This document shows, piece after piece, positions 1 to 64,000 of a stretch of DNA of 64,000 bases. The stretch lies in NCBI GenBank assembly GCA_012960505.1, contig DUBC01000052.1, positions 62,001 through 126,000 on the forward strand. Direction: 5' to 3'. Source of the stretch: Verrucomicrobiales bacterium. GTDB lineage: Bacteria > Verrucomicrobiota > Verrucomicrobiia > Verrucomicrobiales > DEV007. Below the pieces are notes generated by a model. The model searched no databases, was not told the DNA's origin, and worked only from the letters and a program-made list of their open reading frames with translations. Positions within the stretch are counted from its first letter, which is position 1, and each line of letters opens with the position of its first letter. A program made the translations under genes and the position numbers.

Positions 1-400
1 AGCCTTTCCTGCCAGTATAACACATGAAAGAGTCATGGCTGCCGTTTGGAGCCCCAATGACTGAACGGATAGCAACGCACTTATCCATGATTTTGGCCAT
101 GCGGGGCATGAGTTCGCCAATCTGTATTCCATCAACGTTTGTTGGAATAGCTCCTAAATCTCCACGATATTCTGAAGGAGCGTCAGGCTTGGGATCCCAC
201 AAATCCTGATGCGGAGGCGCGCCGGCCATATAAATCATAATTAGGGCTTTATGAGAGGATTTCCCACTATTTACCGTTTCAGCTTGAAGTAATTGAGGTA
301 GTGAGAGCCCACCCATTCCGATACTGCCAATGCTCAGAAAATCACGACGGGATATGCCGTCACAAAGGTTACCTTTGGAATTACCGTAAACCTTAAGCAT
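1..400 (-). CDS. DUF1501 family Tat-exported protein (partial, 5' end only)
   Basis: The reading frame opens with ATG at 400 and runs leftward off the window edge, giving 133 codons without a stop. The N-terminus has a twin-arginine signal: SRRDFLSIG with the Arg pair at residues 18-19, followed by a hydrophobic stretch rich in Gly, Ser and Leu, so the protein is probably exported folded. The mature start contains ALIMIYMAGAPPHQDLWDPK, the typical opening of DUF1501 proteins, which belong to the alkaline phosphatase/sulfatase superfamily and usually sit next to DUF1549/DUF1553 cytochrome proteins in Planctomycetes and Verrucomicrobia. The partner is not visible here because the gene leaves the window. 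Catalytic role in this family is not established. The start is supported by the position of the Tat motif; no clear ribosome binding site precedes it. Confidence 0.85.
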   Translation of the reverse strand, partial: MLKVYGNSKGNLCDGISRRDFLSIGSIGMGGLSLPQLLQAETVNSGKSSHKALIMIYMAGAPPHQDLWDPKPDAPSEYRGDLGAIPTNVDGIQIGELMPRMAKIMDKCVAIRSVIGAPNGSHDSFMCYTGRKG

Positions 401-630
401 TGTTTAAACTAACATGTTTATAATAGTATAAGTCAATTGATCTAAAATATTTTATTATGCCGTTACCTTCAGCGGACATTGTATTTGACTCTCTTAAAAA
501 AGATGATTATCAAAAAAACTAAAAAAATAATGATAGGAACGTTGTTTCAATCAATGTTTATAATAAAAATATCGATTTAGGGAACTTTTTATATGCGGTT
601 AATTTTCATATTCATAGAGAGAAAAGCAGC
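401..630. promoter_or_regulatory. Divergent AT-rich promoter region
   Basis: This 230-base spacer separates two divergently oriented genes, so it must hold promoters for both. It is strongly AT-rich. The 12-base word ATGTTTATAATA occurs twice in direct orientation, at 414-425 and 554-565, and each copy contains a perfect TATAAT on the plus strand. No convincing -35 element lies 16-18 bases upstream of the second copy, so the exact promoter is uncertain. Confidence 0.35.
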
Positions 631-3600
631 ATGAATGCAGACCCCCCCACAATAAATTCGACAGAGTCAAAATCACTGAAAGGATTTTGGGCTCTTTTCT
701 TGGTCCAGTATCAGGGAGCTTTCAGCGATAACCTATTCAAGTTTCTTGTAATTTTTTCCAGCATTAACAGTTTAGGCACTGAACTAGACACGGAAAGAGA
801 CTTCCGTTTGTTTCTGATCGTGGCGGTTTTTGCTTTGCCGTTCATCTTCTTTTCAATGGCTGCAGGATGTCTAGCGGACCGGTATTCGAAGGGAAGAGTC
901 ATCACATGGACCAAGGGGCTTGAAATTGGAATTATGATCGTGGGGGTCTTTGCTCTTAAATCCGGAGAGTTTTATTACATGTTGGGAGTGATCCTTCTAA
1001 TGAGCATCCAGAGCGCGATTTTCAGCCCTGCTAAATATGCTTCATTGCCGGAATTGCTGCCAAACGAAAAATTAAGCTGGGGCAATGGTGTAATTGGTTT
1101 AGGCACATTTGGCGGTATCATTGCCGGAGGAACAGTGGCTGGCTTACTGTCTTCTTGGTTCAAAGATGATGTGTGGCAGTGCGGAGGGATACTTATCATT
1201 CTTGCAGTGGCCGGTGCCATAGTCTCACGGTGGATTACACGTCACCCGGCAGCCAACCCCGGTAAACGGATTAAAATTAATTTTATAGGTGATTTAATTT
1301 ACAATCTTAGGGAAGCAGGAAAGAACAGAATACTAGGGCTGGCCATTATGGGTAGCATTTACTTTTGGTTAGTCGCTGCGCTCTATGAACCGACGTTAGT
1401 TGTTTTTGGTAAAGATCTTGAACTGACGGATTTTCAGATCAGCCTAATGCGTGCGTGTCTAGCAATTGGTATTTCCATAGGTAGTGTTTCGGCCGGGTAC
1501 CTTTCGCAAAACAAAGTGGAATATGGTTTGATACCATTGGGTTCATTAGGACTTGCGATCTGCTCAATTGTTTTAGGTTTTTTCGAACTTCATTTTATCC
1601 AGATAAGTTTTTTACTGGTATGCTTAGGTATTTCAGGGGGCTTTTTTAATGTTCCGGTCAGCGCCCTCATTCAAAAGCTTCCAGACAAAAAGAACAAAGG
1701 CTCCGTCATTGCGGCCAATGGTTGGCTCAGTGCTGTGGCAATGGGCTTCGCAGCATTGATTTTTTATCTGTTCAAAATTCAACTTGGAATCGATGCCAAA
1801 GCGATGTTTTGGGTCATTGGCTTGACCACAATTGCGGGAACGATTTATGCAATCTGGTTAGTGCCTGATTCGCTAGCAAGGTTCGCTCTATGGGCACTAA
1901 CCAATACGCTTTATCGGGTCAAGGTCCTAGGAAGAAATAACTTACCAGAGAGAGGAGGAGCACTTCTTGTTTCTAATCATATATCGTTAGCGGATGCACT
2001 CTTTGTGATTGCCTCAACGGGTCGACGCATTCGATTTATCATGCACAGGAACCAGTTTAATAGATGGTGGGTCAAACCCATAGCAAAAATGCTGAGAGTA
2101 ATTCCGATTGCGTCTGATTTTGGTCCTAAAGAATTGTTAAAATCATTGAAAAAAGCCAGCGATTGTCTGAAAGGAGGTGAACTGGTTTGTATCTTTGCAG
2201 AAGGTCAGATCAGCAGAATCGGAGGACAAACGTTAGCCTTCCAGAAAGGAATGGAACTTATAATGAGAAAGCAGGACGCACCGATAATACCTGTTCATCT
2301 GGATAATGTGTGGGGGAGCATTTTCAGCTTTGATCAGAAAAAAGTTTACTGGAAAGTCCCCCGCCAGATACCATACCCTGTCACTGTAAGTTACGGAAAT
2401 CCTATGCCAACTGATTCATCACATACCGAAGTTAGACGAGAAGTAGTAGCGCTTGGGGCCGATGCATGGGCTCAAAGAAAGGGCCGAATTTCAACGATTG
2501 GTAGGGCCTTTGTCCGGACAGCAAGAAGGGCCAGAACCAGAATGGCTTTTGCTGATAGCTCTGGCAAAAAATTAAGTTACATTCGCGCACTTGTAGGAGT
2601 AATTGTTCTAATCAAGAGATTGCGTAAGGATTGGGACGGGCAAAAGAAGGTTGGCATTCTTATCCCGCCCAGTGTCGGTGGAGCGGTGACTAATCTTGCT
2701 GGAATACTTATGGGCAAGACGGTAGTTAATCTGAATTATACACTCTCAGAGGAAGGGATACGCTCCTGCGTTCAACAATGTGATATTAAGTGTGTTATTT
2801 CATCAGAAAAGGTGATTCGTAAGCTCAAGATTGATCCTGGAGTGCCCATGCTTGCTTTGGAAGATATTGCAAAGAATCCGAGTTTCATGGAAAAAATGAG
2901 CGCTGCCTTCTTGGCATATTTGTGTCCGAGGGGGATTCTATTAAAGAAACTAGCTCAGGGAAATCCGCCCTCCTTAGATGATATTGCAACAATCATTTTC
3001 AGTAGTGGTAGTACTGGGGAGCCTAAAGGAGCCATGCTCAGTCATTATAATATTGTTTCTAATATGATGCAGTTGAATCAGGCCTATGACTTTAAGCGTG
3101 ATGATAGGTTTCTTGGTGTTCTACCGTTTTTTCATTCTCTTGGCTTTACAGCCACACTGATTGGCCCTGCAGTAATTGGAGTGGGCGCAGCCTATCATCC
3201 CTTACCCACTGATACGAGATCCATCGGTAAACTGATTACACATTACAAATTGAGCTTGCTTCTAGCGACGCCAACGTTCCTTCAGCTTTATCTTAGGGGC
3301 ATTAAACCTGAACAAATGCAAAGCATTAACCTAGTAGTTGTAGGTGCTGAAAAATTACCTGAACGTTTGGCTGTTGCCTTTGAAGAAAAGTTTGGTCTCC
3401 AACCTCTCGAAGCGTATGGATGCACTGAATGTTCACCTGGCGTAGCTGTTAATACGCCGAGTTTAATTACCGATGATTTGAGTCAAACCGGGAACCGCTC
3501 AGGCACTATTGGCCGTGCATTACCGGGGATGAGTATTAAGATTGTGGATCCGGAAACGGAAGAACCATGCGGGTTTAATGAATCAGGATTGATGTGGGTC

Positions 3601-4062
3601 AGAGGCCCCAATATTATGCAGGGTTATCTTGGAAAGGAGAGCCTAACGGCCGAAGTTCTGGTAGATGGTTGGTATAATACTGGTGACATTGCTGCTGTCG
3701 ATGAAGAAGGCTTCATTACTATCACCGACAGGTTGAGCAGATTCAGCAAGATTGGTGGAGAAATGGTTCCTCACATTAAGATCGAAGAATTGCTACATAC
3801 AATTGCTGAATTAACAGAGCAGACCTTCGCAGTTACCGGGCTACCTGATGAGAAAAAGGGAGAACGCCTAGTCGTATTACATACTCTCGAACAAGAAAAC
3901 CTTAAGGAAATTACTGATCAACTTGGAACTGCAGACATTCCTAATTTATGGAAGCCCAAAACGGATCAATTTTTCAAAGTGGACGAGCTCCCTTATCTAG
4001 GAAGTGGTAAATTAGACTTGAAAGCGATCAAAACAATAGCACTCGAGATTGCAGGCGAGTAA
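631..4062 (+). CDS. aas: Fused MFS lysophospholipid transporter / PlsC acyltransferase / acyl-ACP synthetase (LplT-Aas type)
   Basis: This 1143-residue inner-membrane protein combines three activities of lysophospholipid re-acylation. Residues about 15-420 form a major facilitator with many hydrophobic helices, matching LplT, which flips lysophospholipids inward. Residues about 430-620 form a PlsC-type acyltransferase with the HX4D motif (NHISLAD, His450 and Asp455) and a FAEG motif near residue 524. Residues about 650-1143 form an AMP-binding acyl-ACP synthetase with the ATP-binding loop SSGSTGEPKG near residue 791, YGCTE (Glu933) and YNTGD (Asp1019). In E. coli the transporter LplT is a separate protein and Aas carries the last two domains; the three-domain fusion is known in various bacteria. 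It is transcribed alone. The start at 631 follows GAGAGAAAAG, a weak ribosome binding site. Confidence 0.9.
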   Translation: MNADPPTINSTESKSLKGFWALFLVQYQGAFSDNLFKFLVIFSSINSLGTELDTERDFRLFLIVAVFALPFIFFSMAAGCLADRYSKGRVITWTKGLEIGIMIVGVFALKSGEFYYMLGVILLMSIQSAIFSPAKYASLPELLPNEKLSWGNGVIGLGTFGGIIAGGTVAGLLSSWFKDDVWQCGGILIILAVAGAIVSRWITRHPAANPGKRIKINFIGDLIYNLREAGKNRILGLAIMGSIYFWLVAALYEPTLVVFGKDLELTDFQISLMRACLAIGISIGSVSAGYLSQNKVEYGLIPLGSLGLAICSIVLGFFELHFIQISFLLVCLGISGGFFNVPVSALIQKLPDKKNKGSVIAANGWLSAVAMGFAALIFYLFKIQLGIDAKAMFWVIGLTTIAGTIYAIWLVPDSLARFALWALTNTLYRVKVLGRNNLPERGGALLVSNHISLADALFVIASTGRRIRFIMHRNQFNRWWVKPIAKMLRVIPIASDFGPKELLKSLKKASDCLKGGELVCIFAEGQISRIGGQTLAFQKGMELIMRKQDAPIIPVHLDNVWGSIFSFDQKKVYWKVPRQIPYPVTVSYGNPMPTDSSHTEVRREVVALGADAWAQRKGRISTIGRAFVRTARRARTRMAFADSSGKKLSYIRALVGVIVLIKRLRKDWDGQKKVGILIPPSVGGAVTNLAGILMGKTVVNLNYTLSEEGIRSCVQQCDIKCVISSEKVIRKLKIDPGVPMLALEDIAKNPSFMEKMSAAFLAYLCPRGILLKKLAQGNPPSLDDIATIIFSSGSTGEPKGAMLSHYNIVSNMMQLNQAYDFKRDDRFLGVLPFFHSLGFTATLIGPAVIGVGAAYHPLPTDTRSIGKLITHYKLSLLLATPTFLQLYLRGIKPEQMQSINLVVVGAEKLPERLAVAFEEKFGLQPLEAYGCTECSPGVAVNTPSLITDDLSQTGNRSGTIGRALPGMSIKIVDPETEEPCGFNESGLMWVRGPNIMQGYLGKESLTAEVLVDGWYNTGDIAAVDEEGFITITDRLSRFSKIGGEMVPHIKIEELLHTIAELTEQTFAVTGLPDEKKGERLVVLHTLEQENLKEITDQLGTADIPNLWKPKTDQFFKVDELPYLGSGKLDLKAIKTIALEIAGE

Positions 4063-4145
4063 TTGCGTGTGCATCATGACTAGGCGCACTTTAGTTAGCA
4101 TTGAACTTATTCACAAAGATGTGGGTCGGTGCTTTGTATATTAAG

Positions 4146-4964
4146 CTAGGACAAACGAATCATGTCCTTGATAGACTGATACCAAAGAAAAAAAAGACCT
4201 TTCCATGAATAGGAGAAGGTGCCTTTCCCAGATAATTTAAGCAAACCGCGATCCAGGTTATGATCGACCTGGTTTCTCATTTCTTTTTCCGTTAATTTAC
4301 CAAGTTCATCTGGATCAGTTTCTTGAAGATCGCTTTCGTTGATTCCCTTGCTTTGCAAAAATTTACGGTGCACTTCAATCATTTCATTAAATGACTCAAT
4401 GCCGCGAACACAATTAACAACACAGTCCGGTGTCAATTTCATTGCATAGCTGAAAGGGTAATTCCACGTCATAAGAGTTTTTCCGTCTGCAGTTCTGGAA
4501 GAAACGCTCATATAATTAAAAGCTAAATGACTTTGACTGTTCAAATTTATTGTGGCTTGAGCTTTAGAATTTGGATCATAAAAAAAGCGGACGAACTGAT
4601 CAACACCACCCCATTCCCATCCTGAGTCTTGTATATGCTCAAAGCCTGCCACTTCTACTTCATTGGTAAATTCCCTTAGTTGAGGGAAAAGATCACGGTT
4701 CGGAGGGAATCGGCTCTGCATTTTCTTATCAAGTGGGAGGCGCATTTTGCGGATACGCGTCATGATATCGATGCCCGGGAGAAAGAACCAACCCAAAGCT
4801 GTTACGATGCCCCATGTCACATTATGACCACTCAAAAAGTATCCTGTAAGGAACGTTGCAATGATGACGCAAAATGCCCCGAACTTGCGCACGGCTACGA
4901 ACTCAAATGAACGACAACCATAAGCTAAAAATAGTGTTCCTATTACTAAAAGGGTTTCAGACAT
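4146..4964 (-). CDS. Membrane protein of unknown function with a soluble C-terminal domain
   Basis: I do not recognise this 272-residue protein. The first 70 residues contain three short hydrophobic stretches (about 4-18, 29-46 and 48-66) that look like transmembrane helices. The rest, about residues 75-272, is soluble. It includes several aromatic patches and a charged region near the C-terminus (LTEKEMRNQVDHNLDRG), and ends with a Trp/Phe-rich stretch. No catalytic motif is visible. It lies on the minus strand downstream of the MCE/ABC pair, about 95 bases from it, so it could be transcribed with those lipid-transport genes. That link is only positional. Confidence 0.65.
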   Translation of the reverse strand: MSETLLVIGTLFLAYGCRSFEFVAVRKFGAFCVIIATFLTGYFLSGHNVTWGIVTALGWFFLPGIDIMTRIRKMRLPLDKKMQSRFPPNRDLFPQLREFTNEVEVAGFEHIQDSGWEWGGVDQFVRFFYDPNSKAQATINLNSQSHLAFNYMSVSSRTADGKTLMTWNYPFSYAMKLTPDCVVNCVRGIESFNEMIEVHRKFLQSKGINESDLQETDPDELGKLTEKEMRNQVDHNLDRGLLKLSGKGTFSYSWKGLFFLWYQSIKDMIRLS

Positions 4965-5058
4965 TTAAATAATCGCAGTATATGCTGAGCTAATAGAGGA
5001 TAAATATATGTTGTGGTATAAAACTGACGAATGAAAAATGAAGTTCTTTCGCTCTATT

Positions 5059-6042
5059 TTAACGGGGGCTGAAAGTACCTCTTCTACGAGAATTTGGCGA
5101 TTCAGTATTTTTGATGGAACTGTCTTTGTAAAATAAAATACCGTTCCGGCGAAGATTTGCTATGAAGCCTTTAAAATCTTTTTTCAGTTCTTCGTCCTTG
5201 AGGATTGAATTCAATATCCCTCCCCCATTATTAATTCTTTCAAATGCTTTGTCGGCCCCTTCAGCCGCGTCAGTGAGTTTTTTGAGTCCAGGCTCAATAG
5301 CGCTTATTGCTTGACTGCCATTATCGAGTATTGGACCAATTTTTTCAGCCGCGTCATCAACCTTGATGCTTGCTTTTTTCATATTGGCTAACAGTTCACG
5401 GAGGTTGTTCGTATTGTCATCGCCAAGCACTTTATTGTTTATCGCATCAAGCGCATCGGCAAGTTCAGCGACCGCGCGATTGAAACTCTGAAGGTTTTCT
5501 TCCCTCAGAATGCTTTGATCCAATTTCTCGACGGCACTACCAATGTCTTCAAGGGCTGACCTGACATCTTCAAGAACGACCTGACCTTTATTCGATAATG
5601 ACTCAGCAGAGGAAGCAAGTGCCCCGAGCCCAGTGATTCGTTCACCCTTAATTCGTGATCCAGCTGCTATGAATTTTTCTGTCCTATCAGTAGGAACATC
5701 GATTTTTATCATGGCGTCTCCTAAAAGACCACTAGTGCCAATGGAAAATTTAGCTCCTTCAGGTATTCGAAAATCATCATAAATTTCAAGGTTAACGATA
5801 GCACCGCCATAATTTTCCAGATTAACGGTTGGAGCATCTGCTAGCCTGCCGATTTTAACACCTCCCAAACGGACATCTGTTCCCTTAAGTAGGCCTCCAC
5901 CATCTTCAAAAGTAACAGTCAGTGAATACGTTTTTTCAAAACGATCACCAAAGTTACCGAATTTAAGAACTAAAAATCCCAGTAATAGTAAACCTATCAG
6001 TAAGAAGAAACCCACAAAGAGTTCGGTGCGATTCTCTTTCAT
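5059..6042 (-). CDS. mlaD: MCE-domain lipid-binding protein (MlaD family)
   Basis: This 327-residue protein has one N-terminal transmembrane helix (about residues 8-27) followed by an MCE domain (about 37-115) with the typical opening TFEDGGGLLKGTDVRLGGVKIG. MCE proteins of the Mla system form hexameric rings in the periplasm and shuttle phospholipids between the membranes, working with an ABC ATPase and permease. The long C-terminal part (about 125-300) is rich in Ala, Leu, Glu and Lys and should be helical, as in longer MCE proteins that extend as a helical needle. The gene lies 78 bases downstream of the ATPase gene on the same strand. GGAAAG a few bases before the ATG is a plausible ribosome binding site. 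Confidence 0.88.
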   Translation of the reverse strand: MKENRTELFVGFFLLIGLLLLGFLVLKFGNFGDRFEKTYSLTVTFEDGGGLLKGTDVRLGGVKIGRLADAPTVNLENYGGAIVNLEIYDDFRIPEGAKFSIGTSGLLGDAMIKIDVPTDRTEKFIAAGSRIKGERITGLGALASSAESLSNKGQVVLEDVRSALEDIGSAVEKLDQSILREENLQSFNRAVAELADALDAINNKVLGDDNTNNLRELLANMKKASIKVDDAAEKIGPILDNGSQAISAIEPGLKKLTDAAEGADKAFERINNGGGILNSILKDEELKKDFKGFIANLRRNGILFYKDSSIKNTESPNSRRRGTFSPR

Positions 6043-6120
6043 TTTATTATCTTTCCATTTTTGTCCGGCGCTTATTAAAAGTGTCGATCTGATGCAATGT
6101 AGCCCTAAATAGAGAATATG

Positions 6121-6894
6121 CTAGAGCTCCTCTGTCGGATGACCGTTTATAAAGTTATTAATGACAGGATCATCACTTCCCTCCATTTCTTCAGGAGTTC
6201 CACAGAAATATACTGACCCTTGGCGTAAAAAAGCGATTCGATCAGCGATGGTTCTTGCTGATTTCATATCATGAGTGACTACGACTGAGGTGATTCCATA
6301 CTCTTTTTGCATCTGAATGATCAAAGAATCAATGGAACCTGTTGAAACTGGATCCAAGCCCGCAGTGGGTTCATCGTATAGAATGGATTCAGGTTTAGCT
6401 ATCATAGCTCGAGCTAGGGCGACACGCTTGCGCATCCCTCCACTCAAAGTGGTCGGCATTTTGTTTATATGTTCTTCGAGCCCAACTAGACTAAGCGCTT
6501 TCGTTACTTTTTCTGTGAGCGTTTTAATATTTTTTTCTCCACGCTCTCTCAAAGGAAAAGCTACATTTTGGCCAATACTCATAGAGTCGAAGAGTGCGCC
6601 ATTTTGAAAAAGGACACCTATCCTTTGCCGTATCACGGCAAGTCCCTTTTCGTTGAGTTTACTGATGTCCTGATTGCCAATGACTACGCGGCCACTGTCA
6701 GGGCGCATTAGTCCTGTTATATGTTTAAGAATAACGCTTTTTCCACCACCGCTGGCCCCGATCAAGACTATAGTTTCCCCTGAAAAAATCTCGAGATTTA
6801 CTCCCCTAAGAACATGTTGTGCTCCGAGTTCTTTGTGTATTCCCTCCAGTCGAATGGAGACTGTTTGGGATTCTCCATTTAAATCATTGTCCAT
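6121..6894 (-). CDS. mlaF: ABC transporter ATP-binding protein (MlaF family)
   Basis: This 257-residue ABC ATPase should power phospholipid transport together with the MCE protein encoded just downstream. The Walker A motif GASGGGKS is at residues 46-53, the signature is LSGGMRKRVALARA, Walker B with the following Asp is ILYDEPTAGLDP, and the switch His is in VVTHD. The LSGGM signature and overall length match MlaF/Ttg2A. Normally a permease gene (mlaE) lies directly upstream in the same operon. Here the upstream neighbour is uvrA on the opposite strand, so MlaE must be encoded elsewhere or is missing. Confidence 0.9.
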   Translation of the reverse strand: MDNDLNGESQTVSIRLEGIHKELGAQHVLRGVNLEIFSGETIVLIGASGGGKSVILKHITGLMRPDSGRVVIGNQDISKLNEKGLAVIRQRIGVLFQNGALFDSMSIGQNVAFPLRERGEKNIKTLTEKVTKALSLVGLEEHINKMPTTLSGGMRKRVALARAMIAKPESILYDEPTAGLDPVSTGSIDSLIIQMQKEYGITSVVVTHDMKSARTIADRIAFLRQGSVYFCGTPEEMEGSDDPVINNFINGHPTEEL

Positions 6895-7035
6895 GTCGAA
6901 ACCACAAAACGCTTAGACCATATACAAACAAAACGCAAACGGCTGAGTAAAATGCTTCCCGTTCATGCAAATTAATTAGATCCTTTAATGCTAAATATAA
7001 GTATTAATTTCTAAAGAATACCAAATCGCAGTAAA
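6895..7035. promoter_or_regulatory. Divergent promoter spacer between mlaF and uvrA
   Basis: The 141-base spacer separates divergent mlaF and uvrA and must contain both start regions. It is AT-rich downstream of 6960. I see no SOS-box-like palindrome, so there is no visible sign that the uvrA homologue is LexA-controlled from here. Confidence 0.3.
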
Positions 7036-10000
7036 GTGAAAAAAAAGACTCCAAAGAATGCTAAGCGATCATGGCATAGGGGTATTATTTCATTAAGAAA
7101 AGTGCGTCAGAATAATCTGAAGGGCTTTGATTTGGATTTGCCTCTCGGTCAATTAATCGTTGTTACCGGTCCTAGCGGCAGCGGGAAATCATCGTTGGCA
7201 TTCCAGACACTATATGCAGAAGGACAGCGTCGATACATTGAAACTTTTTCTCCTTATACGCGTCAGTTCTTTGAGCGAATGGACAAGCCAAGAGTTGAAG
7301 AAGTTAATGGGATTCCTCCATCAATTGCTATCGAACAGGGCAATACCGTCAGGACAACACGGTCGACGGTAGGAACCCTCACAGGCATTAATGATTATTT
7401 GAAGGTGCTATTTTCTCACATTGGGGTGCCGCATTGTCCCGAATGTGGAGAAGAAATTTTGGAAGATAATGCTGAGTCAGTTACTCAATTTGCCAATATG
7501 AATTTAGCTGGGAAAGCTGTCCTCGTGAGTTTTGGGGTTCCGGTACCAAGTCAAATGAAACCACCCGAATTTTTCCAGCTACTTAGTGCACAGGGGTTTT
7601 TAAGAATATGGGTATGGGGTAATTTGTATAGAACAGATGAACCGGAAGAGTATCCTAAAAAAACATTACCTAAAATTGTTACCGTCGTTCAGGACAGAAT
7701 TAAAATCAGCAAAGTTGCCAAGAATATTGCACGACTAAATGAGGCTCTCGAAACTGCATTTCTTTTTGGGAAGGGAACGATACGATTAATTGATTATGAA
7801 TCTGCCAAAGACTGGTCCTTTTCGAGTGGCAAGCAATGCGCCCCTTGCGGAGTTATTTTAAGGGATCCTTCTCCGGGGCTATTTTCATTTAATAGCCCCT
7901 TAGGGGCGTGCACCCAGTGCCGTGGATTCGGGAGAACATTAGGCATTGATCTTGACCGTGCATTACCTGACAAGGCACTTTCAATTAGGGAAGGTGTCGT
8001 GAAAGCATTTCAGGGAGAGCGGGGATCAGAGTGCCAGACCGATTTGCTTCAATGTGCGAAAGTAAGAGGGGTCGATATTGATTTGGCATATGAGAAATTA
8101 AGCAAGAAAAATCGGGGATGGATTCTTTATGGCGAACGTGGTGACTCGGAATCGAATTGGCAACAAGGTCTTTGGTATGGAGTGAAAGGTTTTTTCGACT
8201 GGATAGAGCGAAAATCTTACAAAATGCATGTGAGGATTTTCCTGAGCCGGTATAGATCATATACAACATGTTTTGCCTGCCGAGGAACGCGATTACAACC
8301 AGACGCTTTAAATTATAAGATTGGTAATCATACTTTACCCGATATTTGGCAGTTGCCCATTTCTGATCTTTTGAATCTATGGAACGAGAAAAAATCTAAA
8401 CTAGTAGAGCTTTCAAATTTAGATCCGACTGCCCTTCTTTTGTGGGAGGAAGTTGATTCAAGATTGAGATATTTGAAACGTGTGGGTCTTGTATATCTGA
8501 CACTGGACCGCTCAGCCAGATCACTTTCTGGCGGTGAAATGCAGAGAGTACACCTCACAACATGTTTAGGGGCTTCATTGGTAAATACATTATTTGTTCT
8601 TGATGAACCTAGTATTGGGTTGCACCCAAAAGACACGGATCAATTGATCAATGTCATGAATGATCTGAGAGATGCCGGGAATACGGTATTGGTTGTTGAG
8701 CATGAAGAGAGCATCATTAGAGCAGCTGATTATCTAGTTGATATTGGCCCGGGACGAGGAGAGGACGGTGGAGATTTGGTATATGCAGGGCCCATTTCAG
8801 ACTATGAGAAGAGCAGAGGAAAAATTAGTTCACTCACTTTGGATTATCTTTCTGGGGATAAAAGTATTCCCATTCCAAGTACTAGGAGAAAACCTAAAAA
8901 AGGAAATGCCTTAAAGGTTCGCGGCGCACAGCAGAACAACCTGAAAAATATAAATCTAGAAATCCCTCTGGGGCTTTTTGTTTGTGTGACTGGCGTATCG
9001 GGTTCCGGAAAATCAACCCTAGTTCATGATGTCATTTACCTTAATCTGATCCGTGAAAGGGGCGAGAGTACCGAGGAGTTGCCAGGGGAAGTGCATTCTA
9101 TCGTGGGCCACGGCAAGCTAAGGCAAGTAATATTAGTTGATCAGTCCCCACTTTCGCGCAATCCCCGATCAACGCCCGTCGTTTACGTGGGAGCCTTTGA
9201 ACATATAAGAAAACTTTTTGCTGAAACACCAGAAGCTAAGAGTTCCGGCCATCTCCCAGGATACTTCAGCTTTAATTCCGGAACAGGGCGTTGTGGGCGC
9301 TGCTGGGGAAATGGCTTTGAGAAAGTCGAGATGCAATTCCTTTCTGATCTTTATGTAAAATGTCCAGAATGTGAGGGTAAACGTTACGGACCTGAAGTGT
9401 TGGAATTTCAACTAGTGGGTAAATCAATACACGAGGTATTGAATCTCACGATAGAATCCGCGATTCATTTTTTCAAAACAATTGAGAATAAAAAAGCGGC
9501 CCGAGTCGTTTCCGATTTAAAACCTTTAGCGGATGTCGGACTGGGTTATCTTAAACTTGGTCAGCCCATTAATACTCTGAGCGGTGGAGAGAGTCAGCGC
9601 CTCAAACTGGTCGGACACTTACTGAAAAATAAACCTAAAAAGAAAGATAAGGGCCCAGCTAAGGATTTACTTCTTTTTGATGAACCAACGACCGGACTTC
9701 ACTTTGATGATATTAGAATATTGCTGAACGTTTTTCAGCGATTAGTTGATGATGGTCATTCTGTCTTAGTCATAGAGCATAACTGTGAAGTAATTAAATG
9801 CGCGGATCACGTGATTGATCTTGGCCCTGAAGGAGGATCTGAAGGAGGAGAAATAATTGCGGTTGGTACACCTGAAGAGATCAAAAAAGAAAAGAAAAGC
9901 CATACAGGAAAATTTTTATGGCGTGATCATAAACCAAAAAGTTTATTGAGGGCCATTGAATCCAAAGAGCCTCCAAAAAATATAATCAGTGTAAGGGGAG

Positions 10001-12612
10001 CGCGGGAAAATAATCTAAAGAATCTTAAAATTGATATTCCTCATGATACTTTCACTGTAATCACTGGACTCTCAGGTTCAGGCAAGTCGACCTTAGCTTT
10101 TGATGTGCTTTTTGCTGAAGGGCAGCGCAGATTCCTCGACAGCATGTCAGCATATGCACGGCAATTTGTTCAGCAGATGGAAAGGCCGGACGTTGATCAA
10201 GTTTATGGACTGCCACCCACAGTAGCTATCGAACAACGTGTTAGCAGAGGAGGAGGGAAATCAACAGTTTCGACGGTCACAGAAATTTATCATTTTCTTC
10301 GTCTCTTATTTGCAAAGGTTGGAACTCAATATTGCCCAGATTGCGGCGTGTCGGTTGATAAGAAGAGTAAAAATTCAATCATATCGTCAGTAAAAAAAGT
10401 TTTGAAGTTAGGCCCAGCAAAACTCCTATCACCATTAGTAAGAGGAAGAAAAGGGTTCCACACTGACACTGCTGCCTGGGCTCTTAGGCAGGGAATTAGA
10501 ACACTATTTGTTGATGGTAAGTTCATGGAAAGCGAGAGCTTCCAAAAACTTGAACGCTTCAAGGAGCACACGATTGATGGTCTTGTCGCTGAACTGCACG
10601 AAAAATCTAAACATTCTGAAATCACCAAATGTATTGATGACGCACTTCGTTGGGGCCATGGAACAGCACGTATTCTTAGGGAGGACGGTCAGAGCATAGT
10701 ACTTAGCTCGGAGATGTCTTGTCCAGACTGTGGAAATGCATTTGATGAATTGGATCCTCGTCTCTTTTCATATAATAGCCCTCACGGATGGTGCCATGCA
10801 TGTCGTGGATATGGGTACATTGTCCCTTCTCTGGTCGATTACGAAAAGCATGATTCTATTACTGCAGCTGAGTTGGAGGAGGAAAGGCGGCACGGAATCA
10901 GCAAAGAAAAAATAAAAGACATATGTCCAATCTGTGACGGTTCCAGAATTAACACAGTAGCACGAAGCGTTTGGGTCGATCATATAACAATCGATACTCT
11001 CACTAAAGTTTCTGTAACAAATGCAATTGAAATTATTGATGGATTTTCCTTGGAGGGTACCAAAAAGCTTATCGCACGAGATATTCTTGCAGAGATTAAA
11101 CAACGATTATTTTTTCTCCAAAGAGTTGGTCTTGGTTACCTTGGACTGGACCGCAGCGTTACAACGTTAAGTGGTGGAGAGAGTCAGAGAATTCGTCTGG
11201 CTGCTCAGCTAGGCTCGAATCTGCGGGGAGTTCTTTATGTTTTGGATGAACCAACGATAGGGCTTCACCCAAGAGACAATGAGCAACTTCTCAAAACTTT
11301 AATTTCTCTCAGAGACCAGGGGAATAGCCTGATCGTTGTTGAGCACGATGAAAATACAATTAAATGCGCTGATCATTTAATTGATCTGGGCCCAGGCGCT
11401 GGTAAAGAAGGAGGAGAAGTAATATTTCAAGGAAGTCTTAGCTCTAAGAATAAGAAGGGAGAGAAAAATCGGAGAACGGCATCTCTTACACTGAGTGCAA
11501 TTTCAAATCAGATGGAGCATCCCATTTCAGGGAAAAGGCGTAAACTTCCGGCACTATCATCAAAAGAAGGGTGGATTAAAATTAAGAATGCCAATGCAAA
11601 TAACCTGAAGAATCTCGACTGTTCAATCCCATTGAGTCGGCTGACTGTCCTCACTGGCGTTTCAGGAAGCGGTAAGAGTTCATTAATGCGTGGAGTTTTA
11701 AAACCGGCAGTAGATTCGACAATAAAATCAAAAAAAACAAAGAAACGGATTTATAAAACTTGGAAATCTATTACCGGTACGGATCAAATTGTTGCTGCAT
11801 ATGAAGTGGACCAAAGTCCGATTGGAAAAACTAGCCGATCAACGCCCGCAACATACGTGAAGATTTTTGATGAGATTCGCAAACTCTATTCTAATGTCCC
11901 TGAATCTCGCTTGAGAGGATATGATCCAGGCCGGTTTTCCTTTAATACTGAGGGCGGTCGATGTGAAAGTTGCGGAGGCAATGGACGCATAAAATTGGAG
12001 ATGAATTTTTTGCCTACCACGTGGGTAGAATGTGGAGAGTGCCGAGGAGACCGATACAATAGAGCGACGCTTGAAATTTTTTTTAATCGGAAAAACATTG
12101 CTCAAGTCATGCAAATGAGCGTGTCCGAAGCCTGTACATTTTTTGAGACACACCCAAAAATCCATACCACTTTGGCTCTTTTACGTGATACGGGATTAGG
12201 TTATCTTAGCCTCGGTCAGCCAAGTCCAACGCTGAGCGGTGGAGAGGCACAACGCATTAAGCTTGTCGCGGAAATTCGTAAAGGCCAAGGCAGAGCACAC
12301 AATGCAAAGATGAAAGGCGTGACAGGTTCTTGTTCCAATCTTTATTTGATTGAAGAACCAACTATCGGTTTGCATCACAATGATGTGGTGAATCTTATTA
12401 GGGTTTTGCACGCACTTGTTGATGAAGGACATACCGTCATTGTCATAGAACACAATACGAGGATCATGGCCGAAGCAGATTACATTATAGATATTGGCCC
12501 TGAAGCGGGAGAAGGGGGAGGGCAGATAGTGACAAAGGGTCGGCCGGAACAGGTAATTCGATCTAAAACGAGTAGAACAGCTCCTTTTTTGAGAGAAATA
12601 TTAAATAGTTAA
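7036..12612 (+). CDS. uvrA: Double-length excinuclease ABC subunit A with four ABC ATPase modules
   Basis: UvrA recognises DNA damage and loads UvrB in nucleotide excision repair. A usual UvrA has about 940 residues and two ATPase modules; this one has 1858 residues and two complete UvrA halves in tandem. Walker A loops begin at residues 45 (GPSGSGKS), 653 (GVSGSGKS), 1011 (GLSGSGKS) and 1541 (GVSGSGKS). Four signature motifs follow (LSGGEMQR, LSGGESQR, LSGGESQR, LSGGEAQR). Zinc-finger cysteines are present in both halves, for example GRCGRC...CPEC and GRCESC...CGEC. Chlamydial UvrA is known to be similarly double-length, so this is a shared PVC feature. The start is GTG at 7036; an in-frame stop at 7012 excludes a longer form and no other usual start codon lies between. 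No ribosome binding site is visible. Confidence 0.93.
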   Translation: MKKKTPKNAKRSWHRGIISLRKVRQNNLKGFDLDLPLGQLIVVTGPSGSGKSSLAFQTLYAEGQRRYIETFSPYTRQFFERMDKPRVEEVNGIPPSIAIEQGNTVRTTRSTVGTLTGINDYLKVLFSHIGVPHCPECGEEILEDNAESVTQFANMNLAGKAVLVSFGVPVPSQMKPPEFFQLLSAQGFLRIWVWGNLYRTDEPEEYPKKTLPKIVTVVQDRIKISKVAKNIARLNEALETAFLFGKGTIRLIDYESAKDWSFSSGKQCAPCGVILRDPSPGLFSFNSPLGACTQCRGFGRTLGIDLDRALPDKALSIREGVVKAFQGERGSECQTDLLQCAKVRGVDIDLAYEKLSKKNRGWILYGERGDSESNWQQGLWYGVKGFFDWIERKSYKMHVRIFLSRYRSYTTCFACRGTRLQPDALNYKIGNHTLPDIWQLPISDLLNLWNEKKSKLVELSNLDPTALLLWEEVDSRLRYLKRVGLVYLTLDRSARSLSGGEMQRVHLTTCLGASLVNTLFVLDEPSIGLHPKDTDQLINVMNDLRDAGNTVLVVEHEESIIRAADYLVDIGPGRGEDGGDLVYAGPISDYEKSRGKISSLTLDYLSGDKSIPIPSTRRKPKKGNALKVRGAQQNNLKNINLEIPLGLFVCVTGVSGSGKSTLVHDVIYLNLIRERGESTEELPGEVHSIVGHGKLRQVILVDQSPLSRNPRSTPVVYVGAFEHIRKLFAETPEAKSSGHLPGYFSFNSGTGRCGRCWGNGFEKVEMQFLSDLYVKCPECEGKRYGPEVLEFQLVGKSIHEVLNLTIESAIHFFKTIENKKAARVVSDLKPLADVGLGYLKLGQPINTLSGGESQRLKLVGHLLKNKPKKKDKGPAKDLLLFDEPTTGLHFDDIRILLNVFQRLVDDGHSVLVIEHNCEVIKCADHVIDLGPEGGSEGGEIIAVGTPEEIKKEKKSHTGKFLWRDHKPKSLLRAIESKEPPKNIISVRGARENNLKNLKIDIPHDTFTVITGLSGSGKSTLAFDVLFAEGQRRFLDSMSAYARQFVQQMERPDVDQVYGLPPTVAIEQRVSRGGGKSTVSTVTEIYHFLRLLFAKVGTQYCPDCGVSVDKKSKNSIISSVKKVLKLGPAKLLSPLVRGRKGFHTDTAAWALRQGIRTLFVDGKFMESESFQKLERFKEHTIDGLVAELHEKSKHSEITKCIDDALRWGHGTARILREDGQSIVLSSEMSCPDCGNAFDELDPRLFSYNSPHGWCHACRGYGYIVPSLVDYEKHDSITAAELEEERRHGISKEKIKDICPICDGSRINTVARSVWVDHITIDTLTKVSVTNAIEIIDGFSLEGTKKLIARDILAEIKQRLFFLQRVGLGYLGLDRSVTTLSGGESQRIRLAAQLGSNLRGVLYVLDEPTIGLHPRDNEQLLKTLISLRDQGNSLIVVEHDENTIKCADHLIDLGPGAGKEGGEVIFQGSLSSKNKKGEKNRRTASLTLSAISNQMEHPISGKRRKLPALSSKEGWIKIKNANANNLKNLDCSIPLSRLTVLTGVSGSGKSSLMRGVLKPAVDSTIKSKKTKKRIYKTWKSITGTDQIVAAYEVDQSPIGKTSRSTPATYVKIFDEIRKLYSNVPESRLRGYDPGRFSFNTEGGRCESCGGNGRIKLEMNFLPTTWVECGECRGDRYNRATLEIFFNRKNIAQVMQMSVSEACTFFETHPKIHTTLALLRDTGLGYLSLGQPSPTLSGGEAQRIKLVAEIRKGQGRAHNAKMKGVTGSCSNLYLIEEPTIGLHHNDVVNLIRVLHALVDEGHTVIVIEHNTRIMAEADYIIDIGPEAGEGGGQIVTKGRPEQVIRSKTSRTAPFLREILNS

Positions 12613-12809
12613 GAATCAGTAAAAATAGGGGTTCTAGGAATTTATTTTTTGTAAAATCCGGGAATTATATTTGCGAAAACACTGAAAAACACGTGCAAAT
12701 TACTAAAATTATCAAAAATTATAGAAATTTTAGAAATATTAAATAGTTTGGCAAAGTTTTTATTTTTTTTGTGACTTTTTGATTTTATGACCCATCTAAC
12801 TAGTAAATC
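12613..12809 (+). promoter_or_regulatory. Very AT-rich upstream region of the small orphan gene
   Basis: About 200 bases between uvrA and the small gene are composed mostly of A and T, with runs of T and A. No hairpin terminator for uvrA is obvious. The region probably contains the promoter for the following gene; I could not choose a specific -35/-10 pair. Confidence 0.3.
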
Positions 12810-13265
12810 ATGGCTACTGGAACTTTGACCATTTCAACAGACCTTATGAACTCGTGGCTACTTAAGCGGTTACGTCCTACTTCGTCTCCTCTGGTTCGAG
12901 GTGGAGAGGCTACCGCGTCTGACTCATTCTCCAATGTAGAGAAAGTCCAAGTAAATAATCAGCTCACGGTTGATCAAGAAATAAAAGTTTTAGCTCATGC
13001 AGCTAATGAGCTTCAGAAAGCTTATTCTGATGTTATTAGCGGACTAAATAATATTCATGGGCGCAAGATGCAGGAACTCAATGAGCCTTTTACTCAAAGG
13101 CTAAGCGCATTGATCAAAGCTCTTCAAGATGATGATATAGATCTTGCAAAGGATGCGGCAAAGCGCCTGATGCTACTTATTAATGAGATGCAGGCCAATA
13201 TACCGGCATGGGATTTTGTTCGTGCTTTACAATTACTCGCGGATCGTTGCAAGTCTCTCAGCTAA
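12810..13265 (+). CDS. Small helical protein of unknown function
   Basis: I do not recognise this 151-residue protein. It has no signal peptide or transmembrane segment. The first 45 residues are Ser/Thr-rich and probably disordered; residues about 50-148 are predicted by composition to be helical, with a pattern of Leu, Ala, Asp and Glu that suggests a helical bundle. The gene stands alone between uvrA and a convergent gene, has its own AT-rich upstream region and ends 26 bases before a strong terminator, so it is a separate transcription unit. Codon use and the position of the terminator support it as a real gene. Confidence 0.65.
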   Translation: MATGTLTISTDLMNSWLLKRLRPTSSPLVRGGEATASDSFSNVEKVQVNNQLTVDQEIKVLAHAANELQKAYSDVISGLNNIHGRKMQELNEPFTQRLSALIKALQDDDIDLAKDAAKRLMLLINEMQANIPAWDFVRALQLLADRCKSLS

Positions 13266-13291
13266 AGCCTAAAAGAGAGCTCAATAAATTT

Positions 13292-13331
13292 AAAAAGCCC
13301 CCACGCACTTCAAATGCATGGAGGCTTTTTT
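13292..13331. terminator. Bidirectional rho-independent terminator
   Basis: AAAAAGCCCCCACGCA at the left pairs with TGCATGGAGGCTTTTT at the right around a short loop, with two mismatches inside the stem. A T-run follows on the plus strand and an A-run precedes it, so the hairpin can end transcription of the small gene on the left and of the convergent dehydrogenase gene on the right. Confidence 0.85.
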
Positions 13332-13352
13332 AGTTTAATCTGATTTTTTTGA

Positions 13353-16205
13353 TTATTGAGTCACTTTCATTATCCCGTTCATGACTGCCCAGTGGCCAGG
13401 GAACGTACAAATAAATTCGTAATCTCCAAGCTTGGATGGCGCGGTGAACTCAAGCGTTTCTTTCTGACCTGCTTCTAGCATTTTAGTGCCATGCAGGATC
13501 TTTGAGTTAGTTGGTGCTTTCTTCACTGCTTCGGCTCCCATCGCAATTGCTTGGTTTCCAATTTCTGCTTTGGATCCGGGCTCCACAATAAGGAAGTTAT
13601 GAGGAATCACGTCTGGATTTAAGAAGGTAATTTTTACTTTGGTACCTGCCTTCACAGAGAAATTCGTTAAGTTGTATTTCAGCTGATTAGGTATTGCCGC
13701 TACATCAACAATCGTTTGATTGCCTTTAACAACGACTTTCGGTTCAGGCGCTTTGTCTTCTTCGACCTTTGCCAGTTGACCACCTCCGCGGGTAAAATCG
13801 ACATTATACCAAAAGTGCTGAACAGTTTTTGCCGCTCTTCGAACATTTGGATCTGCACTCGTTAGTAGTGTTCCCATCAGCTTGTCATCCTTGACATTAT
13901 GCGCTTGCAAGACCCACAGAGCTTCTAGCATATGATGTGCTTCGTTTGGATTTTTTGCGTCAAAATTGGATACCCATTTACTAATTGCTGCGACTAAAGA
14001 ATCTGTCGGATGTTCACTAAGCTCAATGCGTGTGCGGTAACGAACCCCATCGATTGGATGCTTTAAATTATTGAGCAGAGCATTGATTGGTTCACCATCG
14101 ATTGCTACTGCCTTTTGTAGAGGCTTTGCAGTATTAATTACACGATAGATTCGGCCATGGTTATGATCGCGGTTAGGGTCACGAACATTGTGCTGCATGT
14201 GGCCAATGATGACATTGTGCCAGTCGGACACATATAGGGCACCATCAGATCCGAAATCAGCATCAGACGGACGAACATTTCGATCATCAGACACGAAAAG
14301 ATCTCCTAGCGGTTGACCATTGACTTCACCCGTTTCTGGATTCCTTGTCAATTTGTAATGCTTGAGACCTAGGAAACCGATGGTGTTGCATAGCATAAAG
14401 CTTTGCTGTTTATCATCTGGAAAGTTGGCACTGGAAATGATGCCACTAGATGCTACTGGCCTGACTTCTTTTTTTAGGAGGCCTCGCATGGCGAAACCGT
14501 TGCCTTTAGGAACGACTTGGTAAGCTCTGCCACCTGTACCGTCTGTAGCATAATGGTAGCCCCAACGGTCAAAGCAAATTCCGTGAGGATTCGGACTATT
14601 CCCTGCGTGATGACTAAAAGTAAAGGTTCTAGGATTGAACCGGTACATTGCCGAAGCACCTGACTTGTGCGGTGTTGTCCACGGTGTTTCCACATTACTA
14701 ACGTGGAACACTCCTCTCTGATAATACAGACCCCCATCAGGACCATACTGAAAGTTGTTCATTGCGTGGTGAGTATCTGCTGAGTCAATGCCCCCTACCA
14801 TTTTAATTCTAAGGTCAGCGACATCATCACCGTCAGTGTCCTTCAGGAACCAGATGTCAGGTGCTGATCCTACAAGGACCCCACCATTCCAAAACTCAAA
14901 ACCGGTCGGGTTGTGTATCTTGGCAAAAGTAATTGCCTTATCGGCTACCCCATCACGGTTCTCATCTGGGAGAATTAGGAGACGATCTGACATTTCTTTT
15001 AGAGGCTCCCACTTCGGATAGGTTTTCCACGCTGCGACCCAAAGCCTTCCTTTGGTGTCGACTGACATTTGGACAGGATTTACCAGCTCGGGGAACATTT
15101 TCTCGTGAGCAAAAAGGTTCACTTTAAAGCCTTCAGGAACTCTCAATTTTTTTAAGGTTTCCTCAGGACTCGAATAAATCGCATTGCCTTCTTTGTTTTT
15201 GTTCGAGCTTTGGCTCTTCCCTCCGATATTTGATTTAACCGCGACAGCTGCTGGTACATTAGAGTCATCCACTTTAAAGTTTGAACCCAATGCAGTTGCC
15301 CAAATCTTAGGGTCACGATTGCCCGTCATGACATCGAGCATTTTCAGTTCATGGCGAAGAACGTCTGCGTTTGTTTGCCCGGCAACAAACTTGAGTCCTG
15401 AACGGCCTCCCCACACGTCATTCCCGTCGGGTGCTCGGTATCTGTTGAACCAAAACCAATTCTTGTAGGTGACCGAACGACGTAATTTTTCCATGTCTTT
15501 TCCAGCCTTAACCGTTTTACCAAAAAGACCTTTTGCGATTACTTCAGCGACATGACGATTACCCAGTTCGTTTAGGTGCACTCCATTAATAGTGAGCGCT
15601 TCCTTTGAGTTCGAATAGAGCGCTTTAGTTGGATTAAATAGATCTACAAATGTTACACCTTTTTTATCTGCTACTGCCTTGATGGCTGTTGTGTATTGTT
15701 CTAACCGAATGTTATTTGCTTTACCGTCCGGTAAGTTTGGACTCATTAAATCCTCGTGTGCAATTGGGGAAAATAATACAAAGCGAGGAGCGGATTTACC
15801 GTTAGGCTTTAGTTTTGTGTAATTGTCGATCATGACCGACAAGTCGTTCATGAAAGCTTCCAGACCTTTTCCCCCTTTGAACGATTCGTTGTAACCGAAA
15901 AAAGCAAAAATGACATCGGCTTCGCAAATTTTAAGATAGTTTTCGGGTGAAGGAAATCCAGAGTTTCTTGGTCTTTCTTTGACCGTGTCTCCGGTAAAAC
16001 CGAGATTACGAAATCTTACTTCTTGACCCTTGAGTTCGCTTTGCAAGACAGCTTCAAACCAACCATCATGGTTGAATCGATCAGGCAGGCTATTACCTAT
16101 AAGGCAAACAGAATCCCCTTTTTGAAATTCAAATTTTGCCAGAGCGGCAGAAGAACTAATAATTAATGAGAGGGCAGTTAAAATACCCAGATAAATTTTT
16201 GGCAT
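13353..16205 (-). CDS. Secreted SGNH hydrolase / PVC dehydrogenase propeller / cupredoxin fusion
   Basis: This 950-residue exported protein has a signal peptide (1-23) and three modules. Residues about 25-235 resemble an SGNH/GDSL esterase: the nucleophile block reads IGNSLPDRF (Ser39), and the late block reads NGVHLNELG, where an Asn stands at the usual Asp of DxxH. Residues about 345-810 form the Pirellula/Verrucomicrobium membrane-bound dehydrogenase propeller (YHYATDGTGG, DADFGSDGALYVSDWHN). Residues about 845-950 form a blue-copper domain with ligands His869 (PHNF), Cys933, His938 and Met942; the C-x4-H-x3-M spacing equals that of azurin. Other proteins of this type usually end in a c-type heme module, so here copper may be the electron acceptor. 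The substrate is unknown. It stands alone on the minus strand. Confidence 0.85.
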   Translation of the reverse strand: MPKIYLGILTALSLIISSSAALAKFEFQKGDSVCLIGNSLPDRFNHDGWFEAVLQSELKGQEVRFRNLGFTGDTVKERPRNSGFPSPENYLKICEADVIFAFFGYNESFKGGKGLEAFMNDLSVMIDNYTKLKPNGKSAPRFVLFSPIAHEDLMSPNLPDGKANNIRLEQYTTAIKAVADKKGVTFVDLFNPTKALYSNSKEALTINGVHLNELGNRHVAEVIAKGLFGKTVKAGKDMEKLRRSVTYKNWFWFNRYRAPDGNDVWGGRSGLKFVAGQTNADVLRHELKMLDVMTGNRDPKIWATALGSNFKVDDSNVPAAVAVKSNIGGKSQSSNKNKEGNAIYSSPEETLKKLRVPEGFKVNLFAHEKMFPELVNPVQMSVDTKGRLWVAAWKTYPKWEPLKEMSDRLLILPDENRDGVADKAITFAKIHNPTGFEFWNGGVLVGSAPDIWFLKDTDGDDVADLRIKMVGGIDSADTHHAMNNFQYGPDGGLYYQRGVFHVSNVETPWTTPHKSGASAMYRFNPRTFTFSHHAGNSPNPHGICFDRWGYHYATDGTGGRAYQVVPKGNGFAMRGLLKKEVRPVASSGIISSANFPDDKQQSFMLCNTIGFLGLKHYKLTRNPETGEVNGQPLGDLFVSDDRNVRPSDADFGSDGALYVSDWHNVIIGHMQHNVRDPNRDHNHGRIYRVINTAKPLQKAVAIDGEPINALLNNLKHPIDGVRYRTRIELSEHPTDSLVAAISKWVSNFDAKNPNEAHHMLEALWVLQAHNVKDDKLMGTLLTSADPNVRRAAKTVQHFWYNVDFTRGGGQLAKVEEDKAPEPKVVVKGNQTIVDVAAIPNQLKYNLTNFSVKAGTKVKITFLNPDVIPHNFLIVEPGSKAEIGNQAIAMGAEAVKKAPTNSKILHGTKMLEAGQKETLEFTAPSKLGDYEFICTFPGHWAVMNGIMKVTQ

Positions 16206-16340
16206 GGTGAGTTTATACTACCAAAGGGTGTGTTCTGTTAGCTAAAACTGGTTAAAAAATGTTATTTTTTTTACAGAGCGGCATAGAATCGCTAAAATTC
16301 CCTTATAAAAAGAACGCTATTTCATCCTTCAGATTAATAA
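16206..16340. promoter_or_regulatory. Divergent promoter spacer
   Basis: The 135-base spacer separates the divergent cupredoxin-fusion gene and the sulfatase operon. It is AT-rich, with a run of T at 16262-16271. No specific operator or promoter hexamers could be assigned with confidence. Confidence 0.25.
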
Positions 16341-17810
16341 ATGCCACATTATATTTTGATTCTTAGATGCTTAATTTTGGCTTTTCTGGCCGGAAAGCAT
16401 GCAATTGCTAGGCCAAATATTGTGTTTTTGCTGGCCGATGACCAGGCCACGATATCAATGGGTTGCTATGGTAATTCAGATGCCCGGACCCCTAATTTGA
16501 ATTCTCTATCAGAACGTGGAGTGACTTTTGATAATCATTATGACACGACGGCTATCTGCATGGCGAGCAGAGCCACAATTCTTACCGGTAAGTATGAATA
16601 TGAGCATGGCTGCAATTTTACAAAAGGTAAACTTAAGGCCAGCGATTTCGCTCAGAGCTATCCATTATTACTGAGGCGCGCCGGCTACCTTACTGCTTTT
16701 GCTGGCAAGTTCGGGGTAGACTTAGCCGAGGGTCTGCCTGTGAATTCCTTTGATAAGTGGGGAGGAGGAGGCGGTCAGACCAGTTACGTTACGTTAAGGA
16801 ATAAATCGATGAAAGAATATGCAAAAAAATATCCCCACTCCACTCTTTCTTATGGTGCATTTGGTCGCGATTTCATCAAAGAGGCTACGAAGACAGATAA
16901 GCCGTTTTGCCTATCTATCAGTTTCAAGGCTCCTCATATGCCTGATACACCCGATTCAAAATTTAATTCCATCTATAAGGGTAAGACTTTCAAGAGGCCT
17001 TCTAACTTTGGCCGAGAATATGCAAAACATCTAAGCCCTCAAAGTAAGCGGGGTCGACAGTGGGAGAGATGGGACAGTTGGGGATACAGTAGCAGATATG
17101 ATGAAGTAATGCGCAAATATCATCAGCTCGTCCATGGCATTGATCATGCGACAGGAATGATCATAGACGCTCTCCAAGAGAATGGAGCCTTAGACAACAC
17201 GGTAATTATTTATACATCGGACAATGGATTTCTTTGCGGTTCTCATGGTTATGGATCCAAGGTATTGCCTTATGAGGAATCAGTACGTGTTCCCATGATT
17301 ATTGTTGATCCGAGGCATAAATCTAGTGGGCAGGGTATCAGAGTTTCGGCACTAACTGGCAACATTGATATTGCCCCTACGATTCTTGAATTAGCCGGCT
17401 TAAAAGCCGAGTCAGGAATGGAAGGTAAGAGCCTAATGTCGTTACTGGATGCGCCGGGAAAAGAAATTCACAAACAATTATATTTGATGAATTGTTGGGG
17501 ACCGGTAGCGACTCAGAGTTTGGGCGTTGTTACCCGTGATTGGAAATATATCTACTGGTATTATGGTCAAGAAATGAATCCAACCGAGGAGCTATTTGAT
17601 ATGAGAAAAGATAAGTTGGAGCTATTTAATGTGGTTAATGATCCTCAGCAAAAGAAAGCCCTCCAATTAATGCGCGGTCATTATGACAATGGTGTAGCCT
17701 CTATCAAAAAAAAAGGAGCCCCGACACATAAAGTTTATGAAAAACTTTTCGATCGTAAGATTCCCTGGAACCAAAAGGCACCACTAATTAATTCCTTTAA
17801 GGATAAGTAA
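16341..17810 (+). CDS. Sulfatase (S1 family), exported
   Basis: This 489-residue protein has a signal-like N-terminus (about 1-23) followed directly by the sulfatase opening PNIVFLLADDQ, with the metal-binding Asp pair at 33-34. The active-site motif is C-M-A-S-R at residues 73-77. The Cys should be converted to formylglycine; Ala replaces the more common Pro, which is tolerated in some sulfatases. A second metal region is visible as YTSDNGFLCGSHG. The family hydrolyses sulfate esters, usually of glycans. It is the first gene of a three-gene plus-strand run with an amidase (61 bases downstream) and a sialidase-like protein. The substrate cannot be read from the sequence. Confidence 0.88.
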   Translation: MPHYILILRCLILAFLAGKHAIARPNIVFLLADDQATISMGCYGNSDARTPNLNSLSERGVTFDNHYDTTAICMASRATILTGKYEYEHGCNFTKGKLKASDFAQSYPLLLRRAGYLTAFAGKFGVDLAEGLPVNSFDKWGGGGGQTSYVTLRNKSMKEYAKKYPHSTLSYGAFGRDFIKEATKTDKPFCLSISFKAPHMPDTPDSKFNSIYKGKTFKRPSNFGREYAKHLSPQSKRGRQWERWDSWGYSSRYDEVMRKYHQLVHGIDHATGMIIDALQENGALDNTVIIYTSDNGFLCGSHGYGSKVLPYEESVRVPMIIVDPRHKSSGQGIRVSALTGNIDIAPTILELAGLKAESGMEGKSLMSLLDAPGKEIHKQLYLMNCWGPVATQSLGVVTRDWKYIYWYYGQEMNPTEELFDMRKDKLELFNVVNDPQQKKALQLMRGHYDNGVASIKKKGAPTHKVYEKLFDRKIPWNQKAPLINSFKDK

Positions 17811-17871
17811 AATGCTCGACAATAAATTTTGGCAGACACTTAGCTTATCTGTGCATAAAGTAAGTTCTTAA

Positions 17872-18633
17872 ATGCGGAAACTAATCATTCAACCAATTGC
17901 ATTTTTAAGTTCTTTTTTCTATTTGTTTTGCGCTCTTTTGGTTTGTAGTTGCACTACAACGCAAATCGAACAATCGAACTCTAAGAACCAAACAACTTCA
18001 ATAAGAGTCGCGACAGGGTCAGTATTACCAGTTCATCTTTATCGTGAAATCAAGGTAGTGAAAAGGTTCATATCCAAGGGCCGGTATGGCAGAAAATATA
18101 AGAGGACAATGAAGCCTCGTTACATCACAGTTCATTCTACACAGAATTATACTGGGAACGCTTGGGATCATGCGCGGGCACTTGAAAAAGGAAAACTGAG
18201 GGCTCCGAAAAGACGAAATGGAAATCGCATTGGGTATCTGACATGGCACTTCACTGTTCAGGAGGACGTTGTTATACAGCACTTGCCTACTATAGAGCAA
18301 GGTGAACATGCTGATTTCAATGGGCCCGGGAATAACTATTCGGTTGGAATAGAAATGTGCGAACACCGCAGCAATAGCAGGCAAAGAACTTTGGATAGGA
18401 CAGCGAAACTTTGTGCTTCTCTTATGTATCAGTATAAGATTCCTTTAAAAAACGTGGTTCCACATCAGCATTGGCCCCGCAAAGGAACCAAACCAGAACA
18501 CAAAAATTGCCCGCATTATTTAATGACAAATGGACGACCAGGAAAAAAATGGTCTCAATTTTTACGCTCTATTAAACGTCAATATAATCGAATTCAAGTT
18601 CCTCAGGCCGTAGCAATGTCTGGAATTGAATAA
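17872..18633 (+). CDS. N-acetylmuramoyl-L-alanine amidase-like lipoprotein (Amidase_2)
   Basis: The 253-residue product begins with a basic and hydrophobic stretch ending in a lipobox-like VCSC (Cys27), so it is probably lipidated and anchored in the envelope. The rest fits the Amidase_2 (T7 lysozyme/PGRP) fold: the first zinc ligand in ITVHSTQN, the GYLTWHFTVQED strand, YSVGIEMCEH, and the late zinc ligands in PHQHWPRKGTKPEHKNCPH. This family cleaves the bond between MurNAc and L-Ala in peptidoglycan. It lies between a sulfatase and a sialidase-like gene with short spacers (61 and 21 bases), so the three are likely co-transcribed. It may act in cell-wall turnover or on foreign peptidoglycan. 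Confidence 0.85.
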   Translation: MRKLIIQPIAFLSSFFYLFCALLVCSCTTTQIEQSNSKNQTTSIRVATGSVLPVHLYREIKVVKRFISKGRYGRKYKRTMKPRYITVHSTQNYTGNAWDHARALEKGKLRAPKRRNGNRIGYLTWHFTVQEDVVIQHLPTIEQGEHADFNGPGNNYSVGIEMCEHRSNSRQRTLDRTAKLCASLMYQYKIPLKNVVPHQHWPRKGTKPEHKNCPHYLMTNGRPGKKWSQFLRSIKRQYNRIQVPQAVAMSGIE

Positions 18634-18654
18634 TTCAAAGTGCCCTGATTATAT

Positions 18655-19821
18655 ATGCGATTAGTATGGAATATTAACTCACAAGGATTTGTTCTTTTAG
18701 CCAGTATTATTCTAATAATATTAGTCCCATTTGATGGGAAGGCTGAGGATGAACCGCTTTTCCATACATGGGAAGAGCAGATACCGGTCATGGCACATCT
18801 TGCCGTATCTATGAATGGAACAGTTCTCCTCTTCAAAGAACAACGCGATAAGGGCATGATTGAGGTTAAGCGGAGTAAGGATGGAGGAAAGACATGGGGA
18901 GGATTTCTAGTCGTCGGCGAGCGCGTTGATTTGGGTGATGATATGTCTGATGATGGTCGGTACAGAGGTGGTCATGTGGGATGGAGTGAGCTTGCCAATG
19001 TTACTGTTGATGAAACGAGTGGTGACATATTGGTATTTGCCGGTGGTCTCAAGCCTGCTCAGATTCTCTATAGGAGCAAAGATCATGGAAAGACTTGGGC
19101 ACAGGAAAAAATTACAATGAAACCTGATAAGAATGGCTGGCTCGCAACAACGTATTGCTGTGATCCGGGTATTACTATTCGTCATGGTAAGGCAAGGGGC
19201 CGGTTATTGATGCCTGCTCAGGTTTTTGTAGGACCTGTGAATAATGATGGGACTAGAATTTACCTGAATAAGGGTCAGGGCCGTAAATTTTTTGCTAAGA
19301 GGTACAGCAATGCTCTTTACAGTGATGATGGTGGCAGGACATGGATTCCGAGTGAACCTTTCCCCCTTCTCGGTACTTCTGAACCGTCCTTATGTGAATT
19401 GAAAAACGGACACATCTATTATAATGCTAGGACCCATGTTCGTCGGGGAAATAAACAAGTCGGGATCAGTGAGGATTCTGGAAAATCATGGGAAAACGCT
19501 CGCGAAGATGATGAGCTATTCGATGGTCCGCCTGATAATTATGGCTGTAAGGGAGCACTGGTCCGGATCCCAGGCCAGGACACCGATGTTCTTCTTTACA
19601 GCTCACCCGGCAGAAAAGACAAGCGTGAAGATATTACCATAAAGGTAAGTTTTGATGGGGCTAAGAGCTGGCCCATAAGGCGCATGGTCCGAAAAGGACC
19701 TGGTAATTATACGTGGATGGCTGCCGGCCGTCCGGGAACACCGAGTGAAGGGATGATTTATCTGGTGTCGAATAAGGATTGGATGGCCCGCTTTAATCTT
19801 GCGTGGCTACTTGATGATTAG
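18655..19821 (+). CDS. Sialidase/BNR-repeat family secreted protein
   Basis: This 388-residue protein has a signal peptide (about 1-31) and at least four Asp-box (BNR) repeats: SKDGGKTWG, SKDHGKTWA, SDDGGRTWI and SEDSGKSWE. These mark a six-bladed sialidase-like beta-propeller. The family includes exo-alpha-sialidases and many relatives with other or unknown substrates. In PVC bacteria these proteins are abundant and may act on other acidic sugars. It is the last gene of the sulfatase-amidase-sialidase run, 21 bases after the amidase, which suggests a joint role in breaking down complex glycans. Confidence 0.85.
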   Translation: MRLVWNINSQGFVLLASIILIILVPFDGKAEDEPLFHTWEEQIPVMAHLAVSMNGTVLLFKEQRDKGMIEVKRSKDGGKTWGGFLVVGERVDLGDDMSDDGRYRGGHVGWSELANVTVDETSGDILVFAGGLKPAQILYRSKDHGKTWAQEKITMKPDKNGWLATTYCCDPGITIRHGKARGRLLMPAQVFVGPVNNDGTRIYLNKGQGRKFFAKRYSNALYSDDGGRTWIPSEPFPLLGTSEPSLCELKNGHIYYNARTHVRRGNKQVGISEDSGKSWENAREDDELFDGPPDNYGCKGALVRIPGQDTDVLLYSSPGRKDKREDITIKVSFDGAKSWPIRRMVRKGPGNYTWMAAGRPGTPSEGMIYLVSNKDWMARFNLAWLLDD

Positions 19822-19944
19822 TTAAGATTTATTTCTATAATGAGCCTGCGTCGGTGTCATTATAAAAGAAGCAAAGTATAGCATAGGGTCGTTAGTCAAT
19901 ACTTTTAGAATCGGTACAGTGGCAACTTAGCGGAAACTGTGAAA

Positions 19945-20002
19945 AAGGTGCCCGCTTGTTGTGGGCTTCTTCTTTTGGGAGAGTTTTTCAAGCGAGCACC
20001 TT
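19945..20002 (+). terminator. Terminator-like hairpin with a competing longer stem
   Basis: Two structures share the same bases. A short stem GCCCGC (19950-19955) pairs with GTGGGC (19961-19966) over a 5-base loop and is followed by TTCTTCTTTT, which is terminator-like. The same left arm can instead pair at long range: AAGGTGCCCGCTTG (19945-19958) with CAAGCGAGCACCTT (19989-20002), a 14-base stem with one mismatch. The two folds exclude each other. It may simply terminate the sialidase operon, or act as an attenuator. Confidence 0.45.
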
Positions 20003-20045
20003 CTCCCTTAATTGATTTGTAATCTGTTTATAATCCTCATTTTCA

Positions 20046-20159
20046 ATGGAAGAGAGAATAATTGACCTTAAGAATGAAGCTCAGCAAGGAGACGTTTATG
20101 CTCATAAAATTGAGGATAACAATACTACAGGTGCAGACCAATTTATAGAAGTTGTTTAA
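20046..20159 (+). CDS. Possible 37-residue peptide or gene remnant
   Basis: A short open frame starts with ATG at 20046 and ends with TAA. The segment LKNEAQQGDVYAHK loosely resembles the start of a Sel1 repeat, so this could be a remnant of a Sel1-repeat gene. No ribosome binding site is visible. It may also be chance. Confidence 0.15.
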   Translation: MEERIIDLKNEAQQGDVYAHKIEDNNTTGADQFIEVV

Positions 20160-20223
20160 TTGTTAAGGTCTTATAAAAAATAGAGACATTTGGTAGTTGA
20201 TAAAAATAGGGTTTTTTTTCATT

Positions 20224-20247
20224 CTGTTTAAAGTTTAAACTTAACAG
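20224..20247. repeat. Near-palindrome, possible operator
   Basis: The outer arms CTGTT and AACAG flank a core of AAAGTTTAAACTT-like sequence. The site is a near-perfect inverted repeat with one extra base on the left. It lies about 80 bases upstream of the TPR gene start, a suitable place for a regulator binding site. AT-rich palindromes also arise by chance. Confidence 0.25.
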
Positions 20248-20326
20248 ATATAAAAATAATAAGCCTACGGAAATGGGCTTTGGACTGTAACTAACGAGAT
20301 AATTAAAATTCTAGATTTATTAGAGT

Positions 20327-23300
20327 ATGGGTTCCTTTAATTTTAAGAGATTCAATTATTTATTGATGGCATTAGTTCTGACTTTTCCATCCATAATATT
20401 AGCTGCAGAGGATGCAGCTCTGGATCAATATTTTGTAGCTAACGCTGCCTATAACAGAAAACTATACCCAGTTGCAGTCACGCAGTTTCAAACCTTTCTT
20501 CAAAAGAATGGCAATCATCCAAAAGCGGATCTGGCACGGAGAGGTCTTGCCCTCAGCCAATATGCGTTGAAACAATATGATAAGGCCATGCCTCAATTTG
20601 CTGCACTGTTAGCGAAGCCCAGACTGGACAAGACAATAGACAGGGAACGATTAATCATGCTGCAGGGTCAATGCATGTTATTTTCTTCAAAAAAGGACGA
20701 AGCCAGACAGCTTTTTATTGCTCAGCTTAATAATCTTAAAAACCCTACATTCAAGACCGCGGCACTTGCTGCCATTTGTGATATTTGCTTTGGTAAATCT
20801 GAATGGGACAAAGTTCTTGAATGGACCAAGAAGCTTTCCGCATCTAAACCTGCTCCAGACCAAGCGGCCAGGGCTCTATATCAGCAAGGATATGCTTTTT
20901 ATCAGACAGAAAAAACTTCGGAAGCCACAGTATCTCTTTCAAAGGTAGCTCAATTACAGGCAATACCCGAATGGAAAACCCGAGCAGCTTTTCTTCTAGG
21001 CGAATGTCATACTCTTTTAAAAGAATTTAATAAGGCTGAGCCAGCCTATGCAGCGGCTCTGCCTGGAATGAAAGGGAATGATGCATTGGAATGCCAATAC
21101 CGATTAGGATTTACACGGTTCTTACTTTCTAAATATGAACCTGCGACTTTTGATTTTGAAGCGTACCTTAAAGGCGCAAAGCCTGACGCCGAAGGTAAAC
21201 CGGCTCCGCATGTTGAAGAATCGAAATTCTATATCGCCAGAAGTTTTCTTGAACGCGAAGATTACAATCAAGCCAACCAAAAATTCAGCCAAATTGCCGG
21301 AGCCAAAAGCTTGACCGCGGCAAAAGCCAACTTGTGGTGGGCAAGAGTGTTTTCTCGCCAAAATCAGTTTCAAAGATCTGCACAAATTCTCGTTGATGCG
21401 ATTAAGCGATTCCCGAATTCCCCTGTCATCGATGATATTGAGTTTGACTATGCCAATGCACTTATCAGCTTAAAGAGTCCTGACTGGAAACTGGCCTCTG
21501 ATGCTTTGTCCCACGTCGAAGGGAGAGGCAAGTTTGGACAAATGCCCGAAGTGATAGCCCAACGTTCAACCTGCCTTCATAAGCTCAAGGATTATAACAA
21601 TAGCTTGCGATTAGCGGATAGCTTCATTGCTCGATTCAAAGACCATTCTCTTCTTGGAGATTCCCGTTACATGCGAGCAGAGAACTTGTTCCTTCTCAAT
21701 CGCAGCGATGAGTCAGCTAAGGCGTATACAGATTTTATAAAAGCACATAAGAACCATGCGAGTGTGCCTGCTGCTCAGCTCCGTATAGCGCAGGTCCATC
21801 ATCTGGCAAAGCGTTGGCCGCAGGCCCTTCAAAGTGCCCAACCGCTTCTGGCCAAGAAACCAGAAGGTAAACTCTTTACCCAATTGTCTTTTTTAGTTGG
21901 AGATTGTTTTTTTCGTCAGGATAAGTGGAAAGAGTCAATCAAACCATTTGAGGACTTCATTAATGAAAGGGTTGAGATCAATGACAAAAAACAATATAAA
22001 GTAAGTGCTGGCCCGAACTTGGACACGGCTCTCATCCAGGTAGCAGTCGCTTATGACCGGACAGAAGAAAAGGCCAAGGCACTGGGACACCTCCTCACAC
22101 TCGCAAACCATTATCCTGGAATTACTTCTCACCTTCCGCTTGCCCTTGCAGAGCAGGGTCGGCTCTCTTTCCAGACAGAGGATCTTAAAACAGCAAGAGG
22201 ATCCCTCGAAAGATTTATAAATGAAGACAAAGCCAATAAGGATCCGTTCAAGGCTGGGGCTCCACAACAAAGGCCACGCGTCATGTATTATCTGGGATGG
22301 GTAAATGCGTCAGAAAAAAAGCACGTAGAAGCGGCAAATTATTTTTCGCAGGTTCCCCGTAATCATCCTCTTGCAGCAGATGCTGCACTTCAGCAGGGAA
22401 TAGCTCTCATCAATGCCGAAAATTTTGAGATTGCCTCAAAGCATTTTCCGCAAATGCTAAATCAATTCAGGGAACATGAGAAATTGTCTTTGGTTGTTTA
22501 TTATGCCGGGCTTTCCGCCTCCAAACAGAAAGACTGGAACAATGCGGCAAATCATTTTAAGCGCGTCACTGAAACTTATCCAAAATCTGAATTTGCTGAT
22601 CAGGCATTGTATGAATGGGCCTGGGCAGAGAGAGCCAGGAAAAGAGACAAGGAGGCGGTCCTTCTTTATGAAAAATTACTCGCTACTCACCCGAAGAGTC
22701 AGCTCATTGTGAAAGTGCAAAGTGAATTAGCTGAATTAAATTTAGATAGTGGTGCTCAGGAAAAAGTGATAGCACAGCTGACAACCATACTTAAGGGGAT
22801 GAAGGACGATTCTTTTAAAGAACCGATAAGAATTCAGCTTGCCAGCGCCCATTTTAAAAAAGCAGATTTTGAGATTGCTGCAGGGATGTTCGAAAAACTG
22901 ATTATCGAATACCCAGAATCAAAACTACTCGCGTCGATGCTCTTTCAGGCTGGCGAAGCACGGTTCAAATTAAAAGAGACCGTTACTGCTAGAAATCATT
23001 TCGCGGTCTCGGCTAAGGTGCCCGGAATTGATGCGATACTCGCTGAGACAGTCATTATGCGCTTAGGTGAAACACAGTCTCTCACTGGTCAGAACAATGA
23101 AGCCTCGCAGACCTACAGAAATTTTTTGAACCGGTTCAAAGAAAGTAAATGGATTAGAAATGCTCAGTTCGGACTTGCTTATGCTCTTGAAAATAACAAT
23201 AATCCGAACGGGGCCATATCAGAGTATCAAAAACTTTTGTCAGATGCAAAAATTGTTGACCTCTGGACAGTCAGGAGCCGATTCCAGACCGGTGAATGTT

Positions 23301-23536
23301 TTTTCAATTTGCAAAATTATGAAAAGGCAATTGCTGAATTTGTTAATGTAGAAATTAATTTTAAGAAGTACCCAAGCTGGCAAGCAAAGTCCATACTCGA
23401 GATTGGGCGTGTGCTGTTGGCTCAAGACAAAAAGGAAGAAGCCACACAACGATTCAAAGACGTAATCAATAAATATAGCAAAGAAAAGGCAGCGATTGTT
23501 GCCCGGCAATATCTTGATGAACTTCGTACAAACTGA
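20327..23536 (+). CDS. Large exported TPR-repeat protein, first gene of the Tol/Exb-like operon
   Basis: This 1069-residue protein has a signal peptide (about 1-27, ending near ILAAEDAA) and then consists almost wholly of tetratricopeptide-like repeats, visible as recurring A-x-x-x-Y/F, PKS and AL-YEWAWAE patterns. The repeats resemble the periplasmic helical repeats of CpoB/YbgF and BamD, which act as scaffolds in the envelope. It is followed after 24 bases by an ExbB/TolQ gene and then ExbD/TolR, so it probably sits in the periplasm as an adaptor of this proton-driven complex, like CpoB (YbgF) in the Tol-Pal system but about four times longer. No ribosome binding site is visible before the ATG. 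Confidence 0.85.
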   Translation: MGSFNFKRFNYLLMALVLTFPSIILAAEDAALDQYFVANAAYNRKLYPVAVTQFQTFLQKNGNHPKADLARRGLALSQYALKQYDKAMPQFAALLAKPRLDKTIDRERLIMLQGQCMLFSSKKDEARQLFIAQLNNLKNPTFKTAALAAICDICFGKSEWDKVLEWTKKLSASKPAPDQAARALYQQGYAFYQTEKTSEATVSLSKVAQLQAIPEWKTRAAFLLGECHTLLKEFNKAEPAYAAALPGMKGNDALECQYRLGFTRFLLSKYEPATFDFEAYLKGAKPDAEGKPAPHVEESKFYIARSFLEREDYNQANQKFSQIAGAKSLTAAKANLWWARVFSRQNQFQRSAQILVDAIKRFPNSPVIDDIEFDYANALISLKSPDWKLASDALSHVEGRGKFGQMPEVIAQRSTCLHKLKDYNNSLRLADSFIARFKDHSLLGDSRYMRAENLFLLNRSDESAKAYTDFIKAHKNHASVPAAQLRIAQVHHLAKRWPQALQSAQPLLAKKPEGKLFTQLSFLVGDCFFRQDKWKESIKPFEDFINERVEINDKKQYKVSAGPNLDTALIQVAVAYDRTEEKAKALGHLLTLANHYPGITSHLPLALAEQGRLSFQTEDLKTARGSLERFINEDKANKDPFKAGAPQQRPRVMYYLGWVNASEKKHVEAANYFSQVPRNHPLAADAALQQGIALINAENFEIASKHFPQMLNQFREHEKLSLVVYYAGLSASKQKDWNNAANHFKRVTETYPKSEFADQALYEWAWAERARKRDKEAVLLYEKLLATHPKSQLIVKVQSELAELNLDSGAQEKVIAQLTTILKGMKDDSFKEPIRIQLASAHFKKADFEIAAGMFEKLIIEYPESKLLASMLFQAGEARFKLKETVTARNHFAVSAKVPGIDAILAETVIMRLGETQSLTGQNNEASQTYRNFLNRFKESKWIRNAQFGLAYALENNNNPNGAISEYQKLLSDAKIVDLWTVRSRFQTGECFFNLQNYEKAIAEFVNVEINFKKYPSWQAKSILEIGRVLLAQDKKEEATQRFKDVINKYSKEKAAIVARQYLDELRTN

Positions 23537-23560
23537 TCAAATTTATAATTACTAACTGCA

Positions 23561-24391
23561 ATGTACCTTAATAAAAAACACAATCTAATAAACGTTATTC
23601 GCTGGTCCAACCTGATGATAATTTGTATCCTAGTCTTTATGGCCTTCGACTCATTTGCTTTTGGGGCCGAGGTCGGTGAAGGGGCCGGAGAAGACAAGGA
23701 AACAATGTTGAGCCTTCTCAAAAAGGGTGGCCCTGTCATGTATCCATTAGGGCTTGCATCAATTCTTGCACTTGCGCTGGGGCTGGAACGATTCATATCA
23801 CTTACGAAAGAAAGAGTCCTTCCTGTTGGATTCTTGCAGGGCCTCGGGCAGGCCTGGAACAGTGATTCGACTGGTCAGGCCGCTGAAAAGTATTGTGAAG
23901 ATTCGTCCGGGGCATGCGGACATGTTTTCAAAGCAGGTATTCAATGGCGCAATGAAGGACATCAGGCAGTCAGCAAAGCCTTAGAGGATGCTGGATCCAA
24001 GGAAGCTGAAAAAATGAAACGCAGCTTACGTCCCCTTTCAGTCATAGCAGGTGTTTGTCCGCTCTTGGGCTTACTCGGAACAGTTTACGGCATGATCGAT
24101 GCGTTCCAGAAAACCGCTGACAGTGGTGGTGCTGCAAAGACTGCAGACCTTGCCAATGGCATCTATCAGGCACTAGTGAGTACGGCTGCGGGCTTAACGA
24201 TTGCGATTCCTGTACTTTTATTATTTCAGTGGCTTTCCACCAGAGCTGACAAAGTCATTGACCATATAGATGATGTCGGCACTGAATTTATTGTTACTCA
24301 TGCTTTGGCTAATTCAGCTCCGACGACTGGCCCTGCTGATGCCGGTCAGGATATTAACGATCAAACTAACGTTTCAGAAGGGACTGCATAA
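23561..24391 (+). CDS. MotA/TolQ/ExbB family proton channel protein
   Basis: This 276-residue inner-membrane protein belongs to the ExbB/TolQ family, which uses the proton gradient to drive TonB or TolA. It has the three usual helices: about 56-78 (MYPLGLASILALALGLERF), about 155-180 (VCPLLGLLGTVYGMIDAF) and about 208-230 (ALVSTAAGLTIAIPVLLL). An additional N-terminal hydrophobic segment (about 15-36, ending DSFAFGAE) looks like a signal peptide or extra helix, as in some longer ExbB proteins. Its stop overlaps the start of the ExbD gene by one base (TAATG), a sign of translational coupling and of a fixed subunit ratio. Confidence 0.92.
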   Translation: MYLNKKHNLINVIRWSNLMIICILVFMAFDSFAFGAEVGEGAGEDKETMLSLLKKGGPVMYPLGLASILALALGLERFISLTKERVLPVGFLQGLGQAWNSDSTGQAAEKYCEDSSGACGHVFKAGIQWRNEGHQAVSKALEDAGSKEAEKMKRSLRPLSVIAGVCPLLGLLGTVYGMIDAFQKTADSGGAAKTADLANGIYQALVSTAAGLTIAIPVLLLFQWLSTRADKVIDHIDDVGTEFIVTHALANSAPTTGPADAGQDINDQTNVSEGTA

Positions 24392-24810
24392 TGAACTGCC
24401 GCCAAAAATCTTCTTCTAACGACGGAGAAATTATCAATATTTCCAGCATGCTGGATGTGATGTTCATTTTGATCATCTTTTTCTTAGTTACTACTACTTT
24501 CAAAGAAGAGGAAATTGATCATATGGTGAACCTTCCTGTAGATGCGAAGAATCAGTCATTGACTCAATCGACCGGGAACCTGATCAAGATTAATATTCGT
24601 AAGAGCGGTGCTTATGTATTGATGGGAAAACAGGTCACTGAGGAACAAATTTCCGACTGGATGAAGACCGAAGTTGAAAAGAAACCTGATATCAAGGTAC
24701 TTATACGAAGTGATCAGGATGCGAAACATCTTTATCTCGCAAATGTCATGTCAATTTGTAGACACGTCGGTGTTCCGAGGGCCAACATTGCTGTTAAAAC
24801 CGAACGGTAA
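24391..24810 (+). CDS. ExbD/TolR family biopolymer transport protein
   Basis: The 139-residue product has the ExbD/TolR layout: a short cytoplasmic N-terminus, one transmembrane helix (about 21-38) that begins with the essential proton-carrying Asp (Asp22 in SSMLDVMFILIIFFLV), and a periplasmic domain (about 45-139). It overlaps the ExbB gene by one base and precedes the PD40/toroid protein by 12 bases. With ExbB it should form the proton channel that energises the large proteins encoded downstream. Confidence 0.92.
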   Translation: MNCRQKSSSNDGEIINISSMLDVMFILIIFFLVTTTFKEEEIDHMVNLPVDAKNQSLTQSTGNLIKINIRKSGAYVLMGKQVTEEQISDWMKTEVEKKPDIKVLIRSDQDAKHLYLANVMSICRHVGVPRANIAVKTER

Positions 24811-24822
24811 TCTGTTGTTAAA

Positions 24823-27195
24823 ATGCCCAGTTCAAAACCAACTGATCCTGATCCGGAGGAGACTTCGGGGGTCATCTTGGGTCTAACGAAGAAACGTCGC
24901 TATAAAATATATGCCTGGGGTGCCTTGTTATTGATCCTCAGTGCAATTATTCTGACCTGGTCATATCTAAGACCAGAACGTTGGTACACGTATACGGATC
25001 AGGTAGCATTCGAACAAGTGGCCCAAGACGTTCAGCCTGGTTACGTGGTATGGGATCCTGCCCAGGCGGTCACTGAGGTGATTGGGGCTGAGGGCATGAT
25101 AGGTCAACCGGCAATTTCTTCAGACGGGGCTCGAATGGTTTACTCTGTTGCGAACGAAGAAGATAATTCCAATATATTTCTAAGAATTTGGGATGGCAAT
25201 AATTGGGGAGAACCGCGACCAATGCGGGCCCTGAATAGTCAATTTAATGAAACGACTCCCACGCTCAGCGGTAACGGAGAATTACTTTTTTTTACCAGTG
25301 ATCGTCCCGGAGGTCAGGGAGGTAAGGACATCTGGGTATCAAAGTGGGACGGTGTTGAATATGCATGGCCTTTGCCGCTCACGGCAAGGGTCAATACTCC
25401 TTTTGACGAAACTGATCCGGATCTTTCTCCGGATAATATGACACTTTTCTTTGTATCTAACCGTCCTCACCAAGGCGTTGGGATTAGTGAAAAGGAGGCC
25501 GCAGAGGCAGCAGCAGCTGAGCAGTTAGCAGACGTTTCAGAACAGAAAGTCGATTTCGAAATATATTCCGCAGACATTGCTACTGAAACAGCTTTTGATT
25601 TAATAACAGAACGTCAATTGAGCATGCTTTATTCACTGAGGGAAGGGGCTCTAGCGGATAAAAATGTTATGTCTAAGTTGGGCGGATCAAAGCCCAGTGA
25701 AAGTGCCGTTGAAAAGGCCCTCGCCTATCTTGCTAATTTACAGGAAGAGGATGGAAGATGGGACATCGGCAAATCTGGTGGACAGGCAGGCCATGACGTT
25801 GCGGCAACTTCTTTCAGTTTATTGGCCTTTTATGGAAGAGGTGAACGGCATGATAAGGAGTGCAAATATCAGGCCAAAGTAAAACTTGGATTGGACTGGT
25901 TACTGGGCCAGCAGAATGCCGCTAGCGGAGACTTGCGGGGCAATAGCCCAAAAAACAACGCAATGTACGATCACGGTATCGCGGCTCTTGCATTGGTCGA
26001 AGCTTATGGCGTCACGAAAGATAGCGAATTAAAGCTAAAGGCACAGGCAGCAATTGATTTTATTGTGGAATCCCAACACGAGGAAGGTGGATGGCGATAC
26101 AAGCCAAAGGAGCGTGGTGACCTTTCAGTGACTGGGTGGATGGTCATGGCTTTGGCAAGCGCGAAGATGTCAGGCCTTGCAATTCCTCAAAGTACTTTGG
26201 ACGGGGTAGATAATTTTCTTGAGATAATCAGTGGAGGCAAGGACGGCGGGTCTTACGGGTACACGGACTCACCTGGAAAGGGTAATTCGGGGAAAAATGC
26301 AATGAATGCTGCAGGATTTTTCTGTGCCCAACTAAATGGTGCTTCATCAAATGCTGCAAAGGCCTTCGAGTCGTCTCTCATAATCGACAAGACCGGCTTT
26401 CAAATGAATGACATTTATTACGTATATTATGGAACATTGGCTGCTTATCAGCATCAGGGACCAGTGTGGAGGAAATGGCTGGCAAAAATGCATTCTGAAT
26501 TTCTCAAAACACAAGAACCTGAAGGATCATGGCCGGTAGGAGGGGGGCACGGTGGACAAATGGGTAAGGTCATTGTCACGGCCCTCGTCGCATTGTGCCT
26601 AGAGGCACAATATCGGTACACTCCCCTTTATGGACTTGGGTTTGAACCTGACCCGGAAGGACCAAATCTAAATGTCCTTGATAGCAAATCATTGCCGAAA
26701 GATCCAATTTTTCGCCATGCTAAACATTTGAAGGAGTTCGGTTCTCCGTCTGATGAAATGGCTCCTGTAATCACCGATCATGGTGACTTTGTTTATTTTA
26801 CCTCATCCCGTGAGGGCGGGTTCGGAGGTTCGGACATTTACCGATCACGGATCAGCGGAGAAGAACCATCGGTTCCTGCCAATCTAGGAGAAGAAGTTAA
26901 TAGTAAGTTCAATGAAACGAATCCTGCAGTCCGAATGGCTGGGTTTCATTTACTTTTTAATTCTGACCGGAAGCAGAGCATTTCATCTTTATATGGGACA
27001 AAGAGTAAGAGAGTCATGATGCGTTATGATTATTCCAAGATGCCGTCCATGACCTGGGTAAAAAATAATCTCGTGTTGTTGGGCAGTGCATTAACTCTCT
27101 TTATTCTCTTTATCTTCTTATTTATTCGAGCATTCAAGAGGACCCAAAGTGTTACTGAGGAAAATGATGAGGTAACCCAGGCAAGCGCCAACTAG
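24823..27195 (+). CDS. Membrane protein with PD40 beta-propeller repeats and an inserted alpha/alpha-toroid domain
   Basis: This 790-residue protein has an N-terminal transmembrane helix (about 27-46) and a C-terminal one (about 750-769). Between them are TolB/Pal-type PD40 repeats (FFTSDRPGGQGGKDIW near residue 160, FFVSNRPHQG near 210), then an alpha/alpha-toroid of the prenyltransferase/squalene-oxidase type (about 290-606, with LANLQEEDGRWD, GGWRYKPK, SVTGWMVMAL), and then further PD40 repeats (FTSSREGGFGGSDIY near 655). The toroid therefore interrupts the propeller. The fold is shared by terpene cyclases, prenyltransferases and complement-like thioester domains; the full DXDD motif of squalene-hopene cyclase is absent (ERGDLS, with Asp433 at the central position), so enzyme activity is uncertain. 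The next gene encodes a paralogue. Known PD40 proteins such as TolB bind envelope partners. Confidence 0.85.
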   Translation: MPSSKPTDPDPEETSGVILGLTKKRRYKIYAWGALLLILSAIILTWSYLRPERWYTYTDQVAFEQVAQDVQPGYVVWDPAQAVTEVIGAEGMIGQPAISSDGARMVYSVANEEDNSNIFLRIWDGNNWGEPRPMRALNSQFNETTPTLSGNGELLFFTSDRPGGQGGKDIWVSKWDGVEYAWPLPLTARVNTPFDETDPDLSPDNMTLFFVSNRPHQGVGISEKEAAEAAAAEQLADVSEQKVDFEIYSADIATETAFDLITERQLSMLYSLREGALADKNVMSKLGGSKPSESAVEKALAYLANLQEEDGRWDIGKSGGQAGHDVAATSFSLLAFYGRGERHDKECKYQAKVKLGLDWLLGQQNAASGDLRGNSPKNNAMYDHGIAALALVEAYGVTKDSELKLKAQAAIDFIVESQHEEGGWRYKPKERGDLSVTGWMVMALASAKMSGLAIPQSTLDGVDNFLEIISGGKDGGSYGYTDSPGKGNSGKNAMNAAGFFCAQLNGASSNAAKAFESSLIIDKTGFQMNDIYYVYYGTLAAYQHQGPVWRKWLAKMHSEFLKTQEPEGSWPVGGGHGGQMGKVIVTALVALCLEAQYRYTPLYGLGFEPDPEGPNLNVLDSKSLPKDPIFRHAKHLKEFGSPSDEMAPVITDHGDFVYFTSSREGGFGGSDIYRSRISGEEPSVPANLGEEVNSKFNETNPAVRMAGFHLLFNSDRKQSISSLYGTKSKRVMMRYDYSKMPSMTWVKNNLVLLGSALTLFILFIFLFIRAFKRTQSVTEENDEVTQASAN

Positions 27196-27207
27196 TGGTT
27201 AAAAATA

Positions 27208-30200
27208 ATGAGTTCTGATAAAAAGAAAGCACAAAGGATCAAAGGCAGAAAGGGCCGGTTTCTTTTTGCATTCGTCAGTCTTGTCATTTTTGTAGGGCTC
27301 TCCTCAATGATATGGAAGAAGCTTCAAGCCGATGTCTGGGCATATTTTTCCGATGAAGCGGGTAATACTATCGGGGTCGAAGAAAATAAAGTTCGCAGAG
27401 TCTTATGGCAGGACCCAAAACAAAACCTTTTTAATGAAAGCACGATAATCCCAGATGAAGAAGAGAGCGATAGCATTAATGCTGCAAATTATAGGCTCGA
27501 GGCTGCATTTTCTCCGAACGGGACATCTATGGTCTTTGTGCGCCCAGCGAATGATGACAGTGGCACGGATCTTTTCCTATCAGTCTGGGACGGACGCACA
27601 TGGTCTGTCCCAGAACCCGTTGCAGAACTGAACAGTCTGAACAATGAAAGGGGTCCTGCTTTTTCCAGAGATGGGAACTTCCTTTATTTTTCTTCTGACA
27701 GAGAAGGAGGAAAAGGAGGGTATGATATTTATGTGTCCCGTAACGAAGGAACTAAATGGAGCATTGCTCAGTTATTAAATGAATCCATTAACACAATTCA
27801 GGATGAGCTCGGACCTGCTCCTGCGGAGGACGGGAAAAGGCTATTTTTCTCATCCAACAGGAAAGGGAATAAGAATGATATTTATGTTGCAAGAAAAGTT
27901 ATTGATTCTGAGATTCCCGAAGAGACAGAAAAGGTCCTTCTTTTTCCTGTATTTTCTGAAGTTAAAGCTGTTAACGATCTTAACTCGAAGTCGGAAGATT
28001 TACAGGCGTCACTGACAAGTCAGGGCAATCATATCTTCCTTGCCTCGGACAGAGACCGAGACCAGGAAAAAGGATTCAGCGTTTATCTCAGCCGTGTAGT
28101 GAATGACGAAGAATTTCCACCTGAGAAAATTGACCTTTATATGAAAAAAGGTGACGCAACGGATCCGGCCATACGAATGGAAGGCTTCGATTTGCTTTTC
28201 AGTACGGACCTTGATCTGGAAGATTCTATTGAGAATGATGATTTGAAGCGTTATAGGCTTTACCGTTCCACGACACGAGAAGTTTTTGGATTCACGGACC
28301 TGACATCTTGGGAAAAGTTCAAGGAGCTACTGAGTAAAATCATTTGGTGGATACTGCTAGCGATTGCAGCCCTCATAGGTCTCATTTATCTGCTGGAGCA
28401 TTGGCGTGACATTAGTACCCTTTACCACAAGTGCTTAGCAGGGTCTGCCATTATACATTTACTGGCGCTTTTACTAATGATGGTTTGGCTCATAACTAAG
28501 GAATTTAGTTCTGGGGGAGAAGTGCAAGCTCCTGAAATTGCAATCAGTATTGATGCGTTAGCACAGGAGGAGCTTGCACTTGAAAGTACTCCCGAAGAGG
28601 CTCAGGTCGCTGAAAGTTCTGTCGCTTTGTTGACAGATAAACTTGAAAGCGATTTTAAGATTCCGGTCCTAGAACCACAGAAAAACATTAAAACCAACCC
28701 AATTGTTGCCAGCACCAGTAAAACATCACTCATAACTGATGTCCGGGTCTCGAAAGAGAACGCTGCAACGACTGATGAACCCTTAACGAGTCCCAAAAAC
28801 ATCACTCCGATCCTTGTCACTTTGCCTGAAACGTTACTGCCGGAACCGGAGAGCCCGGAACTTGACGAACGTGATCCGGTTGAAAGTCAAAAGGCTGTAG
28901 AGCCTGCAAATCCATTATCAGATCTTTTCCGTCCTACAGAATTGGTTCCGCAAGTTGAAACAGAAAAAACAAATGAAAAATCTGAACTTACCAACGCGGC
29001 TTCAGAATCGAGTACAGAAACAGATCAAATCGAAGCAGGGGATGCGACTGCAGAAACAAAAGATACTGGAGGAGATTTGATAGTGGCCCACAGAGGTCTT
29101 GAAGCTAATGATCAGGCCCCTCCACTTGATGGTTCCGGAACATTAGCATCGTTGAGTCTAAAATTACCCGGATCGGATCCTGAGACTGACCCGCTCCTTC
29201 CAGGAGAATTAGAGACACCAAAAGAATCAATCGACCCCAATGCTTTCACTAAAATAATGCGGAAGCAACGAGGCAGACCTTCACTTGAGACTATCGAACA
29301 GCTCGGAGGCTCAGACGCCACAGAACGTGCTATTGTCAATGCACTTGATTGGCTTAGCCGCAATCAGGAACCGAACGGCCGGTGGGACACTAAGAAGCAT
29401 GGAGGGAATGGAGCCTATGATACGGCCAGCACGGGACTCGCACTTCTCTGTTATTATGGTTGGGGTGCAAGTCACAACGCAGGTGGTAAGTACCAGAACA
29501 ATATCCGTAAAGGAATTGAGTGGCTCGTTTCCCAGCAAAAAGAGAACGGAGATCTGCGCGGTGGCGGTCGCATGTATTGCCATGGCATTGCAGCTATAGC
29601 ACTTTGTGAAGCTTACGGAGTCAGTAAGGATGAGAAGCTTCGGGGACCTGCCGAAAAAGCTATCAATTTAATTCTAGCAGCACAGAGTCCAACGAAGGGG
29701 GGATGGAGATATGATATTAACCCTGGAGATTCCGACACTTCGGTAACCGGATGGCAGTATATGGCTCTGCACAGCGCTCGAATGGCAGGAATTGAAATAG
29801 AGGAAAAAGTTTTCACTAATGCGCGCAAATGGTTTGATCATGCAGGAGGTGGTAAGCATGGAGGAATGTACGGATACACAGGGCCCGAAAAAAACAAACC
29901 TGCGATGGTTGCAACAGGAATGTTTTGCCGACAGCTGGATCTAGTGGCTCCGACAGAACCTCGTATGGCAGAAAGTGCAGAAATATTAAAAATGCGAAAG
30001 ATCAATGTGCGTAACCCTGATTATTATTATCTCTATTATGGTACGCTCGCTCTTTACCAGCATCAGGGGCCGATCTGGACAGACTGGAACGAACGGATAA
30101 AGGAAACTTTACCACTCTTACAAAAAAAGAACGGTTCAGAAAAAGGGAGCTGGGATAATAGTACAGCCCAGGCCGCTGCTGGAGGCCGTGTCGTTGCAAC

Positions 30201-30312
30201 GACACTCGCGACTCTTAGCCTCGAGGTCTATTACAGACTCTTACCAATGTATGGTTTCCGTAATAAAGATGCCAAAGCACCAGCTAGAAAAACTAAAGGA
30301 ACCAACGGGTAA
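27208..30312 (+). CDS. PD40 propeller / TonB-like helix / acidic linker / alpha/alpha-toroid protein
   Basis: This 1034-residue protein starts like its upstream neighbour: an N-terminal helix (about 16-34), then PD40 repeats (YFSSDREGGKGGYDIY, FFSSNRKGNKNDIY, residues about 80-370), then a helix (about 378-396). It then continues with a further helix (about 409-430) reading SAIIHLLALLLMMVWLI, in which Ser413 and His417 form the SxxxH pattern that in TonB and TolA contacts ExbB/ExbD. An acidic, proline-containing linker of about 260 residues follows, then a toroid domain (about 700-1025) closely related to that of the neighbour (NGRWD, YYLYYGTLALYQHQGPIW). The topology places propeller, linker and toroid outside the inner membrane. 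It is probably the energy-transducing arm of the complex. The toroid has D-S-D-T-S at 841-845. Confidence 0.85.
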   Translation: MSSDKKKAQRIKGRKGRFLFAFVSLVIFVGLSSMIWKKLQADVWAYFSDEAGNTIGVEENKVRRVLWQDPKQNLFNESTIIPDEEESDSINAANYRLEAAFSPNGTSMVFVRPANDDSGTDLFLSVWDGRTWSVPEPVAELNSLNNERGPAFSRDGNFLYFSSDREGGKGGYDIYVSRNEGTKWSIAQLLNESINTIQDELGPAPAEDGKRLFFSSNRKGNKNDIYVARKVIDSEIPEETEKVLLFPVFSEVKAVNDLNSKSEDLQASLTSQGNHIFLASDRDRDQEKGFSVYLSRVVNDEEFPPEKIDLYMKKGDATDPAIRMEGFDLLFSTDLDLEDSIENDDLKRYRLYRSTTREVFGFTDLTSWEKFKELLSKIIWWILLAIAALIGLIYLLEHWRDISTLYHKCLAGSAIIHLLALLLMMVWLITKEFSSGGEVQAPEIAISIDALAQEELALESTPEEAQVAESSVALLTDKLESDFKIPVLEPQKNIKTNPIVASTSKTSLITDVRVSKENAATTDEPLTSPKNITPILVTLPETLLPEPESPELDERDPVESQKAVEPANPLSDLFRPTELVPQVETEKTNEKSELTNAASESSTETDQIEAGDATAETKDTGGDLIVAHRGLEANDQAPPLDGSGTLASLSLKLPGSDPETDPLLPGELETPKESIDPNAFTKIMRKQRGRPSLETIEQLGGSDATERAIVNALDWLSRNQEPNGRWDTKKHGGNGAYDTASTGLALLCYYGWGASHNAGGKYQNNIRKGIEWLVSQQKENGDLRGGGRMYCHGIAAIALCEAYGVSKDEKLRGPAEKAINLILAAQSPTKGGWRYDINPGDSDTSVTGWQYMALHSARMAGIEIEEKVFTNARKWFDHAGGGKHGGMYGYTGPEKNKPAMVATGMFCRQLDLVAPTEPRMAESAEILKMRKINVRNPDYYYLYYGTLALYQHQGPIWTDWNERIKETLPLLQKKNGSEKGSWDNSTAQAAAGGRVVATTLATLSLEVYYRLLPMYGFRNKDAKAPARKTKGTNG

Positions 30313-30338
30313 CCTTTTTTACTCGCGTTGAAATTCTC

Positions 30339-30385
30339 CTTGTCCGTTTTGCTTGACGGTTCTTCTGCTCCCAGTTCCGGACAAG
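30339..30385. repeat. 8-base inverted repeat between convergent genes
   Basis: CTTGTCCG at 30339-30346 is the exact reverse complement of CGGACAAG at 30378-30385, with 31 bases between. It sits in the middle of the 81-base spacer between two convergent genes, where a terminator is expected, but the T-tract is missing. Confidence 0.3.
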
Positions 30386-30393
30386 TTGTGGCT

Positions 30394-31209
30394 CTACTTC
30401 TTGCCGCCTTTCATTTCACGAATCCAAACGTTGCGGAATCGTACATCCTGACCATGCTCCTGTAGTTTGAAGCCTCCAAGCGCTGAAGTGATCTTGATTC
30501 CGCCGTTAGCTTTTTTAATCTGGACATTGTCGTGCACTTTTACGCCGTTCCACCACACCGTGGCCCGAGCTGGCTCAATCATCTTGTCGCCGTTCCAGCG
30601 TGCAGCTTTGGAGATGAAGTGGAAGGAGTGCCATTGACCATTGGGTCGCCAAGCGTTCGTGTCTGGTACGTGCTCCATGCAAAACGCAGCAATACCGTGA
30701 GGTCCAATTTTCCAGTTGTAGGGATCCTTCGTGTCATTACCTTTCGGTGATTCAATCTGGATCTCGTAACGGTTATGAAGGTAAATGCCGCTGTTGGAGT
30801 AACCTTCAAGCGAATCGTCACCACGCTTGCCGCACAGGACAAAGTCAACGTGACCCTCGAAGTCCATGTATTTCTTCTTGGTGACCAGGTCGTGTGTTCC
30901 CCAGCTCTTACCGCCGTTGGTCATCAATACTTTCGTGTCATCCGTGGGGCTCTTGACCAGTGACCAGGTGATCTTCATTTCACTCTTCGGCCACATTTCC
31001 CAGTTGGAGTCGATCGATTTCTGTGTCCCGTCAAAGAGGATGTCCGCTCCTTCTGGTGCCTTGGTGCCGGCATCTTTCGTCTTGTCGTAACCTGGCTTAT
31101 TTTGCGACTGAGTTGCTTTCGGCTCGGCGCTCGCTGAGTGCATGAGCGCAAAGAGAATAAGAACGGCGATTTGTTTGGTGGTGTTCATGAATTTCAATTG
31201 GGATGACAT
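30394..31209 (-). CDS. DUF1080 (3-keto-disaccharide hydrolase family) secreted protein
   Basis: The 271-residue product has a signal peptide and one DUF1080 domain, a concanavalin-like beta-sandwich. Typical features are DILFDGTQKSIDSNWEMW near the start, the FEGHVDFVLCGKRGD and GNSGIYLHNRYEIQIESPKG-like core (positions about 130-160), WHSFHFISKAARWNGDK, and the C-terminal LQEHGQDVRFRNVWIR. The family is common in Planctomycetes and Verrucomicrobia; some members hydrolyse 3-keto-glycosides, others have unknown roles in sugar metabolism. ATG at 31188 (MNTTKQIAVLILF) gives a cleaner signal peptide than the ATG at 31209. By eye the gene is a little richer in G and C than its surroundings. It lies downstream of a heme dehydrogenase gene on the same strand, 88 bases away. 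Confidence 0.88.
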   Translation of the reverse strand: MSSQLKFMNTTKQIAVLILFALMHSASAEPKATQSQNKPGYDKTKDAGTKAPEGADILFDGTQKSIDSNWEMWPKSEMKITWSLVKSPTDDTKVLMTNGGKSWGTHDLVTKKKYMDFEGHVDFVLCGKRGDDSLEGYSNSGIYLHNRYEIQIESPKGNDTKDPYNWKIGPHGIAAFCMEHVPDTNAWRPNGQWHSFHFISKAARWNGDKMIEPARATVWWNGVKVHDNVQIKKANGGIKITSALGGFKLQEHGQDVRFRNVWIREMKGGKK

Positions 31210-31297
31210 TGGTAATAATGTTAAAATTGGTTCGAATCGATTAAAATAATAAAAATAAAGTGTTTATATGCTTAAAAAATAGGACAAATAGCTATGG

Positions 31298-34200
31298 CTA
31301 GCCTTTTTTGCTGGCGAGGAAACTTACTAGCGAAGCAAATTCACTTATGCTAAGTGAATTTGCAAGTCCCTGAGGCATCATGGAAATTTTAAGTTCAGTG
31401 CGTGATTTGATATTGGATACCTTAAAGCTATGTGCCTGTCCGGCGATGTCGCGCATCTCAATTTTGTCAGCAGATTCTGATGTCACGAAACCGACCATCG
31501 ATTTATTGTCCTTGGTCAGAACGGACACTGTTGCAAAACCTTGAGAGATTGAAGCGTTAGGTTTGAGGATTGATTCAGCGATCTGGTCCCTTGATAGGAC
31601 CGCACCGACTTGACCCATGTATGGACCCTTAGGAGCTTCATTAGAGCTCGTGGTATGACAAGCGATGCAACCTTGTTTAGTAAAGAGAACTTTTCCTTTT
31701 TTGGGATCTCCCTTAACGTCAGCAAGTGCGAGAATAACATCCTCGATCGACATTTTTCCAACTTGTCCCTTTGTCCTGGCAATGGCGCTAAGATCTATTG
31801 TCGGTTTGGTGGGAGCGGCCGCAATTTTGGCGATGTCCACGCCTTCTATTCCTGATCTTGTTTTGGCATTGTTGGTTGCTATTACCTGTCGATATTCGCC
31901 TTTATTCCATACTGATTTAATGAATGAGCCAATTTTTTCTGACCCTTCCCATTGGATTGGACGATAGTAGGGACCACGCGTATCGGGCCTAGTGCTCCAC
32001 CACCATGAGCCATCATATGGAGCTTCAATTTGGTAGAGGCGGATCAGAGCAGTCAATATTTCTGGCCTGAATTTTTCTGCTGCTGCGGAACCATATTTTG
32101 CAATTAAACCGTCCACAGCCTTTTCATTATGCATTAGACGAAGCGCCCATAGAGCTCCGTGACTGTTAGGCCCACCCACGGCTTCGACACACGCTTCGGC
32201 TGCACCCATGTCTACGAGAGCTTTCACGGCTATGTGCGGCAGAATAATAGGCGAGTTTGGTTGTGCGTGCGGCCCTTCTTTGGAACTGGAAGTACCAGAA
32301 ACTGACGGTATGGATTTGGATACAATGAATTGAATTTTTCCTTTTCCTTTGGATGTATTTGCCAGACCGACTCTGGCTTTAAATTTTTTAGCTCCTGAAG
32401 GAACATTATATACGATCACGGAATTTGCATGAGTTCCAAGCCCATCTGGTTGTAATTTGCCGTTTCCCGTCATCAGAGGTCTGCCCGTGGCACTGATACC
32501 AAATCCGATTTCCCCCCAACCGCTTTTTGCAGATTTCCATTTTAATGTAGAAAGTTTGACCTGTTTGCCGCTCCCATTCTCAAAGACAGGATCGAACCAA
32601 GCTCCATGATCTTCTCCGTCCCCGTCTCCACCGTCCGTAACCGTGAGATAGATTTGTTTGAACCCAGTCACATCAACTTCAACAGGCAAAGTATTAAGTC
32701 CCTTAAAGGCCTTAGTCTGAAATGCAGGAGGGGCCGCTGGCGCTTGAGTAGGTTTTTCTGCTCCTGGAGGTTTTGCTATGGAAAGGAGATTATCGGCTGC
32801 GGACTTATCTCCGAGACGTCCCAGCGCAACTGCCGCAGCGACGCTGACTCTCGGATTGTTATCTGAAAGGGCCGGTATCAGCATTCCTTTAGTTACCCCT
32901 TCTAGCTGAGTCTTACGATCAGCGATCGCTCTTAATGCCCACTCAGTAATGGTCTTGTCAGAGCTTAGCTTAGCGAGTCCTTTCGCTGCCATTGGCCCGG
33001 CCATTTGTTTGTAAGTGAATATGGCTGCGACTCTGGAATGGAGAGGAGCAGATTTATTAGCTGCAATGGAAGCGACAGCATTCATTGCTTTTGGTCTTTG
33101 CAAAAGTTCCTGAGAAGCAGCTAGTCTGGCCGTGGAACTTTCAGAGAGTAGTAAATTTACCAGCTCTTGGTCAGTTCTCTTTGCTGTGTTTTTGAAGGGT
33201 TTGTAGACCCAACCCTTAGGAATGATTCGCTCTACCCAACCCTTGTTAGGGCTGCCTTTGTATCCTGCCCCTGCCCAGGCTCCGGCATATAGTCGACCAG
33301 AGGCATCCGTATCAACATCAGTGATCTGGTGTAATCTTATAAAGTTTTCCGGTTTTTGAGTGAAGGTTGGTCCGTCCGGTGTGAGTCGGTGAATAATCAA
33401 CTGGCTCCTGCCCCAGTCACACATGATGGCGATGTTGTTATATTTTTCAGGCCAACCAGGTTCTTGGAGGAACATTGCCCCGGTTCCGCTGCCACCGCCC
33501 AGATCAACGAGAGCAGGAATAATTTCATCCGTAAAATTTTTAAACAGCATAGGATATCCATACTCACCGCTTTGAATGTGATGAATAAATCTCACGTTCC
33601 ATCCTCCTCCGTCATTCGTATTGCCCCGAGTATAAATATTCATGAAGGGATCGATGGCAATATCATAAATGTTACGTAAACCATGCGTGTACACTTCCAT
33701 CTCGCTACCGTCTGGGCGGACCCGGAGAACACCGCCGCCGAGCATGGTCAGTTCGGTACCGTCAGTTCCCTTTGCCCCATGAATTCCGAAATCACCCACG
33801 GCAATATAAATCCATCCATCGATACCCATTCTGATTCCGTTCGTTGTGTGATCCGCGCCGCGGTCTTGATTGTGCTTTGGCGGACTAATATCTGAAATCA
33901 ATTTTTTAGGTTCTCCGTCAGCTATCCCATCCCAATTCTTATCCTCAAGGACCGAAAGGTGCATACCGGTAAGTTTTCCTGTGCTAGCAGGTATGACCGT
34001 ATGTAAGACATAGAGTTTTGTTCCTACAGCAATTAACCCTCTAGGATTATCAATGTTGGTATAAGCCGTATGCTTATCCACTTCTCCATCCCCATCAGTA
34101 TCAACTAGGCGTATTATTTTTCCTTTACCTGGGCCCTTACCCAATGATCCAAGCATATCGACGCCTACAAAAACTTCTCCGGTAGCGGCCGCACAGAGGC

Positions 34201-34333
34201 ACGCGGGGCTCGGGGTAATTTTTGGTCCAGCAAACTGGATAGATTCTAGTTCGGGGGGAACTTCTGCTTTGGCAATTGTTAAAAAAGAAGCCAAAATACA
34301 GGGTATTAGCAATGTTTGGGAGATTTTGTACAT
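31298..34333 (-). CDS. PVC-type membrane-bound dehydrogenase with HEAT, NPCBM and cytochrome c domains
   Basis: This 1011-residue exported protein has a signal peptide (1-23) and several modules. Residues about 28-370 form the PVC dehydrogenase propeller (RLVDTDGDGEVD, GIRMGIDGWIYIAVGDFG). HEAT-like helical repeats follow (about 380-515). An NPCBM carbohydrate-binding domain spans about 545-670 (GDGEDHGAWFDPVF, GLGTHANSVIVYNVPSG). More helical repeats precede a C-terminal cytochrome c domain (about 870-1011) with heme motif CIACH (Cys889, Cys892, His893). Such proteins probably oxidise sugars or sugar alcohols outside the cytoplasm and pass electrons to heme; the actual substrate is unknown. 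The NPCBM domain suggests attachment to glycan. Confidence 0.9.
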   Translation of the reverse strand: MYKISQTLLIPCILASFLTIAKAEVPPELESIQFAGPKITPSPACLCAAATGEVFVGVDMLGSLGKGPGKGKIIRLVDTDGDGEVDKHTAYTNIDNPRGLIAVGTKLYVLHTVIPASTGKLTGMHLSVLEDKNWDGIADGEPKKLISDISPPKHNQDRGADHTTNGIRMGIDGWIYIAVGDFGIHGAKGTDGTELTMLGGGVLRVRPDGSEMEVYTHGLRNIYDIAIDPFMNIYTRGNTNDGGGWNVRFIHHIQSGEYGYPMLFKNFTDEIIPALVDLGGGSGTGAMFLQEPGWPEKYNNIAIMCDWGRSQLIIHRLTPDGPTFTQKPENFIRLHQITDVDTDASGRLYAGAWAGAGYKGSPNKGWVERIIPKGWVYKPFKNTAKRTDQELVNLLLSESSTARLAASQELLQRPKAMNAVASIAANKSAPLHSRVAAIFTYKQMAGPMAAKGLAKLSSDKTITEWALRAIADRKTQLEGVTKGMLIPALSDNNPRVSVAAAVALGRLGDKSAADNLLSIAKPPGAEKPTQAPAAPPAFQTKAFKGLNTLPVEVDVTGFKQIYLTVTDGGDGDGEDHGAWFDPVFENGSGKQVKLSTLKWKSAKSGWGEIGFGISATGRPLMTGNGKLQPDGLGTHANSVIVYNVPSGAKKFKARVGLANTSKGKGKIQFIVSKSIPSVSGTSSSKEGPHAQPNSPIILPHIAVKALVDMGAAEACVEAVGGPNSHGALWALRLMHNEKAVDGLIAKYGSAAAEKFRPEILTALIRLYQIEAPYDGSWWWSTRPDTRGPYYRPIQWEGSEKIGSFIKSVWNKGEYRQVIATNNAKTRSGIEGVDIAKIAAAPTKPTIDLSAIARTKGQVGKMSIEDVILALADVKGDPKKGKVLFTKQGCIACHTTSSNEAPKGPYMGQVGAVLSRDQIAESILKPNASISQGFATVSVLTKDNKSMVGFVTSESADKIEMRDIAGQAHSFKVSNIKSRTELKISMMPQGLANSLSISEFASLVSFLASKKG

Positions 34334-34478
34334 AACGAAAGTGAACTTTTAATTGATTATACTCTGTTCGGATTTAGCAGAAGTTACATTATTAATTTTG
34401 CTCATTTTTTAAGAAGTTGCCAGCTTCAACTTGTAATCCAGTTTTTTTAGTCGAGAATCCCCGCCCGTAACTAACTTC
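34334..34478. promoter_or_regulatory. Divergent promoter spacer
   Basis: A 145-base spacer between the divergent heme dehydrogenase and rapA genes. It is AT-rich over its first half. TTGATTATACT at 34354-34364 is a possible -10 region for rapA, but no matching -35 is clear. Confidence 0.25.
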
Positions 34479-37208
34479 ATGCAGTTTTTTCCTGGCCAAC
34501 GTTGGATTAGCGAATCTCAGCCTGACAAAGGCTTAGGATTGATATTGAAGACGACTGATGAAACCGTGACTGTAGTCTTTCCTGCTGTCGATGAGACCCT
34601 GACATATGCGACAGGATCGGCTCCTCTTCGTCGCGTGATTTTTGGTGCTGATGATACGATTGAGTTGCATGACGGTAGTAGCCTGATAGTTGAGGAAACT
34701 AAGGAGTCAGAGGGCCTTATTAGCTATATTGTTGAAGGTAGGGAAATTGGAGAAAGTGAACTCAGTGATCGGATTGGATTTCATCAGCCTGATGCCCGGT
34801 TACTGGGTGGACGCATTAACTCATCGAGAAAGTTTCTTTTGAGGCAAAGGACTCTTCAGGCAAGATCTGAGATGAGGGGACGAAAAGAAAGGGGCCTCAT
34901 GGGCGCGCGCATAGATTTGATTCCTCACCAACTTTACATAGCTGATGAGGTTAGCAAGAGGCACGGTCCCCGGGTCTTACTTGCTGATGAGGTTGGCCTC
35001 GGGAAGACGATCGAAGCCTGTCTTATCATGCACAGTCAATTGGTGTCGGGACGTATTTCCAGGGCTCTTGTCTTGGTTCCTGAACCATTAATCCATCAAT
35101 GGTTCATAGAGCTATTGCGTCGGTTTTCACTCCAGTTTGCTATCTTTGATGAGGAGCGTTGTGTTGCAATAGAAAGTGGAGGTGAGGCAGAAAATGTGGG
35201 CCTTGAAGAGAAACCTGAAAAGGACGTGAATCCTTTTCTCGATGACCAGCTCATTTTGGCAAGCATTGATCTTTTGGCCAATGATGAACGCCGAGCTTCT
35301 CAGGCACTGGATGCTGACTGGGACATACTAATTGTTGATGAGGCACATCATCTGGACTGGTCAGTTAGTGAAGTCAGCAATGAATATAAAATCGTTGAAC
35401 AGCTCGCATCTACTACGGATGGGTTACTTTTACTTACAGGGACACCGGGCCAGCTCCGCCCTGAAGGACACTTTGCGAGACTAAAATTGTTAGACCCTAA
35501 CCGGTTTTCGGATCTTGAAAAGTTTCTGATAGAATCCAAGGACGCGGCTCTAGTTTCGGCGATCGCCGCTAAAATCGGTACGGATTCTGAGTTTGAGGAT
35601 TCAGAGAAAACTAAACTCTCTGAATGGGTAGGAGGTGATCTTCCTGAGGACTCAGAAGAACTCTTACGCAAGCTTCTTGACCTTCACGGGACCGGGAGAG
35701 TCATGTTCCGTAATCGTCGAGTCAATTTGGGCGGGTTCCCAGAGCGTGAGGCAATCTTATGTTCTTTAGAGACTGGAAATGAGGAGAATGATCCACGCAT
35801 AGATTGGCTCATTAATTTACTGGAAAACCTTGGAGAAGAAAAAGTACTTGTCATTTGCCGCACAGTTGAGGCAGCTGAGCAGTTAAATGAATCAATCCTG
35901 GAAAAGGTACGTTTAAAGACAACCCTTTTTCATGAGGGCTTAGAACTAATAAAACGGGACCGTAGCGCTGCCTATTTTGCTGAAGAGGATGGGGCACGGA
36001 TGCTGATCTGTTCTGAAATAGGAAGTGAAGGAAGGAACTTTCAGTTTGCGAGCAACCTCATACTCTACGATTTGCCAAAGACCCCGTCTCTCCTCGAACA
36101 GAGAATTGGAAGACTTGACCGTATCGGTCAGAAAGAAACGGTCCGCATTTACGTTCCGTTTGTTGTAGGTACTGAGCACGCGGTCCTCGCGCAATGGTAT
36201 CATCAGGGCATGGATGCCTTTCAAAAACCAATCGAGGGAGGCTCAAGATTGCTTGAACAGTTTGGCGAAGAAATGGAAAGGACTGACCCTTCCGATTCAA
36301 GTGCATGGGAGAAAATCACTATGCAAACCAAGTCGGCAAAAAAGGATCTCGATGAGGAACTCGAATCGGGCCGGGACAGATTGCTAGAGATGAGTTCTTT
36401 TGATCAGAATGCTGCAAAGAAAATCGTGGATGACATTGCTGCGATAGATCAGGACCCCACACTTGAGATTTTGATGACTGATCTTTTTGATCAATTCGGA
36501 ATCGCGATCGAGGAGCTCGGAGATCATTGCTATTATATTAAACCTGATACCGTTTTTGCGGGAGATGCCTTCCCGGGAATGCGGGAAATTGGCATGTCTA
36601 TTACCTTCGACAGGTCCACTGCGATGAGTAATGAACAGATGACTTTTATTTCCTGGGACCATCCGCTCGTATCTACCTGCATTGACCTGATGCTTGATGG
36701 AGAACAAGGATCTAGTTCGTTCGGCCAGATACTTGGTACGGCTGCCCAGGCAGGTCTCGTAGCGGAGTGCACATTCTTGCTGGAGCCGGTTTGTCCCGTA
36801 TCGTTAGGTGCGGACAGGTTCCTTCCTCCGACCCCGATCCCAGTAGTCGTTGATCATGACGGGAACGACATCAAACCAAATTTCGAAGACACGAAGGTGA
36901 GAGAAGGTAACCGCAAGTGGCTTCGATCTAAAGTTGAGATTCTTAAAAGAATGGTGCCGATTATGAGAGAAGCGGCAGAAAAGTTGGCAGAAAAAGATGC
37001 TGTTAAGAACCGTAAGGTGGCAGCAAAGAAAATGGAAAAGGCCCTAGAGGATACCATTGACCGACTCGAAAGGTTAAAAAGGCTAGGTCATCCGGTCCGC
37101 GAAAGTGAAATTACTGCGGCCCAGAACGAACGGGATGCGTTACGTGTTCATCTTGCTCAGTCCAGGCTCAGACTGGATTCTATCAGATTATCGGCGGTCG
37201 GAGCCTAG
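34479..37208 (+). CDS. rapA: RNA polymerase-associated SNF2-type ATPase RapA (HepA)
   Basis: This 909-residue protein matches RapA, which binds RNA polymerase and helps recycle it after termination. The N-terminus (about 1-115) fits the two Tudor-like domains (MQFFPGQRWISESQPDKGLG). The SNF2 ATPase core has Walker A DEVGLGKT (Lys176) and DEAH (287-290). Helicase lobe two ends with SEGRNFQFA and LLEQRIGRLDRIGQ, the motif VI of this family. The C-terminal 400 residues contain the RapA-specific spacer and C-terminal domains and end in a long charged helix. Length is slightly below the 968 residues of E. coli RapA. It is a single-gene unit; its stop lies five bases from the end of the convergent esterase gene. 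Confidence 0.92.
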   Translation: MQFFPGQRWISESQPDKGLGLILKTTDETVTVVFPAVDETLTYATGSAPLRRVIFGADDTIELHDGSSLIVEETKESEGLISYIVEGREIGESELSDRIGFHQPDARLLGGRINSSRKFLLRQRTLQARSEMRGRKERGLMGARIDLIPHQLYIADEVSKRHGPRVLLADEVGLGKTIEACLIMHSQLVSGRISRALVLVPEPLIHQWFIELLRRFSLQFAIFDEERCVAIESGGEAENVGLEEKPEKDVNPFLDDQLILASIDLLANDERRASQALDADWDILIVDEAHHLDWSVSEVSNEYKIVEQLASTTDGLLLLTGTPGQLRPEGHFARLKLLDPNRFSDLEKFLIESKDAALVSAIAAKIGTDSEFEDSEKTKLSEWVGGDLPEDSEELLRKLLDLHGTGRVMFRNRRVNLGGFPEREAILCSLETGNEENDPRIDWLINLLENLGEEKVLVICRTVEAAEQLNESILEKVRLKTTLFHEGLELIKRDRSAAYFAEEDGARMLICSEIGSEGRNFQFASNLILYDLPKTPSLLEQRIGRLDRIGQKETVRIYVPFVVGTEHAVLAQWYHQGMDAFQKPIEGGSRLLEQFGEEMERTDPSDSSAWEKITMQTKSAKKDLDEELESGRDRLLEMSSFDQNAAKKIVDDIAAIDQDPTLEILMTDLFDQFGIAIEELGDHCYYIKPDTVFAGDAFPGMREIGMSITFDRSTAMSNEQMTFISWDHPLVSTCIDLMLDGEQGSSSFGQILGTAAQAGLVAECTFLLEPVCPVSLGADRFLPPTPIPVVVDHDGNDIKPNFEDTKVREGNRKWLRSKVEILKRMVPIMREAAEKLAEKDAVKNRKVAAKKMEKALEDTIDRLERLKRLGHPVRESEITAAQNERDALRVHLAQSRLRLDSIRLSAVGA

Positions 37209-37212
37209 TGCT

Positions 37213-39060
37213 TCATTCCCATTTCTCATCAAAGAAACCTGATGAAATTATCTTACCTGGAGTTTCTCCGTCCGGGTCCGCTCTCAGATCAATGATGACC
37301 CAGTCTCCAAACTTTGGGTTTTGTAAAGAATTGGTACGGTCGTGATTCTCACGGAAAGTCGGTCCACTGTTAACCACCAAATATTTTTTTGGATTGATTG
37401 GATTGGGTCTGATCATGCTAACGACCTGATTCAGAGGGTCATGGTCAGAAGCGTACTTGATAACGGAACGTACTAGGGCACTATTTTGGGGCGTTCCCCA
37501 CGCTATTATATTATAATTGGCATGATCCTCCTTGGTAAGTTCCAATTCATTCTTTATGCGCAATTCGCCTCGGAAAAGCTCCTTCCAGCGTTTCTTGAAG
37601 TGTTGGATTTCAAATTCAATCCAGCGCTGATGCTTTGCCGAAGGTGCTCTGTTCTTAGGAACAGATACAATGAAAGGAGCCATGAAGGCATCGTCAATGG
37701 GGCCCTGAAGGCCGGGCCTCTTACGGATTGTAGTTTCGTTTTCTTTACCTATGGACCAGAGATTATCAACCTTTTGCAGATAGATTAGTGGATCTTTAAA
37801 ATTTTTAATTTCTTGTCCTTGAATCCTTACACTTTCAGGTGAGAAAGGTAGGTCCAAGCGGAGGGAGGAAATATTTTTGGTATCTATTGAAATAATCTTA
37901 CCCATGATTTTTGCCACTGCACTCGTCTCTTCCCAGTGCTTATCTAAACCTAAAATTTCCAACCAGTGCATTCGATTGTACCTGAGGGTCCTTGTTTGAA
38001 AATTGATTTCCTTTGGGAATTTTGTTCGGCCCTTCTGTAGGGCGCTTCCAATGAAGTTCTTAATTCTTTTGACCGAGTCCGGATCATATTTATGACCCAT
38101 GCCTGGGCCGATTACATGCATTAATTGGTGTCCATGTTTTGCCAATGTTTCGGACATGACAAGAGCGGCCTGTATCTGTTTATCTTTTTCTCCAGAATAT
38201 GCAATGAGTGGCGCATTGGTTAAATTAAGTGCATAATTTGGAACATCATAAAGGCCCCACAACGACTGTTCATAGGAGGCAGGGTAATCCTGGGGCTTTA
38301 GCTTTGTATATTGTGCAGTTTCAGCAAAACCTGCACCGGCATGGACGGCTGCGAATTGGTCTGTGTAATGCGCGCCCACGTGCCATGCTCCTGCTCCTCC
38401 CATTGAAAAACCGCAAAGTGCGACCCGTTCAGAATCAATTTTATATTGTGTAGAAAGGTCCTCAAGAGCATCAAAGATATCGATCTCACCGGCGTGCTTC
38501 CAACCAATGCATTGGCGGCCAAAGGGGTGAATAACGATTGCATTTTTCGGCCTGAAAACACTACCCCTGTGAAGCCGACTATGTAAAAAGTGGAAGTCTG
38601 TTTCTTTATCACCACGACCATGCAGCCAAATCCAAACCGGAATCGGCTGATCGAGATCCAATCCTTCAGGCACATCAATGCCGTAAGGCATCAAGGATCC
38701 ATCAATACTGGATTCGTATCCTCTAATCTTCAAGCCGTGATGGGAACTTTCAGGTGCCCTTGCTGCTTTAAGCAGAGAAGATATCTTTTTTAGATCCTTG
38801 CCCGGATCATAGAATTCACTGTTTTCCAAAGCGAATCGGATTGCCTTGTGAATAACCTTAATGTCTGAGCGCCTTCTGGATCCTTTCTTTGAAATAGCAT
38901 TCAGTTCTTCAAGAGCTTTCGTGACTTGTTTTTTCTGAGCCTCAGTTAATTCAACGCCTGGTGGAGGAATTCTTCTAGGAATTGAGGGAATCTCTTTAGC
39001 AGTGATATTGCTTAGAAATAAAAGAAATAAAGAAATTATCGTTGTTAGGGAGCGGCTCAC
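37213..39060 (-). CDS. Secreted alpha/beta-hydrolase (prolyl oligopeptidase/PHB-depolymerase-like esterase)
   Basis: The 615-residue product has a signal peptide (about 1-21), a helical N-terminal part, and an alpha/beta-hydrolase domain (about 115-340). PVWIWLHGRGDKETD marks the oxyanion strand, and CGFSMGGAGAWH holds the nucleophile Ser219. SGEKDKQI and GMGHKY probably carry the acid and His. The C-terminal 260 residues are not recognised. Related proteins are polyester depolymerases or carbohydrate esterases. The start is GTG, overlapping the stop of the upstream esterase gene (GTGA), so translation is probably coupled. It is the last gene of the six-gene minus-strand glycan operon. Confidence 0.85.
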   Translation of the reverse strand: MSRSLTTIISLFLLFLSNITAKEIPSIPRRIPPPGVELTEAQKKQVTKALEELNAISKKGSRRRSDIKVIHKAIRFALENSEFYDPGKDLKKISSLLKAARAPESSHHGLKIRGYESSIDGSLMPYGIDVPEGLDLDQPIPVWIWLHGRGDKETDFHFLHSRLHRGSVFRPKNAIVIHPFGRQCIGWKHAGEIDIFDALEDLSTQYKIDSERVALCGFSMGGAGAWHVGAHYTDQFAAVHAGAGFAETAQYTKLKPQDYPASYEQSLWGLYDVPNYALNLTNAPLIAYSGEKDKQIQAALVMSETLAKHGHQLMHVIGPGMGHKYDPDSVKRIKNFIGSALQKGRTKFPKEINFQTRTLRYNRMHWLEILGLDKHWEETSAVAKIMGKIISIDTKNISSLRLDLPFSPESVRIQGQEIKNFKDPLIYLQKVDNLWSIGKENETTIRKRPGLQGPIDDAFMAPFIVSVPKNRAPSAKHQRWIEFEIQHFKKRWKELFRGELRIKNELELTKEDHANYNIIAWGTPQNSALVRSVIKYASDHDPLNQVVSMIRPNPINPKKYLVVNSGPTFRENHDRTNSLQNPKFGDWVIIDLRADPDGETPGKIISSGFFDEKWE

Positions 39061-40001
39061 TTTTTCTGCAGGTGTTTTTTCAGGAAATTGTCAACGCCAT
39101 CTAGTGTTGGGATGAACCATTCGCGCATGTTCCAGAATGGATGTGGTGCCTTTGGCATGAGGACGAATTCATGCGGAATATTATAATTATCCATTTTGGT
39201 CCAAAATTCGGTGTAACGAGTGCGAGGCCGATCGAATTCACCGTCAATAAATAACATGGGTGGGGTTTGAGCACTCACATGAGTGAGTGGTGAAGCTTCG
39301 ATGTAGATTCCTGTTTTCTGAGCAGGCAGTGCTCCTCCCATGAAATCAATGATGGCATCTCCTTCAGGTTTACCTGCTGCTTTTTCCACGCGTTCAATGA
39401 TATGAGGCAATAGCAGTGTCATTGGTCCACACATAACTATAGCTGCCTGCACATTTGAGGAGAAATCACGATTAGAGCCTTGTCCCTCGAAGCGCTTGAC
39501 TCCGTTAGTGGTTGCCATGAATCCGGCCAAATGACCTCCAGCTGAGCCACCCATACTCGCGATCCGGTTAGGGTTAATATTGAAGCGCTTGGCATTCCTA
39601 CGTGTCCAGCGGATAGCAGCCTTACAGTCATGGACTGCCGCGGGAAAAGGCTTTTCCCCACTGAGACGGTATTCCGGAACCACACAAACGTAACCCCTTT
39701 GCGCCATGCCCTGCGCAAGGCTGGCAAAGATTCCAGGCCGCCCATTTTGCCACCCGCCGCCAAAATACATGATGATTGCCGGAGAAGGCGTTTCAGTCTT
39801 AGCTGGGCGGTAAAGATCCAGAGTCAAACGTCGTCGTTTTTTTTCATCCACGTAGGTGAACATAATGTGAGGCTCTCTAATGATGCCCTCATTCATATCG
39901 AGCAATACGCGGCTACGGTCAGGCTTGGGAGGAGATTTATCCTCTGCTTTTAGAAGAGATAAAAAAAGAAGGCTAAAGCATAAACCCAGAACAGTTTTCA
40001 T
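39057..40001 (-). CDS. Secreted alpha/beta-hydrolase, acetyl-esterase type (BD-FAE/lipase-like)
   Basis: This 314-residue exported enzyme has a signal peptide (1-19) and an esterase domain of the BD-FAE/hormone-sensitive lipase type. MYFGGGWQNG is the oxyanion loop that replaces the usual HGGG, and SMGGSAGGH holds the nucleophile Ser153. FIDGEFDRPRTRY holds the likely Asp, and KAPHPFW the His. Such enzymes remove acetyl or feruloyl groups from polysaccharides. The gene overlaps the next esterase by four bases and starts six bases after the upstream sulfatase, so all are co-transcribed. Joint action of esterases and sulfatases fits a substituted, sulfated polysaccharide. Confidence 0.88.
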   Translation of the reverse strand: MKTVLGLCFSLLFLSLLKAEDKSPPKPDRSRVLLDMNEGIIREPHIMFTYVDEKKRRRLTLDLYRPAKTETPSPAIIMYFGGGWQNGRPGIFASLAQGMAQRGYVCVVPEYRLSGEKPFPAAVHDCKAAIRWTRRNAKRFNINPNRIASMGGSAGGHLAGFMATTNGVKRFEGQGSNRDFSSNVQAAIVMCGPMTLLLPHIIERVEKAAGKPEGDAIIDFMGGALPAQKTGIYIEASPLTHVSAQTPPMLFIDGEFDRPRTRYTEFWTKMDNYNIPHEFVLMPKAPHPFWNMREWFIPTLDGVDNFLKKHLQKK

Positions 40002-40007
40002 ATGGAT

Positions 40008-42128
40008 TTACTTTTTGTTATTTGTTTTTGAAGGTGGTTCCGGATCAGTAGTATTGAGTATTTTTAATTTTTCAAATTTAGCAACTTTGACAGTCTTGAT
40101 ATTTCCATCCGAACCGCCCTTCCCAGTTATGCCGTCTGCGCAATAGAGACTCTTGTTGTCAGGTCCACGCAAAATCCCGTACCCACAATTAAAATTATAC
40201 TTACCGACTACTTTGAAGTCCGGCGTGGTCTTTAATAGCATACTCCCATAACATCCGAACCACCAGTGACCTTGAGCAAAGGCCGCTGCTTGGATTCCAA
40301 GTTTAGTCCAGCCGCTTTTTACTATGTGTCGTTTCTTGAAATGAAATGCCTTATCATATTCATACACATAATTTTCCTGAATACCTTCAGGTAAGCCCCC
40401 TACCACGATAAAGCGGCCACTTTTAACGGCAATGCCGCCGGCCCCGTGCTTGACCTCGGGCACAGGATGCTTAGCTAAACATTCAAGATTTTTGGAGTCA
40501 TAGACGTAAACCCAGTTATCTGCATTGCCCTTGGGATCATTGAAGGCACCAAAATTAACTGCACAATAGATTTTACCATTTGCGAAACAAACGTCCCCAT
40601 GATGATCGGCGACTTGTATCTTTTTCATGATTTTGCCTTGAATATTTGTCTTAACCAGTGTTTTCGTAAAGCTCCAGAAAAATTTTCCTCCACTCCCGCG
40701 GCAGACCCCCTGTAAATGCCCAGAATATTTTCCTGCGCACAATACCGAATCTGGTGACTTGGGGGCCTTGGCTTGATTGGTACCGGGTTTCTGATACTTG
40801 GACAAATCAAAGACAGTTCGGGTACCCTCCATCCGCTTAAGTTCTTTCTGTAACTGAGCACGTATCGTTCGCGCCTTATCGCTCAGCTCACCTGGGCTGA
40901 GAGGTTTTTTCTCCATGACATCCTGATAAACATTATAAAATTTGCCGTCCGAATAAAGTTTCCAGTCAGCGTTTCGGGCAAATTCTTTACCCGTGGGTCC
41001 GCCATTGCGTGCATACCAGCTGTAACTTACCTGACGAGCTGCCCTGCCCCCCTTGAGATGTTGCAGAAAGCTGATTCCATCAATTTTATGCTTTATCTCT
41101 GCACCAGCTACTTGAGCGACCGTTGGAAGGATATCACTGAAGTTCACGATGGCTTTGGTGGTTTTACCCGCCTCGATCGTGCCTGGCCAACTTACAATGA
41201 AAGGCACATGATTTCCGGCATCTGGGGTACTTCCCTTGCCACCTTTGATTTCACGCCCATTCATCACACCTCTCACGCTGACGGCAGTCCCATTGTCACC
41301 GGTAAAGATAATCATCGTCTTTTCGGTCAACTTTTGCTCATCGATCTTGGCCACAATCTTGCCGATGATTTTGTCTACGTAAGAAACCATTTCGCGAAAG
41401 TACTTGGGTTTTTTTTGAGTTAGATTGCCGCTCTCTGCTCCTTCCGATTTTGGATCCCAATCCTTAGAGTCGGGCGTCGGCTCAAATGGCCAGTGCGGAA
41501 GAATCATGGGGTAATATCCGAAGAATGGCCGGTCCTTATTGCGCTCAATAAAATCACAAAGATAATCACTGGCAATGTCCGGACCGTACTTGCCTGGGTA
41601 ATCGATTTCTTTGCCGTTAACCTCCATTCCTGGATTAGGGTAGCGGGCCGGGCGACGCGTGAGTTGCCAGAGGCAGTACTCATCAAAGCCAAAATTTTTG
41701 GGTCTATCAAAGCCACCTTCGAGCTGCCACTTGCCGACGATACAAGTCTTGTACCCGGCACCTTTCATCACATTGCCGAAAGTTTTGGCCTTGGGATCGA
41801 GCAGGCCAAACTTCACGTAATTCCGTTGGTTATAAATGCCGGTCATAATCTGAACCCGTGATGGGGTGCAGATGGGCTGAGAATAGCCATGGTCAAAGCG
41901 CATCCCGTTAGTCGCCAGTTTGTCGATGTGCGGAGTTGAGTAATGATCTTTTTCTCCCGAATTGGCCTTGGGGTAATTGTACTTGGTAATTAGATTACGA
42001 TACGCACTCACGCATTCCCATCCCATATCATCAGCCATAATGACAATGACATTGGGTTTATCGGCAAAGAGCGGTGAACGAAGAAAAGGCGATAAAAGAA
42101 AACCGCTAAGTAAGAGAAAATATTTCAT
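40008..42128 (-). CDS. Sulfatase fused to a C-terminal propeller-like domain
   Basis: The 706-residue exported protein has a signal peptide (1-22) and a sulfatase domain (about 24-420). The opening is PNVIVIMADDMGWE (Asp33-Asp34), and the formylglycine motif is C-T-P-S-R at 87-91. FTGDNGTAVSV marks the second metal site. After residue about 455 comes a separate domain of about 230 residues with short repeated beta units (GDVCFANGKIYCAVNFG, GGIAVKSGRFIVVGG, AAAFAQGHWWFGCYG) that looks like a small beta-propeller. I do not know this combination as a standard sulfatase architecture; the extra domain may bind glycan or the substrate. The gene lies 72 bases downstream of another sulfatase and six bases upstream of an esterase. 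Confidence 0.88.
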   Translation of the reverse strand: MKYFLLLSGFLLSPFLRSPLFADKPNVIVIMADDMGWECVSAYRNLITKYNYPKANSGEKDHYSTPHIDKLATNGMRFDHGYSQPICTPSRVQIMTGIYNQRNYVKFGLLDPKAKTFGNVMKGAGYKTCIVGKWQLEGGFDRPKNFGFDEYCLWQLTRRPARYPNPGMEVNGKEIDYPGKYGPDIASDYLCDFIERNKDRPFFGYYPMILPHWPFEPTPDSKDWDPKSEGAESGNLTQKKPKYFREMVSYVDKIIGKIVAKIDEQKLTEKTMIIFTGDNGTAVSVRGVMNGREIKGGKGSTPDAGNHVPFIVSWPGTIEAGKTTKAIVNFSDILPTVAQVAGAEIKHKIDGISFLQHLKGGRAARQVSYSWYARNGGPTGKEFARNADWKLYSDGKFYNVYQDVMEKKPLSPGELSDKARTIRAQLQKELKRMEGTRTVFDLSKYQKPGTNQAKAPKSPDSVLCAGKYSGHLQGVCRGSGGKFFWSFTKTLVKTNIQGKIMKKIQVADHHGDVCFANGKIYCAVNFGAFNDPKGNADNWVYVYDSKNLECLAKHPVPEVKHGAGGIAVKSGRFIVVGGLPEGIQENYVYEYDKAFHFKKRHIVKSGWTKLGIQAAAFAQGHWWFGCYGSMLLKTTPDFKVVGKYNFNCGYGILRGPDNKSLYCADGITGKGGSDGNIKTVKVAKFEKLKILNTTDPEPPSKTNNKK

Positions 42129-42200
42129 ATGAATTATTTGCTATTGGGAGGAGCCCGGCTTCTCAGGCCAGATCATTTCCCCAAGGCTGTCCTATTTCTT

Positions 42201-44186
42201 CTAACGCTTTTGTTCACCTTCTACAAGTAAGGCATTGGCAGGAATCAAACCTTTGGCGACACTTGATCCTTCCCATTGAAGGCTAAGTGCCGGTTTGTTA
42301 GAAGACGTCTTATAATACAAGCGGTAAGGATGAATGCCCTGATCTAATTTCAAAGTCGTGCTGATTTCAGTTCCATCGTATTTATAATCCCCATCGATGA
42401 CCAACTTGTTGTGTATCTTAAATATCAAGCCGCCCGATGCCTCGCAGTGGAATGTCCAGTCACCCGGTTCTGGAATTTGAATGTACCCGGAGAACAATAA
42501 ACCAGCATTTTTTTCAGCAGGCAGAGATTTTAAATCGATATTTTTTTCAAGAGAACTTGCCTCGGTGCTCATTTGAGTAAACTCGGGGACCCAGTCCCAT
42601 TCACCAAGGTAGGTCTTCACTGCCACACCATTACTTAAATCCTTCTTGCTAATATCAAGTCCGGGCACTAATTCGCCGTCATAGGATTTTTTTGCATGCT
42701 TATTTGGCATTCTTATCCTTAAGACTTCGGCCTTCATTCTCTTTTGTAGACGATTGAAATCTTCATTTGTTCCGGCGAGATTTTTTGATTCAGGCTCATC
42801 ATCAATGGTATTGAAAATTTCAAAATCAACGGCGTGACCAGTAGTTTTCATTCGCAAACCCTTGTATCCGTCCAGATATAATCCTTGTTGATTATTGAAT
42901 TCGACATAGACAATACCTTTCCTCTGTTTGCCTATCTGGTTAAGGGTTGGGACTAAGGATACCCCATCAATTCTTGCAGGCGCATTGACCCCGGCATAAT
43001 CACAAAAGGTTGCCATCCAGTCGTGAAATTGTGAAGGAGAATTTGATTTTTGACCAGCCTTTATCCTTGAAGGTCCCCACGCAAATGTAGGTACTCGGAG
43101 CCCCCCCTCATAAGATGATCCCTTGGATCCTTTAAATGTGCCGGCAGATTGAAAGACAGAAGGACTCCATCTCTTTCCTTTGATATAGGCTTCCCTATGA
43201 GGACCATTGTCCGAGGAGAATATGACAATGGTATTCTTGTCGATTTTAAGATCCTTAATGGTTTGTAAAATATCTCCGACACAGTGATCTATTCGAGTGA
43301 TGGATGTGGCGAACCGTTCGGCAACATCCGTTATACCCTTACCCGTATAATTGGGATCACGATAATGATCGATGGTTCCCTCTGCCGTATTGATCATTTT
43401 GCCGGCACGTCCCAACCATTTGAGTCCGCCTTTCACTCCTTTCCCATCGGGATAGGCAACGGTAGGCAATTGCAGCGCGGCATGAGGTGTATCATAGGCC
43501 AAATACAGGAAGAATGGTCGGGTTGGATTATTTTTAGTTTCATCAATTATCATTTGTTTCGCCTTGGCGGTCCACAAATCAGTGGTGTAGCATTTGTTCA
43601 GCCCTGCGGAGACTTCATCATTATTTTCCCATACCTGTTTTTTCTGCTGATGAGATTTATTATCTCCAAGTTCCCAGAAATTGGCGGGATAATGTTGGTG
43701 CCCATCAACGTGTCTCACATAACCATAAAAGTAATCGAACCCTCGTTTCGTTGGATAGCCGGCCCATTTTTCCGGCGAATGTCCCCATCCCTGCAAGCCG
43801 TACTTTCCCAGATGTATAGTGTAATAACCTGCTTTTTGCAGGGTATTGGCAAAGTTCCAGTTATCTTCTATGGCCTTATCGAATTGCATATTACGTACGT
43901 TCGAATGTCCCTGATGCATTCCCGTTATCAAAGAAGCTCTAGAAGGAGCACAAATAGGAGCGGGACAATAATGTCGGTTCATTATGGTGCCGTTCATTGC
44001 CATTTGATCCAATTCGGGGGTTTTGATTTGAACCCCTTCGCGGTGCTTTTGAAAAAGAATTCCTACGTCTCCGTAACCCAGATCGTCAGTTAATATGAAT
44101 ATAATATTGGGCTTTTCGGCAAAGATCGGTAGGGCCAGAAAAGGCGATAATAGAAGGCCGCAGAATAAATTTAGAATACGGTGCAT
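42201..44186 (-). CDS. Sulfatase with a C-terminal PA14-like domain
   Basis: This 661-residue exported sulfatase has a signal peptide (1-23), the opening PNIIFILTDDLGYGD (Asp34-Asp35) and the formylglycine motif C-A-P-S-R at 79-83. FSSDNGPHREAY marks the second metal region. Residues about 555-655 form a PA14-like sugar-binding domain (FSGYIQIPEPGDWTFHCEAS, KLVIDGDYKYDG, LDQGIHPYRLYY). PA14 domains in glycan-active enzymes usually bind carbohydrate. It lies 13 bases downstream of the phosphodiester glycosidase gene, within the same six-gene operon. The substrate is presumably a sulfated polysaccharide, but which one cannot be told. Confidence 0.9.
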   Translation of the reverse strand: MHRILNLFCGLLLSPFLALPIFAEKPNIIFILTDDLGYGDVGILFQKHREGVQIKTPELDQMAMNGTIMNRHYCPAPICAPSRASLITGMHQGHSNVRNMQFDKAIEDNWNFANTLQKAGYYTIHLGKYGLQGWGHSPEKWAGYPTKRGFDYFYGYVRHVDGHQHYPANFWELGDNKSHQQKKQVWENNDEVSAGLNKCYTTDLWTAKAKQMIIDETKNNPTRPFFLYLAYDTPHAALQLPTVAYPDGKGVKGGLKWLGRAGKMINTAEGTIDHYRDPNYTGKGITDVAERFATSITRIDHCVGDILQTIKDLKIDKNTIVIFSSDNGPHREAYIKGKRWSPSVFQSAGTFKGSKGSSYEGGLRVPTFAWGPSRIKAGQKSNSPSQFHDWMATFCDYAGVNAPARIDGVSLVPTLNQIGKQRKGIVYVEFNNQQGLYLDGYKGLRMKTTGHAVDFEIFNTIDDEPESKNLAGTNEDFNRLQKRMKAEVLRIRMPNKHAKKSYDGELVPGLDISKKDLSNGVAVKTYLGEWDWVPEFTQMSTEASSLEKNIDLKSLPAEKNAGLLFSGYIQIPEPGDWTFHCEASGGLIFKIHNKLVIDGDYKYDGTEISTTLKLDQGIHPYRLYYKTSSNKPALSLQWEGSSVAKGLIPANALLVEGEQKR

Positions 44187-44199
44187 ATAAATTAATTTT

Positions 44200-45063
44200 C
44201 TATTTTTGGTTTTTTGTGATGGTAAGAATCATTGGTAATGGCCGGATTCTCACTATGCCTAAAAATCTATCCGAGGGGCTGTTCATGATTTTCATCTTAC
44301 CGCCTTTATCGATCAGTCCCATGACGCTACTTCCGCCCCCATCCATGTTCGTTGCACTCCAGCAGCCAAGGTCCTTCATGACCGTTGCAAGCTCATGCAT
44401 ATTCATTCCTTCGCTGTAACCTTTTTGTCTTCCATCCACTACCACGAGCCATAGGATTTCCCCTTTCTCGTCAGTGCCTATTGAAGTTCGTGGGTGCCGG
44501 GGTCCTCCTTCACCGACTGTGAGCTTGCCTTTTGAGAGAATCAGTTGGAATCCGGTAGTGGCCTCTTCGGGCTTATCCTCAGGCCCGTGTCCAAAGTGAA
44601 CGCCACTTTGAGCGTCAAACCACACGGACGTATTCCCAGGAGACGTTGTGCTGCGCATTTTTCCCTGAGTGCCTGCTAGGCCATGAATATCGACCGGTTG
44701 CCCAGGGTACCAGTTCCTGTTCTTTCTGCCATTAGCATTAGGAAAACTGTCCCATGGATTAGTGTTTACGAAAGCCAGAACCGATGGGTTTGAGGCCAGT
44801 TTTCTTGGATCAGTCAGTGACACTTCAGCCGGTCCTTCTCCGTCCGGGTCCGGTCCGAGAGCCACTTTGGGTTTTATTTTCTTTGAGGCCAGATTAATGC
44901 GTAGGACATGTATTCTATTGGGGATGGGTTCAGTGGATTTTTTCAATGTATAATTGATACCTAGCTTACCGAGGTCCGTTGTATTTTCCGACTCGGGTTC
45001 TACGGCTGTTAGACTAAAAATTGAACATTTAATAACGAGAATAATAAAATATAATCGGTGCAT
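44200..45063 (-). CDS. Phosphodiester glycosidase (NAGPA) family secreted protein
   Basis: The 287-residue product has a signal peptide (about 1-20) and one NAGPA/DUF2233 domain. The strand IHVLRINLASKKIKPKVALG opens it; FVNTNPWDSFPN and LVVVDGRQKGYSEGM follow; the hallmark NMDGGGSSVMGLI is near residue 245. In animals this fold removes GlcNAc from mannose-6-phosphate diesters; bacterial relatives act on phosphodiester-linked or other sugars. It starts four bases after the previous gene, with a strong ribosome binding site. In this operon it may cleave a further substituent of the polysaccharide. Confidence 0.87.
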   Translation of the reverse strand: MHRLYFIILVIKCSIFSLTAVEPESENTTDLGKLGINYTLKKSTEPIPNRIHVLRINLASKKIKPKVALGPDPDGEGPAEVSLTDPRKLASNPSVLAFVNTNPWDSFPNANGRKNRNWYPGQPVDIHGLAGTQGKMRSTTSPGNTSVWFDAQSGVHFGHGPEDKPEEATTGFQLILSKGKLTVGEGGPRHPRTSIGTDEKGEILWLVVVDGRQKGYSEGMNMHELATVMKDLGCWSATNMDGGGSSVMGLIDKGGKMKIMNSPSDRFLGIVRIRPLPMILTITKNQK

Positions 45064-45067
45064 TACA

Positions 45068-45937
45068 TTAACCTCCTATCGATTTAAAAGTGCTTTTTAT
45101 CTTATCTAACTTTCCAATTGTCAGGTAAAATTTATATGAAACTTTCATCCCTTTTTTGAGTGAAAATGTTCTTATAGGCGCAACGTAAGAGCAAGATGAT
45201 CCATTAGGATCATTCTTGCCTTTTCCTTTAAACCTATAACAAGTGAAGTCTTTCGTTCCTGGCGTGAAGATCCCTATACCCCAATCATTTTTATTTAAGT
45301 AGGCAAACCAACTTTTATGACTCTTCCCATATTCGTTGGGCCATTTCGGTATCTTGCGGATTAATTTATCTGACCCCGGATAGACTAAAGTAGAGAGGTC
45401 TGCATCAACAAACATTGCAGGCATTTCTTGATGATTATGAGAAATTTGGTCATCTCCGGTGTATTCTAATTCATAAGTAATTTCGGCATATGTATCTATT
45501 AATGAAACCTTCAAACTCATGATTGCTTCGGGGCAGCTTTTCCCATTAGACCAATTCAATGGCTCCACCTTAGCCGTTATTATTTGGCCATTAATTTTAG
45601 AAAAATTTAGAATTCTCGATTTATTCCCTTTCCAATCTCCACCTTGAACAGGGTTATAGCGCCAAGGTTTACCATTCCACTTAGAACCATCTTTATCACC
45701 ATAATAAGATTGCTGTATAAATCTTCCCTCATCGAAATTATTAAGAAGATTTTTTTTAGTGATGCTTTCCCCAAAAAAACCAATGCAGGCCCCTCTAGAT
45801 TTATCGACTCCAATCCTTATTTTACCATTATCTAGGTATTCCCATTGATGGTTTAAATCAGCTCTTAAAAAAGTGACTAATAAAAGGAAGAATAGAGAAA
45901 TTATAGATATAATTCTTTTCATTTTTAGTAAGCACAA
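45068..45937 (-). CDS. Secreted protein of unknown function, first gene of the glycan operon
   Basis: I cannot name this 289-residue protein (about 284 from ATG 45922, which gives the better signal peptide MKRIISIISLFFLLL). After the signal it shows IRIGVDKSRGACIGFFGES, LLNNFDEGRFIQQSYYGDKD, PWRYNPVQGGDWKGN, then SHNHQEMPAMFVDAD. Long alternating hydrophobic stretches suggest a beta-sandwich like the galactose-mutarotase/lyase fold, and the conserved-looking Arg, Asn, Gln, Trp and His residues could line a sugar site. It resembles uncharacterised secreted proteins I recall from polysaccharide-degrading bacteria, but I have no firm family. It precedes the NAGPA gene by four bases and is probably the first gene of the operon. 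Confidence 0.72.
   Translation of the reverse strand: MCLLKMKRIISIISLFFLLLVTFLRADLNHQWEYLDNGKIRIGVDKSRGACIGFFGESITKKNLLNNFDEGRFIQQSYYGDKDGSKWNGKPWRYNPVQGGDWKGNKSRILNFSKINGQIITAKVEPLNWSNGKSCPEAIMSLKVSLIDTYAEITYELEYTGDDQISHNHQEMPAMFVDADLSTLVYPGSDKLIRKIPKWPNEYGKSHKSWFAYLNKNDWGIGIFTPGTKDFTCYRFKGKGKNDPNGSSCSYVAPIRTFSLKKGMKVSYKFYLTIGKLDKIKSTFKSIGG
45072..45077 (-). promoter_or_regulatory. Strong Shine-Dalgarno site for the phosphodiester glycosidase gene
   Basis: AGGAGG on the minus strand lies eight bases before the ATG at 45063 and inside the final codons of the upstream gene (GGA GGT TAA). It stands out because most genes in this window have no such motif. It fixes the start of the downstream gene. 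Confidence 0.8.
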
Positions 45938-46072
45938 ACAATCAAACCTATAATATCAGCAAAATAATAACGATCTTTTAATAATCTTTTTATCATACCT
46001 GAAGGAGTGGAAAATTTTAATCGTTATGGGATCTAGACTCCATGGTTTTGCCACAATATATTTATGTAATTA
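45938..46072. promoter_or_regulatory. Divergent promoter spacer between two glycan/dehydrogenase units
   Basis: A 135-base AT-rich spacer separates the six-gene minus-strand operon and the plus-strand cytochrome dehydrogenase gene. It should contain both promoters. No specific hexamers or operator stand out. Confidence 0.3.
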
Positions 46073-48586
46073 ATGTTTATAAGACTCGCTACAGCCATTT
46101 CATTTCTTATTACTTTGAATTGGGGAATAGCTATCGAATCTTTTGATCATGTCGCTACGATCATGTCGCTGGACAATGATGACGCCAAGAAGGGCCGCGA
46201 ACTCTACGCTGTGCATTGTTCTTCTTGTCATGGTAAGGACGGTGATCTTGCACTTAACCCACTAGCCAGACGATTCGCCAAAGATGAGTTGAAGTTTGGC
46301 AGTGATCCTTATTCTCTATGGAAAACGATCAGTTACGGTAACGGATTGATGTTTCGCTGGGATGCTGTCCTGACATCGAAAGAACGATATCAGGTTGCTC
46401 ATTTTATTAGCGAATTGATTCTTAAGAAAAATAATCCAAATCAATACTTCACGCCGAGTGATGACTACTTTGCTCAACTCCCTGCCATTGCGGAGGCCGA
46501 CGAAAAGGAACAAGCGTCCAAGGTTCAAAAGGTTGAGGCAGCACCTGGAATGATCGATGGGACCGGTGGCAAAAACATGGTTTATGGTCCCTTCATGCAG
46601 CATGGAGTCGCTTACGGCGCCATCAAGGACAAGAATGCGGAGTACATTGCTAACGTCACTGAGAAGGCGATCATTGTTGATCTGCCGGGCAAGGCCGTGA
46701 TCTGCTACGATGCTCATCGGCTCAGTGTAAGTGGCCTATGGCAGGGGAAGCTTGCGAATACTGATAATACGCACCACACCAGCTACAAAGGCGAATATTG
46801 CCTCAGACCGGGAAGCTCCCCATCATACACAAATATAGACTCCATTGGCTGGAGTGTTGGAGAACCAAAAGCGCCCAAGGCCCGCGACCATTATCATTAC
46901 AAGGGTCTCTATTTGGATGGTAATACTGTTGTTCTCAGTTACAGCGTTGGCAGTCGCGATATACTCGAGTCGCCGGGAGCCAGTGAAGATGGCAATGTAG
47001 TGTGGCGCAATTTCAAGGTCGGTCCCGGAGATAAGGAACTATTCTGTTTGGTGACGAGCGGTGGCTCGAAAGCAACGGGTGGAAAGTTGGTGCAGGGAGA
47101 AGGAGGCACAATCTGGCTTTCTCTTCCGCCATCAAAAACCCCCACTTCGGTTTCCGTTGCCATGGGTGATTCGCCCCTGAGAACCGGTGAAGACGATTTA
47201 GAGAAGCACACGAAGGGCGGACCACGCCGCTGGCCGCAAAAAGTGCAGACGGCAGTCGCACCGGGAAAGAGTGTTGATGGTTATGCTTTGGACCAGCTGA
47301 CTGTTCCATTAGCTAATCCATGGGGTAGCTGGATGCGCACGACGGCAATGGATTTTTTCAGCGACGGCCGCATGGCTGTTAGCACACTGAGTGGAGACGT
47401 CTGGATAGTCAGTTGGTCCAAAGATAATCCTCAGGCCCTGACATGGAGCCGGTACGCGACTGGGCTCTATGAACCACTAGGACTAAAAATTGTCGACGAT
47501 ACTATTTACGTTCGTGGCCGTGATCGAATTACCCGATTGCATGATCTTAATGATAATGGCGAGGCGGACTTCTATGAGAATTTTTACGAGGAACCGGATG
47601 AGATCGGCGCAAGCTATCACGCTTTCATCTATGACCTTCAGACGGACCGGTCCGGAAACTTTTACTTTTCCCAGTCAGGCTATAAGTCACCTTTGACTGG
47701 TGGTGTGGTTAAGGTCAGCCCGGACGGTAAATCTGCCGAGTTCGTAGGCACTGACTTGCGTAATCCCAATGGTATGGGTGCCGGTGGTCCGAAGGACTGG
47801 GTGACTATAACTGATAACCCGAGCGGCAAAGCGGTTTACAATGGTTTTTTCCTGGCAAAGAAAGGGGCCAAATATGGCTACGAAAATTCACGTACGGTTC
47901 CGATGCTTGTGCGGCTTCCGGCCTCAGTAGATAGTTCAAGTGGAGGCCAATGCTGGTCACACGCTAAAAAATGGGGGCCCTTGAGCGGTACAGTCATCCA
48001 TACCTCTTACAGCCGTTGCGCAGCTTTTTACTGTTTCATTCAGGACATTGAACCGTACCCTAATGGTTTTGCGGTACGGTTTCCTTTCGATTTGGACTCC
48101 GGTGCGATGCGTCCCCGCCTTCACCCCATTGATAATCAGGTATACATAACATGCCACAAAGGTTGGGACACGACTGCTCCACTTGACGGAGTCATTTATC
48201 GGTTTCGACATGCCGGAGAAAATATGGTTGGGATCTGTGATGCGGCGGTGACAGGTTCTGGGATACGATTGACATTTGCCGCTGACCTCGATCCTGCCTC
48301 AGTGAAATCCTCAGCCTTCAGAGCTTTCCGGGATGATGACTCTAAGAAGGGTCCTGAGTCACCTGCATATAAACTCGGAAAAGCTTACCTAATTGATCCA
48401 CGAACCATTGAAATTGATGTTCCCGATATCGGGAAAGAATCCCTTGCTAACCGAACTGATGAAAAAGGAAACGTTTCTGTAGAACCGCCGATCTCTCTAA
48501 GCTACAAACTTAGATCCAAAAATGGCACCACCTTCGAACAAACAATTTATGCCACCATTAACTCACTACCATCGAAAGATGGATAG
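46073..48586 (+). CDS. N-terminal cytochrome c fused to a PVC-type dehydrogenase propeller
   Basis: The 837-residue exported protein has a signal peptide (about 1-22) and then a cytochrome c domain with heme motif CSSCH (Cys49, Cys52, His53). Residues about 165-390 form a beta-rich domain (GPFMQHGVAYGAIKDKNAEY, GLYLDGNTVVLSYSVGSRD) that I believe is the one often labelled DUF6797. Residues about 415-740 form a dehydrogenase-type propeller (MAVSTLSGDVWIVS, RDRITRLHDLNDNGEADFYE). The C-terminus (about 745-835) resembles an immunoglobulin-like fold. The heme sits at the N-terminus here, opposite to the related proteins in this window. It should take electrons from an unknown carbohydrate or alcohol substrate in the periplasm. 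Confidence 0.85.
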   Translation: MFIRLATAISFLITLNWGIAIESFDHVATIMSLDNDDAKKGRELYAVHCSSCHGKDGDLALNPLARRFAKDELKFGSDPYSLWKTISYGNGLMFRWDAVLTSKERYQVAHFISELILKKNNPNQYFTPSDDYFAQLPAIAEADEKEQASKVQKVEAAPGMIDGTGGKNMVYGPFMQHGVAYGAIKDKNAEYIANVTEKAIIVDLPGKAVICYDAHRLSVSGLWQGKLANTDNTHHTSYKGEYCLRPGSSPSYTNIDSIGWSVGEPKAPKARDHYHYKGLYLDGNTVVLSYSVGSRDILESPGASEDGNVVWRNFKVGPGDKELFCLVTSGGSKATGGKLVQGEGGTIWLSLPPSKTPTSVSVAMGDSPLRTGEDDLEKHTKGGPRRWPQKVQTAVAPGKSVDGYALDQLTVPLANPWGSWMRTTAMDFFSDGRMAVSTLSGDVWIVSWSKDNPQALTWSRYATGLYEPLGLKIVDDTIYVRGRDRITRLHDLNDNGEADFYENFYEEPDEIGASYHAFIYDLQTDRSGNFYFSQSGYKSPLTGGVVKVSPDGKSAEFVGTDLRNPNGMGAGGPKDWVTITDNPSGKAVYNGFFLAKKGAKYGYENSRTVPMLVRLPASVDSSSGGQCWSHAKKWGPLSGTVIHTSYSRCAAFYCFIQDIEPYPNGFAVRFPFDLDSGAMRPRLHPIDNQVYITCHKGWDTTAPLDGVIYRFRHAGENMVGICDAAVTGSGIRLTFAADLDPASVKSSAFRAFRDDDSKKGPESPAYKLGKAYLIDPRTIEIDVPDIGKESLANRTDEKGNVSVEPPISLSYKLRSKNGTTFEQTIYATINSLPSKDG

Positions 48587-48688
48587 GAGATATTATGGCA
48601 GGACAAATTTTTTTATAAGCATATGAATTTCGGCCAAAATGTAAAATGGCTCGACCTTTAGTTCCCGTCCGAATACTTTGATTATGGA

Positions 48689-50530
48689 ATGAGAACCATC
48701 AGCCTTTTCTGCTTCTTTGCTTTGGCAAGCCATGTTTTTGCTAAGCCGAAAGCGGACTTGACCGGGCAGGCCGACTTCGAGGAATTCCGCGACCGCTTGC
48801 CCTGGATCTGGCAATCGCCCCGGCAGGTTGAGCCGCCCAAGGTAAAGGACCCGGCCTGGCCGACGGATGCGGTTGATTGCTTTGTGCTCCGGAAGCTGGA
48901 AGCTGAGAAGTTGAAACCAGCTGGGCCGGCTAATGACCGGGTGTGGATGAGGCGCGTATACTTCGCCATTACCGGTTTGCCGCCGAAGCTGGAGGATATC
49001 CAGACTTTCCTCGCCGACACGTCCAGGAATCGCAAACGCACCCTTGTGCGTGCCCTGCTGGATTCCCCCCACTACGGGGAGCGTTGGGCACGTCATTGGA
49101 TGGACCTCGTGCGCTACGCGGAGTCGCGCGGGAATGAGGAGGATCCCGTCCTGCCCAATGCCTACCGGTATCGCGACTACTTGGTGCGCGCGTTAAATGC
49201 GGATCTTCCCTACGATGCTCTGATTAACGAACATCTCGCAGGAGATCTGGTGAAAAAACCGCGCCTGCATCCTGAAACTGGAGCCAACGAATCAATCCTC
49301 GCCACCGGCTGGCCCTTTTTTGGAGAGATGCTACACGCCCCGGTGGATCTCCGTCAGGACGAATGCGATCACCTCGACAACAAAGTCGACGTGATGAGCA
49401 AGACCTTCCTCGGCTTGACCGTGGCCTGTGCACGCTGCCATGACCACAAGTTCGATGCCATCCGCCAACGCGACTACTATGCCATGGCGGGTTTGATTCT
49501 CAGTTCCAGTTACCGCCAGGCACGGTTTGAATCGATGGAACAGAACAAATCGGTTGCGAAAAAGCTGAAAGGCTCGCGCCGGGAACACTTGCCAAAAATC
49601 GCGAAAGTCTTTGCCGCAGCCGCGCGTCCCGTGATTGATGAGCTTGAAGAGCTCGCAATCATCGAGCTTACCACGACGCCCACATATTCGGTGGAAGGGG
49701 AGTTTCAACTAGTAGCCGACTATGTCCAGGGACATACACCCTGGCTGGTGGACGGGCCGACCTTTGGCCGATCTCCGGTTCGACCGGGCCAGTTGATGCT
49801 GGTCGCAGGCGATCAACCATTCGCACTGTCCAGCAACGGCGGCGCGATCCGTGATGCTTTCTGGAACGGGCTCAAGAACGTTGACAGTGAAAACGATCCC
49901 GGAGGATTATTGGATGGGTTGTCGCGAGCGGGTAAAACCATTCGCACCCCGACTGTTACCCTGATCTCAGGCCAAGTTTATTACCTGATCAGAGGAAAGG
50001 CGAAGGTGTATGCCGCGGTCAGTCAGAATCTTTTTGCCGGCCCTCTACACAAAGCTCTGGTCAAGACGGTGGAGGTCAAAGGTGACGCGCCGCGATGGAT
50101 CGGGCACAATCTCAAGCACTATGCGGGTCAGCGCGTTCACTTTGAATTTTCTCCGGTCGGGGATGCACCCTTCGAACTCCTCCAGGTTATCGATGGCGGA
50201 ACCCCGAAGCAGGAACCGGGAGAGAAGAAGACGGTGTCCCGCAAGGAATTGCACCTTGCGCTCGATGACCTGACGGACGGCAGACTGGAAGCCCGGCATG
50301 TGCCCCATGCGGCCTGGTTGCTCGAAGCGGGAAAAGTGAACCTTCCCGGCGAATCGATAAAGTCCTGGCAATCAGCCCTCGATGACCTGGCTAAAGAAGC
50401 ACGATGGGAATCACGGCTGGCGGTCAGCTGGTGGGGAGGCACCGGGGTCATTTTTTCTTTGATCGGGGCGGAGTCTTCCAATTCGGATCAGGTTCATGAG
50501 ACTGATCTAATAAGTTTTGAGCATGTCTGA
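48689..50530 (+). CDS. Truncated DUF1549 (planctomycete cytochrome-type) protein in a high-GC patch
   Basis: The 613-residue frame has a signal peptide (1-18) and a DUF1549 domain (about 45-290): PAWPTDAVDCFVLRKLEAE, LTGLPP-like ITGLPPK, HYGERWARHWMDLVRYAES, and ACARCHDHKFD with a CxxCH motif (Cys247, Cys250, His251). A middle domain follows. Normally a DUF1553 domain comes next; here the frame reaches LAVSWWGGTG, close to where DUF1553 should begin, and then runs 83 bases through the end of the convergent sulfatase gene before a stop. The last 27 residues are thus unlikely to be native. The region 48720-50445 is clearly richer in G and C than its neighbours. I read it as a transferred gene cut off at its 3' end. 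Confidence 0.75.
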   Translation: MRTISLFCFFALASHVFAKPKADLTGQADFEEFRDRLPWIWQSPRQVEPPKVKDPAWPTDAVDCFVLRKLEAEKLKPAGPANDRVWMRRVYFAITGLPPKLEDIQTFLADTSRNRKRTLVRALLDSPHYGERWARHWMDLVRYAESRGNEEDPVLPNAYRYRDYLVRALNADLPYDALINEHLAGDLVKKPRLHPETGANESILATGWPFFGEMLHAPVDLRQDECDHLDNKVDVMSKTFLGLTVACARCHDHKFDAIRQRDYYAMAGLILSSSYRQARFESMEQNKSVAKKLKGSRREHLPKIAKVFAAAARPVIDELEELAIIELTTTPTYSVEGEFQLVADYVQGHTPWLVDGPTFGRSPVRPGQLMLVAGDQPFALSSNGGAIRDAFWNGLKNVDSENDPGGLLDGLSRAGKTIRTPTVTLISGQVYYLIRGKAKVYAAVSQNLFAGPLHKALVKTVEVKGDAPRWIGHNLKHYAGQRVHFEFSPVGDAPFELLQVIDGGTPKQEPGEKKTVSRKELHLALDDLTDGRLEARHVPHAAWLLEAGKVNLPGESIKSWQSALDDLAKEARWESRLAVSWWGGTGVIFSLIGAESSNSDQVHETDLISFEHV

Positions 50531-51926
50531 CCAGATCGGGTCTGCGTTTGGCATGATCCTTTTTCTCTTCATGGTCAAAAGAGAGATCGTATAGCTGTAT
50601 TGGGCCAGTGAACATTGGTTTGCGAATGGCTTTCCATTTACCGAACCTCACAGCTTGGGCAGAGCCGCGTTCTAGAAATTCCCAATAGAGCTGACTTTTC
50701 CGTGACCACTGTTTTTCAGGCGGGTTCCCCTGTAAAGTAGATAGAAAACTGTCACTGTCGATGTCTTCTGGGGCCTTGGTTTTGGCCAACTCGGCAAATG
50801 TGGCCATGAAGTCCCCAAAGTACCATTGGTGATCATTGGTGGTGCTTGCCTTAATTGTTCCTGGCCACCATGCGATGGCAGGTACCCTGATACCACCTTC
50901 AGTAAGATCCCTTTTGATTCCACGGTATTGTCCATTTGAGTTGAAAAAGTCGGCCTTGTGACCTCCTTCCTGATGAGGGCCGTTGTCTGATGTGAAGAGT
51001 ACTAAAGTGTCCTTGGCTAGATCCAGCTCGGTAATTAAGTCGAGGATCTGACCAACATCTCGGTCGATGTTTTTAATCATTGCGGCGAATCCTTTCTCTG
51101 GCTCCGGCCACTCCTCTTTGGCGAATTCACCAATGTCAGGCACTTCCATGCCCTGATTGCCAGCTTCATTGTTTGCATGAGGGACATTCATGGCAAAGTA
51201 GAGGAAAAAGGGCTGTTCTTGTTTTTCCCGGATGAAGCGAAGTGCATCCTTTGCAAAAAGGTCGGGGGCGTACTGGACTTTTTTCACAGCTACCCCGCGG
51301 CCAGCTTGTGGAAGCTTTGGGTCCTGCCAACGCTTCCACTTAGGAGCTACCTCATTTTGCAACTTCTCTACTTTGCCATTACGGATCAGAAACTCAGGAT
51401 AGAAATTGTGAGCATGCCACATGTTGATGTACCCAAAAAAATGATCGAACCCAACATCATTGGGGTTCGTGAAATTGTCCGGCGTTCCGACTCCCCACTT
51501 GCCCACACAGGCAGTAGCGTAACCGGCCTTTTTCAGGACCGATGCCAAAGTGTGCTGACCGGGCTTGATCACAATCGGTTGTGTGGAGTTGCCGCGTACG
51601 ACCGTGCGCCCCATGTGCCTGCCCGTGAGCAGTACACTACGAGAAGGAGCACAAACCGTGCAACCCGCGTAGAACTGGGTAAGTTTCATGCCCTCCGAGG
51701 CCATCTTATCGAGGCGGGGCGTCTTCAAAGTCTTTTGCCCGAAGCAACTCAAGTCGCCATAGCCCAGGTCATCGGCAAGGATCAGAATAATATTTGGTGA
51801 GCGCTCCTTGGCCGTTACGAAACTGAACGCTAGAAAAATCGACCAAGCTATGCCGAGGCGGAGAATAACCGACGTAGGTGAAAAGCATGTCCTTTTCTGC
51901 ATGGGTTTTATTTTCTGATCAATCAT
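50448..51926 (-). CDS. Sulfatase (arylsulfatase-like), exported
   Basis: This 492-residue protein has an N-terminal signal (hydrophobic core about 19-38), the opening PNIILILADDLGYGDLS (Asp52-Asp53) and the formylglycine motif C-A-P-S-R at 92-96. FTSDNGPHQEGGH marks the second metal site, and RGIKRDLTEGGIRVP and DLSFDHEEKKDHA are typical of the arylsulfatase A-like group. It lacks the extra domains seen in the other two minus-strand sulfatases. The 3' end overlaps the truncated DUF1549 frame by 83 bases. An internal ATG at residue 9 (MQKRTCF) is an alternative start. Confidence 0.9.
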   Translation of the reverse strand: MIDQKIKPMQKRTCFSPTSVILRLGIAWSIFLAFSFVTAKERSPNIILILADDLGYGDLSCFGQKTLKTPRLDKMASEGMKLTQFYAGCTVCAPSRSVLLTGRHMGRTVVRGNSTQPIVIKPGQHTLASVLKKAGYATACVGKWGVGTPDNFTNPNDVGFDHFFGYINMWHAHNFYPEFLIRNGKVEKLQNEVAPKWKRWQDPKLPQAGRGVAVKKVQYAPDLFAKDALRFIREKQEQPFFLYFAMNVPHANNEAGNQGMEVPDIGEFAKEEWPEPEKGFAAMIKNIDRDVGQILDLITELDLAKDTLVLFTSDNGPHQEGGHKADFFNSNGQYRGIKRDLTEGGIRVPAIAWWPGTIKASTTNDHQWYFGDFMATFAELAKTKAPEDIDSDSFLSTLQGNPPEKQWSRKSQLYWEFLERGSAQAVRFGKWKAIRKPMFTGPIQLYDLSFDHEEKKDHAKRRPDLVRHAQNLLDQSHEPDPNWKTPPRSKKK

Positions 51927-52034
51927 CGGAAGGGTTCAAGCTGAAACTGTGGGGAAAGAAGATGATTTTACCCTTTATTATGATCAGTCAGAACAATCCT
52001 TTTATTTTATCTTTGTGATTGGTAAAATTGAGCC

Positions 52035-55000
52035 ATGAAATTGACCTGCATCCTTATCTTTATTGCGATATTGGCAGGGTCTAATCAAAAGCTACTGGCA
52101 GGACTGAGTGCTGGAGCGGCGCAAGTTGATATTACTCCGCGCAAGTTGCCGGTCACTGTTAATGGGGGATTCTTAACGAACAAGGTACGCATCATTGCTG
52201 ACCGCCTTCATTCCAGGGCCATTGTTTTTTCAGATAATGATCAAACCATTGCCATTGCAGTAGTGGACAGTTGCATGATTCCAACTCATTTATGTGATGC
52301 CGTTAAGGAAAAAGTTTCCAAGGAAACCGGCATTAACAAAGACAAGATTCTTATTTGCGCTACCCATACTCATAGTGCGCCGAGCGTCATGGACTTGTGC
52401 CTCGGCACGGACAAGGACGAAGACTATACAAAATTTCTTCCTGAGAAGATTTCAGAATCAATCATTAAAGCGCATTCCAGTTTGCGCCCGGCCAAGGCCG
52501 GATGGGCAGTATTTGATGGCTCAAATTATACCAAGCCCAGGCGATGGGCCTTTTGGCCGGGAACAGGCACTGACCCGTTCGGTGAAAAGAGCATCCGCGC
52601 CAATATGCACCCCGGTTATCAGAACCCTAACGCGACTGGTGAGACTGGTCCGACCGATCCTTGGTTCACTTTATTTTCTTTAGTTTCTGAGGATGATGAG
52701 CCCATCGCGGTACTGGGAAATTTTTCAATGCACTATTTCAGTGGGCACTCTGGAATTTCATCGGATTATTTTGGACGGTATTGCAAGGAATTGTCGGCCC
52801 GCAGAGGCGAGGGCTGTGTTGTGGCTCTTTCGCAGGGCACGAGCGGTGATGTTTGGAGAGCTGATTATGGGAAACGAAGAGAGGAAAGTGACATTAGTAT
52901 TCAGCGCTATGTAAAGGAATTGACTGACCTTTCAGTTGAATCGCTTGATACAATCAAATACGCTGATAATTTGCCAATTTCCATGAAGGAAAAACGCGTC
53001 ATGATAGGTCGCCGTGTTCCGAATAAAAAGCGACTCGAATGGGCAAAAAAAGTTGCTCAAGGCATAACCAATAATACTCCAAGGAACCAACCTCAGGTCT
53101 ATGCGAGGCAGGCACTCTATCTTCACGAGAATCCAAAGACCGAGATCGTTCTTCAAGCAATAAGGGTCGGAGACTTTGGCATTACAACCATGCCTAATGA
53201 GGTCTATGCGTTGACGGGTCTGAAGCTCAAATCATGGAGCCCTCTCGGGACCACGATGAATATTGAATTAGCCAATGGAGCAGAGGGCTACATTCCTCCT
53301 GCCGAGCAGCATTTTCTTGGAGGTTATACGACCTGGCCATCAGTCACTGCTGGACTAGAAATTGGCGCAGAGAAAAAAATAACCTCACACTTAATCGGTA
53401 TGCTTGAGAACATTTCGGGTAAACCCAAAAAAGAGTACCGTGAACCGCCAGGCAAGTATTCGACGGCGATCAATGTGCTGAATCCTGTAAATCAATGGAG
53501 GCTCGGAGACATTGAGCCAGGAAAAGGATTTGAGGATGGGGTCGTTTGCCACCTTCTCGGAGTAGAAGGCAAAGGATTCCCGAGCAATCACAAGAGTCGC
53601 TCAGCAAATTTTGCAGGAGGAAGAGTAGTCTCAGAGGCAAATATAGGCGATCAGTATTCGATCTCTTTATGGTTCAGAAATGGGTTACGTAAGAATGCAC
53701 GATTAGTCACGGGTTATTTCTTTTCCAGGGGCCAACCAAATAATAGTGATGCTCCTGGGGACCATGTAGGAATTGGAGGAACCGCCGGTCATGCCGGCAA
53801 ACTCATTATTTTTAACGGCAATGAATCCAATGATTTGCTGGCAGGGAAGCAGAATTTAATCAAGGGTAGGTGGTATCATTTGGTATTTGTTCGAAACCAG
53901 AAACAGGTCAGAGCCTACATTGACGGGAAGCAGGAAATGGTTGGTGAATTGAAGCCAACCTATTCAGGATCGAATAACTTTTTTATAGGCGGACGCAGTG
54001 ATCAATTTGCAAACTTTGAAGGACGAATTGATGAAGTTGCCTTTTTTGATAAGGCTCTATCCGCTATTGAAGTGGGTGCCCTTTATGAGACGGCTGGTAT
54101 TACCCCAGTGCCAGATTCACCGCCGCTCTTACCTGCGCAGAGTCTCAAAAAAACGCATGTTCCTAAGGGCTTTAATGTAGAACTAGTGGCCGCTGAGCCA
54201 CTGGTCATGGATCCTGTCGCGATAGACTGGTCCTCTGACGGATCGGTATGGGTTGCTGAAATGGCGGACTATCCGTCCGGCGAGACCAAGTCCTCAGGCC
54301 GCATCGCTCGACTCATCGACACTGATGGAGACCATCGTCCTGACAAGAGGCAAGTTCTCATTGATGATGTGAATTTTCCTACTGGTGTCATGGCCTGGGG
54401 CGATGGAGTCATTGTGACCTGCGCAGGTAAAATATTTTATGTTGAAGATAAGAACGGTGACGGGGTTCCTGAAAAAAGAGAGGACTGGTTCACCGGTTTT
54501 GTTGAGGACAATCAGCAACTCAGGGTCAATAGCCTCCGATGGGGCCTTGATGGCTGGATCTATTGTGCTAGCGGCGGTCATCATGCCGGATTTGGAGTAA
54601 ATACTGTCATCACCTGTGCCAAGAATGGCAAAAAAATTAAACTCGGAGCACGTGATTTCCGGTTCCGACCTGATGGATCATTTGAACCGGTTGCCGGGCC
54701 ATCCCAGTTTGGTCGTGTACGTGATAATGATGGGAATTGGTTCGGGGTGCAGAACGCACATCCTATCTGGCATTATGTTTTAGAAGATAAGTACCTTAAA
54801 CGCAACCCGGACATTGCTGCACCCGACCCCCGCAAAATGCTCAGGGGGAAATCTCCAAAAATTTATTCTGCCGGCAAGGCCCAAAAAAGGTTTCATGGGT
54901 TTGATATGATTGGGAGTTATACGTCCGCATGCGGTATTTCAATTTACCGAGACAATGTATTATTTGATCATTCTTCTGGGCAAATGAGCGCTTTCACATG

Positions 55001-56702
55001 CGAGCCTTTTTCAAATCTCGTGCAGCGTCATATACTCAATGATCATGGGGCAACCTTCACAGCTGAGCGTGCCGAGGACGGAGACCATGATTTCTTTGCT
55101 TCTGGGGACCGGTGGTGCAGGCCAGTCATGTCGAGGACGGCCCCTGACGGCTCTTTGTGGGTTGTGGATATGTACCGTTACATGATTGAGCATCCGCAAT
55201 GGTTGCCTCCCGAAGGCAAGCAAGAATTAAAACCGCATTATTATTCTGGTCAGGGAAAGGGGCGCATTTACCGCATCACTAGGAAGGGCTCAGAACATAA
55301 CTGGCGGGCTGTTAATAAAAATTCTCCGAACGGCATTGCCCGGGACATTGCTTTGAGAGAATCCTTTCGCAAAGGAGAATCAATTCTATGGAACAAGAAA
55401 GAAATCATGGAAGGGCTCATTTCCAAAGAACGCTCAGTTCGCAGGCTCGCTTTAAGAAAATCTGAAAGATTAACGGAAATCATTCCTCAGGTCCTTGCGC
55501 TTGCCAATGATCCTGATCCGAAGGTACGTCTTCAGGCGGCTTACACATTTGGAGAATTTGAATCTGAAAGGGCAGGTCAGGCACTCGCACAAATTGCTCA
55601 AAGAGATGGAGAAGACCCATACTTCGCGGCGGCCGTTCTAAGTTCTTCAATTCCCCATTTCAGGGCACTGGCAGGTTCTGGAAAACTGAGTTCCTCAATT
55701 ACTCAAGGGCTCTTGAAAATGTCTCACCGTTTTCCAGGCATGGGGGAAAAAATATCGGAGAGGATACTTGTGAATCGGTCCGGTCTCGAGAAATGGAGGT
55801 TACTGGCTTCTGCGCCACCCAGTTTCAAGGAACGGGCACGCGCGGCAGCAGTCATTGCTGCAAATGATGCTGAACTTTCCTCAGATGAAAGAGCCTTGGC
55901 CGTTCGTTTGCTTGGAAAAGAAAACATGGAAGAGATGATTGGATTACTTGGTTCCGCAAATTCAAAAGAAATTCAACTGGCCACGTTGAAGCATTTGGGA
56001 ACGCTCGGTTCATTTGTAAGCATTCTTGATTCCTGGCCTGTCCTTGGTCCGGCCGGTAGGGAAGCTGCAGAGAATGCGTTTCTATCTAAAGAGCAAGGCA
56101 CGGATGCTCTTTTAGACAGAATCGAATCCGGAAAGATAAATTCTGTTGAGCTGAGTCCTAGCTCCCTCGGAAGAATTCAGGAACATTCTTCTCCTGAAAT
56201 TCGTGACAGGGCAAAAAAGGCTTTAGCTAAATCTATGGTAGGTGACCGCAATGAAGTGATCGCCCGGTTCCGGCCCTCTGTGTCGATCCGAGGTGATCAT
56301 GCAAATGGCAAAAAACATTTCATTGCCCGTTGTTCAAATTGTCACAAGATTGGTGAAATTGGTCGAGACTTCGGTCCGGACCTTAAAACGCTTTCGAACC
56401 GTTCACCTGAAGCGTTATTAATATCAATACTGGCACCGAGCGCTTCCATTGAACCGAGATACTTGGCCTACAGCACGGACCTCAAAGATGAAAATATTTA
56501 TGGGCTAGTTCAGGCAGAGACATCGAACAGCATTATCATGCAGCTAATCGATGGAACTAAGAGGGTCCTCAATCGTAACGACATTTTAAGTTTGAAGGGG
56601 ACCGGAAAGTCCATCATGCCGGAGGGTTTGGAGGCCGGCTTATCTTTACAGGATTTCGCAGATTTGTTGTCTTATTTGAGTAAGGAGCTGGCCTCTAATT
56701 GA
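52035..56702 (+). CDS. Ceramidase-like / LamG / PVC dehydrogenase / HEAT / cytochrome c fusion
   Basis: The 1555-residue exported protein joins five modules. After a signal peptide (about 1-22), residues about 23-470 resemble neutral/alkaline ceramidase and related hydrolases (AGAAQVDITPRKLPVTVNGG, ATHTHSAPS with His111 and His113, NFSMHYFSGHSG). Residues about 497-685 form a LamG/concanavalin-like domain (SISLWFRNGLRKNARLV, WYHLVFVRNQKQVRAYIDGK). Residues about 700-1095 form the PVC dehydrogenase propeller (PKGFNVELVAAEPLVMDPVA, GLDGWIYCASGGHHAG). HEAT-like repeats follow (about 1120-1400), then a C-terminal cytochrome c domain with CSNCH (Cys1433, Cys1436, His1437). Each piece is familiar; the complete chain suggests hydrolysis and oxidation of one substrate on one polypeptide. 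It ends in TGA. Confidence 0.87.
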   Translation: MKLTCILIFIAILAGSNQKLLAGLSAGAAQVDITPRKLPVTVNGGFLTNKVRIIADRLHSRAIVFSDNDQTIAIAVVDSCMIPTHLCDAVKEKVSKETGINKDKILICATHTHSAPSVMDLCLGTDKDEDYTKFLPEKISESIIKAHSSLRPAKAGWAVFDGSNYTKPRRWAFWPGTGTDPFGEKSIRANMHPGYQNPNATGETGPTDPWFTLFSLVSEDDEPIAVLGNFSMHYFSGHSGISSDYFGRYCKELSARRGEGCVVALSQGTSGDVWRADYGKRREESDISIQRYVKELTDLSVESLDTIKYADNLPISMKEKRVMIGRRVPNKKRLEWAKKVAQGITNNTPRNQPQVYARQALYLHENPKTEIVLQAIRVGDFGITTMPNEVYALTGLKLKSWSPLGTTMNIELANGAEGYIPPAEQHFLGGYTTWPSVTAGLEIGAEKKITSHLIGMLENISGKPKKEYREPPGKYSTAINVLNPVNQWRLGDIEPGKGFEDGVVCHLLGVEGKGFPSNHKSRSANFAGGRVVSEANIGDQYSISLWFRNGLRKNARLVTGYFFSRGQPNNSDAPGDHVGIGGTAGHAGKLIIFNGNESNDLLAGKQNLIKGRWYHLVFVRNQKQVRAYIDGKQEMVGELKPTYSGSNNFFIGGRSDQFANFEGRIDEVAFFDKALSAIEVGALYETAGITPVPDSPPLLPAQSLKKTHVPKGFNVELVAAEPLVMDPVAIDWSSDGSVWVAEMADYPSGETKSSGRIARLIDTDGDHRPDKRQVLIDDVNFPTGVMAWGDGVIVTCAGKIFYVEDKNGDGVPEKREDWFTGFVEDNQQLRVNSLRWGLDGWIYCASGGHHAGFGVNTVITCAKNGKKIKLGARDFRFRPDGSFEPVAGPSQFGRVRDNDGNWFGVQNAHPIWHYVLEDKYLKRNPDIAAPDPRKMLRGKSPKIYSAGKAQKRFHGFDMIGSYTSACGISIYRDNVLFDHSSGQMSAFTCEPFSNLVQRHILNDHGATFTAERAEDGDHDFFASGDRWCRPVMSRTAPDGSLWVVDMYRYMIEHPQWLPPEGKQELKPHYYSGQGKGRIYRITRKGSEHNWRAVNKNSPNGIARDIALRESFRKGESILWNKKEIMEGLISKERSVRRLALRKSERLTEIIPQVLALANDPDPKVRLQAAYTFGEFESERAGQALAQIAQRDGEDPYFAAAVLSSSIPHFRALAGSGKLSSSITQGLLKMSHRFPGMGEKISERILVNRSGLEKWRLLASAPPSFKERARAAAVIAANDAELSSDERALAVRLLGKENMEEMIGLLGSANSKEIQLATLKHLGTLGSFVSILDSWPVLGPAGREAAENAFLSKEQGTDALLDRIESGKINSVELSPSSLGRIQEHSSPEIRDRAKKALAKSMVGDRNEVIARFRPSVSIRGDHANGKKHFIARCSNCHKIGEIGRDFGPDLKTLSNRSPEALLISILAPSASIEPRYLAYSTDLKDENIYGLVQAETSNSIIMQLIDGTKRVLNRNDILSLKGTGKSIMPEGLEAGLSLQDFADLLSYLSKELASN

Positions 56703-56822
56703 GAGCATTTTAGTGATTCTAGTCATTGCATTCTTCGGATTGAATTAATAAATTATAAAAAAAATGGGACTATAAAATAAGCCAAATAGTATATTAATAG
56801 CAATTACCCGTTGAATTGTGTC

Positions 56823-56854
56823 AAAAAATGGGTTATCGGGCGCGCTCATTTTTT
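56823..56854 (+). promoter_or_regulatory. Hairpin just upstream of the EF-G gene
   Basis: AAAAAATGGG (56823-56832) pairs with CTCATTTTTT (56845-56854) over a 12-base loop, with one G-U pair, ending eight bases before the ATG. It looks like a weak terminator or a leader structure that could hide the start site. Pairing is mostly A-T, so it may not be stable. Confidence 0.35.
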
Positions 56855-56862
56855 AAAAAAAC

Positions 56863-58950
56863 ATGGCTGATCTCTCGAAATACCGAAACATTGGAATTTT
56901 TGCTCACGTTGATGCGGGTAAGACTACGACCACAGAGCGCATTCTAAAGCTCACAGGCAAGATCCATAAAATTGGAGAAGTTCATGACGGCGCGGCAACT
57001 ACCGACTTCATGGAACAAGAACAGGAACGTGGAATTACCATTCAGTCTGCTGCAACAACCTGCTTCTGGGACGATCACCGTTTTAATATTATTGATACTC
57101 CCGGACACGTCGATTTCACCATTGAGGTGTACCGTTCATTAAAGGTGCTTGATGGCGGGGTCGGAGTTTTCTGCGGGTCCGGTGGCGTTGAACCTCAGTC
57201 GGAAACTAACTGGCGATATGCAAACGATTCAGGTGTTGCGCGTTTGATTTTTGTAAATAAGCTCGATCGTCTCGGCGCTGATTTTTACCGGGTCGTTGGC
57301 CAGATCAATTCGGTCCTTGCTGCGAAGCCATTAGTGATGACGATTCCAATAGGATTTGAGGACAGCTTTGTGGGCGTTGTCGATATCCTGAGTCAGAAGG
57401 CTTACGTATGGGATGATTCAGGACAACCTGAGAATTTTGAAGTTCAGGATGTGCCGGATGACCTGAAAGAAAAGACCAAGCAATACCGCGCCGAATTGAT
57501 TGAGACTGTCATTGATCAGGATGATGAGGCAATGGAGAAGTATCTCGATGGCGAGGAGCCTGACATCGATACAATTAAGAAATGTATCCGCAAAGGCACA
57601 ATCAATCTGGATTTTTTCCCGACTTACTGCGGATCGGCTTTTAAGAACAAAGGCATCCAGTTGATACTAAATGCTGTCATTGATTATCTCCCTAGCCCGA
57701 CCGAAGTGAAGCCACAGCCTGAAGTGGATAAGGAAGGAAATGAGACTGGCGAATTTGCTATAGTTGACAGGGATAAGCCATTACGTGCATTGGCCTTTAA
57801 GATCATGGACGATCAGTATGGGGCTCTGACTTTTACCCGTGTCTATTCAGGAGTATTGGCGAAGGGTGTTAACATCCTGAATACTTTCACAGGCAAGGAA
57901 GAAAGGGTCGGTAGAATTGTGGAGATGCATGCTGATTCGCGTGAGGATCTTGACGAGGCGCAGGCAGGGGACATCGTTGCTCTGGTCGGTCTGAAAAATG
58001 TTCAAACCGGGCATACACTTTGTGATCCGAAAAATCCAGCGACCCTAGAACCGATGGTATTTCCAGACCCGGTCATTTCAATTGCTATTGCTCCGAAGGA
58101 TAAGGCAGGTTCTGAGAAGCTTGGCATAGCCATAGGTAAAATGGTCAAGGAAGACCCTTCCTTTCATGTGGAGACTGACCAAGATTCCGGAGAGACTATT
58201 CTCAAGGGAATGGGAGAGCTTCACTTGGATATTAAGATTGATATCCTCAAGCGGACCCATGGCGTTGAAGTTGAGGCTGGGGCTCCTCAGGTCGCCTACC
58301 GCGAGACCGTCACAACTCATCTTGAAGATTCTTACACTCACAAGAAGCAGTCAGGTGGTGCAGGTCAGTTCGCTAAGATCGACTATATCATCGAGCCGCT
58401 CGAGCCGGGGTCAGGCTTTCAATTCGAATCCAAGATCGTTGGAGGAAATGTACCGAAGGAATACATTCCGGCTGTCGAAAAGGGATGGAGGCGATCAACT
58501 GAAAAGGGTGTCCTTGCTGGGTATCCATGCTTGGATTTTCAAGTTACCCTAATCGATGGTGGATTCCACGCAGTTGACTCATCGGCAGTGGCCTTCGAGA
58601 TCGCTTCAAAAGCGGCCTATCGACAGTCAATGCCGAAAGCAGGCGCTCAATTATTGGAACCGATAATGAAACTGGATGTATTTACTCCGGATGACAATGT
58701 CGGGGATGTGATTGGTGATCTTAATCGCCGCCGCGGTATGATTTCGTCTCAGGACAGCACACCGACAGGTATCCGAGTCAAGGGTGAAGCTCCACTCAGT
58801 GAGATGTTCGGGTACATTGGTGATTTGCGCACGATGACATCAGGAAGAGGACAATTTTCAATGGAATTTTCTCACTATGCTGCTTGTCCAAGGAACATCG
58901 CCGAAAAGGTCATTGAAGACGTTCAAGCACGCGAAGCGGCAAAGAAATAG
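56863..58950 (+). CDS. fusA: Elongation factor G homologue
   Basis: This 695-residue GTPase has the full EF-G architecture: G1 [12 protein letters not shown] (Lys20), the switch I region [16 protein letters not shown]3 DTPGHVDF, G4 NKLDR near residue 129, then domains II to V ending in [16 protein letters not shown]. It should promote translocation on the ribosome. Two details differ from the most common EF-G: NKLDR instead of NKMDR, and [13 protein letters not shown] with a Cys-Gly insertion-like change. The gene is alone, not in the str operon with rpsL, rpsG and tuf. It may therefore be a second EF-G (such as the spd type known in spirochaetes, planctomycetes and relatives). A strong terminator follows. 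Confidence 0.88.
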
Positions 58951-58996
58951 GCCGAGTAAATTATTTTTAACGGATCCACCTCGGATCTTCTCAAAT

Positions 58997-59030
58997 AAAA
59001 GAGAGTGGTCTTTTAGATCACTCTCTTTTT
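58997..59030. terminator. Bidirectional rho-independent terminator
   Basis: GAGAGTGGTC (59001-59010) pairs with GATCACTCTC (59016-59025) over a five-base loop, with one G-U pair. AAAA precedes and TTTTT follows, so it ends both the EF-G transcript and the convergent ASPIC/UnbV gene. Confidence 0.92.
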
Positions 59031-59038
59031 GTGTAAAA

Positions 59039-60277
59039 TCAAGGAGTAGAACGATCTGATTTGAGCGCCTCAAGTCTTTTCAAGAGCATGGGAAAGAGCT
59101 CATCTTCTTTTAATGAGTTTATCTCTTTATTAATGTAGTTGGCTGCTGGATCAAGGAGATCAGCATCGAGTAGATCCTCAACGAAATCCAGGGGCCTTGC
59201 TGATGATATTCGTTTCGAAGCCCATATCCCGCTGAACGGAACCGAACGTGACCTGAGTTGAGAGCCATTAATATTAATATTAATGCAATCTTCTAATAAT
59301 AAATTCTGATCAATGTGTCCTCTATAAATCGCGCAGAGTCTGTTTTTTTGGTCGATTAAAAAAGATATTGGAGTTGGAATTTCCCGTTCAGAAACATCAA
59401 AGAAATGATCATAAATTAACTGAATGAGTCGCAGTTTCTCAGGATCACTAAGAGCTAGAGTTGACTCACTAATCAATTGCAAATGGACACCTGTAGGAGG
59501 TGACACTTCCCATTCTTTTTTTTGGGCGGCACATATTTTGCAATCCTCAACAGTAAGGCAGATAAGGAGCGGTTTATCTTTGGCTTCTGGAGGACGTCCG
59601 AAGAATGCAACCAGAGGTAGCCTCTGTGAGAGAAAAGTCCTGTCATTAAAAGTTTCCTGGAAAGGATTTGGGCTCTTTTCAATTTCATTTGAACGGACCT
59701 TGAATTCAACCGGATCTGATCCTTGCTCAATATGATAGTTTCCGGGAACAATGTTGGAGATTATTTGAGCTTTATTGTTGGGCCAAAGGATTTCTATTTC
59801 CTCGATAACATCTTCTTTAGCGAGTCCGAAATGAAGCGTCTTAGAAGACTGTGCAAGGAACCCGGACCCGGCTGTGACTGTTCGGGTCTGAGGTAAGTTG
59901 TCCCTAACCTTAAGAATTACCCGAGCGCCTATAGCATCTCTGTTGCATGAGTTACCGCTCAAATGAATGTTGATCCCATGTCCGTCTGAAGGATTAGAAT
60001 TCTGAAAAAATCTGATCTGGGGTCCATTGCGGTTGCTTATCCAGATGTCCAGATCCCCGTCCAGATCCCAGTCAGTGAAGCAAACTGAGCGACCGTCATC
60101 TTTAGAATCGAGGCCAGTGATACTTGAAACATTTTTAAATGATCCTTTTTCGTTATTAAAAACAACATGTGCTTCACTACCGGAAAAGGATGCCCCTCTA
60201 CGAACATATTCCTGAAGTTGTCGGGCCGGATCAGAACCGTCAAGGCCGGGCCCGATTCCGGAATTTCCGAGCGGCAC
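59039..60277 (-). CDS. C-terminal part of an ASPIC/UnbV protein (ASPIC domain plus thioredoxin-like end)
   Basis: The 412 residues from GTG 60277 continue, in the same frame, the protein encoded by 60299-61930; only the TGA at 60299-60301 separates them. This part holds the last FG-GAP unit (TDWDLDGDLDIWISN), the ASPIC/UnbV domain (IGARVILKVRDNLPQTRTVTAGSGF, about 100-185) and a C-terminal thioredoxin-like segment with LTVEDCKICAAQKKEW (CxxC at 246-249, or 797-800 of the joined protein). The GTG has no ribosome binding site and lies within coding sequence typical of the family (SFFWRQVVPLGNS reads straight through it), so it is probably not a true start. Either the protein is read through, or this is the dead half of a broken gene. 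Confidence 0.7.
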   Translation of the reverse strand: MPLGNSGIGPGLDGSDPARQLQEYVRRGASFSGSEAHVVFNNEKGSFKNVSSITGLDSKDDGRSVCFTDWDLDGDLDIWISNRNGPQIRFFQNSNPSDGHGINIHLSGNSCNRDAIGARVILKVRDNLPQTRTVTAGSGFLAQSSKTLHFGLAKEDVIEEIEILWPNNKAQIISNIVPGNYHIEQGSDPVEFKVRSNEIEKSPNPFQETFNDRTFLSQRLPLVAFFGRPPEAKDKPLLICLTVEDCKICAAQKKEWEVSPPTGVHLQLISESTLALSDPEKLRLIQLIYDHFFDVSEREIPTPISFLIDQKNRLCAIYRGHIDQNLLLEDCINININGSQLRSRSVPFSGIWASKRISSARPLDFVEDLLDADLLDPAANYINKEINSLKEDELFPMLLKRLEALKSDRSTP

Positions 60278-60301
60278 AACTTGCCGCCAAAAAAAACTTC
60301 A
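60271..60301 (-). other. In-frame TGA followed by a SECIS-like hairpin
   Basis: The TGA at 60301-60299 is codon 544 of an otherwise continuous frame. Directly downstream, GCGGCA (60287-60282) pairs perfectly with TGCCGC (60276-60271) over the five-base loop AGTTG, with a further G-U pair at the base. The loop begins 18 bases after the TGA and has G as its second base followed by U. These values fit the loose rules for bacterial selenocysteine insertion elements. The bulged U of the E. coli element is not seen. A plain nonsense mutation remains possible. Confidence 0.35.
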
Positions 60302-61930
60302 CAAGTCATCGGGTCGTGGACCAGAAATATACCCGTTGGCAACGATTAGGTCCTCCCACCCATCATTGTTCAGATCAGCGAAGACGCTACTCCATGCCCA
60401 CCTTCCCATTGTTGTGGCAGAACCTGAATCACTGAATCCCCCATTTTTTTCTTGTTTGAACAAGGTATTGCCTTTCGCAAAGCGACGGTAATGTTTTGTG
60501 AGCTCTTTATTTTTTGGCATGAATCCGCTTAGGCCTGTGATCCTTTTACCTGCGTTGGAATACATGTTTCCAACGTAAAGATCGGGTAACCCGTCCCTAT
60601 TATAATCGGCCCAACTCACAGACATCCCTGCTCCGCGGTCTTCAATTCCAATCTCATTTGCGATTTCAGAAAAGAATCTGGAACCGTCACGGACATCGTT
60701 CCTATACAGCTGATTTTGGCCATAATCATTGGCAATGTATAGGTCCGGATCACCGTCCAGATCATAATCGTGCCATGAGGCTGCTAGGCTATGCCTATCA
60801 TTTGCCTCAGAGAGCCCACACAGTGCCGTTACTTCAGAAAAGGACCATTCCCCGTCCCCCCTGAAGAGTTGGTTAGAGCCCCCGTCCCTAGCGTCATCAA
60901 AACGAAATGAAGAATCATCATCCAAGGACCGGGAACCTAAAGCAAAAGTGATGAGCAGATCCAGATTCCCATCCATGTCAAAATCAGTTGCGCTCAATGA
61001 ATGACAATCTACCTCATCAGTTTGTAAGATGCCCCGCTCGATAAAAGATTGATACTTATCATTTTCAAGCAAAACAATTCCTGAAGGTGTAGCTAATGTC
61101 AGGTCCTGATCTCCATCATTGTCAATGTCGATGAAGAGAGCAGAGCTCGTATGATCAAGATAATTGGCACCGGTTTTTTTAGGTGCCTCTAGAATAGTGT
61201 TATCTGCTTGGTGCAGAAAGAGCCGATTAGGAAGCCCACCAGGCTGACAAACATAAATGTCATCTCTGCCATCACCATCAAAGTCACCGAGGGCCATGCC
61301 ATTATTTATGAAGGCATCTATCCCATGAATTGATTCGATCCGTTTGAGCCAGAAATCAAGACCCCTTGAAAGATGCTCGGTGAACGTAGGCTCTTTAGCT
61401 GTTAATCGATCCGTTTCATCACTGAACCATAGGACGGGACTTTCATTTAGAACCGTTTGTTCAGGATCACCAATTTCCAGAACCTTTAATTGTTCGTCCT
61501 CATTCTTTGACCATGAGGATTTTAATTTGGTTATTAGACCAAAATAATTTTGGTTTTTCAAACGTGCTTTCATTTCAATCCTCGCTACGGTTTGAACAAT
61601 GTTTCCTTCATGTCTTATTTCAAAAACTGATGCCTTAACGTTTCGGCTCTGTTCGGATGAATTAATGAATCGATTAGAGAATTGACTCCATTTCTTATTA
61701 TCTGACAATGAATCAGGTAAAGCCCCTGAAATGATTCGTTGTGCAAATAGAATCAGTTCTGATTCTATTTGCGCTGCTAATTGCTCACTTTCTTTTATTG
61801 TTGGTTTCGTACCTTGAACTGTGGGCACCTTTGATTCGTGACTATCAAAGTCCGTGCCCTGCTTTTTATTACATGCAGAGAAGAAAAACAGGGCTGCAAG
61901 GAGCAGGACTGGCAACTGAAGGCACATCAC
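60299..61930 (-). CDS. N-terminal part of an FG-GAP/ASPIC-UnbV lipoprotein, ending at an in-frame TGA
   Basis: This 543-residue part begins with a lipoprotein signal (lipobox FSAC, Cys20). After about 170 residues of unknown fold come FG-GAP/VCBS repeats with calcium-type DxDxDG loops: GDFDGDGRDDIYV, IDIDNDGDQDLTLA, TDFDMDGNLDLLI, YDLDGDPDLYIANDYG, DYNRDGLPDLYVGNM and DLNNDGWEDLIVANGY. These make a seven-bladed propeller as in integrin-alpha and CRTAC proteins. The frame stops at TGA after GPRPDDL, in the middle of the domain chain; the next codons (SFFWRQVVPLG) continue it. The full-length product would have about 963 residues and be anchored in the outer membrane. Role unknown; relatives are often encoded near polysaccharide genes. 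Confidence 0.8.
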   Translation of the reverse strand: MMCLQLPVLLLAALFFFSACNKKQGTDFDSHESKVPTVQGTKPTIKESEQLAAQIESELILFAQRIISGALPDSLSDNKKWSQFSNRFINSSEQSRNVKASVFEIRHEGNIVQTVARIEMKARLKNQNYFGLITKLKSSWSKNEDEQLKVLEIGDPEQTVLNESPVLWFSDETDRLTAKEPTFTEHLSRGLDFWLKRIESIHGIDAFINNGMALGDFDGDGRDDIYVCQPGGLPNRLFLHQADNTILEAPKKTGANYLDHTSSALFIDIDNDGDQDLTLATPSGIVLLENDKYQSFIERGILQTDEVDCHSLSATDFDMDGNLDLLITFALGSRSLDDDSSFRFDDARDGGSNQLFRGDGEWSFSEVTALCGLSEANDRHSLAASWHDYDLDGDPDLYIANDYGQNQLYRNDVRDGSRFFSEIANEIGIEDRGAGMSVSWADYNRDGLPDLYVGNMYSNAGKRITGLSGFMPKNKELTKHYRRFAKGNTLFKQEKNGGFSDSGSATTMGRWAWSSVFADLNNDGWEDLIVANGYISGPRPDDL

Positions 61931-62029
61931 TTATTCTAACGAACTCACTCCATTATTAATAGGCAGTGTTTGCCTTTGTCTCAAATTCATTGTTTTATGC
62001 TTTAATAATTAACGTTAGAGCCACAAGTC

Positions 62030-62968
62030 ATGCGTCTTTCGATGATATTAACTCCATTCTCTGAGGAAAATCTCCAACTCGCGGCACAAATCGGTGTCGA
62101 AGAGATCGTTCTGGTGTATCCGGGACCTGAGAAAGATTCTCTAATAAAAGCTAAACGAATGGTGGACTCATTTGGTATGAGATTAACGCACATTGAAAGG
62201 AAACTCCCACATGATCAGATCGTTCATAATTTGTCCGGACGTGATGGTCAAGTTGAAAAAATAAAGTCTCTTATCCGAGAGATGGGAGAGCTGAGCCTTG
62301 AGGTTTTATGTTATAACTGGATGCCTAGTGAGGACTGGTGCAGAACAACAAAATCAAATCCTGAGCGTGGAGGATCCTATACGACCGGATTTGATCATGG
62401 GGCAGGTCAACGGACGGTCACCGATGCTGATGGGACACCTGAAACCAAAACCTCAGCAAAGGAACTATGGGTGAACCTTGAATGGTTTCTGGACCAGGTT
62501 CTTCCCGTAGCAGAGGATGCTAAAGTCAAACTTGCCATACATCCGGATGATCCTCCCCTCACTGAGTTCTGGGGAAATGAGCAGATCATAACTAGTGTCG
62601 AGGCCATGAAACGTGTCACGGAACTGTCTCCTAGCCCCAGCAATGGAATTTGTTTTTGTACTGGCTCATTGGGACCGACCGGAGAGGATTTGGTAGCTAG
62701 CATTAGGACCCTCAAAGAGCATATTTATTTTGTACATTTAAGGAATACGATCGGGAATGCCGGATCGTTCAGAGAGACATGGCATGATAATGGTGACTTG
62801 GATTTACCTTCGATCGTACATGCATTGAAAGAAATAGGTTATGACGGTACCATTCGGCCGGATCATGTTCCTTCGATGCTGGGAGACTCAAATGAGGCTT
62901 CCGGCTACGAAATGAAGGGGCGGCTTTACGCGGCTGGTTATATTAGGGGTCTCATGCAGAGCTCTTAG
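62030..62968 (+). CDS. uxuA: Mannonate dehydratase-like TIM-barrel protein (UxuA family)
   Basis: The 312-residue protein resembles mannonate dehydratase, which converts D-mannonate to 2-keto-3-deoxygluconate in uronate catabolism. Matching regions are VLCYNWMPSEDW, KLAIHPDDPPL, NGICFCTGSLGP, VHLRNTIG and GTIRPDHVPS, which carry the Cys, His and Asp metal ligands of this family. It is shorter than E. coli UxuA (394 residues), as in several PVC and Firmicute relatives, so a related sugar-acid dehydratase cannot be excluded. It fits a lifestyle on algal or plant polysaccharides rich in uronic acids. It is transcribed alone, before an aminopeptidase gene. Confidence 0.82.
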   Translation: MRLSMILTPFSEENLQLAAQIGVEEIVLVYPGPEKDSLIKAKRMVDSFGMRLTHIERKLPHDQIVHNLSGRDGQVEKIKSLIREMGELSLEVLCYNWMPSEDWCRTTKSNPERGGSYTTGFDHGAGQRTVTDADGTPETKTSAKELWVNLEWFLDQVLPVAEDAKVKLAIHPDDPPLTEFWGNEQIITSVEAMKRVTELSPSPSNGICFCTGSLGPTGEDLVASIRTLKEHIYFVHLRNTIGNAGSFRETWHDNGDLDLPSIVHALKEIGYDGTIRPDHVPSMLGDSNEASGYEMKGRLYAAGYIRGLMQSS

Positions 62969-63104
62969 ATCCGATAATTATGTTCTTATTTAACCGTTAA
63001 TTTGCGTCATTTGTAATAATAACAGCTAAAATTAAAAATAATTTGAGAGGCTTTAAGTTATGAGGTCGACTCGTGTTCTTGGATAGCTTATTTAGAGTAA
63101 TATT

Positions 63105-64000
63105 ATGCGATATCAAAAAATTGATCCAAAGCTTTTTGAACAGAACCGTGAGCGTCTCAGGCAGCGGCTCCCCCCGAACTCTTTAGTTATTCTTAACTCT
63201 AATGATATCCTCCCAACTAATGCAGACGGGTCCATGCTCTTGCGCCAGAATTCTGACATCTTTTATCTTAGTGGCATTCATCAGGAAGAGACGATCCTTG
63301 TTCTTTTTCCTGATGCTCCTGATGAAAAGCAGAGAGAAATGTTGTTTACAAAGGAAACATCAGAATTGATTGCGATATGGGAGGGAGACAAACACACGAA
63401 GAACTCTGCGAGAGAAACTTCAGGAATCCAGAACGTTCATTGGTCGGATGCTTTTTCTGGTACTCTGAGAATGTTAATGACGCAGGCAGAACACGTGTTC
63501 CTTAATACTAATGAACATGCTAGGGCAACGGACCGAGTTGAAACCCGTGATTTACGGTTTATTCGTGAGACAATGAGGCAATACCCTTTGCATGATTATC
63601 AGCGCCTGGCTCCGATCATGGCCGAGCTTCGGATTATCAAAAGTGACTTGGAAGTGGATCTGATCAAAAAGGCTTGCGATATTACTGAGTCTGGATTTAG
63701 GCGAGTACTCAAGTTCATCAAGCCAGGAGTCAAAGAATACGAAATTGAGGCCGAACTAATTCACGAGTACCTCAGTCATGGATCCGATGGTTTTGCCTAT
63801 GATCCAATCATTGGTTCAGGGAAAAATGCATGCGTTCTTCATTATCTGGAGAATCACGACACATGCGAAGATGGACAAATGATCTTGATGGATGTTGCCT
63901 CACGCTATGCGAACTATAATTCTGACCTGACCAGGACCGTGCCTGTCAATGGTCGTTTCACGGACAGGCAACGTTCTGTGTATGAAGCCGTTTTAAGAAC
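63105..64000 (+). CDS. pepP: Xaa-Pro aminopeptidase (aminopeptidase P, M24B), partial
   Basis: The frame opens with ATG at 63105 (MRYQKIDPKLFEQNRERL) and leaves the window after 298 codons. The N-terminal creatinase-like domain is visible: RQNSDIFYLSGIHQEETILVLF. The catalytic pita-bread domain begins around residue 165 (ELRIIKSDLEVDLIKKACDIT) and includes AYDPIIGSGKNACVLHY and LMDVASRYANYNSDLTRTVP. The two Asp residues of the latter, 11 apart, are the first two metal ligands; the remaining ligands lie beyond the window. The enzyme removes N-terminal residues that precede proline. It is 136 bases downstream of the uxuA-like gene. Confidence 0.9.
   Translation, partial: MRYQKIDPKLFEQNRERLRQRLPPNSLVILNSNDILPTNADGSMLLRQNSDIFYLSGIHQEETILVLFPDAPDEKQREMLFTKETSELIAIWEGDKHTKNSARETSGIQNVHWSDAFSGTLRMLMTQAEHVFLNTNEHARATDRVETRDLRFIRETMRQYPLHDYQRLAPIMAELRIIKSDLEVDLIKKACDITESGFRRVLKFIKPGVKEYEIEAELIHEYLSHGSDGFAYDPIIGSGKNACVLHYLENHDTCEDGQMILMDVASRYANYNSDLTRTVPVNGRFTDRQRSVYEAVLR

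Follow-up and report, generated by a model that had tools for sequence, protein, structure and literature searches.

A Verrucomicrobiota operon encoding a probable TonB/TolA-like force transducer with an alpha/alpha-toroid tip

Described ExbB/ExbD-type systems and the operon

To our knowledge, only few effector tips of ExbB/ExbD-type motors have been described: the C-terminal domain of TonB and TolA and, proposed in 2025, the vWA domain. The closest relatives of the system reported here are the vWA force transducers, which combine a TolA/TonB-type motor-binding helix and a disordered linker with a C-terminal domain unrelated to that of TolA or TonB, and are encoded alongside a TPR gene and tolQ/tolR-like genes in PVC bacteria; the sections consulted do not mention toroids (Williams-Jones et al. 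2025, PMC12204202). All of these traits recur in an operon of a marine Verrucomicrobiota genome with the gene order TPR–ExbB–ExbD–P4–P5, encoded on the plus strand of the window, the whole stretch of 64,000 nucleotides that was analysed (Table 1). Compared with the vWA systems, the transducer P5 ends in an alpha/alpha-toroid rather than a vWA domain and additionally has a TolB-like propeller anchored in the membrane as well as two further helices, while the operon includes one ExbD gene instead of a pair and adds P4, a propeller–toroid paralog of P5.

The resemblance to Tol-Pal comprises a TolQ/TolR-type motor, a TolA-like motor helix, a TolB-like propeller and a CpoB-like TPR protein; in contrast to Tol-Pal, the operon lacks the TolA C-terminal domain, the TolB N-terminal domain and Pal, its propellers are anchored in the membrane and its tip is a toroid. 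The TolB N-terminal domain (PF04052) is absent from the entire genome, which is 94% complete, and the two OmpA-domain proteins encoded elsewhere in it (342 and 600 aa) do not have a Pal-like architecture. The initial annotation had proposed a Tol-like complex driven by a proton motor, in which propellers resembling TolB are combined with a toroid serving as the working end, a description that finds support, and had placed it close to Tol-Pal, a membership that, with these domains missing, is not supported. With TonB–ExbB–ExbD the system shares the motor type, the SxxxH helix and the disordered linker, but P5 has no TonB C-terminal domain and the operon no receptor. Apart from the operon, the genome encodes a canonical TonB with dedicated ExbB/ExbD proteins, along with four TonB-dependent receptors, and its sole TonB_C match lies elsewhere than in P5, in which Pfam detects neither a TonB_C nor a vWA domain. 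Canonical Ton and Tol-Pal are rejected on these domain tests, and the operon encodes a system that is neither Tol-Pal, Ton nor a vWA transducer. The T9SS-associated PorE and CHU_0125 OmpA-like proteins share the sequence type of their PD40 repeats with P4 and P5, which, however, lack the OmpA domain, are anchored in the inner membrane and are linked to a motor. The toroids of P4 and P5 have their fold and remnants of QW-type repeats in common with squalene-hopene cyclases and GH76 enzymes, but not the DXDD active site of the cyclases.

Table 1 Features of the operon, with positions in the window
Feature	Position	Strand	Basis
P1, 1069 aa TPR-repeat protein, N-terminal signal sequence, exported	20327..23536	+	ORF, Pfam
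P2, 276 aa ExbB/TolQ-type proton channel subunit	23561..24391	+	ORF, Pfam, homolog alignment
P3, 139 aa ExbD/TolR subunit	24391..24810	+	ORF, Pfam, homolog alignment
P4, 790 aa inner-membrane propeller/toroid protein without motor motif	24823..27195	+	ORF, Pfam, AlphaFold2
Toroid inserted in P4, residues about 258-605	25594..26637	+	AlphaFold2 model, Foldseek
P5, 1034 aa TonB/TolA-like force transducer	27208..30312	+	ORF, Pfam, AlphaFold2, Foldseek
TolB-like PD40 propeller of P5, residues about 95-335, predicted periplasmic	27490..28212	+	Pfam, model, Foldseek
TM2 of P5, residues 378-396	28339..28395	+	
TM3 of P5, residues 411-429, with S413xxxH417	28438..28494	+	homolog alignment
Conserved juxtamembrane segment of P5, residues 445-465, AISIDALAQEELALESTPEE region, candidate motor box	28540..28602	+	alignment
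Predicted disordered P/E/T-rich linker of P5, residues 436-690	28513..29277	+	pLDDT 25-50
C-terminal alpha/alpha-toroid of P5 (tip), residues 693-1018	29284..30261	+	Pfam, AlphaFold2, Foldseek

Architecture of the motor and its partners

From P1 to P5 the genes are spaced by 24, -1 (the TAATG overlap), 12 and 12 bases, which verifies the compact arrangement of five adjacent plus-strand genes first noticed in the sequence; the assignment of TPR, ExbB, ExbD and PD40 content is likewise backed by Pfam, and that of the toroids by AlphaFold2 and Foldseek. Scans for promoters and terminators gave results no better than those for shuffled sequence. P1 matches TPR models in Pfam (E 9e-47) and, partially, YbgF/CpoB, BamD and SprE/PorW models, the latter below the curated NCBIfam cut-offs. 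P2 matches MotA_ExbB (E 1e-29) and P3 matches ExbD (E 2e-25); homology to TolQ and TolR is apparent at scores under the equivalog cut-offs. Both T174 and T208 of P2 are invariant (31/31 homologs), as is the membrane-embedded Asp22 of P3 (32/32), and judged by sequence the two subunits retain the residues expected for a working 5:2-type motor.

P5 consists, in order, of TM1, a TolB-like propeller, TM2, an SxxxH-bearing TM3, a segment resembling a motor box, a disordered linker and the toroid. It matches PD40 and, weakly, SQHop_cyclase in Pfam, and the best fold match of its propeller is TolB (Foldseek, E 6e-9). TM3 bears the Ser-xxx-His signature with which TonB and TolA bind their motors, and S413 and H417 are invariant in all 58 homologs that cover this helix, at 30-96% identity and including a Kiritimatiellia MAG; TM1 and TM2 of P5 have no SxxxH in any aligned homolog. 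Among 198 TM-like segments sampled from the genome the motif occurs in four distinct helices, all of them transducer-like: besides TM3 of P5 these are one helix of the P5 paralog and those of two TonB-like proteins adjoining ExbB/ExbD. The SxxxH helix is encoded either beside an ExbB/ExbD motor or within the P5 paralog. Only the Ser-His half of the SHLS motif is present: its Leu and Ser positions, H+7 and H+11 by the spacing in E. coli TonB, are mostly M/G and L in the P5 alignment. The strongly conserved residues 445-465, which include a helix at 448-459 in the AlphaFold2 model, are a candidate motor box by analogy with the vWA transducers (PMC12204202). The predicted disordered linker between TM3 and the toroid, with pLDDT 25-50 across residues 436-688, measures about 250 residues in P5 and 253-672 in its homologs, and the topology would place it on the periplasmic side. 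Since the SxxxH helix, the juxtamembrane segment, the disordered linker and the toroid follow one another in series, P5 is most probably a TonB/TolA-like force transducer in which an alpha/alpha-toroid takes the place of the usual C-terminal domain. For a membrane link between the PD40/toroid proteins and ExbB/ExbD, the invariant S413/H417 of P5 provides a specific candidate.

P4 is a paralog of P5 without the motor motif. PD40 matches of the P4/P5 pair reach 1e-22 and 1e-19, P4 also matches SQHop_cyclase weakly in Pfam, and the chain runs from TM1 (residues 29-47) through PD40 repeats, the inserted toroid and further PD40 repeats to a C-terminal TM (750-768). Neither of its helices has an SxxxH in any aligned homolog, so that the two large proteins, treated as equivalent in the initial annotation, have to be told apart. 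The placement of the toroid differs as well, lying within the propeller repeats in P4 and at the C-terminal tip in P5. AlphaFold2 models confirm both toroids as helical, at residues 258-603 of P4 and 693-1014 of P5, and Foldseek finds them to resemble (alpha/alpha)6-type proteins; confidence in the P5 model as a whole is low (pTM 0.41), its separate domains excepted.

Conservation, fusion and paralogs

The order TPR–ExbB–ExbD–P4–P5 is kept in 28 further loci and the five genes are therefore not together by chance, which bears out the expectation that they would be conserved as a unit. Flanking genes vary between five-gene loci and beyond close relatives offer no conserved neighbour as a functional clue. 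Four-gene forms without P4 occur, and the locus L118 has room upstream, yet a TPR gene is undetectable there. In one MAG, P4 and P5 are naturally fused into a protein of 1879 aa within a rearranged locus, with the TPR, ExbB and ExbD genes adjoining; the fusion lacks exactly two helices, the C-terminal helix of P4 and TM1 of P5, and the topology is preserved.

Distant relatives keep the motor, the propeller, an SxxxH or AxxxH helix and the conserved juxtamembrane segment and end in a different short C-terminal domain, hence the tip is apparently exchangeable. Separate single-helix toroid proteins adjoin ExbB–ExbD–ExbD. Elsewhere in the same genome lies a TPR+P5 paralog locus, which in several genera is found in sulfatase-rich sulfatase/PSD1/DUF1501 islands; this locus has no motor genes of its own and must consequently borrow a motor. 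The system is present in 14/75 genomes of the family, 20/289 of the order and 12/388 of the phylum, and is probably accessory given this patchy distribution.

Proposed mechanism and candidate functions

We consider it probable that the five genes specify a machine dedicated to force transduction, powered by the proton motive force and equipped with a toroid-ended TonB/TolA-like arm. P5 would dock laterally on the ExbB pentamer via S413/H417, as TonB and TolA do, and the conserved segment after TM3 may act on ExbD as a motor box. Proton flow would make P5 extend or pull via its flexible linker of roughly 250 residues, the force being delivered by the alpha/alpha-toroid instead of a beta-strand-adding TonB/TolA domain. 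P5 would also anchor the TolB-like propeller to the inner membrane, with P4 as a fixed propeller-plus-toroid partner and P1 as a periplasmic scaffold. The toroid would bind or move something, probably by gripping a ligand in the periplasm or outer membrane, and our favoured, weakly supported candidate for this ligand is a glycan or a component of glycan uptake; no outer-membrane partner is encoded within the operon.

Little of the machinery by which diderm PVC bacteria capture glycans has been described, and the function that we favour for the machine, as a weakly supported guess, is to handle polysaccharides at the outer membrane. Toroid and propellers might, tentatively, bind long glycans while the motor ratchets the chains or opens a channel in the outer membrane; this might underlie the selfish glycan uptake that has been reported for Verrucomicrobiota with no complete machine given (PMC13174399). 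GH76 mannanases and further alpha/alpha proteins that act on sugars are among the structures closest to the toroid in fold, but this similarity is generic, and terpene cyclases and complement score equally. A set of aromatic and polar toroid residues is universally conserved; the sulfatase-rich surroundings of the paralog locus in several genera and the patchy, accessory distribution point the same way, whereas the varying flanks of the five-gene form and the lack of a linked outer-membrane porin do not. The specific version in which the toroid on the TonB-like arm and the fixed propeller–toroid partner together take hold of long polysaccharides, or of a glycan channel in the outer membrane, and move them is more doubtful. 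A divergent Tol-Pal for stabilising or constricting the outer membrane, in which P5 would be a TolA–TolB fusion and P1 the CpoB, seems rather improbable too: the TolQ/TolR-like motor, the TolB-like fold of the P5 propeller, the long TPR protein with YbgF/CpoB matches and the genome-wide absence of TolB_N would agree with it, but Pal is missing from the operon, the TolA/TonB C-terminal domain is replaced in P5, the presence is too patchy for a housekeeping system and a second TPR+P5 copy resides in the sulfatase/PSD1/DUF1501 islands.

That the operon drives gliding motility or protein secretion in the manner of GldLM/T9SS or Agl-Glt is unlikely; the propellers cross-match PorE and the TPR protein PorW/SprE, in NCBIfam and always below the curated cut-offs, while operon and flanks encode no GldL/GldM-type proteins, SprA or PorV and the motor is of the ExbB/ExbD type. 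More improbable still is terpene cyclase or prenyltransferase activity of the toroids, with an incidental linkage to the motor. The weak similarity to squalene-hopene cyclase domains in Pfam would agree with such an activity, but the catalytic DXDD motif is missing from 163/163 toroid domains, for which reason an active cyclase is rejected; the P5 toroid also terminates a disordered, predicted periplasmic linker, and the linkage to the motor is conserved. The Akkermansia MUL loci, reportedly described by Davey and colleagues in 2023, were dropped as a match; in a later paper MUL1 is a Sus-like locus and MUL2 resembles a pilus, and genomes presumed to be Akkermansia contain no match to the module.

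We know of no described machine of the Tol/TonB kind with a toroid tip, and searches of an open-access library turned up no earlier account of a toroid with ExbB/ExbD. A toroid tip and an N-terminal TolB-like propeller in one chain, together with the partner fusion, widen the range of ExbB/ExbD motors, and H417, D22 and the P4–P5 pairing provide a concrete handle on mechanical work at the diderm PVC envelope. If the toroid arm and its partner did grip and move polysaccharides or a glycan channel, the machine would represent a previously undescribed class and a missing engine for the selfish uptake of glycans by Verrucomicrobiota, and would be one of a larger group of ExbB/ExbD transducers whose tips can be interchanged (toroid, vWA, OmpA or a short C-terminal domain). 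In the ExbB tree, the grouping follows transducer type.

The five-gene operon and its conservation

The initial annotation described five adjacent genes encoding a TPR protein, an ExbB/ExbD pair and two PD40/toroid proteins, and this description is accurate; the open reading frames and gaps were recovered (24, -1, 12 and 12 bases between successive genes from P1 to P5) and Pfam agrees on the TPR, MotA_ExbB, ExbD and PD40 assignments. The source genome (4.0 Mb) is 94% complete, and the closest named relative for the operon locus is a Verrucomicrobiales MAG (L063; P5 identity 88%).

Features of the operon and homologous loci (L numbers) with the complete five-gene order
Feature	Position or loci	Length (aa)	Strand	Basis or annotation
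Operon P1-P5	20327-30312		+	Open reading frames
P1		1069	+	TPR protein; Pfam TPR
P2		276	+	ExbB; Pfam MotA_ExbB
P3		139	+	ExbD; Pfam ExbD
P4		790	+	Pfam PD40; weak squalene-hopene cyclase match over toroid
P5		1034	+	Pfam PD40; weak squalene-hopene cyclase match over toroid
P5 toroid	P5 residues 693-1014			C-terminal end, after linker
Five-gene loci, part 1	L063-L066, L068-L073, L075-L077, L080, L084, L086, L087, L089
Five-gene loci, part 2	L092-L095, L097, L107, L108, L111, L122, L125

Scanning the GTDB genome collection yielded 64 homologous loci, and the gene order that the initial annotation had proposed to look for in related genomes is complete and identical in 28 of them. Most of the remainder are interrupted by contig ends or represent a two-gene form; at L118 genes 2-5 are present and the TPR gene was undetected despite room upstream. 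Because flanking genes are shared only among close relatives, the five genes themselves constitute the unit. More distant genomes carry TPR-ExbB-ExbD-P5 without P4 (L156, L157, L160), which may be the older form.

A natural fusion is a strong and independent indication that P4 and P5 cooperate from one side of the membrane and with a motor. At L123, in a MAG doubtfully labelled Akkermansia muciniphila, both are joined in a single 1879-residue protein with two toroids, whose gene is flanked by a TPR gene and ExbB-ExbD. The fusion lacks exactly the C-terminal helix of P4 and the first helix of P5, and the topology is thus preserved.

Predicted motor helix, arm and toroids

Hydropathy predicts three helices in P5 (18-36, 378-396 and 411-429) and two in P4 (29-47 and 750-768). 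The third P5 helix, AGSAIIHLLALLLMMVWLI, passed over in the initial annotation, carries Ser and His spaced four apart (S413 and H417), as do TonB and TolA, and corresponds to the Ser-His half only of the published Ser/His/Leu/Ser motif. Both residues are retained in 58/58 homologs that span this site; local identity among these falls as low as 30%, and one of them comes from a Kiritimatiellia MAG. This SxxxH signature was not found in the first two P5 helices or in either helix of P4, which has no motor helix, and among 198 TM-like segments sampled from the source genome it is confined to P5, a P5 paralog and two small ExbB/ExbD-adjacent proteins; its restriction and conservation indicate a specific marker rather than chance. 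The invariant ExbD Asp22 (32/32 homologs) and ExbB Thr174 and Thr208 (31/31) are consistent with a working proton motor.

Beyond the third helix lies a strongly conserved segment, E-I-x-I-x-A-L-x-Q-E-E-L-A-x-E-S (P5 residues 443-460), drawn as a helix in the structure model. Recent work places the motor box of TolA and TonB just outside the membrane (PMC12204202); in view of its helical model, the P5 segment is no more than a candidate motor box. Between it and the toroid run approximately 250 residues predicted to be disordered, a stretch of 253-263 residues in most five-gene homologs that elsewhere reaches as many as 672. Given its positively charged N-terminus and three helices, P5 would have its propeller, linker and toroid on the periplasmic side.

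P4 is related to P5 with an hhalign probability of 100% over two parts, TM1 plus propeller and the toroid, and in the structure model the P4 toroid is inserted inside the propeller repeats. The best structural match of the P5 propeller is TolB (Foldseek E 6e-9). For the toroids the top matches comprise GH76 mannanases, AprG and terpene cyclases (TM about 0.6 on target), all of them generic alpha/alpha toroids. Terpene chemistry is unlikely since the cyclase DXDD motif is present in 0/163 toroid domains; ligand binding is plausible, and Q720, Y790, E801, Y803, W833, Y835, D843, S845, Y940, Y943, Y944 and R1010 (P5 numbering) are conserved across all kinds of toroid.

Mechanism, target and known systems

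The best supported reading of the demonstrated gene linkage, motif conservation, domain order and P4-P5 fusion is that a dedicated ExbB-ExbD proton motor would power P5, a TonB/TolA-like arm with the toroid as its working tip, while P4 would act as fixed partner and P1 as scaffold; the docking site, movement, force and topology we infer. As to the target, a glycan or glycan-uptake partner is weakly favoured by the sugar-enzyme-like toroid fold, the sulfatase-rich context of the paralog and the accessory distribution. The main rival is outer-membrane maintenance, for which a TolB-like propeller beside a Tol-type motor might speak. The propeller-motor-helix module is, however, patchily distributed (14/75 genomes of the family, 20/289 sampled from the order and 12/388 sampled from the phylum), and this patchiness speaks for an accessory function rather than a housekeeping one of the Tol-Pal kind. 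Since a separate canonical TonB, equipped with its own ExbB/ExbD, is encoded in the genome, as are four TonB-dependent receptors, the operon motor is not the Ton energiser.

Among published proposals the vWA transducer family comes nearest, sharing the logic, the TPR neighbour and the occurrence in PVC bacteria; its tip differs, and toroids are unmentioned in the accessible portions of its description (PMC12204202). No description of toroid-tipped transducers was found in the open-access literature library searched.

Other tips and neighbouring genes

In a further branch (L158, L159, L161-L164, L166 and the fragment L165), ExbB-ExbD is followed by the propeller-TM-TM module, with its His (Ser or Ala four residues before) and the juxtamembrane segment, and the proteins terminate in a short non-toroid domain instead of a toroid. 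They comprise about 740-806 residues, with an SxxxH/AxxxH helix and an undescribed C-terminal domain (..IPxDSExEVPExY); a MORN-repeat gene lies downstream in L163 and L164. The ExbB tree separates toroid and short-tip types cleanly, with one change each.

Single-helix toroid proteins adjoin ExbB-ExbD-ExbD in other Verrucomicrobiota (L046, L136, L142; ExbD only in L127), a second toroid-motor association, and the helix in these four contains a His; most sampled genes of this kind have no motor neighbour. The two-gene form, TPR plus P5 paralog, occurs at no fewer than 13 loci (at least), often within sulfatase/PSD1/DUF1501 islands (PSD1 and DUF1501 named from sequence reading, not by Pfam scan), and the source genome has one such pair without motor genes (L009).

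A 342-residue protein of the source genome (L167:802-1830) joins a TonB-like SxxxH helix to a C-terminal OmpA peptidoglycan-binding domain and may represent another transducer tip type or an anchor. Two more SxxxH-helix proteins of this genome, right beside ExbB-ExbD (L171:4455-5210 and L173:6839-8353), in which Pfam detected no domain, are putative further dedicated transducers. An ExbB-ExbD-ExbD-TPR cluster (L172:2683-7593), also in the source genome, is of the kind that has been reported to accompany vWA transducers. At its loci L010, L013 and L014, toroid proteins bear signal peptides but no motor helix, in surroundings resembling MoxR/DUF58/BatA operons (neighbours assigned from reading only).

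Immediately 5' of the operon and in its orientation (window 16341-19821) lie genes for a sulfatase-like protein (from reading), an Amidase_2 N-acetylmuramoyl-L-alanine amidase and a BNR/sialidase-like protein, a context retained in the close relative G008 and absent in other genera. Elsewhere in the window, a 1858-residue ORF (7036-12612) contains the UvrA domain set twice in tandem, as a fused double UvrA, and one 1143-residue Aas/LplT-like protein (631-4062) combines MFS transporter, acyltransferase and AMP-binding domains near MlaD/ABC genes (5059-6894).
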